46,374 nucleotides of DNA, from the IMG/VR virus record IMGVR_UViG_3300023223_000342, positions 1-46,374 of that record; one strand, given 5' to 3'. Numbering within the stretch: position 1 is the stretch's first letter; every line of letters starts with the position of its first letter. The translations under genes were made by a program, and so were the position numbers. Positions 1 to 46,374 of this stretch are shown here, piece by piece. The notes beneath the pieces are model-generated. The model was not told the origin of the DNA, did no database searches, and saw nothing but the letters and a program-made list of their open reading frames with translations. The stretch comes from a virus.

Positions 1-144
1 ATTGAATCATCAAGGGCGAAAGCAAAATTAGGATATTTTTTTTCAATATATCTTATTCTTTCCGCATGATCCCATTGGAAATCAACCCCTATCACAGTGC
101 CTCGAAAATAACCCTTTGCAAGATGTAAAGACCCACCCCCACCG
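1..144. repeat. Direct terminal repeat, left copy (144 bp)
   Basis: These bases are identical to the last 144 bases of the window and lie inside one methyltransferase gene whose frame continues across the join. This is the signature of an assembled circular or circularly permuted genome cut at an arbitrary point rather than a biological end repeat. Confidence 0.95.
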
Positions 145-299
145 GATACCCCTAACTCAACTGAAAGTTTAGGTTCCATTTCTTGAGCTAAAAGCAAGAG
201 AAACCTGTAATACATTGAAGGTGGAAACCGTTCATCAGGATAGATTAAATCGGTATCCTTTGCTTCTTCACCTAATCGTTCAAGGGTTTTTATTGTCAT
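1..299 (-). CDS. Class I SAM methyltransferase, N-terminal part (gene crosses the circular junction)
   Basis: N-terminal 99 codons plus part of the next of a 188-residue protein that continues at base 46230 once the 144-base end repeat is collapsed; the frame is kept. The start ATG is at 297-299 and begins MTIKTLERLGEEAKDTD. Motif I (SAM binding) is ELGVSGGGGSLHLAKG, followed by an acidic strand end, GVDFQWDH. The C-terminal half carries LFIDTDHTYH and VVILDDIF, a Methyltransf_24-type arrangement. Its start overlaps the end of the upstream membrane-protein gene by 20 bases. It belongs to the glycan cassette, so a sugar or glycan O-methyltransferase is the natural inference; the substrate is unknown. 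Confidence 0.8.
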   Translation of the reverse strand, partial: MTIKTLERLGEEAKDTDLIYPDERFPPSMYYRFLLLLAQEMEPKLSVELGVSGGGGSLHLAKGYFRGTVIGVDFQWDHAERIRYIEKKYPNFAFALDDS

Positions 300-492
300 T
301 TTCTGCTTGCTCTTTCATAGATTCAATTATCTTATTTAACATATACAAAGGCATATTTATTTTGATTGGCCCATAAATAAAGTGTGTTATTAATATAACT
401 ATCATTACAGGTAACATAATTATACATATTGTGCCTAACAACATTAATTCTATCGGCAAATTACATATTCTGCATACTATTTCTTCTTCCAT
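280..492 (-). CDS. Small membrane protein
   Basis: A 70-residue protein of unknown function. An N-terminal CRIC pair is followed by a long hydrophobic stretch (about residues 12-45: LMLLGTICIIMLPVMIVILI and on) that could form one long or two short membrane helices, then a charged tail (KEQAENDNKNP). It sits between two SAM methyltransferase genes of the glycan cassette. A membrane anchor or scaffold for the neighbouring enzymes is possible but only a guess. Confidence 0.6.
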   Translation of the reverse strand: MEEEIVCRICNLPIELMLLGTICIIMLPVMIVILITHFIYGPIKINMPLYMLNKIIESMKEQAENDNKNP

Positions 493-504
493 TATACAAG
501 TGTT

Positions 505-1161
505 TTAAGAGTCATATATCAAAAATCCTATAGGGTAATACATTAACGATTTGTCTAAATGTTTTTCATGGTACAACTTATCCCAGAATCCTTCTTTCAT
601 ATTATAGATACCACCTCCCGGACTACCCTGATCGATATCATCACAAATAACTAAAGCCCCTTTATTTAAAAGAGGAGTATAAGCATTCCAATCTTTAAAG
701 GCCTGTACATCGTTGTGCCAACTATCAATAAAAAGTAAATCAATCTTTTCTCCATTCAAATGTTCAAGAACTTTTGGGAAGGCATTCTCTCCAGGCTTTG
801 AGTGTTTGTCGTGTTCTTGTAAAAAAATTTCTGTACAGGTCCAACCCTTACAATACTTAATATTTGGAAAGTTTCTAACAGCAGTTTCCATTCTTGTAAC
901 ATTCAATTCATCAAATGGGTCTGTGTGGTGATCAATAGTAATGACCTTACTCCCTGCGCTGGCAAGATAAGCCGCCGAGGTGCCATCACATCCCCCCAGT
1001 TCAACGATATTCTTAAAAGAGTATTTATGTACTAACTGATAAAAAAACCTGTAATAGTCACGGCTGTGATTCTCTAACTGGAAAAGTTTATCCAGAAATT
1101 CATCCCCCGTAGGAACAGACTTAAACTCTTTAAGTAGTTTTTTAATCTCTGATAGTTTCAT
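505..1161 (-). CDS. Class I SAM-dependent methyltransferase (Methyltransf_24 type)
   Basis: A 218-residue enzyme. A helical N-terminus precedes motif I, VELGGCDGTSAAYLA (about residues 53-67), then TIDHHTDP at the end of the second strand, LLFIDSWHNDV (about 142-152) and LVICDDIDQG (about 170-179). This order and the acidic DSWHND and CDDID motifs fit small class I methyltransferases that act on sugars or small molecules in polysaccharide loci. Its start shares a 4-base ATGA overlap with the upstream 74-residue gene. It is related in plan, not closely in sequence, to the methyltransferase across the circular junction. The acceptor cannot be read from the sequence. Confidence 0.8.
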   Translation of the reverse strand: MKLSEIKKLLKEFKSVPTGDEFLDKLFQLENHSRDYYRFFYQLVHKYSFKNIVELGGCDGTSAAYLASAGSKVITIDHHTDPFDELNVTRMETAVRNFPNIKYCKGWTCTEIFLQEHDKHSKPGENAFPKVLEHLNGEKIDLLFIDSWHNDVQAFKDWNAYTPLLNKGALVICDDIDQGSPGGGIYNMKEGFWDKLYHEKHLDKSLMYYPIGFLIYDS

Positions 1162-1382
1162 GGTCTTTGAAAGATTGTATTATAATACCAAACGTTATGA
1201 ATTTTTAAAAACTGATCAACATAACTTAAATTCTCAGCCCATTTCATCTCTTCAACAATATTAATTCCAGTCCCTAAACATTTTTTTATATCAGGAGGAG
1301 CAGAATTATTTAGAACTACTTCATCTCCTTCATCAAAATGTATTCCTTTTTGGAACAGTTGTTTAAATAGAGTCCATTTCAT
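1158..1382 (-). CDS. Hypothetical protein in glycan cassette
   Basis: 74 residues, no recognised family. It starts MKWTLFKQLFQKG and is locked to both neighbours by 4-base ATGA overlaps (a glycosyltransferase upstream, a methyltransferase downstream), which strongly supports translation. Aromatic-rich C-terminus (NVWYYNTIF). No membrane segment or metal-binding motif is seen. Confidence 0.6.
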   Translation of the reverse strand: MKWTLFKQLFQKGIHFDEGDEVVLNNSAPPDIKKCLGTGINIVEEMKWAENLSYVDQFLKIHNVWYYNTIFQRP

Positions 1383-2329
1383 GAATTTACAATTTGGTTT
1401 AATAATTCCTGTCTTACCTGATACGTTCTTTGGCCGAGTTGTGGCTTCATAATCGCCGGAATATCAAAAGGCGTGGTTCCTTTAGTCCATTCATCACGTT
1501 TTAGTTGTCTTTGGTACCACTCAGCAAAGTTATACATTACACCACCTATGTTAATTGACTTATTGTCTACTCTCCATAAAGGCGCATGATGTTCCATTTT
1601 AGTTTTAATATTATCTAAGAATCCCCCCACCGAACTAATGTCTAATATCATTTCATTGGTGGGCATCTCCCAAGGATATTTACCATGTGTTACTTCTCTT
1701 TGTAAATTTCCATAAATGTGTAAATTTCCATTTTCATCAACTGTTTCCTTTCGGCCCTTGGAAAACTCTTTTCCCCATAATTCATACCAACCCCCTCCAA
1801 AGAATGAAAGCATTTCAGCGTCATTATACCTATCCGTATTCATGCCATCATCAACGAAATGAAATTGATCTTTATAATCTAATCTATGTACAGGATACGG
1901 TTGCCATTTGATTTCTTGAAAGTTGCGCATTAACTGGTAACGCCAAAAGGATAATCCTTTAGGAATAGGATTTTTTAACCTTATAAATAGTAAATCTATT
2001 AAATCCTCATGCCATATTTCATCGGCTTGATAATACATTACCAAATCATTCTTACAGGTAGGGATCATCTGATTTGGAATGACAGCAAAGCTGCCAGCAT
2101 CTACGAGGTTAGTAATAGGATTGACAGGGAATTCTCCTTGCTCTAAGCGTATTTTATCGTTTTTGGATGCTAAGTCCTTAAGTATTTCATACGTGCCGTC
2201 AGTGCTGCCAAGATCAAGTACAAAGAATTCATCCGCTAAAGGCATAAGGGTAGCCATTGACTCCCATAACCCAAACGCTCCGGAGTTGTTATCTTTTATG
2301 AAAACACAAATTGAAATTTTAGGAATCAT
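1379..2329 (-). CDS. Family 2 glycosyltransferase
   Basis: A 316-residue GT-A fold enzyme. The N-terminal strand KISICVFIKDN is typical of GT2; nucleotide-binding elements are FFVLDLGSTDGTYEIL (about residues 35-50) and the DxD-like YYQADEIWHEDLID (about 99-112), where ADE takes the metal-binding place. A long C-terminal region ends with TTPFDIPAIMKPQLGQRTY, a pattern also at the end of the GT encoded at 4467-5183, so the two are paralogs. It should move a sugar from a nucleotide donor to a glycan; donor and acceptor are unknown. ATGA overlaps on both sides place it in one translationally coupled unit with an SDR reductase and a methyltransferase. Confidence 0.85.
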   Translation of the reverse strand: MIPKISICVFIKDNNSGAFGLWESMATLMPLADEFFVLDLGSTDGTYEILKDLASKNDKIRLEQGEFPVNPITNLVDAGSFAVIPNQMIPTCKNDLVMYYQADEIWHEDLIDLLFIRLKNPIPKGLSFWRYQLMRNFQEIKWQPYPVHRLDYKDQFHFVDDGMNTDRYNDAEMLSFFGGGWYELWGKEFSKGRKETVDENGNLHIYGNLQREVTHGKYPWEMPTNEMILDISSVGGFLDNIKTKMEHHAPLWRVDNKSINIGGVMYNFAEWYQRQLKRDEWTKGTTPFDIPAIMKPQLGQRTYQVRQELLNQIVNS

Positions 2330-3228
2330 AGAGAGGTTTTAATTGTAGGCATAATATATTTAATTGACTTTAAATTTCCTTCCATTTCCTTTCTCATTTC
2401 TATTAATCCATCTTTTGTAGTTTGATTTACAAGGCATTCATCTGAGAATGTTGTATCTATCGGACGAGGTGCAATGCTTTTAAAGTCCTCTAATTGTGCT
2501 CTCCTAATTAAGCTTGAATCCAATTCAAAAACCTCTGCAACCAATAAACCAAAATCAAAAACAGATAACTTATTTATCCCTGCTATATTTCGACTTTGTT
2601 GCCAGTTATCAGCTTTGATAAATTGCCATATTGTAGCCGCTACAACCCCCGCATAGGTTGGTTGAGTGTATGAATCCGTAACTAACTTTAATTTATTTCC
2701 GGCTTTTAATTCTCTGATTATTTTAGTAGCCCAGTTATCCCGAACATCTCCCCAACCAAACAAAAAGATAGGCCTTACTATTATCCAATCACATAAGCTT
2801 TTTTCTATAATGTCATCAGCTAAACTTTTAATTTTGCCATAGAAGTTAATAGGATTTCTTTTTGATAGCTCAGAATAAGGTGGATTATCCCCATCATAAA
2901 CGGCATTTGTTGAAATGGTTATTAGTTTACAATTCATCTTTTCACAGTACTCCATCAGGTTAATAGTTCCCTCAAGGTCTGAGCGAACAGCTTCTACTGA
3001 ATTAGCTTCTACTGAATCTACATCACCATTTGCAGCACAATGAATAATTAGATCAGGCATGATTTTAAATAGCTGAGCAATAGGATTAGATAAGTCTAAA
3101 CTTTGTCGGGTAGCCGCTATTATTTCATGCTCCGGCTCTAATGCCATACCTTCAAATTGTTTCTTAGGCTGAGTCTTTAGTAAGTACTTACCAAGTAAAC
3201 CGGATGATCCTGTTATAACGCAACGCAT
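2326..3228 (-). CDS. SDR-family sugar-nucleotide reductase/epimerase (RmlD-like)
   Basis: 300 residues, extended short-chain dehydrogenase. The N-terminus has the Rossmann glycine motif ITGSSGLLGKYLL; the central strand TISTNAVYDGDNPPYSE is the RmlD-type Ser/Thr region; the catalytic Tyr-Lys pair is in NFYGKIKSLAD (YxxxK). The substrate-binding region includes WIIVRPIFLFGWG. RmlD-like enzymes reduce dTDP-4-keto sugars with NAD(P)H. No other dTDP-sugar pathway gene (RmlA, B or C) is present, so the phage would use a host nucleotide sugar. Coupled by ATGA to the following GT2 gene. Exact sugar specificity is unknown. Confidence 0.8.
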   Translation of the reverse strand: MRCVITGSSGLLGKYLLKTQPKKQFEGMALEPEHEIIAATRQSLDLSNPIAQLFKIMPDLIIHCAANGDVDSVEANSVEAVRSDLEGTINLMEYCEKMNCKLITISTNAVYDGDNPPYSELSKRNPINFYGKIKSLADDIIEKSLCDWIIVRPIFLFGWGDVRDNWATKIIRELKAGNKLKLVTDSYTQPTYAGVVAATIWQFIKADNWQQSRNIAGINKLSVFDFGLLVAEVFELDSSLIRRAQLEDFKSIAPRPIDTTFSDECLVNQTTKDGLIEMRKEMEGNLKSIKYIMPTIKTSL

Positions 3229-3558
3229 TTAAAAAAGAACAGATTTACTTGACTCCATTTTAATATTATTATTTCTACAATACTGTATTATTTCCTCAAT
3301 ATTATGAAAATGGAACCGTTGTCTATATTCAAAAAACTCCTCTTTTTTATCCTGCCCTATAATCATGACATCATTCCAGTTTAGTAAATTACATAATATT
3401 CCTTTCTTCCCTTTCTGTCTTCCTAACTCCCAATTTAGTGGTCCTAAATAATAAGATAAATTGGTATGATGTATAGGGCCAAAAATACACGGCTGAAATC
3501 CTACATTTAATAATGATTCATAAGTTATTTTAGTCATAATCTTTTCCTTTAGTGCCAT
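3229..3558 (-). CDS. Hypothetical protein in glycan cassette
   Basis: 109 residues from the first ATG; a second in-frame ATG eight codons on (MTKITYESLLNVGF) may be the real start because the first overlaps the upstream glycosyltransferase by 10 bases. Aromatic- and His-rich (FGPIHHTNLSYYLGPLNW, RFHFHNIEEI). No family recognised. The stop lies directly against the SDR start. Confidence 0.55.
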   Translation of the reverse strand: MALKEKIMTKITYESLLNVGFQPCIFGPIHHTNLSYYLGPLNWELGRQKGKKGILCNLLNWNDVMIIGQDKKEEFFEYRQRFHFHNIEEIIQYCRNNNIKMESSKSVLF

Positions 3559-4250
3559 TGAAGATGCCAGTAACGGTATTGTTCCCCTAAAATATATCTT
3601 TGTAATTTGTTCTTTTCCGTGTACCTACCAATCCGGCCCTCTAACATAAAGTAATATTCCTGCATCGGCCCTCCCTCTTTAAATCCTTCGAAAGGTAAAT
3701 CAAAATCAATATTCTTTAATCGGTCCCGCTCACAAAGGAATAATTGTTGACTCATATTCTGAGTATACCTATCTTGTTTTCCTCCACCATCAGAAGGGCT
3801 AACAATTAATACATTCTTATTACTTTGGAGTATTTGAATACCTTTTGTAACCCATGAGTTAGGTTGGCTTTTAATATGACAGTCAGCATCAGAGAGAACA
3901 ATGTAATCTGCTGAGCTTGCCTCTAATGCTACTAAGTGATTAACGCAGTGATGTTTCCAGTAGTGAGGGCCGTTCCATCCGTGGGTGTATTCATCTGCTT
4001 CTTCGTTATAAGGGTTAATGCCATTTCTAAGTAGGATGTCAGGATAGTCTTCTTTTTTTATTTCATAATATCCCCCGGTAGGTCCTGGCACTCCAATATT
4101 TCCGGGATTTTCTACTCGTTGATAAATCAAAATATGTTCATTAAACATATACCCATGTGAATTAATATGAGCCGTGATATTATTTTGTAGTTTATCCTTA
4201 TCCTTTTCACAACAATATATAGCAAAGTCGCATGTCATAATACCGTACAT
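3549..4250 (-). CDS. Glycosyltransferase (GT-A, galactosyltransferase-like)
   Basis: 233 residues. Starts MYGIMTCDFAIYCCEKDKDK; the key element is YIVLSDADCHIKSQPNSW (about residues 116-133), with DAD as the metal/nucleotide-binding DxD. Downstream, FEGFKEGGPMQEYYFMLE resembles the acceptor/catalytic loop of GT2/GT27-like enzymes. Overlaps the upstream small gene by 16 bases and the downstream gene by 10. Likely transfers a hexose in the cassette's glycan pathway; specificity unknown. Confidence 0.75.
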   Translation of the reverse strand: MYGIMTCDFAIYCCEKDKDKLQNNITAHINSHGYMFNEHILIYQRVENPGNIGVPGPTGGYYEIKKEDYPDILLRNGINPYNEEADEYTHGWNGPHYWKHHCVNHLVALEASSADYIVLSDADCHIKSQPNSWVTKGIQILQSNKNVLIVSPSDGGGKQDRYTQNMSQQLFLCERDRLKNIDFDLPFEGFKEGGPMQEYYFMLEGRIGRYTEKNKLQRYILGEQYRYWHLQWH

Positions 4251-4474
4251 TTTTCATTATGTACTGAGGCTAATGACCTCCATCCTAATTCAGGATCAAC
4301 AAAATAAAACTTTCCATTATGTTCCTCTACTCTATCAATCATTTCGGTTCCATCTTTACTATCATAAATTGCAATTGGAGGTTCATCAAAAGTATAAGTA
4401 ACTATAAATTTCACCATATTACCTACATGGATTTTATTTCCATGTCTATCATCCAAGTCAATATATTTATTCAT
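4235..4474 (-). CDS. Small YopX-like hypothetical protein
   Basis: 79 residues. The segment DRHGNKIHVGNMVKF and the beta-rich remainder resemble the small barrel of YopX-type phage proteins, though shorter than the clear YopX member at 36727-37077. Function unknown. Wedged between two glycosyltransferases with overlaps of 16 and 8 bases. Confidence 0.55.
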   Translation of the reverse strand: MNKYIDLDDRHGNKIHVGNMVKFIVTYTFDEPPIAIYDSKDGTEMIDRVEEHNGKFYFVDPELGWRSLASVHNEKCTVL

Positions 4475-5183
4475 ATTTATTTTTGCCTACTAGGGGCTTT
4501 AGAATTTCAGGTATATTTAGCGGAGTAGTTGTCCAGGTCCAATGAGGGTCATCTAAGTTAACAGGGTCATCAATATCATGTGAAACATGCAAAGGAACAT
4601 TTAAACTATTTTCTAATCCATGCCATAACTCCGATTGCTGCTTTTTTCGTGCATGGTAGTTATCCCTGAAACAGTTAGTAACATCCCAAAGGAAGCCGTC
4701 AATATCCATATCCTCTAAAGCTTCATGATGTTCTGAAGTTGTATGACCTTGTTTTATTACAGACCCTTTCGGAAAAATCCTATGAACTAATTCAGGATAC
4801 CATCTAACTCTCTGAAAGTTCTGCTCTATTTGGAGCCTCCAAACTGTTTGAGACTTATATCCCGACTCAATCAAATTCAGACAATTATTTATTAATTCAT
4901 CATCATACACCTCGTCAGCTTCAAAATGCACTATCACATCACCTTTGCACTCTACATTCATTGCATGAAGCCGTGTAAGCGTTTCTCCTGCGTTATACCC
5001 CCACTTGGCCTGTATTACCCTATCAACTAAGTTAGAGCCTTGCAGCCACTCTAAAGTGCCGTCGTTAGATTCAGCGTCAACTACTACCATTTCATCAACG
5101 TAAGGCCGAACCGCAGCGATAGCTTCCCTGATAGGATAGCCAGCATGAAAGGCGTTATGAATAAATGAGAATCCGCTAATCAC
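4467..5183 (-). CDS. Family 2 glycosyltransferase
   Basis: 238 residues, predicted to start at GTG (5181-5183), since no ATG precedes the conserved first strand GFSFIHNAFHAGYPI. Features: VVVDAESNDGTLEWL (about residues 34-48) for nucleotide binding and VIVHFEADEVYDDELI (about 84-99) in the DxD place. The C-terminus TTPLNIPEILKPLVGKNKY matches the end of the GT2 at 1379-2329, marking an old duplication. Overlaps both neighbours by 8 bases. Confidence 0.83.
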   Translation of the reverse strand: MISGFSFIHNAFHAGYPIREAIAAVRPYVDEMVVVDAESNDGTLEWLQGSNLVDRVIQAKWGYNAGETLTRLHAMNVECKGDVIVHFEADEVYDDELINNCLNLIESGYKSQTVWRLQIEQNFQRVRWYPELVHRIFPKGSVIKQGHTTSEHHEALEDMDIDGFLWDVTNCFRDNYHARKKQQSELWHGLENSLNVPLHVSHDIDDPVNLDDPHWTWTTTPLNIPEILKPLVGKNKYE

Positions 5184-5361
5184 TTTTCTTTCCCCACTTT
5201 TCAGGATTTAGGCCTTTTACAAACTTTTGTAAAAAGGCTTTTACTGTCATGTGAAAGTAATCCTCTGCAAATTGAATCATATCCTCTCTGTCAAACATTT
5301 TCTCATCTGTATTTTTTCCAGTATCTGCCCATTGTTCCTGCATGTATTCTTTAGCTGTCAT
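5176..5361 (-). CDS. Hypothetical protein
   Basis: 61 residues, acidic and helical (MTAKEYMQEQWADTGKN; FDREDMIQFAEDYFHMTV). Small proteins of this look are frequent in phages; no function is known. ATGA overlap with the upstream methyltransferase. Confidence 0.6.
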   Translation of the reverse strand: MTAKEYMQEQWADTGKNTDEKMFDREDMIQFAEDYFHMTVKAFLQKFVKGLNPEKWGKKSD

Positions 5362-5921
5362 TTCTTAAAAAGCCCCCAAACTGCCTGTCTGAACAACTCC
5401 GGTTTATATTCTGTTAGCTTATTATAAATAATAGTATCTGATATCTGTTCCCGGGTACACTCCACACAATTCCAATACACGCCCATAATGTTTTCCTCAA
5501 AGTCCTCTCTGCTCAGAGCGTAATCATGCACTCCTATAATATCACCCTTATTCATGTGAGGAGCTAAGTAAGAAATCTCATCAGACTTAACCCCGTTATC
5601 ACATAAAATCAAAGTCTGCCCTAATTCTAAAGCAGCCCTATACAAATGCATTGCACTTGGTTCCTGGTAATGGATATGCTCAAAATCAATATCATTCTTT
5701 GCAAATATTTCTATTCTTTCTTCACCAGCATGGATTTCATAGTCTACCGTAAGGATATAAGCCAAAGGGAATATCTGTCTAAGAAATAAAGCAAAGCCCC
5801 CCTGATAGGTACCAATCTCAATAATGGCTTTTATATCCTCAGCAGCGGCTAAATCCTGGAAGGGTTTCAGTATCCACTTATTCTGAGAAACTTCTAAGCC
5901 CTCAATGTTTTGGTGATTCAT
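5358..5921 (-). CDS. SAM-dependent methyltransferase (CmcI-like)
   Basis: 187 residues. Motif I is AIIEIGTYQGGFALFLRQ (about residues 33-50), with ILTVDYEIHAG next, then TLILCDNGVKSDEISYLAPH (about 104-123) and GDIIGVHDYAL (about 127-137). The GTYQGG loop and VHDY ending recall the CmcI/cephalosporin-hydroxylase-like methyltransferase family found in surface-glycan loci. Third SAM methyltransferase of the cassette. ATGA-coupled to the next gene; its own start overlaps the upstream gene by 20 bases. Confidence 0.75.
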   Translation of the reverse strand: MNHQNIEGLEVSQNKWILKPFQDLAAAEDIKAIIEIGTYQGGFALFLRQIFPLAYILTVDYEIHAGEERIEIFAKNDIDFEHIHYQEPSAMHLYRAALELGQTLILCDNGVKSDEISYLAPHMNKGDIIGVHDYALSREDFEENIMGVYWNCVECTREQISDTIIYNKLTEYKPELFRQAVWGLFKK

Positions 5922-6123
5922 CTATTTCGAAAAATATTTCAAAAAAATCAGGTTTATCAATAGTCGACTGCTCATCAATAAATAAACTCATACAGCTATA
6001 TTTACTTACTTCAAGAATACTTTCATGCATTCCTTCTCCATAATCTACTGTTAAGTCACAACAATCGGTAAATTCTGTTCCCGCAGGAATTATCCAGTCT
6101 TTTTTTAGTTTGATTTTTTTCAT
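5902..6123 (-). CDS. Hypothetical protein
   Basis: 73 residues: basic N-terminus (MKKIKLKKDWIIPAGTEF), then a short beta-rich body ending acidic (FFEIFFEIDESPKH). No family recognised. ATG start; 20-base overlap with the methyltransferase it precedes. Confidence 0.55.
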   Translation of the reverse strand: MKKIKLKKDWIIPAGTEFTDCCDLTVDYGEGMHESILEVSKYSCMSLFIDEQSTIDKPDFFEIFFEIDESPKH

Positions 6124-6128
6124 CTCTT

Positions 6129-6305
6129 TTATAATTTAATCTTTTTCCATCGTTTGTATTGCTTGTTTCCTACCCATTCATGCGTAGGAACTTTAGGTTT
6201 GTTAGCTATCGTTTTAATTTTCTTTTCAGTGACTTTTTTAACTGATTCTTTCACCTGTTCTCTGGTTACAGAAGTTTTACGATCATGTGTTTTTACTTTT
6301 GCCAT
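6129..6305 (-). CDS. Small basic protein
   Basis: 58 residues, strongly basic: MAKVKTHDRKTSVTREQVKE at the start and NKQYKRWKKIKL at the end. It lies in an otherwise empty gap, 5 bases before the following gene, and has a clean ATG. It might bind nucleic acid by charge alone. No homolog recognised. Confidence 0.55.
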   Translation of the reverse strand: MAKVKTHDRKTSVTREQVKESVKKVTEKKIKTIANKPKVPTHEWVGNKQYKRWKKIKL

Positions 6306-6405
6306 AATTTAATTTTCTTTTGAGGTTACAAACTTCCTGCCCTATCTCAGGGAGCTCAGGTAATTCATGTAATTTGTCGAGTAATTCAATTGCTGCTTTT
6401 TTCAT
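6283..6405 (-). CDS. Very small acidic/helical protein
   Basis: 40 residues starting MKKAAIELLDKLHELPELPE. The start overlaps the end of the metallopeptidase-like gene by 20 bases, and the stop overlaps the next start by 23. Overlaps of this size recur in this cluster. Low complexity and short length keep confidence modest. Confidence 0.4.
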   Translation of the reverse strand: MKKAAIELLDKLHELPELPEIGQEVCNLKRKLNYGKSKNT

Positions 6406-6853
6406 TTCTTTTTCTTGCTTTTGTCACAAGTTCTTTAGTTATTTTTTTAATTACTTTAGAGCTACGAAGGCTTTCTCTTTTCTTCCAAAGGTTTAATTTC
6501 TGATGACATAAATTAATTAAATATTCTAAAAGATAATTTTCTGGTTCTGAATTTTCATTATTAACCTTATGATCTATATGTTCCCATACATATTTACAAG
6601 CATGAAGGCATTCATGACCTATAACACCTTCATTAAAATATTCATCTTCTTTATCAAATACTAAATAGATGCATTTAAAATAAGTCCCTTTTATTAACCA
6701 ACTTCCTTGAAAAGCTATTGCAACATATTTCTCTCCTAAATTGTAATCTGTCCATTTCAACTTTATGAATTTTTCTATTTCTTTTTGATCGTTTCCTTCA
6801 ATTATACAAATCCTATTAGGGTACAAAGGAAGTTTTTCCATATAATAATTCAT
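6386..6853 (-). CDS. Putative zinc metallopeptidase-like protein (HExxH)
   Basis: 155 residues. GHECLHACKYVW (about residues 79-90) contains HECLH, an HExxH zinc-binding motif with a leading Gly. About 20 residues on, ENYLLEYLINLC offers a Glu third ligand as in gluzincin-like folds. The C-terminus is very basic (KKRESLRSSKVIKKITK and KARKRNEKSS). The target is unknown: envelope protein, host factor and virion maturation are all open. It sits inside the glycan cassette and is ATGA-coupled to the upstream GT. Confidence 0.55.
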   Translation of the reverse strand: MNYYMEKLPLYPNRICIIEGNDQKEIEKFIKLKWTDYNLGEKYVAIAFQGSWLIKGTYFKCIYLVFDKEDEYFNEGVIGHECLHACKYVWEHIDHKVNNENSEPENYLLEYLINLCHQKLNLWKKRESLRSSKVIKKITKELVTKARKRNEKSSN

Positions 6854-7602
6854 ATCCTTTCTTTATTAAAGTTAGCATGATTTTTTAATACTTCCGGTAA
6901 TGTGCGCCTGTCAAAGTCCTCCGTTTCAATCCATATTCCATTAGAAGCAGGATGCATTTGTTTAGTTTCACCTTTCTTATAATTTAGCCATTTATTTTGA
7001 TACCAGTCTTTTGGAATTTCCCCTTTGTGACCATGACACGACATCTTGTATGCTGTAATCTCAGGGCTTTGTGCATAAGACATGTGATATACTTTACCTG
7101 AATGAATAATTCCATCCTCAGCATGAAATATTTTCCCTTCTTTCTTCTGAAACCGTATAGGATAAAATCCGTCTCTGTGGCATTCATTAAAGGAACGCCA
7201 AAAATGCCGCCATCGTTCTCCGCCAAGCCCTACGGTCTTACATGGATTCTCCCAAGCCTCTTTTAGCATTTGTGGCACCTCTGAGGATTCGTGAACCTCA
7301 TCACCATCTACGGAAAAGATCATATCAAAGGCCCCTAAATATCTTAAAACCTGGTTTCTGTGATTCCCTTCTACTGTATTACCGGCAATAGTATTCCATA
7401 TTAATTTATCCCCTAAAGTATCTTTTGCAATTTGGTATAGTTCATCCTTAGATTCAGGGTTACGAATATCGCCTACATGACCATAAGAGGGTGTTGAAGT
7501 GTAAACAATTAGAAACTGATCTATAAAAGGCTCTACCGCTGCAAGGGTAGCGTGTAAGTACTCACGGCCGTAGTGAAGAGGCATAAAGGCTAATACTTTC
7601 AT
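6850..7602 (-). CDS. Glycosyltransferase (GT2-like)
   Basis: 250 residues. The N-terminus MKVLAFMPLHYGREYLHATL, the strand FLIVYTSTPS and the metal-binding MIFSVDGDEVHESSEV (about residues 94-109, DGD) give a GT-A arrangement. The middle is rich in His and aromatic residues (ERWRHFWRSFNECHRDGFYP), typical of acceptor pockets. An antisense-like alternate frame at 6984-7226 is a shadow. ATGA overlap with the downstream metallopeptidase-like gene. Confidence 0.75.
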   Translation of the reverse strand: MKVLAFMPLHYGREYLHATLAAVEPFIDQFLIVYTSTPSYGHVGDIRNPESKDELYQIAKDTLGDKLIWNTIAGNTVEGNHRNQVLRYLGAFDMIFSVDGDEVHESSEVPQMLKEAWENPCKTVGLGGERWRHFWRSFNECHRDGFYPIRFQKKEGKIFHAEDGIIHSGKVYHMSYAQSPEITAYKMSCHGHKGEIPKDWYQNKWLNYKKGETKQMHPASNGIWIETEDFDRRTLPEVLKNHANFNKERI

Positions 7603-7667
7603 ATCTTCAATATTATGGGTGGGTAATACACCCGTTCATCCAAGTCTTTATAAATAGGGTTATTCAT
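7599..7667 (-). CDS. Possible 22-residue coupling peptide
   Basis: Tiny frame beginning MNNPIYKDLDERVYYPPI. It starts 1 base after the preceding stop and ends in an ATGA overlap with the following GT start. The position fits a leader that carries ribosomes from one gene to the next; a stable product is unlikely to be provable from sequence. Confidence 0.3.
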   Translation of the reverse strand: MNNPIYKDLDERVYYPPIILKI

Positions 7668-7668
7668 T

Positions 7669-7848
7669 TCATTTTCGTTTTCTTTTAAAATGATGACACG
7701 CCTCTCCTTTCGGAAATAAAATAACATTCAAGATTTCACAACAAGCATTAAAATAAATATAATTAGAATGTTCCTTATCGTGCTTGTACATCTTACGGCA
7801 TCTCTTTGCTGATTCAAGATATTTTTTTATTTCTTTCTTAGATTTCAT
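7669..7848 (-). CDS. Small basic Cys/His-containing protein
   Basis: 59 residues, starting MKSKKEIKKYLESAKRCRKM and ending CHHFKRKRK, with NACCEILNV between. Cys and His spacing does not make a clear zinc motif. ATGA overlap with the upstream CgeB-like glycosyltransferase supports translation. Confidence 0.55.
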   Translation of the reverse strand: MKSKKEIKKYLESAKRCRKMYKHDKEHSNYIYFNACCEILNVILFPKGEACHHFKRKRK

Positions 7849-8792
7849 AAGTCGATTATGTTTTGTACCATGTGAGCGAAAGTGTAATTGTTGTGAATGT
7901 AACCAGACGAACCCCTCCCTTGAAAATTAATTCCCCGTTCGATTGGTAATTCTCTGGCATAATTAATATTAGTAATACAATTTGTAAGATTTTTAAATCC
8001 AACTCCGATATGAAAAGGAATAACTTTTTCTATTTCTGGAAATTCATGGACCATAACGCAAGCCCCGCATCCCATAGCCCTAAACAGTCGATCACTTGTA
8101 TAACGAGATTCAGTAAAGCTTGACATACTTATAGCTATCTCACAACCCCGATAAATAGCGGCTTCTTTTTTCTGCCATAGATTCACCTCTTTCAAGGAGT
8201 CTTTAACATTACATTCCCCATCGGCTAACTCTTGCCATCCATTGCCATAAAGTTTAAAATCATCTCCATAGGCATTCTTTAAGCCAAGTATTAAATTCAT
8301 TCTTACTTGATCATTAGGGAAATGCCGTGCCCTGTTAGCTAAAAAAACAATCTTTCCCGCTGAAGGCTCCACAAATCCATCAGGCGTAAATATCTTAGGG
8401 TCAATGCCTACCTGTAAAAACTCTGCCTTATATCCGGCCTTACGGACATTATTAATATCCCTGTCATTTGAAAAGCAAGTAACCGAAACATGAGGGGCCA
8501 AATCAAAAACATAATGTTCTGTTGATCTACGAATATCCCCGGACCAATGAACTACTTTAGTGCCTTTGTTTTTCCAGTGTTGTAGTACACTTTTAAGGTC
8601 TTGATTATAGCCTGTTCCCTGCACTTGTAAGAATAGTATATCGGGCCTCCATTGAAGGTTTTTTAGTTCTACTGTGACATTTTCGGGCCTGCATTCATGG
8701 TACATACTTGAAGCCTCCATGAACGCTTCCGCAATGCCTTCAACTCTATTGTAGCAACATATTCCAATATGTAGAATTTTAGGCTTTGTCAT
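7845..8792 (-). CDS. CgeB/GT4-like glycosyltransferase
   Basis: 315 residues with a GT-B plan. The N-terminal domain starts KPILHIG-like (MTKPKILHIGICCYN) and has the donor-side strand VVHWSGDIR (about residues 95-103). The C-terminal domain has VFLANRARHFPND (about 148-160), LYGNGWQEL, and the nucleotide-sugar loop CEIAISMSSFTESRYTSDRL followed by FRAMGCGACVMVHEF, the pattern of CgeB-type transferases (EIxxSRL..RAMxCGxxxL). Probably the only GT-B enzyme among the GT-A types in the cassette. Its start overlaps the upstream small membrane gene within a duplicated 18-base junction. Confidence 0.8.
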   Translation of the reverse strand: MTKPKILHIGICCYNRVEGIAEAFMEASSMYHECRPENVTVELKNLQWRPDILFLQVQGTGYNQDLKSVLQHWKNKGTKVVHWSGDIRRSTEHYVFDLAPHVSVTCFSNDRDINNVRKAGYKAEFLQVGIDPKIFTPDGFVEPSAGKIVFLANRARHFPNDQVRMNLILGLKNAYGDDFKLYGNGWQELADGECNVKDSLKEVNLWQKKEAAIYRGCEIAISMSSFTESRYTSDRLFRAMGCGACVMVHEFPEIEKVIPFHIGVGFKNLTNCITNINYARELPIERGINFQGRGSSGYIHNNYTFAHMVQNIIDL

Positions 8793-8795
8793 TTT
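8778..8795. repeat. 18-bp junction repeat, copy 1
   Basis: TTTAGGCTTTGTCATTTT, identical to 8917-8934. On the minus strand each copy encodes both the last codons of one gene (NDKA, stop) and the first codons of the next (MTKPK). The two copies flank the 50-residue membrane-protein gene. Confidence 0.9.
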
Positions 8796-8931
8796 TAATA
8801 TTTATTTCTATTGTAGTAAGCCACGAAAGAAAGAAGAGTATTAGAAGTAATTTCCAATCATACCAGATTAAACAAAATGTTATTGTTATTATAAGCACAA
8901 TAATCCAAATTATATATTTAGGCTTTGTCAT
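8779..8931 (-). CDS. Small two-helix membrane protein
   Basis: 50 residues, MTKPKYIIWIIVLIITITFC, then LIWYDWKLLLILFFLSWLTT: two closely spaced membrane helices with a short charged tail ending NDKA. Both ends lie in copies of the same 18-base sequence, so the first five residues equal those of the next gene (MTKPK) and the last four equal those of the previous one. This looks like a small gene inserted by duplication of a coupling junction. Confidence 0.65.
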   Translation of the reverse strand: MTKPKYIIWIIVLIITITFCLIWYDWKLLLILFFLSWLTTIEINIKNDKA

Positions 8932-8934
8932 TTT
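8917..8934. repeat. 18-bp junction repeat, copy 2
   Basis: Exact second copy of the sequence at 8778-8795; it contains the stop of the 71-residue gene and the start of the 50-residue membrane-protein gene. Confidence 0.9.
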
Positions 8935-9133
8935 CTTTCTTTCTTTGTTCACTAATCTTATCAGGTGCCCACATGTTCACCCCAAACCACTTATCTCTTT
9001 TAGTCACCGCTATAGTATAAGATTCAAGACAATTTTTAAGATATTCGGCAAGCATAAAATCAGGAGTATCTGATTCATTTTCTTTACTATAACTGTTAAG
9101 TAATGATTCTAATTCTCTTTCAAATGTTTTCAT
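8918..9133 (-). CDS. Hypothetical phage protein
   Basis: 71 residues, MKTFERELESLLNSYSKENE then DTPDFMLAEYLKNCLE and a conserved-looking DKWFGVNMW. Proteins with this pattern (C-terminal helical segment, then K-W-x-G/N) are common in phages; function unknown. ATGA overlap with the upstream GT. Confidence 0.6.
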   Translation of the reverse strand: MKTFERELESLLNSYSKENESDTPDFMLAEYLKNCLESYTIAVTKRDKWFGVNMWAPDKISEQRKKENDKA

Positions 9134-9747
9134 ATCGGTTTACGTTTAATTTGTGGATTTAATACGGTTTGTTCAACCCACTTCCAAGGCGTCTGGACTT
9201 GTTTAGGCCAACCTTCTGGGATATTATATTCTCTTGTCTCTATTTTATGCAGATGGATTGCCTGTACAGTCAATGAGGGATTAGTTAACCTGTACCCTCT
9301 TCTAATAATTTCATATGCTATTCGATTATCACATCCAGGAATACCAAGCGGAAACCTTCCATATATTGAGGTAATTGCGCCCTTGAATATCCAAACATCC
9401 TGACTATGTTTTGCCTTAGCCTGCTTATTTCTAACGTGCTTTTCCTCGAAAAGAACAGGCGTTTTACCGTCTAACTCCCACCGGGTTAAAGCATAACAAT
9501 CTCGAATTCCAATTTCTTTTATATGTTCAAGCGTTTCATTAAAGTAAATATCTGCATTAGCTAAGATATTAATATCATTAGGGAATAGTTCCGTCTGCTC
9601 AAAGAAGTTTGTATACGTAGGACGTTCAGCAAAAAGCTTGATAGCATCAATGATAGGATTCTTTTCATTTTCTCTAAGGCAAAAGTTTAGCTCCCGTTGC
9701 CTTTGACGGTTGCCACATTGATAATGAGAAACAAAAAGATTAATCAT
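9130..9747 (-). CDS. Glycosyltransferase-like protein (GT-A)
   Basis: 205 residues. NILANADIYFNETL (about residues 59-72) occupies the DxD place of a GT-A fold, preceded by PTYTNFFEQTELFPND. The second half has VWIFKGAI and RFPLGIPGCDNRIAYEIIRR, matching the acceptor loop (G-x-x-G-C-D) of a family found with other GTs in bacteria and phages. The DxD is replaced by NAD, so catalysis may be metal-independent or altered. ATGA-coupled to the following gene. Confidence 0.65.
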   Translation of the reverse strand: MINLFVSHYQCGNRQRQRELNFCLRENEKNPIIDAIKLFAERPTYTNFFEQTELFPNDINILANADIYFNETLEHIKEIGIRDCYALTRWELDGKTPVLFEEKHVRNKQAKAKHSQDVWIFKGAITSIYGRFPLGIPGCDNRIAYEIIRRGYRLTNPSLTVQAIHLHKIETREYNIPEGWPKQVQTPWKWVEQTVLNPQIKRKPI

Positions 9748-9757
9748 TGATATTCAA

Positions 9758-9925
9758 TTAATTAAATATTTTATCAGCTTCATGTTCTGTTATATTCCTA
9801 ACATTTATGTGATAAATTAGTATTCCAAAAAGATAAATACAATAATGATAATCGTTACCATACGACCCGTCTTTTCGTGCCCATCCGTGTATTGAACGCT
9901 TATGAATTATCTTTTTTAGAATCAT
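9758..9925 (-). CDS. Small hypothetical protein
   Basis: 55 residues: MILKKIIHKRSIHGWARKDG, then DYHYCIYLFGILIYHINV, possibly a short membrane-associated helix. ATGA overlap with the stop of the upstream GT2 supports it. Confidence 0.5.
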   Translation of the reverse strand: MILKKIIHKRSIHGWARKDGSYGNDYHYCIYLFGILIYHINVRNITEHEADKIFN

Positions 9926-10554
9926 CGATTTCGGGTTAAACTTTTAGATTTATCAGCCCTGTAATGGTATAGTTCTTTTTCAATTACATACTGGTCATTC
10001 ATACCGTATTTCTGGGCTATCTCAGCGGCCCAACGATGATCCTCGCTCTGGTTGATATCAGGGAATTGAACGCCTTGGGCTAACTCTCTTTTCCATACAC
10101 ATAAATGCCCAGGCAAATAACCCAAGAAAACTTTGTCCCCTTGTTTGATAGTTACATGAACACCTGAATACTCCCTACTGAAGCGATAGGGACGCGCTGG
10201 CTGGCCATTCTCTGTTTTCTTTAGTAAGAAGGTTATAACAGGTTTTTGTGTCTCCCTGATAGCTTTTAGAATTTCTTTGATATAGTCCGGCTCGATACCG
10301 TCATCGTCATCAACGAAACACAAGTAATCCCCGTCGGCAATAGACATTAACTTATTCCTTTTTTTGCCCACGGACATGCTTTTATTATCTCCGAGCCAAA
10401 GGATTTGAACCTCTTCGGTCTGAATAAGATAATCCAGTTCGTTAAGTAATTGGTTAAGCTCTAAACTACGAGACTTGACAGTACAAATAAGAATAGAAAG
10501 TATCACCTTTTTAGGGCCTTTGTATAAATTGGAATAAATAGGGTTTCTGCTCAA
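9922..10554 (-). CDS. Family 2 glycosyltransferase
   Basis: 210 residues, compact GT2. Strand VILSILICTVKSRS, then QILWLGDNKSMSVGKKRNKL (nucleotide side) and YLCFVDDDDGIEPDYI (about residues 77-92), a strong DDDD metal-binding motif. The catalytic base region is near QSEDHRWAAEIAQ (about 164-176). This is the clearest GT2 of the cassette. Its stop shares ATGA with the following small gene; it directly abuts the upstream 105-residue gene. Confidence 0.87.
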   Translation of the reverse strand: MSRNPIYSNLYKGPKKVILSILICTVKSRSLELNQLLNELDYLIQTEEVQILWLGDNKSMSVGKKRNKLMSIADGDYLCFVDDDDGIEPDYIKEILKAIRETQKPVITFLLKKTENGQPARPYRFSREYSGVHVTIKQGDKVFLGYLPGHLCVWKRELAQGVQFPDINQSEDHRWAAEIAQKYGMNDQYVIEKELYHYRADKSKSLTRNR

Positions 10555-10872
10555 TTACAGATATTTCATACTTATAAATTGCCAAAAAGAAATCTTCCTA
10601 ATATCAAATAATTCTGGCTCTTTTGGCTTTGGATTTTTCTTTCTAAAATCTCCAAGTTCTTTTTTCATTACACTTAAATCATCCGCTATTAATATATTAT
10701 GGGCGTTTAGTGCATTGTTCCGCTCTATGGATTCTACAAGGGCTTTCTCTTTCGTTAGAAAATCTGCTTGATAATAAGCATCGTGTATTATTCCAATTTT
10801 TCCTGCTGAGATTTCAGATTTAAAATCTCGTAATTCATTATAGTCTTCTAAATGTAATCTTACGTAGTTCAT
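10555..10872 (-). CDS. Hypothetical protein, first gene of the glycan cassette
   Basis: 105 residues. N-terminus MNYVRLHLEDYNELRDFKSE, coiled-coil-like middle (KEKALVESIERNNALNAH), charged linker FRKKNPKPKEPELF. No family. It is the first gene after the terminator that closes the head operon, so it should be first in the cassette transcript. Its leader has an AACCAAAAAT stretch but no Shine-Dalgarno. Confidence 0.6.
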   Translation of the reverse strand: MNYVRLHLEDYNELRDFKSEISAGKIGIIHDAYYQADFLTKEKALVESIERNNALNAHNILIADDLSVMKKELGDFRKKNPKPKEPELFDIRKISFWQFISMKYL

Positions 10873-10918
10873 TAGTTTTATTTTTGGTTAATACTGTAAA
10901 GTAAGTATAAAAAGAACT

Positions 10919-10950
10919 AAAAAAAAAGCACCCCCGAAGCTGGAGGCACC
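10919..10950 (-). terminator. Rho-independent terminator after the head operon
   Basis: On the minus strand GGTGCCTCC (10950-10942) pairs with GGGGGTGC (10935-10928), including G-T pairs, around a six-base loop, then a run of nine T. It lies after the last head-block gene and before the glycan cassette. It could also work weakly on the plus strand (TTTT at 10951). It implies separate transcription, or readthrough control, of the cassette. Confidence 0.7.
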
Positions 10951-10989
10951 TTTTAACCCTATTAACCAAATCCAAAAACTATAAAAAAA

Positions 10990-11514
10990 TCAGTTGAAGA
11001 CATTAGCGGGCACGTCACTTGTCTTGGGATTATCGAAATCCTTCCACGTTATGACTACTTTCCAAACGACTTCCGTTTCTAACCCGTTTTCTACGGAAGG
11101 AACGGCATCAATAGAAATGTCCTTATCTTCTATCATTAAAAGTGAATATTCACCTCCAACAACGAAAGCTACTTTATAATCATTACTTTTCATAAGTGGA
11201 TTAAAGAATAACTCGTTGCCTTTTACTCCAGGAATATCAATTGATAAAACATGATCGGCATTGGTCCGCCTTTCGGACTCATTACCAAAGCCTGGAATCT
11301 TTACACCAGTGACCGCATATTCTCCCCTTACCTCTCCAAAAATATGGAGGTCGGCTGAATAATCGCCGTCGACCCAAACGGAGGTATTTGAGGGATCATT
11401 GAAAATCACCTGAAATATATCTTTGTGAATCAGACCAAGAGCCGTCACCCTTCCGGTCTCCGATATACAATCTGAAACGACAAAATCGGGAATTATCGGT
11501 TGACATCGTGCCAT
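10990..11514 (-). CDS. Virion structural protein next to capsid protein
   Basis: 174 residues, beta-rich. It starts MARCQPIIPDFVVSDCISET; the middle has WVDGDYSADLHIFGEVRGEY and a late VVWKVVITWKDFDNP. Directly downstream of the major capsid gene (28-base gap), last before the terminator. Position and beta content suggest a head decoration, stopper or tail-tube-like protein; I cannot choose between these. No other obvious major tail protein exists, so that role is possible. Confidence 0.55.
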   Translation of the reverse strand: MARCQPIIPDFVVSDCISETGRVTALGLIHKDIFQVIFNDPSNTSVWVDGDYSADLHIFGEVRGEYAVTGVKIPGFGNESERRTNADHVLSIDIPGVKGNELFFNPLMKSNDYKVAFVVGGEYSLLMIEDKDISIDAVPSVENGLETEVVWKVVITWKDFDNPKTSDVPANVFN

Positions 11515-11542
11515 ATCTCAATTTTTTAAATTAAGCATAACA

Positions 11543-12628
11543 CTATGCCGCCTTGGTTATGTTATAACCTACTGTACCCGTAAAGTCGCCTAAGTCAGCG
11601 TAAGGCTCTCCAAATGCTGCTTGCGGTGGCGTCCATAAGTCAAAATATGTGAAAATTCTGCCCGTATACGAACCCTGTATCCCATTCGTGGTCGAACATT
11701 CATCATCATACTTAAATATGAAATCCCACATTAAAGCACTGCCAAATACTGCATCGGGAATTGTACTCTTTTTAGAGCTGTCAGGAGTCTCCAGCGCAAA
11801 GTCACTATTGCGATAGAAATTATACTGAAAGAACTGTGACAAGCCAGGATAAGAAACGATTACGTCGTCAATATCTCCAAGTGCGCTTAAAGTGTTCTGA
11901 TCCTTGAAATGAATCAATCCAAAATTATTCGCTATCTCTCGAATATCAACGCCACTATCCCTTACATTTCCGACGGCCAGAAGGTTGTTATACTTCCGCA
12001 TGTTTCCCAAACCAATAACACCTGGAACACCCACCATGAAATTATCTTCTTTATGGATTAAGATGTCATCAAATGTTGCGGGATCTACGGTTCCATCGGA
12101 AAGTAGCAACTGAAGCGAGGTATTTTGACCTACTCCAACACCACTGCCAGGATTACTCCCGATGGCGGTATTATAAGCTGCTAACAATTGACGGTCTGCA
12201 TCTTCCCGACATATCCGTTGAGCGTCCCGAATTTCACGGGTTAATACAGCCTGTAATTCTAACGGTGTTCCTTCCCTGACTAATTCCTCATCAATTGAAA
12301 ATTTATCATGCACAAACAATGCAGGATTTAGAGTTTGGATTTGCTCTCTGCGATGTGTTACTTTATTACAATTCGCAAGAGCATCACTCGTCACAAGATC
12401 ACCGGTACCTTTTTGAGGGGTGAACCTAATTTCACACGGACGGTATTTCCCGTTTAATGCGGATTGTCCTTGCTGAATATTAATCGTGCTCCCATTGAAG
12501 GGAGAAAACAACCACTCAAGCGTCCCTATTAGCTTTTTGTAGTTTCCTGGGTCATTGACTGTTACAACGTCACCCATCATTTTTTGAACTGCCTGAAGTG
12601 CCTCAGTCAGCGATAAATTAACTGCCAT
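11543..12628 (-). CDS. Major capsid protein (probable)
   Basis: 361 residues, MAVNLSLTEALQAVQKMMGD. Supporting points: location between a scaffold-like gene and another virion gene; length; a long spine-helix-like segment (FSIDEELVREGTPLELQAVL, then REIRDAQRICREDADRQLLA, about residues 110-151); a beta-rich body; and the C-terminal TYFDLWTPPQAAFGEPYADL region. The fold is probably HK97-like, but that is inference. No Shine-Dalgarno upstream, only an A/T-rich leader, as expected of highly expressed Bacteroidota genes. Confidence 0.75.
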   Translation of the reverse strand: MAVNLSLTEALQAVQKMMGDVVTVNDPGNYKKLIGTLEWLFSPFNGSTINIQQGQSALNGKYRPCEIRFTPQKGTGDLVTSDALANCNKVTHRREQIQTLNPALFVHDKFSIDEELVREGTPLELQAVLTREIRDAQRICREDADRQLLAAYNTAIGSNPGSGVGVGQNTSLQLLLSDGTVDPATFDDILIHKEDNFMVGVPGVIGLGNMRKYNNLLAVGNVRDSGVDIREIANNFGLIHFKDQNTLSALGDIDDVIVSYPGLSQFFQYNFYRNSDFALETPDSSKKSTIPDAVFGSALMWDFIFKYDDECSTTNGIQGSYTGRIFTYFDLWTPPQAAFGEPYADLGDFTGTVGYNITKAA

Positions 12629-12660
12629 GATTTTAGTGTATTAAAAATTAAGACCTTAGC

Positions 12661-13566
12661 CTATTTATGCCCGAAAGTCTCCTCTTGCTGTCTCCTATAT
12701 TCGATATTCCGTTTATCTTTTTCGGTCTTATCGCCAGGAACAACAATCGCTGGAGTCTTTGGGGGTGGATCATCTTTTGTTTTTAGATGGCCACTAATTT
12801 TTGGCTCAAAATAATCGGTGAAGGTTACATACTTGTTTCCTTCCATGAGACGGGTGTCTTTTCCTTTATCATATAAAAGAATTTCTCCGTCTTCTATTTT
12901 AAGGTCTATTTTGGCGGCCGCCTTATTTAGCCTATCGGCGATGATTAGTTCTTTTACATCACCATTCTGTGCCCATGTATAATTGTTACTTAATGTATTG
13001 AAAGCAGCCCTGTTGATTTCTTTTTGAACTTGGGTTGTTTCAAAATCTTTGAGGGTATTTTCATACTCCTCCTCTTTAATCTTTGAGTTTTTCATTAACT
13101 CCGTAATTCTATCTTCTTTGTCTTGTAGCCTTTGTGTGATTTCTTCATCTGGAGCGTTTTTGATTTCAGTAGTTTCTAAGAACTTAATCAACTGATATAA
13201 GTAACCACTCTTAGCTTTCCCATCATCATCTTCTTCTGGAGCAGGAAATTTAACATCAAACTTTCTTCCAAGTTTAGATATAAACATATGTTCTCCTTTA
13301 TCTAGAATGTTCTTTGTAATTAGGGGGGTAGCATCCGAAATTATCTTACCTTTAAAATCAGGATCATCCTTGATTACTCCAATAACGTTCTTATTCCTTA
13401 TTGCAGCTTCTTCTGTCATTAAGGCATTGACTTGTGTTTCAATATCAGTAATATCTTCTTCTTTCCATTCTACTTCGTTAAGTTCAGAAGCGGCAAGCGC
13501 ATCACTTAATGCCTGTGAGTGAATTGAGTGATTTAAAAAGGTTAATATTTTTTTGATCTCTTCCAT
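12661..13566 (-). CDS. Scaffold-like head assembly protein
   Basis: 301 residues, strongly charged and mostly helical, with coiled coil in the middle (ITELMKNSKIKEEEYENTLK). C-terminal part is flexible and basic/proline-rich (KTKDDPPPKTPAIVVPGDK, then KRNIEYRRQQEETFGHK). Composition, length and position immediately before the capsid gene fit a scaffolding protein. Its start overlaps the upstream stop by one base (TAATG). Confidence 0.6.
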   Translation of the reverse strand: MEEIKKILTFLNHSIHSQALSDALAASELNEVEWKEEDITDIETQVNALMTEEAAIRNKNVIGVIKDDPDFKGKIISDATPLITKNILDKGEHMFISKLGRKFDVKFPAPEEDDDGKAKSGYLYQLIKFLETTEIKNAPDEEITQRLQDKEDRITELMKNSKIKEEEYENTLKDFETTQVQKEINRAAFNTLSNNYTWAQNGDVKELIIADRLNKAAAKIDLKIEDGEILLYDKGKDTRLMEGNKYVTFTDYFEPKISGHLKTKDDPPPKTPAIVVPGDKTEKDKRNIEYRRQQEETFGHK

Positions 13567-14000
13567 TATCCGCAGCCCTCACATTCACCTTTTAACTCTT
13601 CAGGTACCATATAAGGCGACCCTTTTGGTATCTTAATAGATATGTTAGACCACCCTGACATATTTTTGTTTGCTTTTTGCCTCGTTAACGCTGTCTCTAT
13701 TGCAGAGGCTGATTTATACAATCCCTGTCCGTTCCATATTACCCAAAACTTATGGCCTGTAGTTCCACCCATTCCTTTTGATCCTTCCGGTTTCTTACCT
13801 GGGAATATTTCCAGGGGCATTTCACTTTGTACTTCTGGAATATTTGCTACTGGGGTTATTTTTGAGGTTTCTTTTTGAACTGGGGGTTCTTCCTTAGCGA
13901 TTAAAGCCTCCTGAAGTCCCTGTTCCTTTTCTAATTTAGCTTGTTCTCGTTTTTCTTTTGCAGCTTTCTTTTCGGCCGCCGTCATTTTTGCTTTCGCCAT
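13566..14000 (-). CDS. Lys/Glu-rich protein, first gene of the head operon
   Basis: 144 residues. N-terminal third is an Ala/Lys/Glu helix (MAKAKMTAAEKKAAKEKREQ), then a Pro/Glu linker and a compact C-terminal domain (GHKFWVIWNGQGLYKSASAI; GWSNISIKIPKGSPY) ending in CEGCG. The end domain loosely recalls viroplasmin/RNase H1 N-domains, but this is unproven. First gene after the promoter region; possibly a head-assembly accessory protein. Confidence 0.55.
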   Translation of the reverse strand: MAKAKMTAAEKKAAKEKREQAKLEKEQGLQEALIAKEEPPVQKETSKITPVANIPEVQSEMPLEIFPGKKPEGSKGMGGTTGHKFWVIWNGQGLYKSASAIETALTRQKANKNMSGWSNISIKIPKGSPYMVPEELKGECEGCG

Positions 14001-14019
14001 GTTATAACTTTTTGTTATA

Positions 14020-14027
14020 CAAAAATA
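14020..14027 (-). promoter_or_regulatory. Promoter-like -7 box of the head operon
   Basis: Minus strand TATTTTTG matches the Bacteroidota -7 consensus TAnnTTTG exactly, about 20 bases before the ATG of the first head gene. Upstream T-rich sequence near the -33 position is only a weak TTTG match. The region is also part of an imperfect dyad (AACTTTTTGT and ACAAAAATAA). Confidence 0.5.
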
Positions 14028-14050
14028 ACTAATTATAACTTAAAACTATA

Positions 14051-14078
14051 ATGGGTATGAATTACCGTTCATACCCAT
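14051..14078. promoter_or_regulatory. Perfect 11-bp inverted repeat
   Basis: ATGGGTATGAA and TTCATACCCAT flank the six-base loop TTACCG. There is no T-run, so it is not a terminator. It overlaps the first of the two 15-base elements, so it may be an operator or a hairpin in the 5' leader of either divergent transcript. Confidence 0.65.
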
Positions 14079-14096
14079 ATATTACCACTCATGTAA
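14062..14096 (+). promoter_or_regulatory. Paired 15-base regulatory elements, head-region copy
   Basis: Two copies start 20 bases apart: TTACCGTTCATACCC (14062) and TTACCACTCATGTAA (14082). The perfect form, TTACCGTTCATGTAA, occurs twice at 41130-41164 with the same 20-base period, on the other strand. Each has TTAC...GTAA arms, as expected of a dimeric helix-turn-helix protein. A further TTACC-TTATTT-GGTAA dyad follows at 14098-14113. The block sits between the head operon and the divergent plus-strand gene. Confidence 0.65.
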
Positions 14097-14125
14097 ATTA
14101 CCTTATTTGGTAAGGGGGAAACCAC

Positions 14126-14133
14126 TATTTTTA
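14126..14133 (+). promoter_or_regulatory. Promoter-like -7 box of the plus-strand gene
   Basis: TATTTTTA differs in one base from TAnnTTTG; a TTTG lies at 14106-14109, 16 bases upstream. The start codon of the only plus-strand gene is 20 bases downstream. Weak but correctly placed. Confidence 0.35.
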
Positions 14134-14152
14134 ATAAAAAATAAAAAAGATA

Positions 14153-14605
14153 ATGGAAACAGTATATTCACGAGAATACAATAGAATACCATCTAATCCT
14201 TTTGCTTATTGGAAAAAGAATGGTAAAGTAGACTGGAAAGCTTATCAAAAGGATTACAATGAAGAGCAAAAAAAATACCAGAAACCTCTAAAGTTTTTTA
14301 TTGAAAATTATGGCGATGTTTCTTTAAAACTTGAAGCTTATTATAGAAAAATTTTTGATTACCGGGGGGAAACTGACAAAGAATTTATTCAAGTTATCCT
14401 TCAAGGAACAGAGGAAAATCTTAATAAAATTTACTTTGCAAAAGGACAGGAAAGTAAAAATACTTTGAAAGGATATTGGACAGGGTTTGGTTATATGGTA
14501 GAAATAAATCCGATGAGTATTTATGTCCGCAAAAAACCGCAAGGATTACTTTATGAATATAACCAAGATTACTGGCTGAACTGGTTTCAAAAGTTCTTTA
14601 AATAA
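14153..14605 (+). CDS. Hypothetical protein, the only plus-strand gene
   Basis: 150 residues, Tyr/Lys/aromatic-rich (NPFAYWKKNGKVDWKAYQKD; GYWTGFGYMVEINPMSIYVR; YNQDYWLNWFQKFFK). No family recognised. It is transcribed against everything else, starts from the region carrying the paired 15-base elements, and ends one base before the stop of the convergent MuF-type gene. A regulator controlled by or binding those elements is possible from position only; no clear helix-turn-helix is visible. Confidence 0.65.
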   Translation: METVYSREYNRIPSNPFAYWKKNGKVDWKAYQKDYNEEQKKYQKPLKFFIENYGDVSLKLEAYYRKIFDYRGETDKEFIQVILQGTEENLNKIYFAKGQESKNTLKGYWTGFGYMVEINPMSIYVRKKPQGLLYEYNQDYWLNWFQKFFK

Positions 14606-14606
14606 A

Positions 14607-15488
14607 CTAAGGCTTAAAAAATACTTTTGATTCAGCTCTATCACGTACACTTTTAGGAACGGCGGAAGTCTCAGCAGCTAAGTATTGATGGTTACAACGA
14701 AACCCCCCACGCAATATTAATATATTACTTTTATTAGTTCTCGGTATCTTACCGGCCCACTCCTCACTTGCGGTAATCTGAATCTCTTTAATATGAAACC
14801 ATCGCCCTTCGGATACCCGTCTTTTACAGTACTCCCTTGACTGTTCTAAAATTGGCCCTTGATAGATATAAAACTCTAATCCTAAATCTCCGGCTACGCT
14901 TTGGTTATAATTGGCATTGAATTGCTGAATAGAATCAGTAGTGATCTGACCGCTATAACTCGCCAGCCTTCCCAGCTTTTCAGCGTTCCCAACAATCTCA
15001 GTTCTTAACGTAGCGGTCATATCCGCTAAACTCCCCCCGGTCGTGATATTCTGTTTTAAGATATTCTCAACAGGGAGAATAATATTCTCATCTAAACCAG
15101 AGGCAAGCAAGGAGTTACCGGTAGTTTCAACACTCATCTTTAACACCTCTTTAAACTGTGTTTTGTTAGGATTGAAGCCCTGGAAGCCTTTATAATATAT
15201 GTCGTTTTGTTTTTTGACGCTGGTAAAGCTACCCAAGAAGATTTGTGTTGCTCTTTTATATTGGGGTGTCTTGATTGCTCTTTCGAGGTTACCCCTGAGC
15301 TTTCTAATGATTTTGAAGTTCTTAGTGTTAGGAATAACATTGCCAGCTTCGTCTAATTCGAGTTTCCTAATAACATTAAACACGGTAGACCACATCCGGC
15401 CCTGGGCTGCATTGGTTCTTTTTTGATAGTTCTCCAAGCTGCCATTAATAAGGTCTTTGGTTTTTTTGAATGTCTGAGCAACGGTCAC
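14607..15488 (-). CDS. Minor head protein, MuF/SPP1 gp7-like
   Basis: 293 residues from GTG at 15486-15488, which lies 4 bases after the preceding stop and gives TVAQTFKKTKDLINGSLENY; a TTG at 15530 would add 14 residues but overlap the upstream gene by 38 bases. The C-terminal region GPILEQSREYCKRRVSEGRW followed by WAGKIPRTNKS and LRGGFRCNHQYL is the MuF-type head-morphogenesis signature (Cys, Arg-Gly-Gly, Cys-Asn-His). It assists procapsid assembly or portal-side injection. Located shortly after the portal gene, as usual for this family. Confidence 0.78.
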   Translation of the reverse strand: MTVAQTFKKTKDLINGSLENYQKRTNAAQGRMWSTVFNVIRKLELDEAGNVIPNTKNFKIIRKLRGNLERAIKTPQYKRATQIFLGSFTSVKKQNDIYYKGFQGFNPNKTQFKEVLKMSVETTGNSLLASGLDENIILPVENILKQNITTGGSLADMTATLRTEIVGNAEKLGRLASYSGQITTDSIQQFNANYNQSVAGDLGLEFYIYQGPILEQSREYCKRRVSEGRWFHIKEIQITASEEWAGKIPRTNKSNILILRGGFRCNHQYLAAETSAVPKSVRDRAESKVFFKP

Positions 15489-15492
15489 GATT

Positions 15493-15714
15493 TTATATAA
15501 GTGAATCAGGCTTAAAATTGATGGTATCAACCTCTTCCATAAGATTAAAATGTTGTATCATTGGTGAATACCTGTTCACACTTTTGATTTCTATATGAAT
15601 AAACCATGTGCCGTCCGCATCCTCAATTAATTGTAATTTATGTCTAGGGCTATTACTAAATCCTTGTATAGCATTATACTGAGGGCTTTGAAATGTTGTT
15701 TTTAAAAAACTCAT
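15493..15714 (-). CDS. Hypothetical protein in head region
   Basis: 73 residues, MSFLKTTFQSPQYNAIQGFS; beta-rich middle DADGTWFIHIEIKSVNRYSP. ATGA overlap with the upstream LamG-like gene. Possibly a minor virion or assembly protein. Confidence 0.5.
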   Translation of the reverse strand: MSFLKTTFQSPQYNAIQGFSNSPRHKLQLIEDADGTWFIHIEIKSVNRYSPMIQHFNLMEEVDTINFKPDSLI

Positions 15715-16610
15715 AATCCGTATTGTGTTTCTACTATATCTAACATTGAATCTAAATTTGTAAGATTAAATCCTCCCCCTATCATCCAATAAGACAATTT
15801 TGCATTGATAAATAAATCAGCCGTTCCAATACTATTTCTACAACCTACATAAAATTCAACAACAGGAAGATTCAATGAGGTTTTAGGTGCCTCAGTATCT
15901 ACAACAATACCATTTTCTAAGAAAGATATAGTTGTACTATCTGTCCTGCGAACTCCGTATCTTGTTACGTCAGCATACGCTGCTGGCGCACCTTCTCCAG
16001 TTGTCCATGTTCCTGCGTCATTATTATTAACAGTATATACTAAACCTGTATTTTGAAAAGTTTGAAGTGTTTGAGTAGCATCTCGCGCTCCAAATGGTAT
16101 CTTTACAGTACCAGCGTCAAGGTTATCAAATACATAAAACTCTACATGCATATCATTCAAAGTAGCATTAGTTAGATCAGTAGAGGGTATTATTCCTAAT
16201 TGCAAATATTGTGTTGTCCCATTAAATAGAAACCCTTCTCCTCCTGTATGTGTCGGCGCATTTACTGCAACGGCTAACTTTACCCCTCCCGCTGGGGCAA
16301 TATTAGTTAAACCATTATCCTCATCCTCAAAAGCAAAATTAAAAAGGTAGTCTATCTGATCCCAGGTCCCATCAATCACAGAAGGATCAATGATTGCCGC
16401 TAATTTATCTGAGTCCTCTAAATCAGGATTAGGTAACAGATCAAGTGCTGCTTGTACTTCTGCGCTAACAGCAGAATCCTCTTCCTCTTCCTCTACCGCT
16501 GCCGCATTAATATTAAATATATCAGGGTTTCTATGAATAGTATCATAACCTAACTTAATGCCTAGTTGTGGTCTTCGCCTTGGTTGTTTTATTCTAATCC
16601 TATGCGCCAT
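15711..16610 (-). CDS. LamG/concanavalin-like virion protein
   Basis: 299 residues from ATG 16608-16610 (MAHRIRIKQPRRRPQLGIKL); a TTG nine bases earlier is also in frame. Basic N-terminus, then an acidic EEEEEDSA linker, then a beta-sandwich-like body with motifs typical of LamG domains: GEGFLFNGTTQYLQLG, MHVEFYVFDN and ISFLENGIVVDTE. Such domains bind carbohydrate or line fibres and spikes. The basic N-terminus may attach it to the head or to packaged DNA. Overlaps the portal stop by 11 bases. Confidence 0.6.
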   Translation of the reverse strand: MAHRIRIKQPRRRPQLGIKLGYDTIHRNPDIFNINAAAVEEEEEDSAVSAEVQAALDLLPNPDLEDSDKLAAIIDPSVIDGTWDQIDYLFNFAFEDEDNGLTNIAPAGGVKLAVAVNAPTHTGGEGFLFNGTTQYLQLGIIPSTDLTNATLNDMHVEFYVFDNLDAGTVKIPFGARDATQTLQTFQNTGLVYTVNNNDAGTWTTGEGAPAAYADVTRYGVRRTDSTTISFLENGIVVDTEAPKTSLNLPVVEFYVGCRNSIGTADLFINAKLSYWMIGGGFNLTNLDSMLDIVETQYGL

Positions 16611-18435
16611 CGTCTTCAATTATAGGTGTTGCAATTAATTGCTGATCTGTAGGCCTTGCCTCCATTGCCATATCATCTATTATCTGCCTTTGCTCCTTCC
16701 TTGGAAGGTCAATAAATTCAGGATTGTCTTCAATAGCCTTATCCACTAATTCACCAATCTTTAAGCTCTTGAATATCTCCCAATCTTTAATAGTTAAACC
16801 TTGTAAACTTAAAAGATCATCTACTGACTTTCCGGGGAACGGCTGCAAGTCGATTATCAATAATTCTCTTACCTTTTTATCTTCATCATTTACAAACTGT
16901 TTTACTGCTATATCTCTTTCAAGGTGTTTAAGCATGCTGTCTGAAACATTAGCAGTAGAGGCCTCTTTTAGCATTGCCTGAAGCATATCCAAAGAAAGTA
17001 CATTAAAATTCTTGGGGCTTACCACCTCGGGTAATAAATTTCTGATCGCTTCCTCATTTATTAGCCCTTCATCTGATCCACGAAGCAAGACCCCATAACG
17101 CCAGGCTGCCATGTAAAAGATAGTCTGAGGGATAATATCTACAAAAACATGATCGGCATACCTCTGCAAGAAACTATCCATGTCCTGCCTGTCAAGTACT
17201 TTAGCTACCCCGCTTTGATTCTCGCCTACCTTATTAAGGATGTCAAAATTAATCGAAGCTAATCCGTCTTCTTTTTCCTGCTTGATACGATCCTCAATAA
17301 TTCCTACTATTTCCGTGGGTTTTGCGGGATAACCGAAGGGTGGTATTGGTAATGGAGCTTCAGGGTCTAAGCCATCACGGTTTATGAAAGTTTCATTATA
17401 AGGAGACCTCCCCTCTTTTCCTGTTCCTTTACATCTTATACATTCGGTAAAGTTATTTTGCAATTCACCTTGAAAATCAATCGGATTATTTACCAGCCCA
17501 TTTCTACACCCATCGGCGGTACATTCATTCGCAAAACTCCACCGCTCCAGGTGCATGTGTGAATTATAGTTGCCATCTAAATCACTACTCAAAGTAACTA
17601 CCCTATTCCAATGAGGCAGTACCCCACCAATGAAAGACTTAAACCAGTATGGACTTTTAACCCCTGAAACAATACCCCCCGTTCTAAAAACTGGGGGAAC
17701 GCCTATGTTATGCGCCCATTGGAAAGCTACATTCCAGGTAACCTCTTTTGCGTCCTCGGTTTGGATAAGCCAGAAAATATGTGTCTTGCTAACAATAAAA
17801 ATCTTCTCATCTACGAGAAAGAAATACCAGTTCTCATCCTTGAAAATTCTTAAACTCTTGCTATCATAAAAGATAGATTCAGGCTCTAACAATTCACCTT
17901 GCTCTATATTAAATTTAGTGGGCATCACTACTATGGCAGCGTTTGCATCACTTAGGTTTTTCTTGGTAAATGTCTCTCGTATGTAGGTCATCAAAGAACC
18001 ATATTCAGGTATGCCTTCAGTGATGTAAGTTTTTAAATCTTCATCTTCATCAATTAAAGAGGTAGTAGGCTTATCCGGGAATATGATCTTAAAAAACCGT
18101 TCATTATAAATCCTGTTTAGGGTGTTAATAACTTTCTCACTCAACCCCTCGGTAACGGCCTGCCATATTGCTAACCGGTATTCCTGAATCTCAGGTCTCT
18201 CGCTGGGACGGTTAATCTTTAAAAGTTTTTCAGGTTTGAATCCTTCCACGTGAACACCCATTTCTTCAGCGTGTTCTACGGTATCATCATAGTATTTATG
18301 GGTTATTTTATCTTGACTTATCTCGGTTAAGAAATCATTAAATCCTTTAGAGATAATATCAAATTGCAGGTTCTCTACTTCTATGTCTATAAAGATGTCA
18401 TGATTCTGGAAAGCTTCATGTTCAATATGTTTCAT
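16600..18435 (-). CDS. Portal protein (probable), with Cys-cluster insertion
   Basis: 611 residues. The size, the position just before a MuF-type gene, and features such as the long C-terminal helical part (SLDMLQAMLKEASTANVSDS) and the glutamine-rich crown-like helix (KVGENQSGVAKVLDRQDMDS, about residues 402-421) fit a portal. Residues about 302-343 hold four Cys arranged ECTADGC and ECIRCKGTGKEG, resembling a zinc ribbon; this is unusual for portals. Portal dodecamers form the DNA gate and bind terminase. Start ATG follows ATTTAGGGTTATGAGAA with no Shine-Dalgarno. Confidence 0.7.
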   Translation of the reverse strand: MKHIEHEAFQNHDIFIDIEVENLQFDIISKGFNDFLTEISQDKITHKYYDDTVEHAEEMGVHVEGFKPEKLLKINRPSERPEIQEYRLAIWQAVTEGLSEKVINTLNRIYNERFFKIIFPDKPTTSLIDEDEDLKTYITEGIPEYGSLMTYIRETFTKKNLSDANAAIVVMPTKFNIEQGELLEPESIFYDSKSLRIFKDENWYFFLVDEKIFIVSKTHIFWLIQTEDAKEVTWNVAFQWAHNIGVPPVFRTGGIVSGVKSPYWFKSFIGGVLPHWNRVVTLSSDLDGNYNSHMHLERWSFANECTADGCRNGLVNNPIDFQGELQNNFTECIRCKGTGKEGRSPYNETFINRDGLDPEAPLPIPPFGYPAKPTEIVGIIEDRIKQEKEDGLASINFDILNKVGENQSGVAKVLDRQDMDSFLQRYADHVFVDIIPQTIFYMAAWRYGVLLRGSDEGLINEEAIRNLLPEVVSPKNFNVLSLDMLQAMLKEASTANVSDSMLKHLERDIAVKQFVNDEDKKVRELLIIDLQPFPGKSVDDLLSLQGLTIKDWEIFKSLKIGELVDKAIEDNPEFIDLPRKEQRQIIDDMAMEARPTDQQLIATPIIEDDGA

Positions 18436-18461
18436 TTCTCATAACCCTAAATATTTAAATT

Positions 18462-19211
18462 TCAAATAGCCTTATTACTACTTGCTTTATTTGTTTGCTC
18501 TAACTCAATCACTCCCTGCACTAATGGGTAATCTTCCTCAAATGGTGTCGAATAATCACTGCTATCCGTTCTATTATGCTGTACCCAATTGCCATCTATA
18601 AATACTTCAAAGGTAGTATGAATAGTAGCGGCATTAAAAGCCTCGTGACTATCGCTATCAAACCACCCCGTTACAAATTCCCACACTTTAGTGAGTGTGC
18701 TGCGTACTACCTGGAAGCCGGCCCCTACCCTGTCAAAGCCTGTGGTATTAGTTACCGGCACTCCTTTGAGTCTTTTTAGTTTAATCCTTTGGATATTTTT
18801 AAAACTCGATAAGGTGACATAATTGTAATTTAGTATGTTCTTATCATTACGATATCGGATCCTTAATGTGTTAGTTGAGTCACTGATAAACTCCAATATT
18901 TCAGACACATATAAAACCGTAGGGGCTGAAGTATCTGTAATTAAGATACGATAACAACCATCTGTGATACCGATAGGGATAGTCTGTTCAGCAAAATAGA
19001 AACGGTAATCTGTCCCTGAAATTATGTCTTTTGTAGGCGTAAATACTCCAGGCCATGCTAATGCTCCTATCCCTGTCTTAGTGGGTGCATGATAAAGGTC
19101 AACACTCCAATTAGCAAAATTACCATTATCTTCCAAGGTGTCAAGATTGACATAATTAGCGAAGGATTCACCTGGAAAAAATAAACTGTTATATCGTATA
19201 TCTATGCTCAT
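18462..19211 (-). CDS. Tail/virion structural protein
   Basis: 249 residues from ATG 19209-19211 (MSIDIRYNSLFFPGESFANY), which gives a 4-base ATGA overlap with the upstream stop. Entirely beta-rich, with repeated Tyr/Thr strands (YRFYFAEQTIPIGITDGCYR). Located between the large tail proteins and portal; a distal tail or adsorption-apparatus protein is likely. No family recognised. Confidence 0.55.
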   Translation of the reverse strand: MSIDIRYNSLFFPGESFANYVNLDTLEDNGNFANWSVDLYHAPTKTGIGALAWPGVFTPTKDIISGTDYRFYFAEQTIPIGITDGCYRILITDTSAPTVLYVSEILEFISDSTNTLRIRYRNDKNILNYNYVTLSSFKNIQRIKLKRLKGVPVTNTTGFDRVGAGFQVVRSTLTKVWEFVTGWFDSDSHEAFNAATIHTTFEVFIDGNWVQHNRTDSSDYSTPFEEDYPLVQGVIELEQTNKASSNKAI

Positions 19212-20989
19212 CCTCCACAAGTATAAAATTGATGTATCTCAGCTACTAAAGCATTAAATCTTGCAATATAAAATGTAAATCCATCCGTTATTTTAAACCT
19301 TATTTCTGTTACACTATCAAGCCCGGTATCAAAACTAATACTAGCAAATGAAGCTGTGCTAACATCTCCCGGAGTGCTTAACGTATATTGATATATAGTT
19401 CTGTCTCCGGCGGCATTATCTAAAATAAACATAACAGATTCATCAGCATTAAAATCTACTCCCGCTGGATTTCCCGCTTCAGAAGATACATCTTTAGATT
19501 TAGAATCAAAAGCAAATGACCCGTCGAAAGTCCAGGGAGTAGTCATACCGTCATACTGATAAACGGTATCATTAGTCTCTCCTACCATATAAACTATAGT
19601 CCCATCATTATTAAATATCAATGATTGTGGGGTTGCGTCTTCTGTGCCAAACGTAGTGTGGGACGAATTTAATGATGCTGTGCTTACATCCCATGCGGTA
19701 CTTAGATTATACTGAAATGCATCTCCTAAATCTCTATCTAACACAATCATTTTAGTTCCGTCACTACTAAAATCAATACTCCTTAGAGTGGTAACGCTTT
19801 CTCCTGCATTAGTATCAAAACTCTTTGAGGCATAAGAAGAAGTATCAACATCGTACGGAGTAGAAAGTGTATACTGATATATTACAGTATCATTAGAATA
19901 ATATCCTTTCGTTCCACTATCTCCAATAAAAATAGCATTTAATCCGTCTCCCGTCTGAGCAAATGCATTAAATTTCTTGGACGCTGCAACGGGGCTATGA
20001 GTTAAAGTAAAGGCACAACTATTAACGGTGACAGTGTAATTTTTAGCTTCTAAAGAAGCCTTGGCGGCTACTCCGTCATTACCTCCGGCTATTTCATTTA
20101 TTCCCTCATTTGTGCCATGTGCCTGAAGTACTCTTGCTACTGATCCCGAAGCGAAACTATCTATGTCTACAAGTATTTTATTTACTTGAGCTGTAGTCAT
20201 TAAATTACTAAATAATTCTATAGTTGTCGCTGCATTTATTCCGCTTCCAAAAGTGACCGTATTTAATAAGTTATCATTTAAACCAATCCTGTCACTATTC
20301 CCAATACCTGAAATATCTATCGTAGTCAGTGAATTACCATTAAGAAACAAGGCCGTAGCCATATTTCCGCTTAATCCTATTACTGAAGTAAAGCCACAAT
20401 TTGAAGCAGTAAGGCCTGTCACAACGGTTAATCCAGTTAAATCTAAAGTTGTCAATCCCGCATTAGTGCTAATACCAATTATATCAGGGGCCCCCGTTAT
20501 TGGAAAAGTTATTGCGGAGAATGCACTGTCTTGTGATGCTAATGCGATAGTCCCTATTAATCCGGTAAGAGGGCTTAAATCTAAACTACCTGTTAATTTT
20601 TTCGCATTCCATGAAGTGGTATTCCCGTCAACTTTATGAAATTTTTCACTTGTTAGGCTAATAGATTTTGTAGTACCATCTAATTGGCCAGCATCAGCGG
20701 CAATAGTTAACGTCTTACCCGTAACTAAACTATCATCTGGTAATACCCAAACAAAATCGTCATCATTTAATGATGCGGCTACAATAGTTATAGAAAAAGC
20801 TCCGTCACCTCCTGAGCTATCATCCCATTTAGTTTGAATAATGATTGTCTCTCCAAATACCTCAACAGCCCCACAAAAATCCGGTACCCCTGAAGCCTGC
20901 AAACTAGCAACGCTTACGTTACCATCTGCCTGACTAACCTTTAAAAATTTAAGAAAATTGTTCTTAGTAATTAAATCAACACAAGCCAT
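19208..20989 (-). CDS. Large tail-tip protein with LRR and beta-propeller-like repeats
   Basis: 593 residues. Residues about 130-300 form bacterial leucine-rich-type repeats (LTTLDLTGLTVVTGLTASNC; SLTTIDISGIG). Residues about 350-590 hold at least four repeats of about 55 residues with YQYTLSTPYDVDTSSYAS, FQYNLSTAWDVSTASLNS and YQYTLSTPGDVSTASFAS, each followed by IDFSSDGTKMIVLD-like blocks, as in beta-propellers. The combination suggests receptor recognition at the tail end. Ends CGG. Starts MACVDLITKNNF, joined by TAATG to the upstream stop. Confidence 0.65.
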   Translation of the reverse strand: MACVDLITKNNFLKFLKVSQADGNVSVASLQASGVPDFCGAVEVFGETIIIQTKWDDSSGGDGAFSITIVAASLNDDDFVWVLPDDSLVTGKTLTIAADAGQLDGTTKSISLTSEKFHKVDGNTTSWNAKKLTGSLDLSPLTGLIGTIALASQDSAFSAITFPITGAPDIIGISTNAGLTTLDLTGLTVVTGLTASNCGFTSVIGLSGNMATALFLNGNSLTTIDISGIGNSDRIGLNDNLLNTVTFGSGINAATTIELFSNLMTTAQVNKILVDIDSFASGSVARVLQAHGTNEGINEIAGGNDGVAAKASLEAKNYTVTVNSCAFTLTHSPVAASKKFNAFAQTGDGLNAIFIGDSGTKGYYSNDTVIYQYTLSTPYDVDTSSYASKSFDTNAGESVTTLRSIDFSSDGTKMIVLDRDLGDAFQYNLSTAWDVSTASLNSSHTTFGTEDATPQSLIFNNDGTIVYMVGETNDTVYQYDGMTTPWTFDGSFAFDSKSKDVSSEAGNPAGVDFNADESVMFILDNAAGDRTIYQYTLSTPGDVSTASFASISFDTGLDSVTEIRFKITDGFTFYIARFNALVAEIHQFYTCGG

Positions 20990-23271
20990 TAAACACTTAA
21001 ATAAACATCTGATCTTTCGACGGTTTCAATCGTCGCTATTTCGGCCACGGGAGACCACTTAATATTCAAAACCCAACCGGTCTGAATGTTGCTTTCCTCA
21101 TCAGTGTATGTAAGGTAACCCCAATTTTTTGAATTGCCCGCCAAAAAGTTTCCTTGCAATGCCTGGATAATAGTATCAAACTGAGCCGTGGTTAATGCAA
21201 CTATAAAGGTATGTTTTGTAGGTTCAAATAACCGTAACCCATTAAACATATCAGAAACTAATATGTCTCCCACAGAGGTTCGCACTACTGAGGTATCCTT
21301 TAAATTACACGCAAAAGCATCCGCTATTTCAGCACTGAAACTTTTATTAACTTTTACGCTTCCATTACGGTATTTTTTAGTAGCTATATCGACTCCCAGT
21401 AAAGCGGAATTCAATATCAAGGCATGATTTACTAACATATAAACCGGAGCTATCCGGCCATTGTATGCGGTAGTACTGTCATCTACACCGGTAAATGAAT
21501 CAAAGTTTTCATCATTTTCTGGTATGAAATTACCCCCACTGCGTACTACCTGGATAATAAATATATCTTCATCATATTTCCATGCTTTACTAAGGTCTAA
21601 CCCTTGATCAAAAGTCGCTTGGATTAATTCACCTGAAGCAATGAAAGGAGACTTTTTAATATAATCACCCTTTACACTGGCTAATGGTAAGAAGTATTCT
21701 GATACCGTTGAGAAGTCATCTAAACTATTACTTAACCCATTCTCTTCGTTACTGAATTTGTTATAGCCTATCTCAACCTTATTAAATGTCAATTCCTCAA
21801 AAGTCTCTGCTTTGAACTTTGTAACATTTCCTAAATCTAATATTTCCCCATCGGCATAAAAGAACTCCATAAGCTCTACACGCAATCGAAAGTCCACACC
21901 TTCATAGGCATCCTCTACGGCCCAGCCTATATTGTGTATTGCCTGTAAGGATTCGAGCACGTCTTTTAAGCTCATCTCAGGAAAGGTAGTCTGTATTCTT
22001 AACCTTAATCCAGAGGTTAACATAGTAAGCCCCCCACATCCGTCTGCATCGGCTCCCGATTCTGTTACACCGTAGAAGTCAGACCAGAAAGCGGTATTAA
22101 CGCCGGTAATGATTTGAACTATCCTTTCAAGTACATCGAACACGAGCCATTGAGTAGTTGAAAATGTTTTAGCCGCATCTTTTAAAGAAAAATCAATACT
22201 TGAATTATGAAACCAATCTGCATCAAACTCCGCTGTAATATTTCCCCCGTTACTATCTACTAATTTTTCTCTTAAATAGAAAACAAAATAATCGCCTATT
22301 TTTACATCAGTAATGGTAAGCTCATTTAGTGTCCTTGTTTGTAATGTAAAATCCTGGTTAGTAGGTGCGCTTGGACATTCATCGGTTATAGGGCTATCAG
22401 TTTCTCCCCAATTACTTAGTCCCCCAGTAGTCCTGTCAAAACTGGTCTGTAAGGCATCAGCACTATTATAGTGATCCAAGACAAAAGAATAAGACGGAAT
22501 TATAGAAGGGGGTGAGGCATCACTACAAATACCCAACATTTTAATTTGGTATTTTATTGTAGCATTAAAAGTAATATCGCCTATCTGCTCTATTACTACA
22601 TCTCCAGTAGTAGGTGCAGAAGAGGTAAATACTAATGTCTTAGGTAATATCGACGGCGTTGGTAATTCATTAATTTGTAAGCTCTCAAAGAAAGGTTTCC
22701 AGTATTTAGTAAATGTACTACCAGAAGATGAGGAAGGTGTATTAATATCATCCTTTACCGCTGAGTCTGCCGGATCCCGGTAGTTGGCATTCATAACTTT
22801 CTTTTTGCGGATGTTATTTGATACTACTGAATAAGAAGTTAATGCCCCTGATAATGTGCCCCCGTCCAGATCCTCTGTAGCATCTAAACGGACCTTTGTA
22901 TCAAATCGATTAGTAAGCTTTTGTAAGAAAGTAGTATTTTCAAAATCAACCTCAAAGAAATCTATCGATATAACTCTATTTTCCATGACTGCATTACCCG
23001 TGAATACAGTTACCCACGGGTCAGCATCATCGTCTCGTTTGTCAATCTGTAAAGTAACAATTGCGTCAAGGCCGTCTATCTGGAAAGCTCTTTCTAATAT
23101 GTCCCTACCGTCACCAATAAATCCCAGTAATAAAGTACCTGATGTAAACTGATAAATGAGACCATGAGTTTTAAAGTCTCTGTCTATCTCGCTCTCAAAG
23201 CTTTCAAACTTATCGGGTTGATCTACTTCAACCTGTCCTGCATCGTGGGTAAGAAAGAACCTATACGGCAT
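20989..23271 (-). CDS. Large tail protein (baseplate/tail-tip type)
   Basis: 760 residues, the largest protein here, directly after the tape measure gene. It starts MPYRFFLTHDAGQVEVDQPD; the sequence is mainly beta with a region around LKDVLESLQAIHNIGWAVED that looks like a tail-hub or Dit/Tal-type module. Similar large proteins follow the tape measure in Bacteroidota siphophages and build the tail tip. The exact role (hub, fibre or receptor binder) is not resolvable. Confidence 0.6.
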   Translation of the reverse strand: MPYRFFLTHDAGQVEVDQPDKFESFESEIDRDFKTHGLIYQFTSGTLLLGFIGDGRDILERAFQIDGLDAIVTLQIDKRDDDADPWVTVFTGNAVMENRVISIDFFEVDFENTTFLQKLTNRFDTKVRLDATEDLDGGTLSGALTSYSVVSNNIRKKKVMNANYRDPADSAVKDDINTPSSSSGSTFTKYWKPFFESLQINELPTPSILPKTLVFTSSAPTTGDVVIEQIGDITFNATIKYQIKMLGICSDASPPSIIPSYSFVLDHYNSADALQTSFDRTTGGLSNWGETDSPITDECPSAPTNQDFTLQTRTLNELTITDVKIGDYFVFYLREKLVDSNGGNITAEFDADWFHNSSIDFSLKDAAKTFSTTQWLVFDVLERIVQIITGVNTAFWSDFYGVTESGADADGCGGLTMLTSGLRLRIQTTFPEMSLKDVLESLQAIHNIGWAVEDAYEGVDFRLRVELMEFFYADGEILDLGNVTKFKAETFEELTFNKVEIGYNKFSNEENGLSNSLDDFSTVSEYFLPLASVKGDYIKKSPFIASGELIQATFDQGLDLSKAWKYDEDIFIIQVVRSGGNFIPENDENFDSFTGVDDSTTAYNGRIAPVYMLVNHALILNSALLGVDIATKKYRNGSVKVNKSFSAEIADAFACNLKDTSVVRTSVGDILVSDMFNGLRLFEPTKHTFIVALTTAQFDTIIQALQGNFLAGNSKNWGYLTYTDEESNIQTGWVLNIKWSPVAEIATIETVERSDVYLSV

Positions 23272-23317
23272 TTAATAGAATTTTACTATATTTGTATTGA
23301 TCATTTTGGATTTAAAG

Positions 23318-23357
23318 CACCTCGTGAACGCATCTGCATTCGAGGTGTCTTTTTTTA
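23318..23357 (+). terminator. Hairpin with T-run on the plus strand, between tape measure and tail-tip genes
   Basis: CACCTCG (23318-23324) pairs with CGAGGTG (23341-23347), and the inner GAAcGCA/TGCaTTC can extend the stem. The T-run (23350-23357) follows it only on the plus strand; on the minus strand only TTTAAA follows. It may stop antisense transcription, or act as a processing hairpin in the leftward transcript. Confidence 0.5.
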
Positions 23358-25610
23358 TACACTATACCTCCGAGCTTTCTTAGTTAACCGACTATTCTCT
23401 TTTATTAAGTGTTGCGTAAACCCTCCCGAATCAATATCAATATGATTCTGAGGTTGTGACCTAATAGCGTCTGCAATAGCTTTAGTATCGTTACTAATGC
23501 TAATATTTGGGCTTACCTGAATAAAGTTACCGTCAATGATTCGTTTGGTAATATCCGCATTCAATTCCTTGTTCCGGATCATTTTTAGTAAAGGCATAAA
23601 GTCTCTTGTTTCTTTTGAGGTCATAACGCTTTCCCCTCTTGATAGCATAGCATGAATGCTATCGCTTGTCTCAGATCCGGCTCCCTTTAAATCTAATACG
23701 CCCCTTGAAAAGAGCTTAGGTATAGGTATTGCAGAGGCAACTATACTTGCAGTGTTTAAAGTTGCTAAGGCTTTCATTGCTGCTATCCCTGGTAAGTTTG
23801 CCGGAAACGGAAAAGCAGCGGCGGCTTTAGCTACGGACAAGTTACCCTGTATGATAGACTCAACCACGGCGAGGGCTTTACTTGCAAGAGCGTTTTTTCT
23901 AAGAAGGGCAAACCCAACATTAAACCGAGCTGTTATCTTTTCAATTCTTACTCTTTCTAATTGATCATCAACAGCTTGCTGTTGTTCTGCATCCGCTAAT
24001 CTTTGAGCATTAGCGGCATTTACATTTGCTTGCCCAATTTCTGCTAACCGTTCACCATGTCGTTCTTCAATCTCTTCTAACTTCTCAGCTTTTATTTCTG
24101 CATCTTCAATTTCTTGATTTGAAGCTTTCGTGGTGGCTTCTGCTCTTTTCCTTGCAGCGTCATCTAACTCCTTAGTAGTTACTATTAAGTCGTCCAGTTT
24201 TCGCTCTGTTTCTGTAATAGCAGCATTAAAAAAATCAATATCTTCCTTTTTAAATGCTTTTTCTCTTTCTTCCCTAAATTCTTTTAATTGTGCTTTTAAT
24301 GCTTCAATCAGCCCTATAGGTTCTGGGATTTCTGTAGTCATAGCACCAAAAGCCCCACCAATTCCGAGTATTGCCTCCTCAAATCCTGGTAATTCTTGAT
24401 TTAGGCTTGCTATCTTTAATGCTAATTCTTCAATTTCTTCCTTATTACCACCCATTGCGATACGGGTCTCATCACTAACGTTAGTTAAAAATCTCAATGA
24501 GGTTGTAAAGAAATCAACCGCTCCCTTCGCAGAAGTTCCTATAAGACCTTCCCCCTCGTCAATTGTAAAAATGAATTCCTGCCATGCGCTGGCTGCTAAA
24601 TCTAATGATCCTGATAAAGTATCCAACTGTTCAGCTGCTACCTTTGCGGCTGTTCCGGCAGCACTTTGCAGGGCGTCATCAAATTCTGCGGTCGTGCTTA
24701 TATTCTTTGCTAAAATTGAAGCTGATACCGCGGCACGCTTACCAAACTCATCAGTCGAGGCTGTAAGCTTATTTGTTGAGTTAGCTAATTCAGTTAAAAT
24801 TTCATCATAAGATTTTCCCGCTGACGCAGCCTCAATAAATATGTTTCTTAATGCAGTGGCACTGGTAGAAGTATCAATCCCCGAATCAGCAAGCTTTCCA
24901 AGTAAAGCCACCATACGGGTAAAAGGAATGCCTGCCGCCTCGGCGGCCCCGCCAACAATAGGCAAAGCAACATTTAACTTCTCAAAACTTAACGCACTCT
25001 TTTGGGTTGCAAGGGTTAATATGTCAATAATCTTCCCTGCGTCCTGGGTCTCAAACTCATCAAAGGTTCTGACCATTGCGCCTACTAATTCAGCGGTCTG
25101 GTCTAATTCAGCATTCAATGCTATTGACCCCTCGATTATTCCCCCCGTTAATGAAATGATCTCCTTTTGTGTAAATCCTAAACGAGCTAAGCTTACTTGT
25201 AACTTAGTAACTTCGCTGGCTGTTTTAGCTGTAGTGCCTCCAAATTCTCTTGCTGACTTCGTAAGTCCTTCTATTTGTTTTCGGGTCTTGCCGAGTACCC
25301 CAGCGAGTACTGCGTTATTCTTTTGAAACTCTACGACGGTTTTAGCTGCATTTCTTAAAACTGTAGCAAAAAGTATTATTCCTGTTGTAATCCCAAAGGC
25401 GGCCCCCAGGTTTTTCATAGAAGTTCCTAACCCTGCCATTCGGGTTGAAGTCCTGCCCACTGTAGTGTTTAATTTGGTAAATTTACTATTAAGCTCAGTA
25501 ACTTTCTTTTGAGCTACTCCATTGGCAGTCTCAAGGGACCTTAGACGTTTTTCTATTGCCTGTAGTTTCTTTTCTCCCTCAACGAGGTATCTTATCCGAA
25601 CGTCTGCCAA
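23355..25610 (-). CDS. Tail tape measure protein
   Basis: 751 residues from TTG 25608-25610; an in-frame stop lies just upstream, and the ATG seven bases earlier is in another frame. N-terminal coiled coil (KLQAIEKRLRSLETANGVAQ), a hydrophobic segment (FGITTGIILFATVLRNAAKT), then a TP901-type core (NNAVLAGVLGKTRKQIEGLT; TQKSALSFEKLNVALPIVGG) and charged coiled coil near residues 430-560. It sets tail length; by the usual 1.5 angstrom per residue rule the tail would be about 110 nm. Position after the chaperone gene pair confirms the call. Confidence 0.85.
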   Translation of the reverse strand: MADVRIRYLVEGEKKLQAIEKRLRSLETANGVAQKKVTELNSKFTKLNTTVGRTSTRMAGLGTSMKNLGAAFGITTGIILFATVLRNAAKTVVEFQKNNAVLAGVLGKTRKQIEGLTKSAREFGGTTAKTASEVTKLQVSLARLGFTQKEIISLTGGIIEGSIALNAELDQTAELVGAMVRTFDEFETQDAGKIIDILTLATQKSALSFEKLNVALPIVGGAAEAAGIPFTRMVALLGKLADSGIDTSTSATALRNIFIEAASAGKSYDEILTELANSTNKLTASTDEFGKRAAVSASILAKNISTTAEFDDALQSAAGTAAKVAAEQLDTLSGSLDLAASAWQEFIFTIDEGEGLIGTSAKGAVDFFTTSLRFLTNVSDETRIAMGGNKEEIEELALKIASLNQELPGFEEAILGIGGAFGAMTTEIPEPIGLIEALKAQLKEFREEREKAFKKEDIDFFNAAITETERKLDDLIVTTKELDDAARKRAEATTKASNQEIEDAEIKAEKLEEIEERHGERLAEIGQANVNAANAQRLADAEQQQAVDDQLERVRIEKITARFNVGFALLRKNALASKALAVVESIIQGNLSVAKAAAAFPFPANLPGIAAMKALATLNTASIVASAIPIPKLFSRGVLDLKGAGSETSDSIHAMLSRGESVMTSKETRDFMPLLKMIRNKELNADITKRIIDGNFIQVSPNISISNDTKAIADAIRSQPQNHIDIDSGGFTQHLIKENSRLTKKARRYSV

Positions 25611-25630
25611 TTAACCATACCTAAAAGATT

Positions 25631-25810
25631 TTATCTTGCCGAAGCCTTTTTATTGGAACTCTCATGAAGCATTTCTATGTAAAAATAGTAATTTTCTATT
25701 GAATAGTTTTTTAATTCAGCTACTAATAAAGGATTGTAGTCGCATAAAGCCCAAAATGTAGAGATAGTTTTTATTTGCCTGTTGTGGTGCTGCTGGACTT
25801 TGCCTTTTTC
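25631..25810 (-). CDS. Frameshift extension of the tail assembly chaperone (-1 frame)
   Basis: An open frame without its own start, shifted -1 relative to the chaperone gene. It stays open from the last 15 codons of that gene, past its stop, to a stop at 25631-25633, encoding TISTFWALCDYNPLLVAELK, then NYSIENYYFYIEMLHESSNK. The A-rich minus-strand stretch AAAGAAAAAGG (about 25803-25813) is a good slip site. Tailed phages with long tails make such G/GT-type pairs just before the tape measure gene; the position here is exactly right. Confidence 0.65.
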   Translation of the reverse strand, partial: EKGKVQQHHNRQIKTISTFWALCDYNPLLVAELKNYSIENYYFYIEMLHESSNKKASAR

Positions 25811-26433
25811 TTTAGTCCTTTTAGGAATTCGTTGTTTGCCTTTGTTAGTTTTGAAAAGGTGTTCATATCGTTTTTCGAGATATTGACCTGCGGTAAGTAT
25901 TCTTTTATAGGTTTTCTGAAAAAAAAAGCAGACGCAGGCTCCTTTCTGAAAGCCTCAATTTTCTTATCCCCTATTGTGTAGTCATAGTCGTTTAGCTGTT
26001 CTTCTAAAGTAAAGAAAGCACAACTGAATAACCTGTAAAAAGTATCTGTATCCATGAACTGGGTAAGCCGGTGCTGTATCCCCATTGCTATAGCGGCCAC
26101 GTTATTAAGCTCTCCTTTGTTAATAAATTCTATTTGGTTGTCCATTAGTTCACTTAATTCTTTAGAAGAGATCCGCATTTCAGCATCACGAATAAACTCT
26201 TCTATCTTCATATACCGGAGGGCAGGCATATCCAGGATAGATTTCATTTGATAGTAGTCCTGGCCGTCTATCGTAAACCCATATTCTACTAATGCTTTAT
26301 AGTTAGGATGTAAAGCTGTTACGGGTTCTATTTCTACCGGTGTGCCTTCGCTATTAATTAGCCCGTTCTTATCAAGATGAATGATTGACTTCTTAGTAGG
26401 TACTCTGGTAATATAGAAAGGGCCTATTTTCAT
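25771..26433 (-). CDS. Tail assembly chaperone
   Basis: 220 residues (MKIGPFYITRVPTKKSIIHL) ending in a flexible basic tail (LKGLKKKAKSSSTTTGK). The ending falls at the frameshift region, so a minority product of about 264 residues is expected. The chaperone coats the tape measure protein during tail tube growth. ATGA overlap with the small gene upstream. Confidence 0.7.
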   Translation of the reverse strand: MKIGPFYITRVPTKKSIIHLDKNGLINSEGTPVEIEPVTALHPNYKALVEYGFTIDGQDYYQMKSILDMPALRYMKIEEFIRDAEMRISSKELSELMDNQIEFINKGELNNVAAIAMGIQHRLTQFMDTDTFYRLFSCAFFTLEEQLNDYDYTIGDKKIEAFRKEPASAFFFRKPIKEYLPQVNISKNDMNTFSKLTKANNEFLKGLKKKAKSSSTTTGK

Positions 26434-26588
26434 CTATAACGTGGGTTTTTTATTTTAAAACAATAAGCAACAAGTCTTAAACTATTAAAATAAAGGTATC
26501 TTTCGTATGCTCCCATACGCCCGTCTCTTGTTATGATTTTATCTTGATAGTTACAAGGAACCCATTCGTTTCGGCCGCTAATGGTCAT
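26430..26588 (-). CDS. Small hypothetical protein
   Basis: 52 residues, MTISGRNEWVPCNYQDKIIT, then GRMGAYERYLYFNSLRLVAY. ATG at 26586-26588 is chosen because it overlaps the preceding stop by ATGA; a longer frame from 26642 would overlap the upstream gene heavily. Confidence 0.5.
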   Translation of the reverse strand: MTISGRNEWVPCNYQDKIITRDGRMGAYERYLYFNSLRLVAYCFKIKNPRYR

Positions 26589-26719
26589 TGAATATAGATA
26601 TAACAAATAATTCCAAGAGTTTTTGATATATACAATGAACAATGATATTCTTTGTTAGTCTTAAAATAAGACTCGCTTACATCCATAAACTTCCAATGTC
26701 TTTTAAAAGGGATTTTCAT
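26585..26719 (-). CDS. Small hypothetical protein
   Basis: 44 residues, MKIPFKRHWKFMDVSESYFK, ending with a hydrophobic stretch LGIICYIYIQ. Start in TAATG shared with the upstream stop; stop in ATGA shared with the next start. The double coupling supports it despite its size. Confidence 0.5.
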   Translation of the reverse strand: MKIPFKRHWKFMDVSESYFKTNKEYHCSLYISKTLGIICYIYIQ

Positions 26720-26937
26720 TATTCTTGACAGCGTTCGAGTGCCCTATTCAAAAAATCTATTAATGTTTTAATTTCATGATGATCAAAGTTGACTTCCCCT
26801 TTTCTGTCTATCTTTAAAGTTATACAAAGGACTCCTCCATTATGAACAGACGCATATTCTTCAATTTGTTCAAAAGTAAGTTCAACAGGATTTTTTATTT
26901 TATGATCATGATTAAATTTTATATATTCTAATCTCAT
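26719..26937 (-). CDS. Hypothetical protein
   Basis: 72 residues, MRLEYIKFNHDHKIKNPVEL; FEQIEEYASVHNGGVLCITL; ends in an amphipathic helix (LIDFLNRALERCQE). No family recognised. Between terminase and chaperone genes. Confidence 0.55.
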   Translation of the reverse strand: MRLEYIKFNHDHKIKNPVELTFEQIEEYASVHNGGVLCITLKIDRKGEVNFDHHEIKTLIDFLNRALERCQE

Positions 26938-26942
26938 TTCTT

Positions 26943-27107
26943 TTACCCGGAAGGTCGTTTTGATTGAAGTTCTAATAATTCTTCATTTAAATGTTTATCT
27001 AAATATTTTCCTATCTCATCAACTAAAAAAGGGCTTATCCCTTCTAAATGATCTGCATTTATAGCTTCCGTATAAATCTCTCTTAATAACTCAAAGGGTC
27101 CTTTCAT
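26943..27107 (-). CDS. Small acidic helical protein
   Basis: 54 residues, MKGPFELLREIYTEAINADH, LEGISPFLVDEIGKYLDKHL. Amphipathic helices throughout. ATGA overlap with the upstream small gene. Confidence 0.5.
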   Translation of the reverse strand: MKGPFELLREIYTEAINADHLEGISPFLVDEIGKYLDKHLNEELLELQSKRPSG

Positions 27108-27250
27108 ATTAATTCTTTAAATCTAAATCCCACCACCATTTCACCAGCCTTATTAAAATATATCATTACTGGCGAAGTAGGATTAAAATCATCCCTCCAT
27201 ACTAATATCCATTCATTAGCATAACCTTCCGATACTCTTCTCTTTTCCAT
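27104..27250 (-). CDS. Small hypothetical protein
   Basis: 48 residues, MEKRRVSEGYANEWILVWRD, then NKAGEMVVGFRFKELI; predicted beta hairpin pairs. It starts one base after the terminase stop and is ATGA-coupled downstream. Confidence 0.5.
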   Translation of the reverse strand: MEKRRVSEGYANEWILVWRDDFNPTSPVMIYFNKAGEMVVGFRFKELI

Positions 27251-27251
27251 A

Positions 27252-28496
27252 TCAGTATGCTTTAAACTTTCGTATTATATCAGGGAACTCAGCATCACAA
27301 ATATATCTCCACGTATCAAGAAAATCATTCTTCTGTTTGTTCCTGTTCTTAATCAAGACACCATATTCATCTACCTGAGCAATACCGCAATCTCTAATGA
27401 GTTCTTCGTTTTTAGGGTCAATAAACATCCCAATCCGTGGATGATTGAGTACTAAGTTACAAAGATTTCGTGATTCTATTAAATCTAAGTTTTTGCCTCT
27501 CTTTAATATACGACTTCTGTCATTACGGGGAATCTTAAGCCTTTGGATTATTACCTCCCAATAGCTCCGTTTACCCCTTACCATTCCCGTGCGCGCGCCC
27601 CCTGAAGCATCACCGGTAACTATGTATTGTTGTTCACCATACTTAGAAAGAATAGCATCACAGACCTGTTCAATATCGCTATTACCTAAACGAATCTTGT
27701 CAATAATGTTGATAGTATTAGAATCCCTTTGATAAATACTAACAGCAAAAGGGTCAATATTAAAGTCAAAAGAGAGTCTAATAGAAAGGGTTTCATTTAT
27801 TGGGCATTCTTTTACATGTTTCTTAGCGTCCCATTGATGCAAAAAGGGCATAGAATTTATGTCTACATATTCAGCCATGCACTCCTGCTCAAAAGCAAAG
27901 GTATCAAGTTCTTCTTTTTGTATCTCTACCTCTTCCCTTTCGATGTAAGGGTTGTCATACATGGTATAATGGAAAAACGCCCACCTTTCTGAGTTTCTGT
28001 GTTTAGCCTCGATTAAGTAGAATCCATTTGAATACCCTTTAGGCCTTGACATTATCCACGCATCCCCCTGATAGTCTGCAAGTGTAGGCATTATGGTCTC
28101 TTCCCATGCTATGTAGAGCTTTCCGGCTTTAGCTGCTTCATCTATTATAGCCCTGTGATACTTACGCCCCTGGCCGGACATAGGCTCGTCCATAGACCAA
28201 AAGTCTATTATACCCCCACCCCATAGCCTTAGCTGTTTAAGTTGTTCATTACACTTTTCTGTTACTTCACGGTAAGTGTATTTTAAGTCTATCCATACAT
28301 CAGATGAATCCTTTGAGGTGGGATACCAGATCCCTACCCTTTTACCTTCAAGGGCTATGCTTGCTAGTTCTTCTATTAGTGTGGTTTTACCGAAACGTCT
28401 ACCACAACGTAAATGGTTAAATCGTTTTGCTTTCTCGAATATCTCAGATTGTGCGGGATGTAATTCTTTGAGGGCTACTATTAATTCGTCTGTCAT
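27252..28496 (-). CDS. terL: Terminase large subunit
   Basis: 414 residues. Walker A is HLRCGRRFGKTTLIEELA (about residues 27-44, GRRFGKTT); Walker B is YHRAIIDEAAKAG (about 113-125, IIDEA); the motif III region is AWIMSRPKGY. The RNase H-like nuclease starts with LSFDFNIDPFAVSIYQ (about 244-259), then VTGDASGGARTG (about 294-305), and a late Asp in KNDFLDTWRYICDAEF. It cuts concatemers and pumps DNA into the head with the portal. Start in TAATG with the upstream stop. A 414-residue length is short but normal for Bacteroidota siphophages. Confidence 0.93.
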   Translation of the reverse strand: MTDELIVALKELHPAQSEIFEKAKRFNHLRCGRRFGKTTLIEELASIALEGKRVGIWYPTSKDSSDVWIDLKYTYREVTEKCNEQLKQLRLWGGGIIDFWSMDEPMSGQGRKYHRAIIDEAAKAGKLYIAWEETIMPTLADYQGDAWIMSRPKGYSNGFYLIEAKHRNSERWAFFHYTMYDNPYIEREEVEIQKEELDTFAFEQECMAEYVDINSMPFLHQWDAKKHVKECPINETLSIRLSFDFNIDPFAVSIYQRDSNTINIIDKIRLGNSDIEQVCDAILSKYGEQQYIVTGDASGGARTGMVRGKRSYWEVIIQRLKIPRNDRSRILKRGKNLDLIESRNLCNLVLNHPRIGMFIDPKNEELIRDCGIAQVDEYGVLIKNRNKQKNDFLDTWRYICDAEFPDIIRKFKAY

Positions 28497-28747
28497 TAAA
28501 CAGTAACAGTTTCAGCATAAGGTGGGAACGTTCCTAATCTATTAAAATCAGAAAGTGCCCAATATTCCTTTACCCATTGTTTGTATTCCCATGGATTGAC
28601 AACCCATTGCCCGTAAAGGTATTCTGTTATCTTAGCTTCACCTTTCCGAAAGAATATCTTATATCGAGGCTTATTTACAGTCATCTCTAAACCTACATTA
28701 CAATTAAATACCTGAAATGCAGGAATACTTTTACAGTGTCCCATCAA
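28496..28747 (-). CDS. Hypothetical protein between terminase subunits
   Basis: 83 residues from TTG/ATG at 28747/28744; an internal ATG (MTVNKPRYKIFFRKGEAKIT) 21 codons later is a plausible true start, since the first part overlaps a 21-residue frame. Tyr/Trp-rich (YGQWVVNPWEYKQWVKEYW). No family. Confidence 0.5.
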   Translation of the reverse strand: MMGHCKSIPAFQVFNCNVGLEMTVNKPRYKIFFRKGEAKITEYLYGQWVVNPWEYKQWVKEYWALSDFNRLGTFPPYAETVTV

Positions 28748-28796
28748 ACAGCGTTCCTAAGTACATTAAAACTAATATGCAGAATATGAGAATCAT
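28731..28796 (-). CDS. 21-residue membrane peptide
   Basis: MILIFCILVLMYLGTLFDGT: one short hydrophobic helix. ATGA overlap with the upstream gene stop. Could be a true microprotein or a coupling leader for the next gene. Confidence 0.35.
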   Translation of the reverse strand: MILIFCILVLMYLGTLFDGTL

Positions 28797-28936
28797 TTCT
28801 TATGATCTCCATAGAAAGGACTCCCAAAAGCCCAAGAGTCTCTTATCTGATACTTATTGCATCGTTGACATTCTCTGTTATGAAAGGACTCAATCCATCT
28901 ATGTCCTATTATCTTACAAATAAATCTTTTCATCAT
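28793..28936 (-). CDS. Small zinc-ribbon protein (DUF1660-like)
   Basis: 47 residues. FICKIIGHRWIESFHNRECQ and RCNKYQIRDSW give C-x3-GH-x-W...C-x2-C, the pattern of small prophage proteins of the DUF1660 type. Function unknown; probably binds zinc. Start at 28936 overlaps the small-terminase stop by ATGA. Confidence 0.55.
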   Translation of the reverse strand: MMKRFICKIIGHRWIESFHNRECQRCNKYQIRDSWAFGSPFYGDHKK

Positions 28937-29226
28937 TTCTTTACCTTTTCTCTTATTACTCTAATAACCATTTCACCGCTGTGTTGGTTGGTAGTATTCT
29001 GGTGTTTAGGTTTGAAGTAGTTCAGTACCTTACAGGCTAACTCAACACCTAATACTTTGTTTTTAGTTTCTCCGCTATCCATTAGGTCTTTAATAGTTGT
29101 CTGAATACCTTCAGCTAAGCCCTCTTCAATATACTTACCTAAGGCCTCCCATTGGGTAGTTTTCTTATTAATAGAACCCTTTTGTCTGCCTCCTGTTTTC
29201 TCTTTTCCTTTTTCCCACTTACTCAC
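28933..29226 (-). CDS. terS: Terminase small subunit (probable)
   Basis: 97 residues. N-terminus KTGGRQKGSINKKTTQWEAL is the GGRxKGxxNKxT motif seen at the start of DNA-binding phage proteins near terminases; a helical core follows (LGKYIEEGLAEGIQTTIKDL), then a tail of NTTNQHSGEMVIRVIREK. Position upstream of the large subunit, size and helical content support the call. It would recognise the packaging site, whose location I cannot see. Confidence 0.65.
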   Translation of the reverse strand: MSKWEKGKEKTGGRQKGSINKKTTQWEALGKYIEEGLAEGIQTTIKDLMDSGETKNKVLGVELACKVLNYFKPKHQNTTNQHSGEMVIRVIREKVKK

Positions 29227-29258
29227 TCTAATAAATGTCTTTTATAGACTAAAGTTAG

Positions 29259-29546
29259 TTATTTCTGTTTAAATGCGTTTGCAGCTACTTTTACTTCAGT
29301 ATCATCCCAAAAGTTAATCCAATGTTTTAACCTTGCTTTATTAAGTTCTTCTCTATCAATTTGTTTAGCTGCTCCTTGTAATACCTTATCAATATCAGCT
29401 CTTGAGCATTCCTCCCAGGCCATAGGTTTTGTAAAATCTATCTTATCTAATAATTGTTGATTAATTGGAGATAGTTTCCCTTCTTTCTTAGGTAAGAAGC
29501 CCAATAGCGGGCTTAGTAGTAATGCTATAAATTCAAATCGTTTCAT
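29259..29546 (-). CDS. Hypothetical protein with hydrophobic N-terminus
   Basis: 95 residues. MKRFEFIALLLSPLLGFLPK looks like an uncleaved or cleavable signal/anchor; the rest is charged and helical (RADIDKVLQGAAKQIDREEL). May be membrane-associated. ATGA overlap with the upstream gene is at 29543-29546. Confidence 0.55.
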   Translation of the reverse strand: MKRFEFIALLLSPLLGFLPKKEGKLSPINQQLLDKIDFTKPMAWEECSRADIDKVLQGAAKQIDREELNKARLKHWINFWDDTEVKVAANAFKQK

Positions 29547-29737
29547 GATTGTTCAAATTGCTGAAAGTTATATCCTGATTTATCATCATACATAGGAACA
29601 TTTAAAAGTTCCCCTAATATTGCTTCATGTATGTCGTGGGCCTTTCCGTCTGAACAGCACCCACATCCCTCTGATCTCATATAATTAGCCACAGCCTCTC
29701 TAATCTTCTTTACCTCTTTGGTAGTCTTGTATTTCAT
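29543..29737 (-). CDS. Small Cys-rich hypothetical protein
   Basis: 64 residues. REAVANYMRSEGCGCCSDGK carries CGCC, followed by AHDIHEAILGELLNVPMYDD. This pattern recurs in small phage proteins of unknown role. Coupled by ATGA on both sides. Confidence 0.6.
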   Translation of the reverse strand: MKYKTTKEVKKIREAVANYMRSEGCGCCSDGKAHDIHEAILGELLNVPMYDDKSGYNFQQFEQS

Positions 29738-30000
29738 TTTTTTATAGGGTTAGGTCCACTCCAAAGGACATGACATACTGTTGCTTCACCAAATAGACAT
29801 GCATCATAATATAATACACAGTCCGGTTCTATGTGTTCTGGAGGGCTTAATGAATAGTAATTTCCTCTATCTGTAATAATTTTGTAATGTGCTGTCCTTT
29901 CACATTCAGGTTGAGGGTCTTCTGTAGAGCAACGACTAAGTAAAAAAAATCCAATAAAAGTAAGATTTAATACAAATGATATAATAAATGTAGTTTTCAT
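29734..30000 (-). CDS. Putative small lipoprotein or anchored protein
   Basis: 88 residues. MKTTFIISFVLNLTFIGFFL, then LSRCSTEDPQ: a signal-like helix with a possible lipobox (LLSRC, not ideal because of Arg at -1). The exposed part has four further Cys, which may pair in the periplasm. Superinfection or envelope function is possible. Confidence 0.5.
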   Translation of the reverse strand: MKTTFIISFVLNLTFIGFFLLSRCSTEDPQPECERTAHYKIITDRGNYYSLSPPEHIEPDCVLYYDACLFGEATVCHVLWSGPNPIKK

Positions 30001-30015
30001 TTGTTCATAAGGTTA
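29994..30015. repeat. 22-bp junction repeat, copy 1
   Basis: Includes TTCATTTGTTCATAAGGTTA; identical to 30186-30207. Here it is the leader and start codon of the lipoprotein-like gene and the stop of the membrane-protein gene before it. Confidence 0.85.
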
Positions 30016-30192
30016 TTCATATGAGGGATGTTTTTTATCATTATAATTAGAAATCCATACCAAAACCATTAAAGATACAGTAAATGAGATTCCTGTTATT
30101 ATTAAATATCCCATAATTGAAAAAACGAAACAGCTAACAAACCAATAAATCATTATTGGTACTCCTAAATTTTTACATATCCAGTTTTTCAT
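30013..30192 (-). CDS. Small two-helix membrane protein
   Basis: 59 residues: MKNWICKNLGVPIMIYWFVS then CFVFSIMGYLIITGISFTVS and LMVLVWISN; two or three membrane helices. Flanked by the two 22-base junction repeats, suggesting insertion as a cassette. ATGA overlap with the upstream stop. Confidence 0.6.
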   Translation of the reverse strand: MKNWICKNLGVPIMIYWFVSCFVFSIMGYLIITGISFTVSLMVLVWISNYNDKKHPSYE

Positions 30193-30207
30193 TTGTTCAT
30201 AAGGTTA
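30186..30207. repeat. 22-bp junction repeat, copy 2
   Basis: Exact second copy of 29994-30015. Here it encodes the final residues NLMNK and stop of the upstream gene together with the start of the two-helix protein. Confidence 0.85.
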
Positions 30208-30533
30208 GAGATTATATAATTCAGTCCGGCTAATGAAATAACCCATATTATCCATGTTCCTACTAAGATATACCAATTCTCATTAATGCTATGTACGTTT
30301 AAAAACACTAAATATCCTAATGTTCCCCAGGTTGAGGCCATACAGGGTGCGCATACATAAATCATTTTATGCCATTCGGGACCATTAAAATGGTAATTCT
30401 CAGTGCCGTCAAAGGGGCTGGGGCCATAGTCATTACTATACCATCGTTTTACTAAAAAATGAAATAACATTCCAGGCTTAAGCAGTGCCCGTATTCCAAA
30501 AATAAACAGTGAGTTTAATATAAATTCTATCAT
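30189..30533 (-). CDS. DUF1360-like membrane protein
   Basis: 114 residues from ATG 30531-30533 (MIEFILNSLFIFGIRALLKP), which gives an ATGA overlap. Three hydrophobic segments; YVCAPCMASTWGTLGYLVFL in the middle holds the C-x2-C...W pattern of DUF1360-type membrane proteins. Role unknown. Confidence 0.55.
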   Translation of the reverse strand: MIEFILNSLFIFGIRALLKPGMLFHFLVKRWYSNDYGPSPFDGTENYHFNGPEWHKMIYVCAPCMASTWGTLGYLVFLNVHSINENWYILVGTWIIWVISLAGLNYIISNLMNK

Positions 30534-30760
30534 GATTGTTCTTTTAGGCATTGTTCAAGAATATCGTTAATGGCATCTGTATAACCCTGAACATAATTAT
30601 CTGAATACGCTAATCTGTCAATTTTTTTGATTCTTTGATTTCTTATAATCTTCTCTACCTCTGAGAGAGGAATGTATTCGCCATCATCAGCATTTCCGGT
30701 AACATAAAAAATATTATCAGTATGTTCGGAATATTGTCTTGTTAGTTCTACTGTCTTCAT
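30530..30760 (-). CDS. Hypothetical protein, tandem paralog A
   Basis: 76 residues, MKTVELTRQYSEHTDNIFYV; core EYIPLSEVEKIIRNQRIKK; ends EQCLKEQS. Shares its first residues and the Y-I-x-x-S-E-[VI]-E-x-I-I core with the next upstream gene, with the same 17-base junction at both starts. Confidence 0.6.
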   Translation of the reverse strand: MKTVELTRQYSEHTDNIFYVTGNADDGEYIPLSEVEKIIRNQRIKKIDRLAYSDNYVQGYTDAINDILEQCLKEQS

Positions 30761-31014
30761 GGGTTCTGTTTTAGGAATTGTTTAACTTCTTTTTTAATCC
30801 AATTTTTAAATTCATTTGTATGATGAATTTTACTCCCGTTTTTTTTGCAGCACTCAGCATCCTGCCATAAGATAAAATCTTCTATAATATTCTCTATCTC
30901 TGAGGCAAGAATGTATGGGCCTGACAAATCTTTAGAATAAGCTTCATCGTCGAGTTTTCCATCTTTATAGACATTGTAATTCTGAATATCTTTTTCAAAT
31001 CTTACTGTCTTCAT
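30757..31014 (-). CDS. Hypothetical protein, tandem paralog B
   Basis: 85 residues, MKTVRFEKDIQNYNVYKDGK; core YILASEIENIIEDFILWQD; C-terminus NWIKKEVKQFLKQNP. Paralog of the following gene. Function unknown. ATGA overlap downstream. Confidence 0.6.
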   Translation of the reverse strand: MKTVRFEKDIQNYNVYKDGKLDDEAYSKDLSGPYILASEIENIIEDFILWQDAECCKKNGSKIHHTNEFKNWIKKEVKQFLKQNP

Positions 31015-31017
31015 GGG

Positions 31018-31203
31018 TTAGGGGGTTTCTATAGTTAATACTTCTTCTTCAAACTTCTCCCATTGTTCATTTAATGAGGTGTAATCTAACTCTCCACTTT
31101 TTTCAAACAACCATTCTAAGAAATCTCTATAAGTTTCAATTATTACAAACTGTTGAGATATTTTCTCTTTATCCTGTGGATCACTAATAAGATCAGCTTT
31201 CAT
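31018..31203 (-). CDS. Small acidic hypothetical protein
   Basis: 61 residues, MKADLISDPQDKEKISQQFV; acidic helix EQWEKFEEEVLTIETP at the end. No family. The leader AACCCTTAGAGA before the ATG resembles other starts in this block. Confidence 0.5.
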   Translation of the reverse strand: MKADLISDPQDKEKISQQFVIIETYRDFLEWLFEKSGELDYTSLNEQWEKFEEEVLTIETP

Positions 31204-31214
31204 TCTCTAAGGGT

Positions 31215-31442
31215 TTAAAGGGTTAATAAAATAATAGCTTGCTCATGTTCTTTTATTTCTTGGTTACATTCACTAATTATCCTTTCACTAAAATTAACAG
31301 GATCATTCCAAATCCTTAGTTCAATTTTTAATTCATGGATTTTGTTTTCTAACGTCTTTATTACACTTTTCATATCCTTACACGTTTTTACATAGTTAGT
31401 GCCGTGGCGGTACCTTGTAATTGATTTTAAGCTATGTTTCAA
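31215..31442 (-). CDS. Coiled-coil hypothetical protein
   Basis: 75 residues from TTG 31440-31442, in a 4-base overlap with the upstream stop; an ATG 23 codons in (MKSVIKTLENKIHELKIELR) is an alternative start. The second half is a coiled coil. Function unknown. Confidence 0.45.
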   Translation of the reverse strand: MKHSLKSITRYRHGTNYVKTCKDMKSVIKTLENKIHELKIELRIWNDPVNFSERIISECNQEIKEHEQAIILLTL

Positions 31443-31585
31443 CTCGTTATACGTTCTTTCTGATTGCTGGCTGCTGTGCTAGTTTGATTTCTTATTTTAC
31501 ATTCTTCACATCGTTGGTCTAAATTACCACTCCACCATTGAAAAAGCTTCTTACATTCAATACAGTTTATCCAAAATATTCCCAT
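31439..31585 (-). CDS. Small zinc-ribbon protein
   Basis: 48 residues. INCIECKKLFQWWSGNLDQR then CEECKIRNQT: two C-x2-C pairs about 16 residues apart, a zinc-ribbon layout. Probably binds zinc; the partner is unknown. Fills the gap before the 172-residue replication-region gene. Confidence 0.55.
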   Translation of the reverse strand: MGIFWINCIECKKLFQWWSGNLDQRCEECKIRNQTSTAASNQKERITS

Positions 31586-31591
31586 AACCTT

Positions 31592-32110
31592 TTATTTAGT
31601 TTCAGTGTATTCAACATCCTCGGTTCCGTTATCATAGTATCTTTTCCGTGCTGGTTGTGGGTGGCTCTGGCTCTTCATTAATTTTATCCTTTCCTGAAAA
31701 TCTTTTATGTCATTTTCAATGCACCAGTTTGGATCCGCTTTCTTTTTCTTTGCAATTCTTTCCAATGAAGCTTGTTTATTTTGTTCTTGCCGTTCTGCAA
31801 ATCCTGGTGGATCATCTGGCTGTAATCCGGTTACTTGCTTAGAAATTCCGTAAGCATAGAACCATTTATTTATCAACGCAGCATTTAATCCGCGGAAGTA
31901 TCCGTTAGCTACTTCTGTTCTTATTCCCTGCTCAATAAGGTCCTGCTTTTTTAGGTCTGGTATCTTTGGAAACTTTGTACACTCAATTACTAAGTCATCA
32001 ATCAATTGAGTCACAGCAGTCAGGCCCCCACGTTCTTGTAGTTCCTTTGCCTGATCATAACCGGCAATTGACCACATCCTTTGAATAATTTCTTTAAGGA
32101 AGTCTTTCAT
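31592..32110 (-). CDS. Replication-region hypothetical protein
   Basis: 172 residues. Helical N-terminal part (KEIIQRMWSIAGYDQAKELQ; GYFRGLNAALINKWFYAYGI), basic C-terminal part (ERIAKKKKADPNWCIENDIK). It lies a few genes after the replication-type protein, where helicase-loader or accessory genes often occur, but I see no Walker motif. Name held open. Confidence 0.5.
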   Translation of the reverse strand: MKDFLKEIIQRMWSIAGYDQAKELQERGGLTAVTQLIDDLVIECTKFPKIPDLKKQDLIEQGIRTEVANGYFRGLNAALINKWFYAYGISKQVTGLQPDDPPGFAERQEQNKQASLERIAKKKKADPNWCIENDIKDFQERIKLMKSQSHPQPARKRYYDNGTEDVEYTETK

Positions 32111-32298
32111 ATTGTTTCAATCATATACCCGTTTTCTTTTGCTTCTATTAAATTTTTCTCCTTACCTGTTTCTACATCCATTAAAGCAAGCATGTGAATA
32201 ATCTTGTCAGCATGAGATGCTTTGTCATACTCGATAACCACTTGGTTTTCATCCTCAATATATTTTCCTTTCTGATAATTCCAGATTATGTATTTCAT
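32107..32298 (-). CDS. Hypothetical protein
   Basis: 63 residues, MKYIIWNYQKGKYIEDENQV; a small beta plus helix protein of a kind common in phages. ATGA overlaps on both sides. Confidence 0.55.
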   Translation of the reverse strand: MKYIIWNYQKGKYIEDENQVVIEYDKASHADKIIHMLALMDVETGKEKNLIEAKENGYMIETI

Positions 32299-32432
32299 AT
32301 CTCTTCCTTATCAACAATCTCCTGAAGGTCTTTGATTAGTTCATCTAAGAATTTATATTCATCGTTAGGCTCATCGAAATAACTCATTTTTATTGCTATC
32401 CTTTCAATCAGCTTTTGTAGTTCTTCTTTCAT
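32295..32432 (-). CDS. Small acidic helical protein
   Basis: 45 residues, MKEELQKLIERIAIKMSYFD, then KFLDELIKDLQEIVDKEEI. Two amphipathic acidic helices. ATGA overlaps on both sides make it a convincing gene despite its size. Confidence 0.55.
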   Translation of the reverse strand: MKEELQKLIERIAIKMSYFDEPNDEYKFLDELIKDLQEIVDKEEI

Positions 32433-32788
32433 AATATTAAAATCTGTTCAAATTCTTTTATAGTAGGATGGAGAGGGTTGAAGTGAAGAAATCCTAACTG
32501 ATTAACTTTCATAAACATATCAATTGCTCTCTTCGTAATATCTTTTTGTTTTTTACTTTCCCACTCTCCAATAAACAAGGGTTGCCAGTTCTCATACTCA
32601 AAATGACTTTGAACGAACGGCCTTACAAAATCCTCTTTAGTTACTTGACGGGAAAGAAGAAGATTGTAGGAATGAACGGCCTCAGCATATCCATCAAAAT
32701 CCCTAAAAGGTTCTTCGCCACACTCCCACGCTTTCCTCTCAAATTCAGAGAGTGATATTATTGAATAGCCTTTAGTTTCTGTTTTCAT
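32429..32788 (-). CDS. Hypothetical protein
   Basis: 119 residues, MKTETKGYSIISLSEFERKA; FVQSHFEYENWQPLFIGEW. No family. ATGA-coupled on both sides. Confidence 0.6.
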   Translation of the reverse strand: MKTETKGYSIISLSEFERKAWECGEEPFRDFDGYAEAVHSYNLLLSRQVTKEDFVRPFVQSHFEYENWQPLFIGEWESKKQKDITKRAIDMFMKVNQLGFLHFNPLHPTIKEFEQILIL

Positions 32789-33072
32789 AGGTTCTTCTGT
32801 TTTGAAGAATACATATTTGGAAATAATCGTTTAGCTACCTTTCTATATTCTTTTGCGATCCAAGGACTTTCATGATGTAATCCATCGCCCATCATGTCAC
32901 CAAGTTTAATTAGTTGTCTTTGTAATGTTTTTCGTTGATCTGTTTCTTCAATTGCTGCATGGAGCTTTCTTAATTCTTGCTGAAGATATGCCTCGGATGC
33001 TGTTTCCGCTTGAAACCATAGCCCCTCATCTTCGGCTTGTTTGTTTATTAGTTCTATTACTGCTTCTTTCAT
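32785..33072 (-). CDS. Hypothetical helical protein
   Basis: 95 residues, MKEAVIELINKQAEDEGLWF; QQELRKLHAAIEETDQRKTL. Mostly helical with a basic end. Common type of early phage protein; function unknown. Confidence 0.6.
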   Translation of the reverse strand: MKEAVIELINKQAEDEGLWFQAETASEAYLQQELRKLHAAIEETDQRKTLQRQLIKLGDMMGDGLHHESPWIAKEYRKVAKRLFPNMYSSKQKNL

Positions 33073-33092
33073 TTTCTAATTTAATTAATTCA

Positions 33093-33275
33093 TTATCTAC
33101 TTTTAGCAAAACATTTTTCATGAAAGGAAATTATTATTATTCTTCCGTCATATCTAAATTGATGATTAGTATATATTTCTCCTTTTGCTATTCTACCTGC
33201 ACAAGTATAACATTGCCTAACTCTTGCACTCTCTTTTTCAGAAGAAGCTCTAACATTATCAAATAATATATTCAT
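33093..33275 (-). CDS. Small putative zinc-binding protein
   Basis: 60 residues. RQCYTCAGRIAKGEIYTNHQ, then ISFHEKCFAKSR: C-x2-C plus H-x2-C, a treble-clef-like set of ligands. ATGA overlap with the replication-type gene upstream. Confidence 0.55.
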   Translation of the reverse strand: MNILFDNVRASSEKESARVRQCYTCAGRIAKGEIYTNHQFRYDGRIIIISFHEKCFAKSR

Positions 33276-33937
33276 ATTTTATCCCAATCTATTTCTTTAC
33301 CGTTGTTCAAAAAATCCGGCCGCTTGTTTTTTAAATTAACATAATGGCTTTTGAAGTCCTTAACGGTTTTACGAATTTCACCTTGCTCAAAAAGATAGTC
33401 GCAGAATTTATCTAACTCCTTTGCTAATTCTTCACCTGGAATATTATATTTTAAAACCATAGCAGTAACCCACTCATCATCTTTTCTAATTTCATAGGTT
33501 ATATCATAGTTCTTAATTCCATACCCTGTGAGAGGGGTGCTTTTACTCTCACTCTCATTATCTGTATCATTATCATTTACTGTAACTATCTCATTAACTG
33601 TTACTATTACTGCTTCGTTTGCTTCGGTTTGCTTCACACTTGAAGCACTTGCTTCGTTTGCTTGTTTGCTTCTAACTTGTCCACTTTTGATTCCTCCTGC
33701 TTTACCGGCTTCCTTCCGTTTCTGTTTGATGGACTCAAATTTTATGAGGTCTCTTTTTAATTGCCGCTTGATAGGTTCGAATACAAGGTCAACCATTTTG
33801 TCAGTTACATTAGGATTTTCGTCGTTAACATATTCCAGAATAGTCATAAATAAATCAGCACATTTATTCTTTGGTAATTTTCTAACAGTATGAATGATGT
33901 CAGCATATAAAACAAAACCTTTTTTTCCTTCAGCCAT
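33272..33937 (-). CDS. DUF6291-like replication protein
   Basis: 221 residues. N-terminal domain KKGFVLYADIIHTVRKLPKN, then CADLFMTILEYVNDENPNVT (about residues 26-45) matches the DUF6291 pattern of phage replication-region proteins. A basic hinge (KRKEAGKAGGIKSGQVRSKQ) and a low-complexity Ala/Ser/Thr/Asn/Asp linker follow, then a C-terminal helical domain. Likely recruits host replication proteins at the origin. No phage helicase, primase or polymerase is present. Confidence 0.7.
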   Translation of the reverse strand: MAEGKKGFVLYADIIHTVRKLPKNKCADLFMTILEYVNDENPNVTDKMVDLVFEPIKRQLKRDLIKFESIKQKRKEAGKAGGIKSGQVRSKQANEASASSVKQTEANEAVIVTVNEIVTVNDNDTDNESESKSTPLTGYGIKNYDITYEIRKDDEWVTAMVLKYNIPGEELAKELDKFCDYLFEQGEIRKTVKDFKSHYVNLKNKRPDFLNNGKEIDWDKI

Positions 33938-34107
33938 TACTTTAATTTTTTCACAATGGCTTTCCTTTTAAGTAACCAAGGTTTAATTTCTTGTAAAGTT
34001 TTTCCTTTCATCCATTGAGCAATGGGAGCGACCTCTATAATTAAATCTCCCTTGCAAGTAATAGCAAAAGTTGCATAGGATAGACTTATGTAAAATGATT
34101 TTATCAT
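33937..34107 (-). CDS. Conserved small phage protein
   Basis: 56 residues, MIKSFYISLSYATFAITCKG, then IIEVAPIAQWMKGKTLQEIK. The Y-A-T-F-A and A-P-I-A-[KQ]-W-x-x-G-K signatures recur in a widespread phage family of unknown role. Stop shared with the next start (TAATG). Confidence 0.65.
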   Translation of the reverse strand: MIKSFYISLSYATFAITCKGDLIIEVAPIAQWMKGKTLQEIKPWLLKRKAIVKKLK

Positions 34108-34253
34108 TCTCTTATTAACTTTTTTAGAATTTGCTCTGGTGAAAATCCTTCATCCTCAAGTATTCTATAATTCCTATATGTCATAGGAGCAGCCGCTTCT
34201 AACACCCGATTAAGGCATCTAACTTCTTCTCTTAATCTTTTTATGTTTTTCAT
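34104..34253 (-). CDS. Small basic helical protein
   Basis: 49 residues, MKNIKRLREEVRCLNRVLEA, then YRILEDEGFSPEQILKKLIR. Basic helices; possible nucleic-acid contact. It starts 20 bases after a terminator-like hairpin. ATGA overlap downstream. Confidence 0.55.
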   Translation of the reverse strand: MKNIKRLREEVRCLNRVLEAAAPMTYRNYRILEDEGFSPEQILKKLIRE

Positions 34254-34273
34254 TATTTTGCTATATCCATAAT

Positions 34274-34319
34274 AAAAAAAAAGGCCTTGCCTTTGGGATA
34301 TGCGCCCGCAGGTAAAGCC
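34274..34319 (-). terminator. Terminator or attenuator hairpin inside the early region
   Basis: On the minus strand GGCTTTACC (34319-34311) pairs with GGCAAGGCC (34291-34283), with one mismatch and a wobble, around an inner GGG/CCC stem, followed by nine T. Such a hairpin should stop leftward transcription, yet the next gene starts 20 bases on. Either readthrough is regulated or a promoter lies inside the T-run. Confidence 0.6.
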
Positions 34320-34397
34320 TAATATTTTGTCATGTCACATAGCCGTTTCGCATACTCGGCCTATCTACTACTAAGATACACACTTTGGGTCATTTAT

Positions 34398-34622
34398 TTA
34401 GTTTCGTCCTTTAAAAAATTCTTGTTGTGCCATAAGTTTTTCGTGCAGATGATTCTGTGGATTTATTTTCTGATAACAATCATTACAAACAATATCATTA
34501 TCTGCATTATTTGCCATTTCTATCCCAAAATTTTCCTCACATTCTTTCATAGCCTCTTCATCGCTCCATCCTTTTTCAAATATATTAAAACACATAGCAC
34601 ATTTATATTCGTTCTTTTCCAT
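34398..34622 (-). CDS. Zinc-ribbon hypothetical protein
   Basis: 74 residues. EYKCAMCFNIFEKGWSDEEA and DNDIVCNDCYQKI give two C-x2-C pairs about 35 residues apart. This widespread phage/bacterial small protein has F-x-K-G-W-S-x-E-E-A after the first pair. Function unknown. After its stop, 144 bases carry only the hairpin. Confidence 0.65.
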   Translation of the reverse strand: MEKNEYKCAMCFNIFEKGWSDEEAMKECEENFGIEMANNADNDIVCNDCYQKINPQNHLHEKLMAQQEFFKGRN

Positions 34623-34638
34623 AATTTATAAGGGTCAT

Positions 34639-34908
34639 TTATTTAAAATCAAATTCACTTTTATTTAGATGACGCCGGCTGACTTTTTTGTAAACATCCC
34701 AAGCGTGTTCCTCCCTTTGTTTAGGAGTTAGGCTTAACCATAACTTTAACATCAGAGGATTTGTTTCACAGCCGGCAGGACGCCACCGTTCATCTATTGG
34801 AATGTCCCCAAAGGGTTCAAATAGACGATGTTCAGCGGCAGGGGTTGAGTGCTTAATTGAGTTTGCAAAATCCTCAAATTCTGTTCTGCTTCTGTTTCTG
34901 TGTGTCAT
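34639..34908 (-). CDS. Hypothetical protein
   Basis: 89 residues, MTHRNRSRTEFEDFANSIKH; middle PIDERWRPAGCETNPLML; end LTPKQREEHAWDVYKKVSRR. Basic-acidic helical protein; no family. ATGA overlap with the upstream HTH-like gene. Confidence 0.55.
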   Translation of the reverse strand: MTHRNRSRTEFEDFANSIKHSTPAAEHRLFEPFGDIPIDERWRPAGCETNPLMLKLWLSLTPKQREEHAWDVYKKVSRRHLNKSEFDFK

Positions 34909-35132
34909 AAGTTTTGATTTGGAAATAATTCAATACCTATTCCATCATGTATATCTTGATTGAATGTTAGATTTTTTGTACGACTAATGCATGATCTATG
35001 TATATCAGTAAATAAATCAGCAATCTCAAATGTAGTATATCCCCACGTAGTTAATCTACGCATTATTCTATGTCTGACATAGGTATACTTCAATTGGCTT
35101 GCACTTCCTTTTAGTTGTTTTCCTTTTTTCAT
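34905..35132 (-). CDS. Putative HTH DNA-binding protein
   Basis: 75 residues. A basic start (MKKGKQLKGSASQLKYTYVR) is followed by WGYTTFEIADLFTDIHRSCI and SRTKNL, which reads as a helix-turn-helix (T-x-x-E-I-A-x-x-F...H-R-S-C-I). A candidate regulator or replication accessory protein. Coupled to the next gene by ATGA. Confidence 0.5.
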   Translation of the reverse strand: MKKGKQLKGSASQLKYTYVRHRIMRRLTTWGYTTFEIADLFTDIHRSCISRTKNLTFNQDIHDGIGIELFPNQNL

Positions 35133-35167
35133 AAGAGGTTTATTTGTTTTCTCATATTTTCAACTGT

Positions 35168-35659
35168 TTAGATATGTTTCCATAATCTACCAAGCTTAAT
35201 TCCACCAACACAACTTCTCGAAATCCCATACATCTGGGCTATTTTATGTTGTGATAATTTACCTCGTTTTAATAAAACCTTAATACATAAGGCCTCGTAA
35301 TCTCTGAGTTTTGACATACCATTCTTTTCACCGGTATTATTAATTAATCCAATCTTAAATCCGTGTTGATTATTTAGCATAATATTGGTCCACTCTAAAT
35401 TAATTAGATTATTGTTTAATTTATTGCCATCCCTATGATTAATATGGGGCAACTTATTTTCATTAAGAATAAAGGTAAAAGCTAAAAGACGGTGAACTCT
35501 TTGTGGTGAAGACTTTCCCTTTCTATTAATACTCACCATCTTATACCCAGCACAATTAATATAAATAGACTTTAATCTTTTTGATTTTTTGTGACGGATT
35601 TTACTGTCTTTAGTAATTTCGTATTCAGGAAAACCAGGGATATTAAACCACATATTCAT
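35168..35659 (-). CDS. HNH endonuclease with NUMOD4 and HTH domains
   Basis: 163 residues from ATG 35657-35659. NUMOD4-like start MNMWFNIPGFPEYEITKDSK, then the HNH core RVHRLLAFTFI and LPHINHRDGNKLNNNLINLE (H-x-N-H...N...N-L-x-W), and a C-terminal helix-turn-helix (GKLSQHKIAQMYGISRSCVG). This is the classical layout of phage homing endonucleases that cut a related allele. It directly overlaps the end of the methyltransferase gene by 17 bases, suggesting insertion beside it. Confidence 0.8.
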   Translation of the reverse strand: MNMWFNIPGFPEYEITKDSKIRHKKSKRLKSIYINCAGYKMVSINRKGKSSPQRVHRLLAFTFILNENKLPHINHRDGNKLNNNLINLEWTNIMLNNQHGFKIGLINNTGEKNGMSKLRDYEALCIKVLLKRGKLSQHKIAQMYGISRSCVGGIKLGRLWKHI

Positions 35660-36392
35660 TTTGTTGATACTCATACAAAGATACAATAGTATTGTCAATG
35701 TGTATCAGAACTTCCGGCCTTTCTTTAAATAAAGTTTGTTGACATAAATGATTGTAAAGTCTTTTACAGGCTGCGTTAAAATAATCAATATCTATCTCGT
35801 AAGCTGTTAATGAAAATCCCATATCAGCACACGCTATCCCAATTGAAAGACTACCAAAGTGAGTGTCAAGGATAGTGTTGCCCTCTTTGGCGTAGTTCTT
35901 TAAAAGCCATTTGTATAGGGCTACAGGTTTTTGATGAGGATGTACTTTGTTGCATTTTCCAGTCTCCGGTCCTTTTCTTGCTCCATCCCATTCATGTACT
36001 ACTATTCTTGCCGGCGAACTAAAAGAATGCCAAGCTAATTCACATTCACTCATAAAAGTCTTTTCAACGTTTCGTTTTTTATCCCAAATAATCCAATGAT
36101 TATCTTCTGGTAAATTGTGAGTATAATAATTAGCACCCCAAATAATTTGATTTTTTGATACTCGTTTTAATTGATTAAAATATTCTCGATCGGGAACGGT
36201 CTTATTTTGATATGAATGTAATTTGCCTTTTAGATAAAATCGATCGGATCTTGATTTGCTCCAATTATCTCCTATCCCATAAGGTGGATCCACAATTGCT
36301 AAATCAAACTGGTTCTCTTCCATGCCTTCAAGAGCCTCCATGCAGTCGCCATGAATCAACTCTATCGTGCAATGGTCGTTTGAAAACTTCAT
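35643..36392 (-). CDS. DNA N6-adenine/N4-cytosine methyltransferase
   Basis: 249 residues. Catalytic motif IV DLAIVDPPYGIG (about residues 30-41) precedes motif I, NTILDTHFGSLSIGIACADM, in the C-terminal part, which gives the beta-type order. No partner restriction enzyme is seen, so it most likely protects the phage genome against host restriction. Recognition site unknown. The final six residues overlap the homing endonuclease start. Confidence 0.87.
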   Translation of the reverse strand: MKFSNDHCTIELIHGDCMEALEGMEENQFDLAIVDPPYGIGDNWSKSRSDRFYLKGKLHSYQNKTVPDREYFNQLKRVSKNQIIWGANYYTHNLPEDNHWIIWDKKRNVEKTFMSECELAWHSFSSPARIVVHEWDGARKGPETGKCNKVHPHQKPVALYKWLLKNYAKEGNTILDTHFGSLSIGIACADMGFSLTAYEIDIDYFNAACKRLYNHLCQQTLFKERPEVLIHIDNTIVSLYEYQQNEYVV

Positions 36393-36396
36393 CGTT

Positions 36397-36573
36397 TCAT
36401 TTCAGGTATAGGTTAGTGTTATCAATGGCTTTACTTAAATGGTCTTTATACCATTCAATTTCTTTCTGTGTTTCTTTATCATCCCACAACTTAGCACTCA
36501 CACCACATAATAATACATTCAATGACATCATAATAATTTTCTGGTTTTCTAATATGATTGTTTCAGGTTTCAT
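36397..36573 (-). CDS. Small hypothetical protein
   Basis: 58 residues, MKPETIILENQKIIMMSLNV, then KETQKEIEWYKDHLSKAIDN. ATGA overlap with the upstream 42-residue gene; 4 bases before the methyltransferase start. Confidence 0.55.
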   Translation of the reverse strand: MKPETIILENQKIIMMSLNVLLCGVSAKLWDDKETQKEIEWYKDHLSKAIDNTNLYLK

Positions 36574-36698
36574 AGTTTTACTTTTATGGTTATTTCAAGT
36601 TTAAATCCTTCACATTTTATGAAGTCATCACCAAATTCTATCCACTTAAACCCCTCACCATGCAAGCATTTACTTAGGGCCGTTTGAAGCTTTGACAT
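36570..36698 (-). CDS. Very small hypothetical protein
   Basis: 42 residues, MSKLQTALSKCLHGEGFKWI then EFGDDFIKCEGFKLEITIKV. Preserved ATGA link to the next gene; start after a 28-base spacer. Confidence 0.45.
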   Translation of the reverse strand: MSKLQTALSKCLHGEGFKWIEFGDDFIKCEGFKLEITIKVKL

Positions 36699-36726
36699 TA
36701 TCTTAACCTCTTGGATTAGTGTCTGT

Positions 36727-37077
36727 TTAGGTTCGTTCAGGGTACTCATAAATGTTGCCGGTTACTTCGATATATTCAGTGCCCTCTGAAAATATGTTTT
36801 GAGGCCAATCAAAATGAGGAAAGAAAAAGTCTTTGCAATTCCATCCATACCCAATCCATCCAACTGTACCTTTAAAAGTTCTATTCTTATGAGGGTGTTT
36901 AATTTCTATTATATCAAATTCATAAATCTCTACTCCGTTCTTGTCTTTGAGGCCAGTGTATTGCATTGGATGATAATATTCAGGATTACATAATATATCA
37001 CCAACCCAACAAGGTGTATGGCCTTCCTGATAATACATGTGATCGTTATAAAATGCTCTGAATTTTATTTCTCTCAT
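36727..37077 (-). CDS. YopX family protein
   Basis: 116 residues. MREIKFRAFYNDHMYYQEGH, MQYTGLKDKNGVEIYEFDII and EVTGNIYEYPE are all hallmark YopX blocks (start R-E-I-K-F-R-A; Q-Y-T-G-L-K-D-K-N-G; G-N-I-Y-E). Common in phages; role unknown. ATGA overlap upstream. Confidence 0.88.
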   Translation of the reverse strand: MREIKFRAFYNDHMYYQEGHTPCWVGDILCNPEYYHPMQYTGLKDKNGVEIYEFDIIEIKHPHKNRTFKGTVGWIGYGWNCKDFFFPHFDWPQNIFSEGTEYIEVTGNIYEYPERT

Positions 37078-37298
37078 ATCACTTCAGCAATGCCTTGCCT
37101 GTTTATATACCAAATTTGGGAATGATTTTTATGTTTTTTTAGGTATTTGCAACCCATTTTTTGCCTTTTCAATTCATGTTCTACAACCTGCGGAGTTCCC
37201 TCTAAGAACCCATGAATCAAATGTATCCGGCTCTCTTCCTGATTCATCTCAGTGAGTTTCTTGGCTTTAGCTATTTTTTCTGATCGGGTCATGTCCAT
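37074..37298 (-). CDS. Hypothetical basic protein
   Basis: 74 residues, MDMTRSEKIAKAKKLTEMNQ; HELKRQKMGCKYLKKHKNHS. Basic; maybe DNA-binding. ATGA overlap with the YopX gene; 10-base overlap with the C5-type methyltransferase. Confidence 0.5.
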   Translation of the reverse strand: MDMTRSEKIAKAKKLTEMNQEESRIHLIHGFLEGTPQVVEHELKRQKMGCKYLKKHKNHSQIWYINRQGIAEVI

Positions 37299-37852
37299 TG
37301 TTCTGCCATTGCTTTTGCTATTCCTGGAAATGTTTTACTTCTTAATTTTGAGCGTTCTTTAGAAGGACCCATTTTCCAAATCCTTTGTTCTCTGCCTTCT
37401 ACAATATTTGTCGGTTTTAATTTTGGTAATCCTTTAAGCCACAAACAGCTTGCTTTAGTTTCTCCATGACCGAATTGCCAGGGCTGTATAATCTGATCCG
37501 GTTTTTTATAAACGGTTGACATGATCCCTATAGGGTTTTCTATTGCTATTTTAGCACAATGATAATTAACAAACATCATAAAAAAATCTATAGCTTCTTG
37601 CTGTCTGCCATCTTTCCTTTTTTCTTCAAACCATCTAGCTCCACTTACACTAAGATGGGTACACGGAGGAAAGGCAATTATTAAATCTACTTTTTCAACT
37701 CTATAAAGAACTGAAGTAATATCATATTTTAAATGCCATTCAGGGTGACCGCCGGCCGCTGGTAATAAATCACAGCTATAAGCCCCGTGGCCTTTTTCTC
37801 TAAAAGCTTTGCAGACTTCCTGGCTTTCCTCACATGCAATTAATACGTTCAT
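37289..37852 (-). CDS. C5-cytosine DNA methyltransferase-like protein (short)
   Basis: 187 residues. VLIACEESQEVCKAFREKGH is the SAM-site beginning (A-C-E-x-S-Q). AFPPCTHLSVSGARWF carries Pro-Pro-Cys, and IAIENPIG the E-N-P motif, in C5-methylase order. It is only about 60% of a full C5 methylase and lacks a clear target recognition domain, as seen in a phage subfamily. It may be a minimal methylase or an inactive relative. Confidence 0.75.
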   Translation of the reverse strand: MNVLIACEESQEVCKAFREKGHGAYSCDLLPAAGGHPEWHLKYDITSVLYRVEKVDLIIAFPPCTHLSVSGARWFEEKRKDGRQQEAIDFFMMFVNYHCAKIAIENPIGIMSTVYKKPDQIIQPWQFGHGETKASCLWLKGLPKLKPTNIVEGREQRIWKMGPSKERSKLRSKTFPGIAKAMAEQWT

Positions 37853-37873
37853 GTTTGATAATTAGCGTTTCTT

Positions 37874-38314
37874 TTAATTGTATCTGTTAGAATAACGTTC
37901 TTCCATTTCTTCAATGTCTGAGTTAGTAAGCTCTCCAGGTTTTGGAATTTTAATTTTCTCATTATGAAAAACAAACTGAACAATTCTATCAATATATTCT
38001 GTAAATTCTTTTGTGTTCATGTCCCTGGTTGAGATAGCAACGTCTTTAGAGGTCTTTCCTACTGTGATTGATTTAGTGCCCGCTAAGGTCTTAAAATACT
38101 CATGTAGCTCCTCAACCTCATAACCTTTTTCTAACGCAATAGAGGGTAGAATATAACCCCAATACATACGGTTTTGTTGGATACTCCTAACTTGTCGAAC
38201 CTTAGTAAGTTTTATAACCCACTTACCAGGCTTCAACTCATAATTACCTAATCCTAATTCATAAAGAAGCGGAGCTAAATAAGTTTCTTTTTCTATGGTT
38301 ACATTCTTAATCAT
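37874..38314 (-). CDS. NinB-like recombination protein
   Basis: 146 residues, the same length as lambda NinB (Orf). RQVRSIQQNRMYWGYILPSI (about residues 39-58) has the Q-N-R-x-Y-W signature, followed by ELHEYFKTLAGTKSIT and DMNTKEFTEYIDRIVQFVFH. NinB binds single-stranded DNA and assists phage recombination. It lies close to the annealing protein gene, a consistent pair. Confidence 0.75.
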   Translation of the reverse strand: MIKNVTIEKETYLAPLLYELGLGNYELKPGKWVIKLTKVRQVRSIQQNRMYWGYILPSIALEKGYEVEELHEYFKTLAGTKSITVGKTSKDVAISTRDMNTKEFTEYIDRIVQFVFHNEKIKIPKPGELTNSDIEEMEERYSNRYN

Positions 38315-38514
38315 TTAATGCGCCACAATCGAAAGCCTTTACCTTCTTTTCTTGTAGCAATTTTAAAGGGTGGATTTCTGTGACCATACCAGTATGCTGA
38401 ATTTCTAGTGCTATTCATTGACTCTTTTTCAACATAACAACTGTCACCAATCTCCATTTTCCTCCAAGGATATTTTGAGCCTGCTTCCATTGGAATATCT
38501 TTATCTATTTTCAT
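38311..38514 (-). CDS. Small basic hypothetical protein
   Basis: 67 residues, DIPMEAGSKYPWRKMEIGDS then TATRKEGKG-like end (FKIATRKEGKGFRLWRIK). It matches a widespread small-protein pattern from phage recombination regions (Y-P-W/F...G-D-S; K-G-x-R-[VL]-W-R). ATGA overlap with NinB-like. Confidence 0.6.
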   Translation of the reverse strand: MKIDKDIPMEAGSKYPWRKMEIGDSCYVEKESMNSTRNSAYWYGHRNPPFKIATRKEGKGFRLWRIK

Positions 38515-38545
38515 AATGTTTTATTTTTGGTTTCTTAATTCAAAT

Positions 38546-39286
38546 TCATTTTCTTTCTTGCCAATCTTCTTTTCCTATTTGATTATCTACCGCTTCACTT
38601 ACTTGGGTTTGTGTTACCGCCGGTTGTTCCAATCCTATAATCTTCCTGTTCGTTTGAAGAAAATCAATAGTATGTGCCGCTTCATTGAAAGTGAATTTAT
38701 GCAGGTTGTTTTCAATATCTTGGTATTGAGTAGGAGAAATATTAGAAGTACTTAAAAGACTTTCTATTAAAGACATCTGACCTTGTGTTGCTGGGTCATT
38801 CTCAGGCATCTTTAAAAGCGGGGCATACTGATCTTCAAAATTTCTATTAAGATCACGTCCAAACATTTTTCCTAATGACCTTGCAGCATTTTTTAAACAT
38901 TCCGCTTTAAGATGTGGAAAGTCCTTAACTAAAGTGTTATGAATCTTTTTATCTACTTCTGTAATTCCTGAACCTTTTTGCATCTGAATAGGTGTTGACC
39001 CTGCACCGGTTCTCCAAATCCAATCTTTTAATACTGGATGATAAACCCCAAGTTCAAGCGTTCCTATTATTTCATTTATTACGATTGAATGACTAAAATT
39101 ACGTGTCTGCCAGAGACCAAAAAACATTTCATCTAAAGTCATTTCCACAAATGAAATAGGTAAGTACTTAGCTTTGTTTGCATAGGGATTTTCTTTAATC
39201 TCATTACTCTTAGGATTTACATTAAGCCTCTTTTGAAATCCTTGCAAATCTTGCCGTCCAGCTTTTATAAGTTGGTTAGTTTCCAT
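38546..39286 (-). CDS. Single-strand annealing protein (DUF1071/Rad52-like)
   Basis: 246 residues. Core blocks: NEIIGTLELGVYHPVLKDWI, RTGAGSTPIQ, and LKAECLKNAARSLGKMFGRD with LNR (about residues 134-157). These resemble phage Sak3/Rad52-type annealing proteins, in which a final helix carrying A-R-S-L-G follows a beta core. It would anneal complementary DNA during replication or repair. No matching exonuclease (Exo/YqaJ) gene is visible. Confidence 0.65.
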   Translation of the reverse strand: METNQLIKAGRQDLQGFQKRLNVNPKSNEIKENPYANKAKYLPISFVEMTLDEMFFGLWQTRNFSHSIVINEIIGTLELGVYHPVLKDWIWRTGAGSTPIQMQKGSGITEVDKKIHNTLVKDFPHLKAECLKNAARSLGKMFGRDLNRNFEDQYAPLLKMPENDPATQGQMSLIESLLSTSNISPTQYQDIENNLHKFTFNEAAHTIDFLQTNRKIIGLEQPAVTQTQVSEAVDNQIGKEDWQERK

Positions 39287-39590
39287 CTTCGTATTCTTTT
39301 AAGGTTATTTCTTTAGTTCCTAAGTAACCACGGCAATGTTCGCAGGAAAAACGTTCTACTATTTCCCCACATGCCATGCAAATAGTTACCATTTCCTCTT
39401 CTATCATTACATAGCGTGCAAATCTTTTCTTGCCATGTTCAACCATTTCGGTTTTAATGTTGTAACCATCAGCCTTGAGTCTGAAAATTACATCAGCAAG
39501 CCGGAAGCACCCGAACCTTTCAAGCGCAAACAATGGTGAAATTCCTTTACCCTCCTGGAGGTGTTTAAGGATTGCTTTTTTCTGTGTCAT
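39276..39590 (-). CDS. HTH_39-like DNA-binding protein with C-terminal zinc ribbon
   Basis: 104 residues from ATG 39588-39590 (MTQKKAILKHLQEGKGISPL), chosen for its ATGA overlap. Winged-helix part continues FALERFGCFRLADVIFRLKA; the C-terminal ribbon ICMACGEIVERFSCEHCRGY has two C-x2-C pairs. A candidate early regulator; the fusion with a ribbon is uncommon. Target could include the paired 15-base elements, by inference only. Confidence 0.65.
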   Translation of the reverse strand: MTQKKAILKHLQEGKGISPLFALERFGCFRLADVIFRLKADGYNIKTEMVEHGKKRFARYVMIEEEMVTICMACGEIVERFSCEHCRGYLGTKEITLKEYEDGN

Positions 39591-39778
39591 TTTAAAACTG
39601 GATAAACTCTTATTCCATTTTCTGTAAAAGTCCGCCATTCTCTAATTTTCCCCTTCTTTACGAAAACTGTTTTAAACCTTTTTACCCTTGTGGTAACCCT
39701 GAAAGGATAATTTGAAAGCACCCATTCAGAAACTGATTTATTCCAGTACTTAAGTAAAAATGTTAGTATCTTTTTCAT
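39587..39778 (-). CDS. Small basic hypothetical protein
   Basis: 63 residues, MKKILTFLLKYWNKSVSEWV; WRTFTENGIRVYPVLK. Very basic; possibly nucleic-acid binding. ATGA overlaps on both sides. Confidence 0.55.
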   Translation of the reverse strand: MKKILTFLLKYWNKSVSEWVLSNYPFRVTTRVKRFKTVFVKKGKIREWRTFTENGIRVYPVLK

Positions 39779-39993
39779 GATTCTTCTCTTGTAGTTAGCA
39801 TATTGTCAGCAATTAGATAAGCGTCTTGAGTTAGTTTTTTTATTGACTCCATAATAAAATCTGGATGTGATAACTTTCCCTGCATTGCTTTACCGGCAAA
39901 GTAGTCCCTCAAGTCCATGCCTATATTTCCGTCTTCAAATTTTTCTCCTACTGAAGCTACTCCAGCGCAAGGAAATGCTTGTATTTTTTCCAT
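39775..39993 (-). CDS. Conserved small phage protein
   Basis: 72 residues. GNIGMDLRDYFAGKAMQGKL is the G-M-x-L-R-D-Y-F-A-x-K-A-[ML]-Q signature of a widespread phage protein of unknown function, here starting MEKIQAFPCAGVASVGEKFE. The leader AACCCTTAGAAACT before the ATG belongs to a recurring leader type in this block. Confidence 0.7.
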   Translation of the reverse strand: MEKIQAFPCAGVASVGEKFEDGNIGMDLRDYFAGKAMQGKLSHPDFIMESIKKLTQDAYLIADNMLTTREES

Positions 39994-39998
39994 AGTTT

Positions 39999-40109
39999 CT
40001 AAGGGTTAAATCTTTTTAATATTTTACCGGTGATCCAATCAAAGAAAGCACAGGTATAAATGATTCCTATTATGATTATTATTTCGATATAGTCAATTAT
40101 CGTCTTCAT
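39999..40109 (-). CDS. Single-span membrane microprotein
   Basis: 36 residues: MKTIIDYIEIIIIIGIIYTC then AFFDWITGKILKRFNP. One hydrophobic helix with a positively charged end. Overlaps the next small membrane gene by 17 bases. Confidence 0.45.
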   Translation of the reverse strand: MKTIIDYIEIIIIIGIIYTCAFFDWITGKILKRFNP

Positions 40110-40209
40110 CTTCCCACTCTTCCCATGTTAATATTTTTACCTTTGATAATTTCCGTAGTCCCCAAGAGGCAAGTAAACAAAGGCCAATGACAATTAGTGT
40201 CGTTTTCAT
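40093..40209 (-). CDS. Single-span membrane microprotein
   Basis: 38 residues: MKTTLIVIGLCLLASWGLRK, then LTWEEWEDEDDN, an acidic tail. N-terminal helix may be an anchor. ATGA overlap with the upstream gene. Confidence 0.5.
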   Translation of the reverse strand: MKTTLIVIGLCLLASWGLRKLSKVKILTWEEWEDEDDN

Positions 40210-40469
40210 TTCTCAGTGTTTTTTATTAGTTGTTCTGCTTTAGTCCAATTTGGAACGTTCTTGTGATCGACTAATTCCTTCAAAGCCTCCAATAGTTTAT
40301 CCCGTTGTTTTTTAGTTTCGGGAGCAGCGGCTATTAGTTTAGCGTTGGCTTTTTGTTCTGGCCATTTTGTTATATGACAAATAGAACCACCATCTTCAGC
40401 GGCTATACAAATATCAAAATACGGATTACCTGAATTTTCTACTGTCCATTTTCCTTGTGTGTGTTTCAT
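40206..40469 (-). CDS. Conserved small phage protein
   Basis: 87 residues. MKHTQGKWTVENSGNPYFDI and EQKANAKLIAAAPETKKQRD give the K-x-T-x-G-x-W...A-N-A-x-L-I-A-A-A-P-E pattern of a very common early phage protein. Function unknown. Confidence 0.75.
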   Translation of the reverse strand: MKHTQGKWTVENSGNPYFDICIAAEDGGSICHITKWPEQKANAKLIAAAPETKKQRDKLLEALKELVDHKNVPNWTKAEQLIKNTEK

Positions 40470-40474
40470 GGTTT

Positions 40475-40789
40475 CTAATCTTTAGGTAAGTAATCAGGTT
40501 TGTCATCCATAATATCTATATTTGATAATTCAGATTCTTCGTTTACATACTTTAAAGCCCTCTCTTTCCATGCAACATCACCCTTAGAGAAAGTATTTAT
40601 AGCATCCCTAAGCGTTTGTTTGCTATCAGGGTGTATGTATTCATTTAAACTTTGATAGTCGCCCAGGAGCGTTATAAATGCCTTTGTGATAAGTTCTAAG
40701 CGAATGCTACCTTCCATTGCTTTGGAGGTCTGAATTGTTAGATCAGCTTTGAGTTTTTGATTTTCAAATTCAAGTTCGAGATAGTTCAT
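40475..40789 (-). CDS. Hypothetical helical protein, first intact gene of the early operon
   Basis: 104 residues, MNYLELEFENQKLKADLTIQ; coiled-coil start, then ITKAFITLLGDYQSLNEYIH. Next upstream is a broken gene and the control region. The leader TAACCAAACGAAACC before the ATG is another copy of the A-rich leader type. Confidence 0.6.
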   Translation of the reverse strand: MNYLELEFENQKLKADLTIQTSKAMEGSIRLELITKAFITLLGDYQSLNEYIHPDSKQTLRDAINTFSKGDVAWKERALKYVNEESELSNIDIMDDKPDYLPKD

Positions 40790-40823
40790 GGTTTCGTTTG
40801 GTTAGTTGTTAAAATCCTCTTCT

Positions 40824-41064
40824 TCATTCTTTTTCTCCCGCAATTTCTTTGAGAGTTGTAGTAGGTGCCTCCCACGAAGGCAAATTTTTTACTATTTTAG
40901 TTTCAAAAATTTTAGGATTAAAAATATCGGATAAAGGAATATCCACAGGAAAATAAAAAGAAAAAGAAGATGTCCCCTTTGTTAGTTCTCCCTGAACATA
41001 ATGAACGTTATGAACGTTAGGGTGGACTTTTGGATTGTTTTTTAATTAATATTTGAATTTTCAT
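40824..41064 (-). pseudogene. Small gene broken by a one-base shift in an A run
   Basis: From ATG 41062-41064 the frame reads MKIQILIKKQSKSPP and stops. In the +1 frame from the A6 run (just upstream of 41036), a well-formed 60-plus codon frame continues: NNPKVHPNVHNVHYVQGELT, then FSFYFPVDIPLSDIFNPKIF and LPSWEAPTTTLKEIAGEKE, stopping at 40824. Removing one A gives a 79-residue protein. It contains the tandem 9-base repeat encoding NVHNVH. Programmed slippage, a real pseudogene and a homopolymer sequencing error are all possible. The rest of this stretch up to 41173 is control region. Confidence 0.5.
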
Positions 41065-41092
41065 GGTTTGTGAGTTTGTGTTAATCATACCT

Positions 41093-41100
41093 CTAAAGTA
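41093..41100 (-). promoter_or_regulatory. Promoter-like -7 box of the early region
   Basis: Minus strand TACTTTAG, one mismatch from TAnnTTTG, within TATATTATACTTTAG, about 30 bases before the ATG of the broken gene and 30-70 bases downstream of the paired elements. A -33 TTTG is not visible. Confidence 0.35.
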
Positions 41101-41129
41101 TAATATAGGGGGTTACCATAACATTCATT

Positions 41130-41164
41130 TTACATGAACGGTAATATGCTTACATGAACGGTAA
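41130..41164 (-). promoter_or_regulatory. Paired 15-base regulatory elements, early-region copy
   Basis: TTACATGAACGGTAA occurs at 41130-41144 and again at 41150-41164, an exact 20-base period. Read on the minus strand, the pair and its downstream GGTAA plus five-C stretch align with the pair at 14062-14096. An inverted half-copy (GTTACCATAACATTCAT) lies at 41112-41128. The 20-base spacing, two helical turns, suits side-by-side dimers on one DNA face, or iterons. Confidence 0.75.
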
Positions 41165-41173
41165 ATGGGTGAA

Positions 41174-41485
41174 TTATGGGTTGTAAGTTGGGATCTTAAC
41201 GTCTAATTTTTCAGCAAACAAAGTAAGGACATAATCAATGTGAATTAATCTTTTATCTACTCCCTGCCATTTGTCATTCATTTCTTTATCAGAACTTGCA
41301 TCTTTCGATGAATTCTCTTTTATTAATACTACATGATCCGCTATCTTTTCTGTATTCACATCAGTTTTATTTTTAATGTTATTTATCCATATTGCTAACC
41401 CTACTATTTGAACCATTCCCCCTGTGAGAATACCTATCAACCACATTATGGAAATATGAGTATCAATTTGAGTTAAGAGTTCCAT
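41174..41485 (-). CDS. Membrane-anchored coiled-coil protein, lysis-like cassette
   Basis: 103 residues. TM helix near residues 13-33 (IMWLIGILTGGMVQIVGLAI), then an acidic/basic coiled-coil tail (DVNTEKIADHVVLIKENSSK; LFAEKLDVKIPTYN). The layout recalls XhlA-type or spanin-like proteins. Final gene before the control region. Overlaps the four-helix gene by 13 bases. Confidence 0.55.
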   Translation of the reverse strand: MELLTQIDTHISIMWLIGILTGGMVQIVGLAIWINNIKNKTDVNTEKIADHVVLIKENSSKDASSDKEMNDKWQGVDKRLIHIDYVLTLFAEKLDVKIPTYNP

Positions 41486-41811
41486 GACTGTATAATAAAC
41501 TTACGTATCTCCATAATTCTTGCAAAGATAACTGCTAAGATGTAACCAAAAGCTGTAACCAACGGATTGCCATGATCTCCTATAAAAATATAGAAAGTCC
41601 AATTAATTAATACAATAAAAAACCAAACCTTGAAAGCAAAGTGGTTAATCATGTTTTCTCGGAAAAGCATCCCTGCCAGACATACTAATAATAACTGTAG
41701 ATTATTCCCGAAATGTATCCACGTATAATAGTCCGTTACAAATACCCAAACTAACAAATTATTTAACACAGCAACCGATAAAACAATCGTGGTCAAATAT
41801 TTAGTCGTCAT
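41473..41811 (-). CDS. Holin-like membrane protein
   Basis: 112 residues with four hydrophobic segments: YLTTIVLSVAVLNNLLVWVF, NNLQLLLVCLAGMLF, AFKVWFFIVLINWTFYIFIG and LVTAFGYILAVIFARI, then a basic end (RKFIIQSWNS). Size and topology fit a holin or similar pore former, supported by neighbours of lysis type. No sequence-family recognition. Confidence 0.55.
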   Translation of the reverse strand: MTTKYLTTIVLSVAVLNNLLVWVFVTDYYTWIHFGNNLQLLLVCLAGMLFRENMINHFAFKVWFFIVLINWTFYIFIGDHGNPLVTAFGYILAVIFARIMEIRKFIIQSWNS

Positions 41812-42115
41812 CTCCCGGAGGTGGTGGCGGTGGCGGTCCTGATCCTGGGCCTCCTAAGTAGAAGTAAAAATTCACTGGAGTTTCAATAATTTTAATAGTC
41901 AAATTCCATTCTCCATCAAATTCATCTTCAGTAAGCTTATGAATTTTATGAGTAAGTCTATTCTTAAAAGCCTGTATAACATCATCAAGCTGAGATTTTG
42001 GTATTACTCCCTCAAAGGAATAATTGATATATTTACACCCATAAGGGGCACCATAGAAAGGTGTATACCAATGCCGGTTTTCGGATTCTTCAATCCATTT
42101 AATTAGTTTTTTCAT
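41801..42115 (-). CDS. Hypothetical protein with polyproline tail
   Basis: 104 residues. A globular aromatic part (NRHWYTPFYGAPYGCKYINY; EWNLTIKIIETPVNFYFYLG) ends in GGPGSGPPPPPPPGDDD, a Gly/Pro tail with seven prolines. In the lysis-like cassette this could span or bind the cell wall, but that is a guess. Overlaps both neighbours (11 and 17 bases). Confidence 0.5.
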   Translation of the reverse strand: MKKLIKWIEESENRHWYTPFYGAPYGCKYINYSFEGVIPKSQLDDVIQAFKNRLTHKIHKLTEDEFDGEWNLTIKIIETPVNFYFYLGGPGSGPPPPPPPGDDD

Positions 42116-42281
42116 CTTTTAAATCGTCAATTTCTTTTTTCAAATATAAAAAAGTCTCTGGGAGCTTAAGAATCTCATTGAGCTTTCTTATGTCTCGTTT
42201 TAAACTTCTGTTTGATCTGCATAAGTAAGTAATAATTGCCAGCAATGGCAAATATCCTAAAATTATTATTATATGTTCCAT
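42099..42281 (-). CDS. Small anchored coiled-coil protein (spanin/holin-accessory-like)
   Basis: 60 residues. MEHIIIILGYLPLLAIITYL, then RSNRSLKRDIRKLNEILKLP and a Lys/Asp/Glu coiled coil. One TM helix plus coiled coil resembles inner-membrane spanins or accessory holin proteins. It starts three bases after a 23-base dyad. Confidence 0.5.
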   Translation of the reverse strand: MEHIIIILGYLPLLAIITYLCRSNRSLKRDIRKLNEILKLPETFLYLKKEIDDLKDEKTN

Positions 42282-42283
42282 AA

Positions 42284-42306
42284 CTTCAAAGTTTTAAACG
42301 TTGAAG
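42284..42306. promoter_or_regulatory. 23-bp dyad in front of the lysis-like cassette
   Basis: CTTCAAAGTTT and AAACGTTGAAG flank one central T; ten of eleven pairs match. No T-run follows, so it is a likely operator or translational control hairpin rather than a terminator. The downstream ATG is 3 bases away. Confidence 0.5.
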
Positions 42307-42337
42307 CCCAAATTAGTTAATTGTAATTTAATAAAAA

Positions 42338-42883
42338 TTAATAACATACTCTTTGCCTTATCTCATAATTTATCCAGAATGCCACTCCTACAAAGTTTAA
42401 ATGTTGCTGCTCCACATCTGGATACTCCTCAGCAAATACCTCTGGCTTTACCGCTTGATGCTCTCCCTTAGTTATAATCTCTTTCGTACTGGTGAACGTA
42501 GTCATTGCCTTTGAAAAGTCCCTAACAAATTCTGTATTGTCCTCGTAATTAATCTGAGCTTTTGCCAGCCCGGAACGTGTGCCTATTACTACCATCCGCA
42601 TAGGAAAATCTAGCACCGTAGAACTGTTGGCCCCAAAGCCTGCAAAGTTATCTTTGTCCTCTTCAACTACATCTAAAATTCTGTGATATACTCGTAAAGG
42701 TTCACCATCATCCCACTCGATAATTTTCCCTTCACCACTACCGACATTTAAAATAGGCACTGTCTTTTCTTCTTTTACTATCTGGACACACTCACCATAG
42801 AAAGTAACCTGTGCCCCGTAAGGTAAAGCCGCTTTTATGTCTGAATTAATTTCGCTTAAAATTGCGTTCAACGAGCTTTCCAT
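42338..42883 (-). CDS. Tail-completion/neck protein (probable)
   Basis: 181 residues. Blocks: NVGSGEGKIIEWDDGEPLRV; FPMRMVVIGTRSGLAKAQIN; a C-terminal LNFVGVAFWINYEIRQRVC. Follows the gp10-like neck gene, as tail terminator (gpU-like) proteins do. Overlaps it by 38 bases. Fold not proven. Confidence 0.5.
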   Translation of the reverse strand: MESSLNAILSEINSDIKAALPYGAQVTFYGECVQIVKEEKTVPILNVGSGEGKIIEWDDGEPLRVYHRILDVVEEDKDNFAGFGANSSTVLDFPMRMVVIGTRSGLAKAQINYEDNTEFVRDFSKAMTTFTSTKEIITKGEHQAVKPEVFAEEYPDVEQQHLNFVGVAFWINYEIRQRVCY

Positions 42884-43286
42884 ATAATTCGTTTACTTGT
42901 TTTGTTTCCTGTATTGTATGTTCAAAAATAATTTTATTATAAGTTTCTTCTACAAATTTAGCTTTATCAGCATTGACTGAGTTTTTAAATCCTAACCCTA
43001 CCACGCTACCATCCTGAACTACGGACCAGTCATTTTGTAACTGTCCTGTAAAGGTTACAACCACTTTTCTGTTTGAGCCTAATCCCTTTTTGACTCTCTG
43101 TTTTATGTAGCTGTCTGAGTAGCTACCTATCTGAGCATTATTCATATCCTTGCCCTGGTTAAATATCCGCTCACTGGTAACCGCCTGCATGGTAACAGCT
43201 ACCGTTCTCAGAAGTTTATCCTGTTCTCTTATCAGACGTTGAGTCTGTTTTATTATTGGTTGTAGTTCATTTGCCACCGCAACCAC
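42846..43286 (-). CDS. Neck/head-tail joining protein, HK97 gp10-like
   Basis: 146 residues. GTG at 43284-43286 or, better, GTG at 43275-43277 (AANELQ-like MANELQPIIKQTQRLIREQD): the latter has AAAGGAGG about 10 bases upstream, one of the few clear Shine-Dalgarno sites here. Helical N-terminus, then IGSYSDSYIKQRVKKGLGSN and VVTFTGQLQNDWSVVQDGSV, the R-x-T-G-x-L-x-x-x-W pattern of gp10-type neck proteins. Confidence 0.7.
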   Translation of the reverse strand: MVAVANELQPIIKQTQRLIREQDKLLRTVAVTMQAVTSERIFNQGKDMNNAQIGSYSDSYIKQRVKKGLGSNRKVVVTFTGQLQNDWSVVQDGSVVGLGFKNSVNADKAKFVEETYNKIIFEHTIQETKQVNELYGKLVERNFKRN

Positions 43287-43308
43287 ATCCTCCTTTATCT
43301 TTTTTCAT
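43267..43308 (-). CDS. 13-residue Cys/Gly peptide frame
   Basis: MKKDKGGCGCGGK, with an ATGA overlap to the upstream virion gene and lying over the start of the neck gene in another frame. The GGAGG of its codons is also the Shine-Dalgarno of the neck gene. Possibly a coupling leader, possibly a metal- or disulfide-binding microprotein. Confidence 0.35.
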   Translation of the reverse strand: MKKDKGGCGCGGK

Positions 43309-44264
43309 GGTACTATTGGTTTAACTGTTATCGCTTTAGCGCATTCAAAACAATCATGATGCTCATTTATTCTAATGTCATCCAAATAGTTATCTAACAT
43401 TGAATCGTACTCTTCCTGGAAACTGTCCTTTAATTCTCTTGCCCTGTCGCGAGTGATCAATGTAAACCTGTTTATCCTGTTACTGTGTAAACGTTCTTTG
43501 CAATATTCAATACCCAATTTATAAAGAAATGGATCTTTAAAAAAATCTAATCGACTACAAACGAAGTTATCAACCGAACATTCTAAGGTATAATTTACCA
43601 TTAATCCGGTGTCCGTTCCGGTAATAGAATCTTTTAAAACCGCGGCTGTATTGGAAATAGTTCCTGTAACTATATTTCCACGGGGATTAACAAATCTTTG
43701 AGTACGAATAGTATCAACTACTTCATCATCGTAAGCAATGAAAATATTCCTGTACTTCCAAAAAGGATAAGACTTTAAAATATTATACTCCTGTAGTCCG
43801 GTTGCGCCAACCATTGTAATCTTATCCAATTCTTCACCTGTACTTGCATCGAAAACCCTTATATCAAAATCAACCGCACCATTAAGAAAGATAGCTATTT
43901 TTTCAATGGTTAATCTTCTGTTAATCCCTTGATGTCCTAAATCAAAAAGCCAGCCATTATAAGCGGTACCCATTGTTAAATCAACCTTTTCATCTATTTG
44001 GGTAGTAATGCCTTTCCCATCTTCTGAGTAGTGCCTATAGTACTTTCGTAGTTTAGTTATAACGTCGTTTTCCAGAAGTCGTGAAGCTCGATTGTAAATA
44101 TCGTCAAAGACTAAACGCGGCTCATAATGATCTTCTGTATCTGAGAGGCCCTCGATTTCTTCTGTGGTTACTCCTTCTAAATCATTAATAAAATAATCTG
44201 AGTCTGGAAACTCAAGCCCTGAAACCCCGCGCAAACCAATTAAATTCGAGAGACAGCTAATCAT
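43305..44264 (-). CDS. Virion/head-completion protein
   Basis: 319 residues from ATG 44262-44264 (MISCLSNLIGLRGVSGLEFP), which overlaps the upstream stop by 8 bases; TTG at 44288 is an alternative. C-L-x-N-L-I-G-[IL]-R-G...D-Y-F-I-N-D-L-E-G is a signature seen in Bacteroidota phage virion proteins. The C-terminus has C-x2-H-x2-C-like DCFECAKAIT. Probably at the head-tail interface. Confidence 0.6.
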   Translation of the reverse strand: MISCLSNLIGLRGVSGLEFPDSDYFINDLEGVTTEEIEGLSDTEDHYEPRLVFDDIYNRASRLLENDVITKLRKYYRHYSEDGKGITTQIDEKVDLTMGTAYNGWLFDLGHQGINRRLTIEKIAIFLNGAVDFDIRVFDASTGEELDKITMVGATGLQEYNILKSYPFWKYRNIFIAYDDEVVDTIRTQRFVNPRGNIVTGTISNTAAVLKDSITGTDTGLMVNYTLECSVDNFVCSRLDFFKDPFLYKLGIEYCKERLHSNRINRFTLITRDRARELKDSFQEEYDSMLDNYLDDIRINEHHDCFECAKAITVKPIVP

Positions 44265-45087
44265 TTTTTGAATGTAGTAAAATTTCAAAATCTACTGAAA
44301 CAGCAGCAGTTCCAGCGGCAACTTTAGAAACCCAAATTAAATCAGTTAACTCAGGAAATGGGCCTATCGGTGATCTTAACCTTGGGACCAGAGGATCAGT
44401 AAGACCAACCACATGGGTAAAGGCCCTCATTGCTGAGAAAGGGGCCACTGTTTGTAAAATTCCTTCTCTTGCATATAAAAGAAGATCATGTGCTTTATTC
44501 CCGTCTACGGTAGTAAAAAAACTTAGAATAAATGCTGTCATATTTAATGGAACAGTAAAAGCTGCGGTATGAGACTGGGACATCTGATCATTAATAGTAG
44601 CCCAGTCTTCTGTGCCTGCGGAGTTTTCTATTACAATTGCAGCGGCCTGACTATTTGAAGGTACTGATGAAAAAGTTCCTGAACTTGATGTATAGGATCG
44701 GAACAATCTTAAAAATAAAGTCTTACTATTTGCACCCGCGCTGGTCCCAGCAGTTGGAACGTTCTCCCTTACCTCTAATCCTTGTTTACTTAGTCCATGT
44801 AAAATAACTCCCCTTGCTCCTGAACCGTCTACTGTATCATTAGCATTTCCGGCTTTTACTCTAAGAGACGTAGCATCATTAACTTGAGGAGTTCTGTAAA
44901 TACCCCCCAAAGCCAAAGGAACAAAAGTAGTGCCTATATTATCATTCCTGCCAAACTTATGGATTATAGAAGTTTTCTCTACTCTTCCTCTGACTGTATC
45001 AATCAAAGCATCCTTTAAAGGATTTGGAAAACCAAATATATTAGTCAATAATTTACATTTTCCCGTATTGTGCCGAAAATGCAGCAA
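44257..45087 (-). CDS. Virion protein of the marine-phage FGRN/NDT-rich type
   Basis: Up to 276 residues from TTG 45085-45087; TTG at 45046-45048 (TNIFGFPNPLKDALI) is a plausible later start. IIHKFGRNDNIGTT and NANDTVDGSGARGVILHGLS closely follow a pattern common in marine phage structural proteins (F-G-R-N...N-D-T-x-x-G-x-G-A-R-x-V-x-[IL]-x-G-L). Beta-rich, Ser/Thr/Ala-rich. Likely a capsid-associated or fibre-like virion protein. Confidence 0.65.
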   Translation of the reverse strand: MLHFRHNTGKCKLLTNIFGFPNPLKDALIDTVRGRVEKTSIIHKFGRNDNIGTTFVPLALGGIYRTPQVNDATSLRVKAGNANDTVDGSGARGVILHGLSKQGLEVRENVPTAGTSAGANSKTLFLRLFRSYTSSSGTFSSVPSNSQAAAIVIENSAGTEDWATINDQMSQSHTAAFTVPLNMTAFILSFFTTVDGNKAHDLLLYAREGILQTVAPFSAMRAFTHVVGLTDPLVPRLRSPIGPFPELTDLIWVSKVAAGTAAVSVDFEILLHSKND

Positions 45088-45117
45088 TATCGAAGTTATC
45101 TTTTGCTTTCGCCGTTA

Positions 45118-45687
45118 CTAAGTTAACACTTTATATTGATTTCTTATTTGATAACATTCATCGGGAGGCAAATAATTGTCAATCTGGTGAAATCCAGTAG
45201 TTCCTAACTGAAATATTGCCTCACATGCAAACCGATTGCATACCTCAAAAGGAGCTAACCTCCCTAATAGATGATGAACAAAATAAACATCTTCATTCCC
45301 TAACCGTGGATTATAAGGGATTTTTTCAAGTGTTTTAATATGTGCCTCTACTCCCCTTATGCTAAAACCACCATTGCCGCCAGCTCTATCTGAACGGTCA
45401 CAATGACCACGGGGCCAAGGGCTACCGACATAGTCATATTTCAAAAACTCTTGATCTATTGGTTTAAGTAATGCGCTGTCATGTTGAAAAATAAGTACTT
45501 TACTATAGGACCGTAAAGCTTTCCAAAATTCCATAGAAGTCATTAGCTCATTATAGGTAGGCCCATTGGTTACTTTAGAATCTCTGCAACGAATTATTCT
45601 CCAACCTTCCAAGAAACGTTCATGATTATCGAGGGCCACCTTGTAGCGGTCGTCCCTGTTTTCTACTATTACAGCAGCAAGGTTCAA
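45118..45687 (-). CDS. DUF5672 glycosyltransferase-like protein
   Basis: 189 residues. MNLAAVIVENRDDRYKVALD, VLIFQHDSALLKPIDQEFLK (about residues 67-86, H-D-S in the DxD place) and YVGSPWPRGHCDRSDRAGGNGGFS-type region (Y-x-G-A/S-P-W...G-N-G-G-[FL]-S) are DUF5672 hallmarks; the final NEDVYFVHHL supplies the E-D motif. Last GT of the cassette, next to the neck-region genes. Two thirds of a typical DUF5672 protein. Confidence 0.85.
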   Translation of the reverse strand: MNLAAVIVENRDDRYKVALDNHERFLEGWRIIRCRDSKVTNGPTYNELMTSMEFWKALRSYSKVLIFQHDSALLKPIDQEFLKYDYVGSPWPRGHCDRSDRAGGNGGFSIRGVEAHIKTLEKIPYNPRLGNEDVYFVHHLLGRLAPFEVCNRFACEAIFQLGTTGFHQIDNYLPPDECYQIRNQYKVLT

Positions 45688-45959
45688 AAGAATTTTGTAT
45701 TAATTTCCTTACATAATTTTTTGCCTTCTTCCCATTGATCTTTCCTTAAAGTTGAAGAGTTTGCATATAAAAAAGCATTCCATCTATATTTATTATCCCT
45801 ACTTGGTTTACAAAAAGTCAAACCTTTTTCACTTTTATCCTCATTAATCAACCAACAATGTATTAAAACCAATTTATTTAAATCACCATTAGTCCACACG
45901 CTCGCTAATTGATCGTTTTCTGGACCACCGTTTGACATCATTGAACACCATTCATTCAT
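45684..45959 (-). CDS. Hypothetical protein in glycan cassette
   Basis: 91 residues, MNEWCSMMSNGGPENDQLAS; YRWNAFLYANSSTLRKDQWE. Cys and Trp rich; no family. ATGA overlap with the DUF5672 gene, 3 bases after the methyltransferase stop. Confidence 0.55.
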   Translation of the reverse strand: MNEWCSMMSNGGPENDQLASVWTNGDLNKLVLIHCWLINEDKSEKGLTFCKPSRDNKYRWNAFLYANSSTLRKDQWEEGKKLCKEINTKFF

Positions 45960-45962
45960 AAG

Positions 45963-46374
45963 TTATATATTTATTATACAACCAAAACCCCCTCCTTCAG
46001 GAAATTGGCCATCATGTAAATGATCTAACCGGATTTTATCTCCTGGTAATTCCTCCCAGGCCTTCTCCATTCCAGGCCGGAATATATCATCTAAAATTAC
46101 TACCGCTCCCTCGCTAAGAAAATCTTTGTAGGCATTAAATTCCCTTATCGTTCTATGATAGGTGTGATCTGTATCGATGAATAAAATGTCTATCTTACCA
46201 TGAATACTATAAATGCACCAAGCTATTTCGATTGAATCATCAAGGGCGAAAGCAAAATTAGGATATTTTTTTTCAATATATCTTATTCTTTCCGCATGAT
46301 CCCATTGGAAATCAACCCCTATCACAGTGCCTCGAAAATAACCCTTTGCAAGATGTAAAGACCCACCCCCACCG
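45963..46374 (-). CDS. Class I SAM methyltransferase, C-terminal part (open at the window edge)
   Basis: C-terminal half of the methyltransferase that begins at 299 across the circular junction. IDILFIDTDHTYHRTIREFN and SEGAVVILDDIFRPGMEKAW hold the acidic metal/SAM-side residues; it ends EGGGFGCIINI. The first 144 bases at the right edge duplicate window bases 1-144, so do not count it twice. Full length 188 residues. Confidence 0.8.
   Translation of the reverse strand, partial: GGGGSLHLAKGYFRGTVIGVDFQWDHAERIRYIEKKYPNFAFALDDSIEIAWCIYSIHGKIDILFIDTDHTYHRTIREFNAYKDFLSEGAVVILDDIFRPGMEKAWEELPGDKIRLDHLHDGQFPEGGGFGCIINI
46231..46374. repeat. Direct terminal repeat, right copy (144 bp)
   Basis: Exact copy of the first 144 bases. 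Marks closure of the circular assembly; true unit length is about 46,230 bp. Confidence 0.95.

Follow-up and report, generated by a model that had tools for sequence, protein, structure and literature searches.

A phage cassette of predicted sugar enzymes next to a probable capsid gene contains a recurring four-gene core

The window analyzed here comprises the 46,374 nucleotides of virus record IMGVR_UViG_3300023223_000342, and its last 144 bases directly repeat positions 1–144. The same 144-base repeat is carried by a related complete record (G001). Thus, the genome map is circular, with 46,230 unique bases and a junction crossed by one 188-aa ORF. On the minus strand, which carries all features described below, 12 enzyme-sized ORFs run from position 10554 through the junction to 45118. 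They encode eight glycosyltransferase (GT)-like proteins, three SAM methyltransferases, of which two are clear and the third is weak, and one RmlD-like reductase. The cassette spans 11.67 kb, or 25% of the 46,230 bp (18.6% for the enzymes alone), which agrees with a previous sequence-only reading that devoted about a quarter of the genome to a sugar-enzyme run spanning the junction to 45118. The same reading spoke of 20-plus cassette proteins; this figure is too high for the conserved set, because about 10 short ORFs lying between the enzymes have no homologue in relatives. No integrase match was found in the window.

Two of the GT-like proteins exceed the Pfam GT2 cut-off of 23.3 bits: GT9922 (9922..10554; GT-A, DDDD motif; 1.4e-8, 35.3 bits) and GT4467 (4467..5183; EADE motif; 3e-7, 31.0 bits). 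GT1379 (1379..2329; GT2-type, ADE motif) is borderline (8e-5, 23.1 bits) and is a paralogue of 4467 (E 1e-19). The CgeB-like GT-B glycosyltransferase (7845..8792) is above the cut-off for Glyco_trans_1_2 (2.8e-9), and its SDR motif is conserved. The possible GT-A protein GT3549 (3549..4250; DADC motif) has a weak GT2 match (0.046, and 0.021 for its homologue in contig L003), while the protein encoded at 45118..45687 belongs to DUF5672 (Pfam 1e-27) and retains conserved QHDS, NGG and NED columns across lineages; no solved relative of it was found. We infer that GT3549 and the DUF5672 protein are GTs, the latter from its context and motifs. Counterparts in contigs L002 and L003 are 64–67% identical to 3549 and 67–69% identical to 1379. 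Homologues of GT9922 are present in L002, L003, L017 and L046–L048, and in L055 and L064 the 9130-family protein is fused to a domain resembling GT9922.

The two remaining proteins, putative GT-A enzymes GT9130 (9130..9747; NAD motif) and GT6850 (6850..7602; DGD/DSDE motif), have no Pfam match in the window, and the L002 orthologue of GT6850 lies just under the GT2 cut-off (2.6e-4). They were the only proteins folded, and both AlphaFold models, built on three-sequence alignments, are of low confidence (pLDDT 50–56). The top Foldseek matches of the GT9130 model (pLDDT 55) were glycosyltransferases (best E 1.7e-4), and this low-confidence model aligned with chondroitin polymerase (VIA; Z 11.3, rmsd 3.4, 147 aligned); residues N64, D66 and G138-C-D-N-R142 are kept across lineages. 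Matches of the low-confidence GT6850 model were mostly GTs, TarS being the best (8.5e-4), and it aligned with the ThuS GT (VIA; Z 9.2, rmsd 3.2, 131 aligned), with nucleotidyltransferases close behind. A predominance of non-GT folds would have contradicted the original proposal; for these two proteins, the hardest cases, the low-confidence models suggest GT-A-like folds. Profile comparison of 6850 with 4467 gave 40% probability, and comparison of the 9130 and 3549 profiles with the other cassette GTs gave nothing useful. By family-level sequence comparison, 3549, 9130 and the DUF5672 protein remain putative GTs. The ADE, DAD, DGD, NAD and DDDD metal motifs named previously are all present in the sequence.

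Three methyltransferases had been listed in the sequence-only reading, and two of them are clear. MT505 (505..1161) is a Methyltransf_24/CmcI-like SAM methyltransferase (Pfam 2.5e-12) whose family profile matches CmcI and O-methyltransferases in PDB. The 188-aa ORF across the junction (C-terminal part 45963..46374, N-terminal part 1..299) matches Methyltransf_24 at 1.3e-11 and is a paralogue of MT505 (E 1e-10). The third, at 5358..5921, is a weak CmcI-like candidate (RMNT_CmcI 0.0015, below the cut-off) with weak similarity to MT505 homologues and relatives in L046 and L051. The gene at 2326..3228 encodes an RmlD-like NDP-4-keto-6-deoxyhexose reductase of the SDR type (Pfam RmlD_sub_bind 1e-40, score 140 vs 27) with intact GxxGxxG and YxxxK motifs. 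At 141.3 bits it misses the TIGR01214 equivalog cut-off of 224.05 and stays an RmlD-like SDR. Apart from this reductase, the genome agrees with the claim that no nucleotide-sugar synthesis is encoded, but the claim does not extend to relatives, since a gene for GDP-mannose 4,6-dehydratase (GMD) lies in the cassettes of L003 and L048 (in L003, 420.2 bits vs the TIGR01472 cut-off of 415). A methylated 6-deoxyhexose is the product predicted from the GMD and RmlD-like reductase of L003 together with the CmcI-like methyltransferases.

Directly upstream of the cassette lies a gene at 11543..12628 that, judging from its size and position, probably encodes the major capsid protein. It has no Pfam or PHROG match; its product has counterparts at the same place in G001 (59% identity) and L017 (58%), and the cassette adjoins this gene in all three genomes. 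A 174-aa protein encoded between the capsid gene and the cassette (10990..11514), conserved at the corresponding position of L002 and L017, is a possible decoration or acceptor protein. The boundary between the capsid genes and the cassette contains a terminator-like hairpin (10923..10954; a stem of 13 pairs with a T run after it). The number of terminator-like sites across the region equals that expected by chance, and only the strength and place of this one are suggestive. Downstream of the cassette lies a probable neck/virion gene (43305..44288), syntenic in G001, the product of which is 46% identical there and has a weak PHROG match of no assigned function.

Eleven of the 12 enzymes (all but 5358) were found in the same order in two other phages with 37–68% identity. 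The conservation of the cassette is about that of the capsid gene, and in the early region only three genes match G001. Four GTs, namely 9130, the CgeB-like protein, 6850 and the DUF5672 protein, form a core that recurs in 78 other phage contigs. The initial view that such assembly lines are uncommon was therefore too strong, all the more so as two T4-like contigs (L040 and L043) contain longer sugar-gene arrays. Dozens of the environmental phages carrying the core are otherwise unrelated. The core alone is shared over about 20 kb between the window and L054, L056, L060, L062 and L077, and L061 adds one weak match over a similar distance. The core genes co-diverge (r 0.94–0.97) and are under purifying selection, with median dN/dS values of 0.09–0.11 that are only rough because dS is high.

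The core is usually located beside capsid genes. In the L077-type lineage, the best sampled, it follows the major head protein (34/38) and precedes the head-tail adaptor (39/42). PF05065 was not found in window-type and other non-L077 contigs, and their head genes therefore could not be named by this family; no head genes were recognized next to the core in L055, L064 and some further contigs.

No close nucleotide relatives were detected in the GenBank phage collection, and tblastn searches with the capsid protein, the CgeB-like protein, the junction methyltransferase and 4467 revealed no named phage. In the same collection, the L077-type 6850 protein had no match and the L056 CgeB protein matched a single fragment, weakly, in a faecal phage record that has no annotation. 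Two scans of genome contigs, with the 9130 and 4467 families, revealed no bacterial relative. It should be mentioned that a putative sulfotransferase in L002 (9372–9995), proposed from a motif reading, had no match in Pfam and PDB searches. Shine-Dalgarno-like sites are rare in the window (2/57 vs 12% background), as well as in most, not all, relatives. Such sites are rare in Bacteroidota, and the host is probably a member of this group.

On balance, we consider that the cassette probably encodes a late-expressed cytoplasmic line for attaching a methylated deoxysugar oligosaccharide to the virion. This interpretation builds on which genes are present, on their order and conservation, on the purifying selection acting on the core and on its position among head genes. 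Soluble enzymes would move sugars one by one from host nucleotide-sugars to a virion protein in the cytoplasm, the acceptor most likely being the capsid or a capsid-associated protein. The core together with 9922 would build a base chain. Its extension, and its capping with an O-methylated 6-deoxy sugar, would fall to a lineage-specific block of 4467, 3549, the RmlD-like reductase, 1379 and two methyltransferases. We further infer that all eight GTs are active and expressed late, as well as the type of sugar, its acceptor and a benefit through shielding or altered adsorption. Several observations speak against decoration of the virion: the core is common to phages whose capsids are not detectably homologous, its neighbours in L055, L064 and some further contigs are not recognized head genes, and in the window the terminator-like hairpin parts the capsid genes from the cassette. 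Given such capsids, the acceptor would have to be a short motif, a shared fold or a host molecule.

The last option corresponds to remodelling of the host surface, in which altered LPS, capsule or S-layer glycans would block superinfection or free progeny from receptors. We regard this as unlikely, though it is the strongest of the alternatives. An acceptor provided by related hosts would account for a core shared despite unrelated capsids; O-antigen loci typically contain members of the GT2, RmlD and GMD families, and the authors of a pelagimyophage survey interpreted phage GT clusters in this way (PMC7029224). However, no cassette enzyme has membrane segments, and neither the window nor G001 yielded an initiating sugar-phosphate transferase or flippase (PF02397, PF00953, PF01943; most controls positive) or a GtrA-type flippase (PF04138; control positive in 7/14 genomes). 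Host machinery could supply these membrane steps, but linkage to head and connector genes is not predicted by host remodelling. The sequence-only reading had left the choice between capsid and host surface open. Synteny, fold and selection support well its multi-step cassette for a methylated oligosaccharide, and gene position and the missing membrane steps favour decoration of the capsid as the more probable of the two.

The differing gene order of relatives (4467 has moved in L003, and 9130 may be first or last) and the lack of conservation of the short intervening ORFs would suit sugar genes that were acquired horizontally and lie loosely together with no joint product. This is improbable, as the core genes have stayed together in the 78 other contigs, diverge in step and show purifying selection. 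Slightly less probable still is glycosylation of modified DNA bases as an escape from restriction: phage GTs of this kind have been described (Pyle et al. 2024, as cited in PMC12619734) and the genome has DNA methyltransferases, but the cassette lies outside the replication module and the searches run revealed no base hydroxymethylase (no PF00303, the thymidylate-synthase type, in the window or G001; no Tet/JBP in Pfam scans of the larger ORFs, a set that excluded ORFs 10990, 13566 and 42338–45087).

In a broader sense, decoration of the virion can be tentatively extended, with a little less than even confidence, to an undescribed four-GT module that may have moved as a unit between lineages with no other detectably shared genes. 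Repeatedly placed beside capsid genes, it would equip non-homologous capsids with a common core oligosaccharide, to be completed by lineage-specific finishing enzymes, and would represent a general virion-glycosylation system, probably of Bacteroidota phages. To our knowledge, few phages have been shown by experiment to have glycosylated virions. The recurring core offers a way to find such virions from sequence across several unrelated lineages and predicts which structural genes to examine, so that the purpose of phage glycans becomes testable across lineages.

Among known systems, bacterial O-antigen and 6-deoxysugar clusters (Gmd, RmlD, GT2, O-methyltransferase) share the enzyme classes and operon-like run of the cassette, which differs in that no flippase or initiating transferase was found. 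The gtr serotype-conversion modules of temperate phages (GtrA-GtrB-Gtr type) are also phage-borne GTs, and 4467 has a weak GtrB-like PHROG match; unlike them, the cassette has no match to a GtrA-type flippase, membrane GT or integrase. PBCV-1 has a soluble viral GT acting on a capsid protein, and the weak fold matches of 9130 include the structure of this enzyme (2p72); this virus of algae is unrelated, and no sequence relationship to 9130 was shown. T4-like phages from marine and freshwater habitats, pelagimyophages for example, likewise have GT clusters with many sugar genes per genome, and L040 and L043 are arrays of this kind. These clusters reside in large genomes, in pelagimyophages often near tail-fibre genes (PMC7029224), in contrast to the position beside the capsid gene of a 46-kb phage described here. 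In mycobacteriophages Che8, Corndog and Myrna, capsid and tail-tube proteins are glycosylated (Freeman et al. 2023, as cited in PMC12363180 and PMC12619734). According to these citing articles, the sugars are attached to capsid or tail proteins and, as here, GTs are encoded by the phage. The tested core proteins have no GenBank phage match save the one weak fragment, and the present cassette differs from the mycobacteriophage systems, as cited, by its eight GT-like proteins, three methyltransferases and a reductase.

Because the window ends in a 144-base repeat (46,374-base IMG/VR virus record) and G001, a second complete relative, has an end repeat of the same length, both were handled as circular maps. 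The minus strand carries nearly all genes of the window. At 11.67 kb the cassette takes up 25% of the genome, reaching from 10554 across the junction to 45118, and comprises 12 enzyme-sized genes; gaps between neighbouring genes are mostly short, or the genes overlap. It is bordered on one side by the gene of a 174-aa protein (10990-11514) and, next to that, a probable capsid gene (11543-12628), and on the other by probable neck genes (below 45087). The sequence-only reading had thus rightly described a sugar-enzyme cassette crossing the junction and occupying a quarter of the genome. Shine-Dalgarno-like sites precede 2 of 57 gene starts, fewer than the 12% background, and upstream regions are A-rich, a combination resembling phages of Bacteroidota.

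The DUF5672 protein (45118..45687), two Methyltransf_24 proteins, the RmlD-like reductase (2326..3228), the CgeB-like GT-B protein (7845..8792) and the GT2 domains of 4467 and 9922 (genes are named by start coordinate) exceeded curated Pfam cut-offs. Gene 1379, a paralogue of 4467, fell 0.2 bits under the GT2 cut-off, and Pfam support was weak for 3549 and the third methyltransferase, 5358. The 6850 and 9130 proteins of the window had no Pfam match; the 6850 orthologue in L002, the G001 locus, gave a GT2 match just under cut-off (2.6e-4). Models of 9130 (pLDDT 55) and 6850 (pLDDT 50), each built from only three sequences, matched mostly glycosyltransferases (best matches: Z 11.3, rmsd 3.4, 147 residues and Z 9.2, rmsd 3.2, 131 residues, respectively), GT-A-like nucleotidyltransferases scoring close to glycosyltransferases for 6850. 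The methyltransferase profile matched CmcI and O-methyltransferases in the PDB. From its context and conserved motifs we infer that the DUF5672 protein is a glycosyltransferase; no mention of DUF5672 in phage was found in the literature searched.

About 100 further loci came from searching with the 9130 and DUF5672 families. By local profiles, the CgeB-like, 6850, DUF5672 and 9130 genes form a cluster on one strand: at least three occur in 78 other contigs and all four in 54 loci including the window. Many of these contigs nearly duplicate one another; clustering reduces the 65 CgeB sequences to 22 groups at 80% identity and to 15 at 60%. The 4467-3549-RmlD-1379-methyltransferase block lies between 6850 and DUF5672 in the window, L002 and L003, and is missing from the core-bearing loci L046, L047 and L048. 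Only the four core genes match between the window and L054, L056, L060, L062 and L077 (E 1e-4, ~20 kb); L061 adds one weak match, and L055 and L064 a 9922-like GT2 domain fused to 9130 (469 aa; L055:10620-12029, L064:10623-12032), a supporting indication that 9130 and 9922 may act jointly. Median NG86 dN/dS is 0.09-0.11 for all four genes, values that are rough since dS is high, and pairwise distances between core genes correlate at 0.94-0.97. Among representatives under 80% identity, conservation of the motif residues (6850 D99/D101/E102, 9130 N64/D66, DUF5672 QHDS, CgeB SDR) is 90% or higher. A PAPS-reductase-family gene immediately precedes the core in L096 (197-991), and in seven loci a gene of its cluster adjoins the core.

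Loci of the L077 type have portal, Mu-F-like, S78 protease and major head protein genes on the upstream side of the core; downstream of it come a GT4 enzyme, head-tail adaptor, head closure, neck and tail terminator. Among sufficiently long loci, 34 of 38 have the major head protein no more than two ORFs upstream and 39 of 42 have the adaptor no more than three ORFs downstream, these being related loci and not independent cases. In the window, G001 and L017 the cassette directly follows their own probable capsid gene, not detectably homologous to the L077-type head protein. In L003 and L046-L048 DUF5672 is followed by a 307-aa gene of the structural module; the genes flanking the core in L055 and L064 were not recognised as head genes. 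In the sources searched, this conserved core of four putative glycosyltransferases next to capsid genes seems not to have been described.

The IMG/VR contigs L002 and L003 share 11 of the 12 enzymes (5358 is missing), arranged almost as in the window and 37-68% identical. Structural genes and cassette correspond between G001 and the window; of the early-region genes only three do, one of which encodes an HNH endonuclease. The early region of the window has an HNH endonuclease gene (35168-35698) that is 43% identical to one inserted between 4467 and 3549 within the G001 cassette (L002:7113-7640), which suggests homing-endonuclease traffic. The early region of the window also carries two DNA methyltransferase genes (35643-36392, 37289-37852). 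No integrase was found in the window; G001 has a weak match under cut-off (26714-27133). Adjoining 1379 in G001, a 207-aa ORF (L002:9372-9995) shows sulfotransferase-like motifs by eye (LPKSGGTS, IREPDDWYKSMY), with no match among families or in the PDB. L003 and L048 additionally encode a GDP-mannose 4,6-dehydratase, that of L003 above the NCBI equivalog cut-off. Together with the RmlD-like reductase it suggests a putative GDP-6-deoxyhexose donor; in the window, the dehydratase would have to come from the host.

The cassette probably encodes a late, cytoplasmic enzyme line that would glycosylate a virion protein. This reading fits best: membrane segments are absent from the cassette enzymes (unlike a short neighbouring ORF, 280-492), and searches of the window and G001 found neither flippases nor lipid-carrier initiators of the kind used to make surface polysaccharides. 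Remodelling of the host surface through host machinery is less likely; the occurrence of the core in phages whose capsids are unrelated nevertheless speaks for it with real weight. Glycosylation of DNA by the cassette enzymes is improbable, no hydroxymethylase of the thymidylate synthase type having been found in the window or G001. The earlier interpretation, decoration of the capsid or alteration of the host surface, is partly supported and extended.

Its view that such an assembly line is uncommon goes too far, since other phages, too, have enzyme sets of several steps. In each of two contigs with T4-like genes (Pfam matches to gp32 and gp44-lid), a run of about 20 ORFs abounds in sugar enzymes (L040:2032-20289, L043:652-15197), including Nucleotid_trans, GT47, GT10, GT25, FkbM methyltransferase, UDP-galactopyranose mutase and epimerase. 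Pelagimyophages have many LPS-type genes, interpreted as host modification (PMC7029224). According to PMC12363180 and PMC12619734, both citing Freeman et al. 2023, mycobacteriophages use glycosyltransferases that they encode themselves to glycosylate capsid and tail tube.
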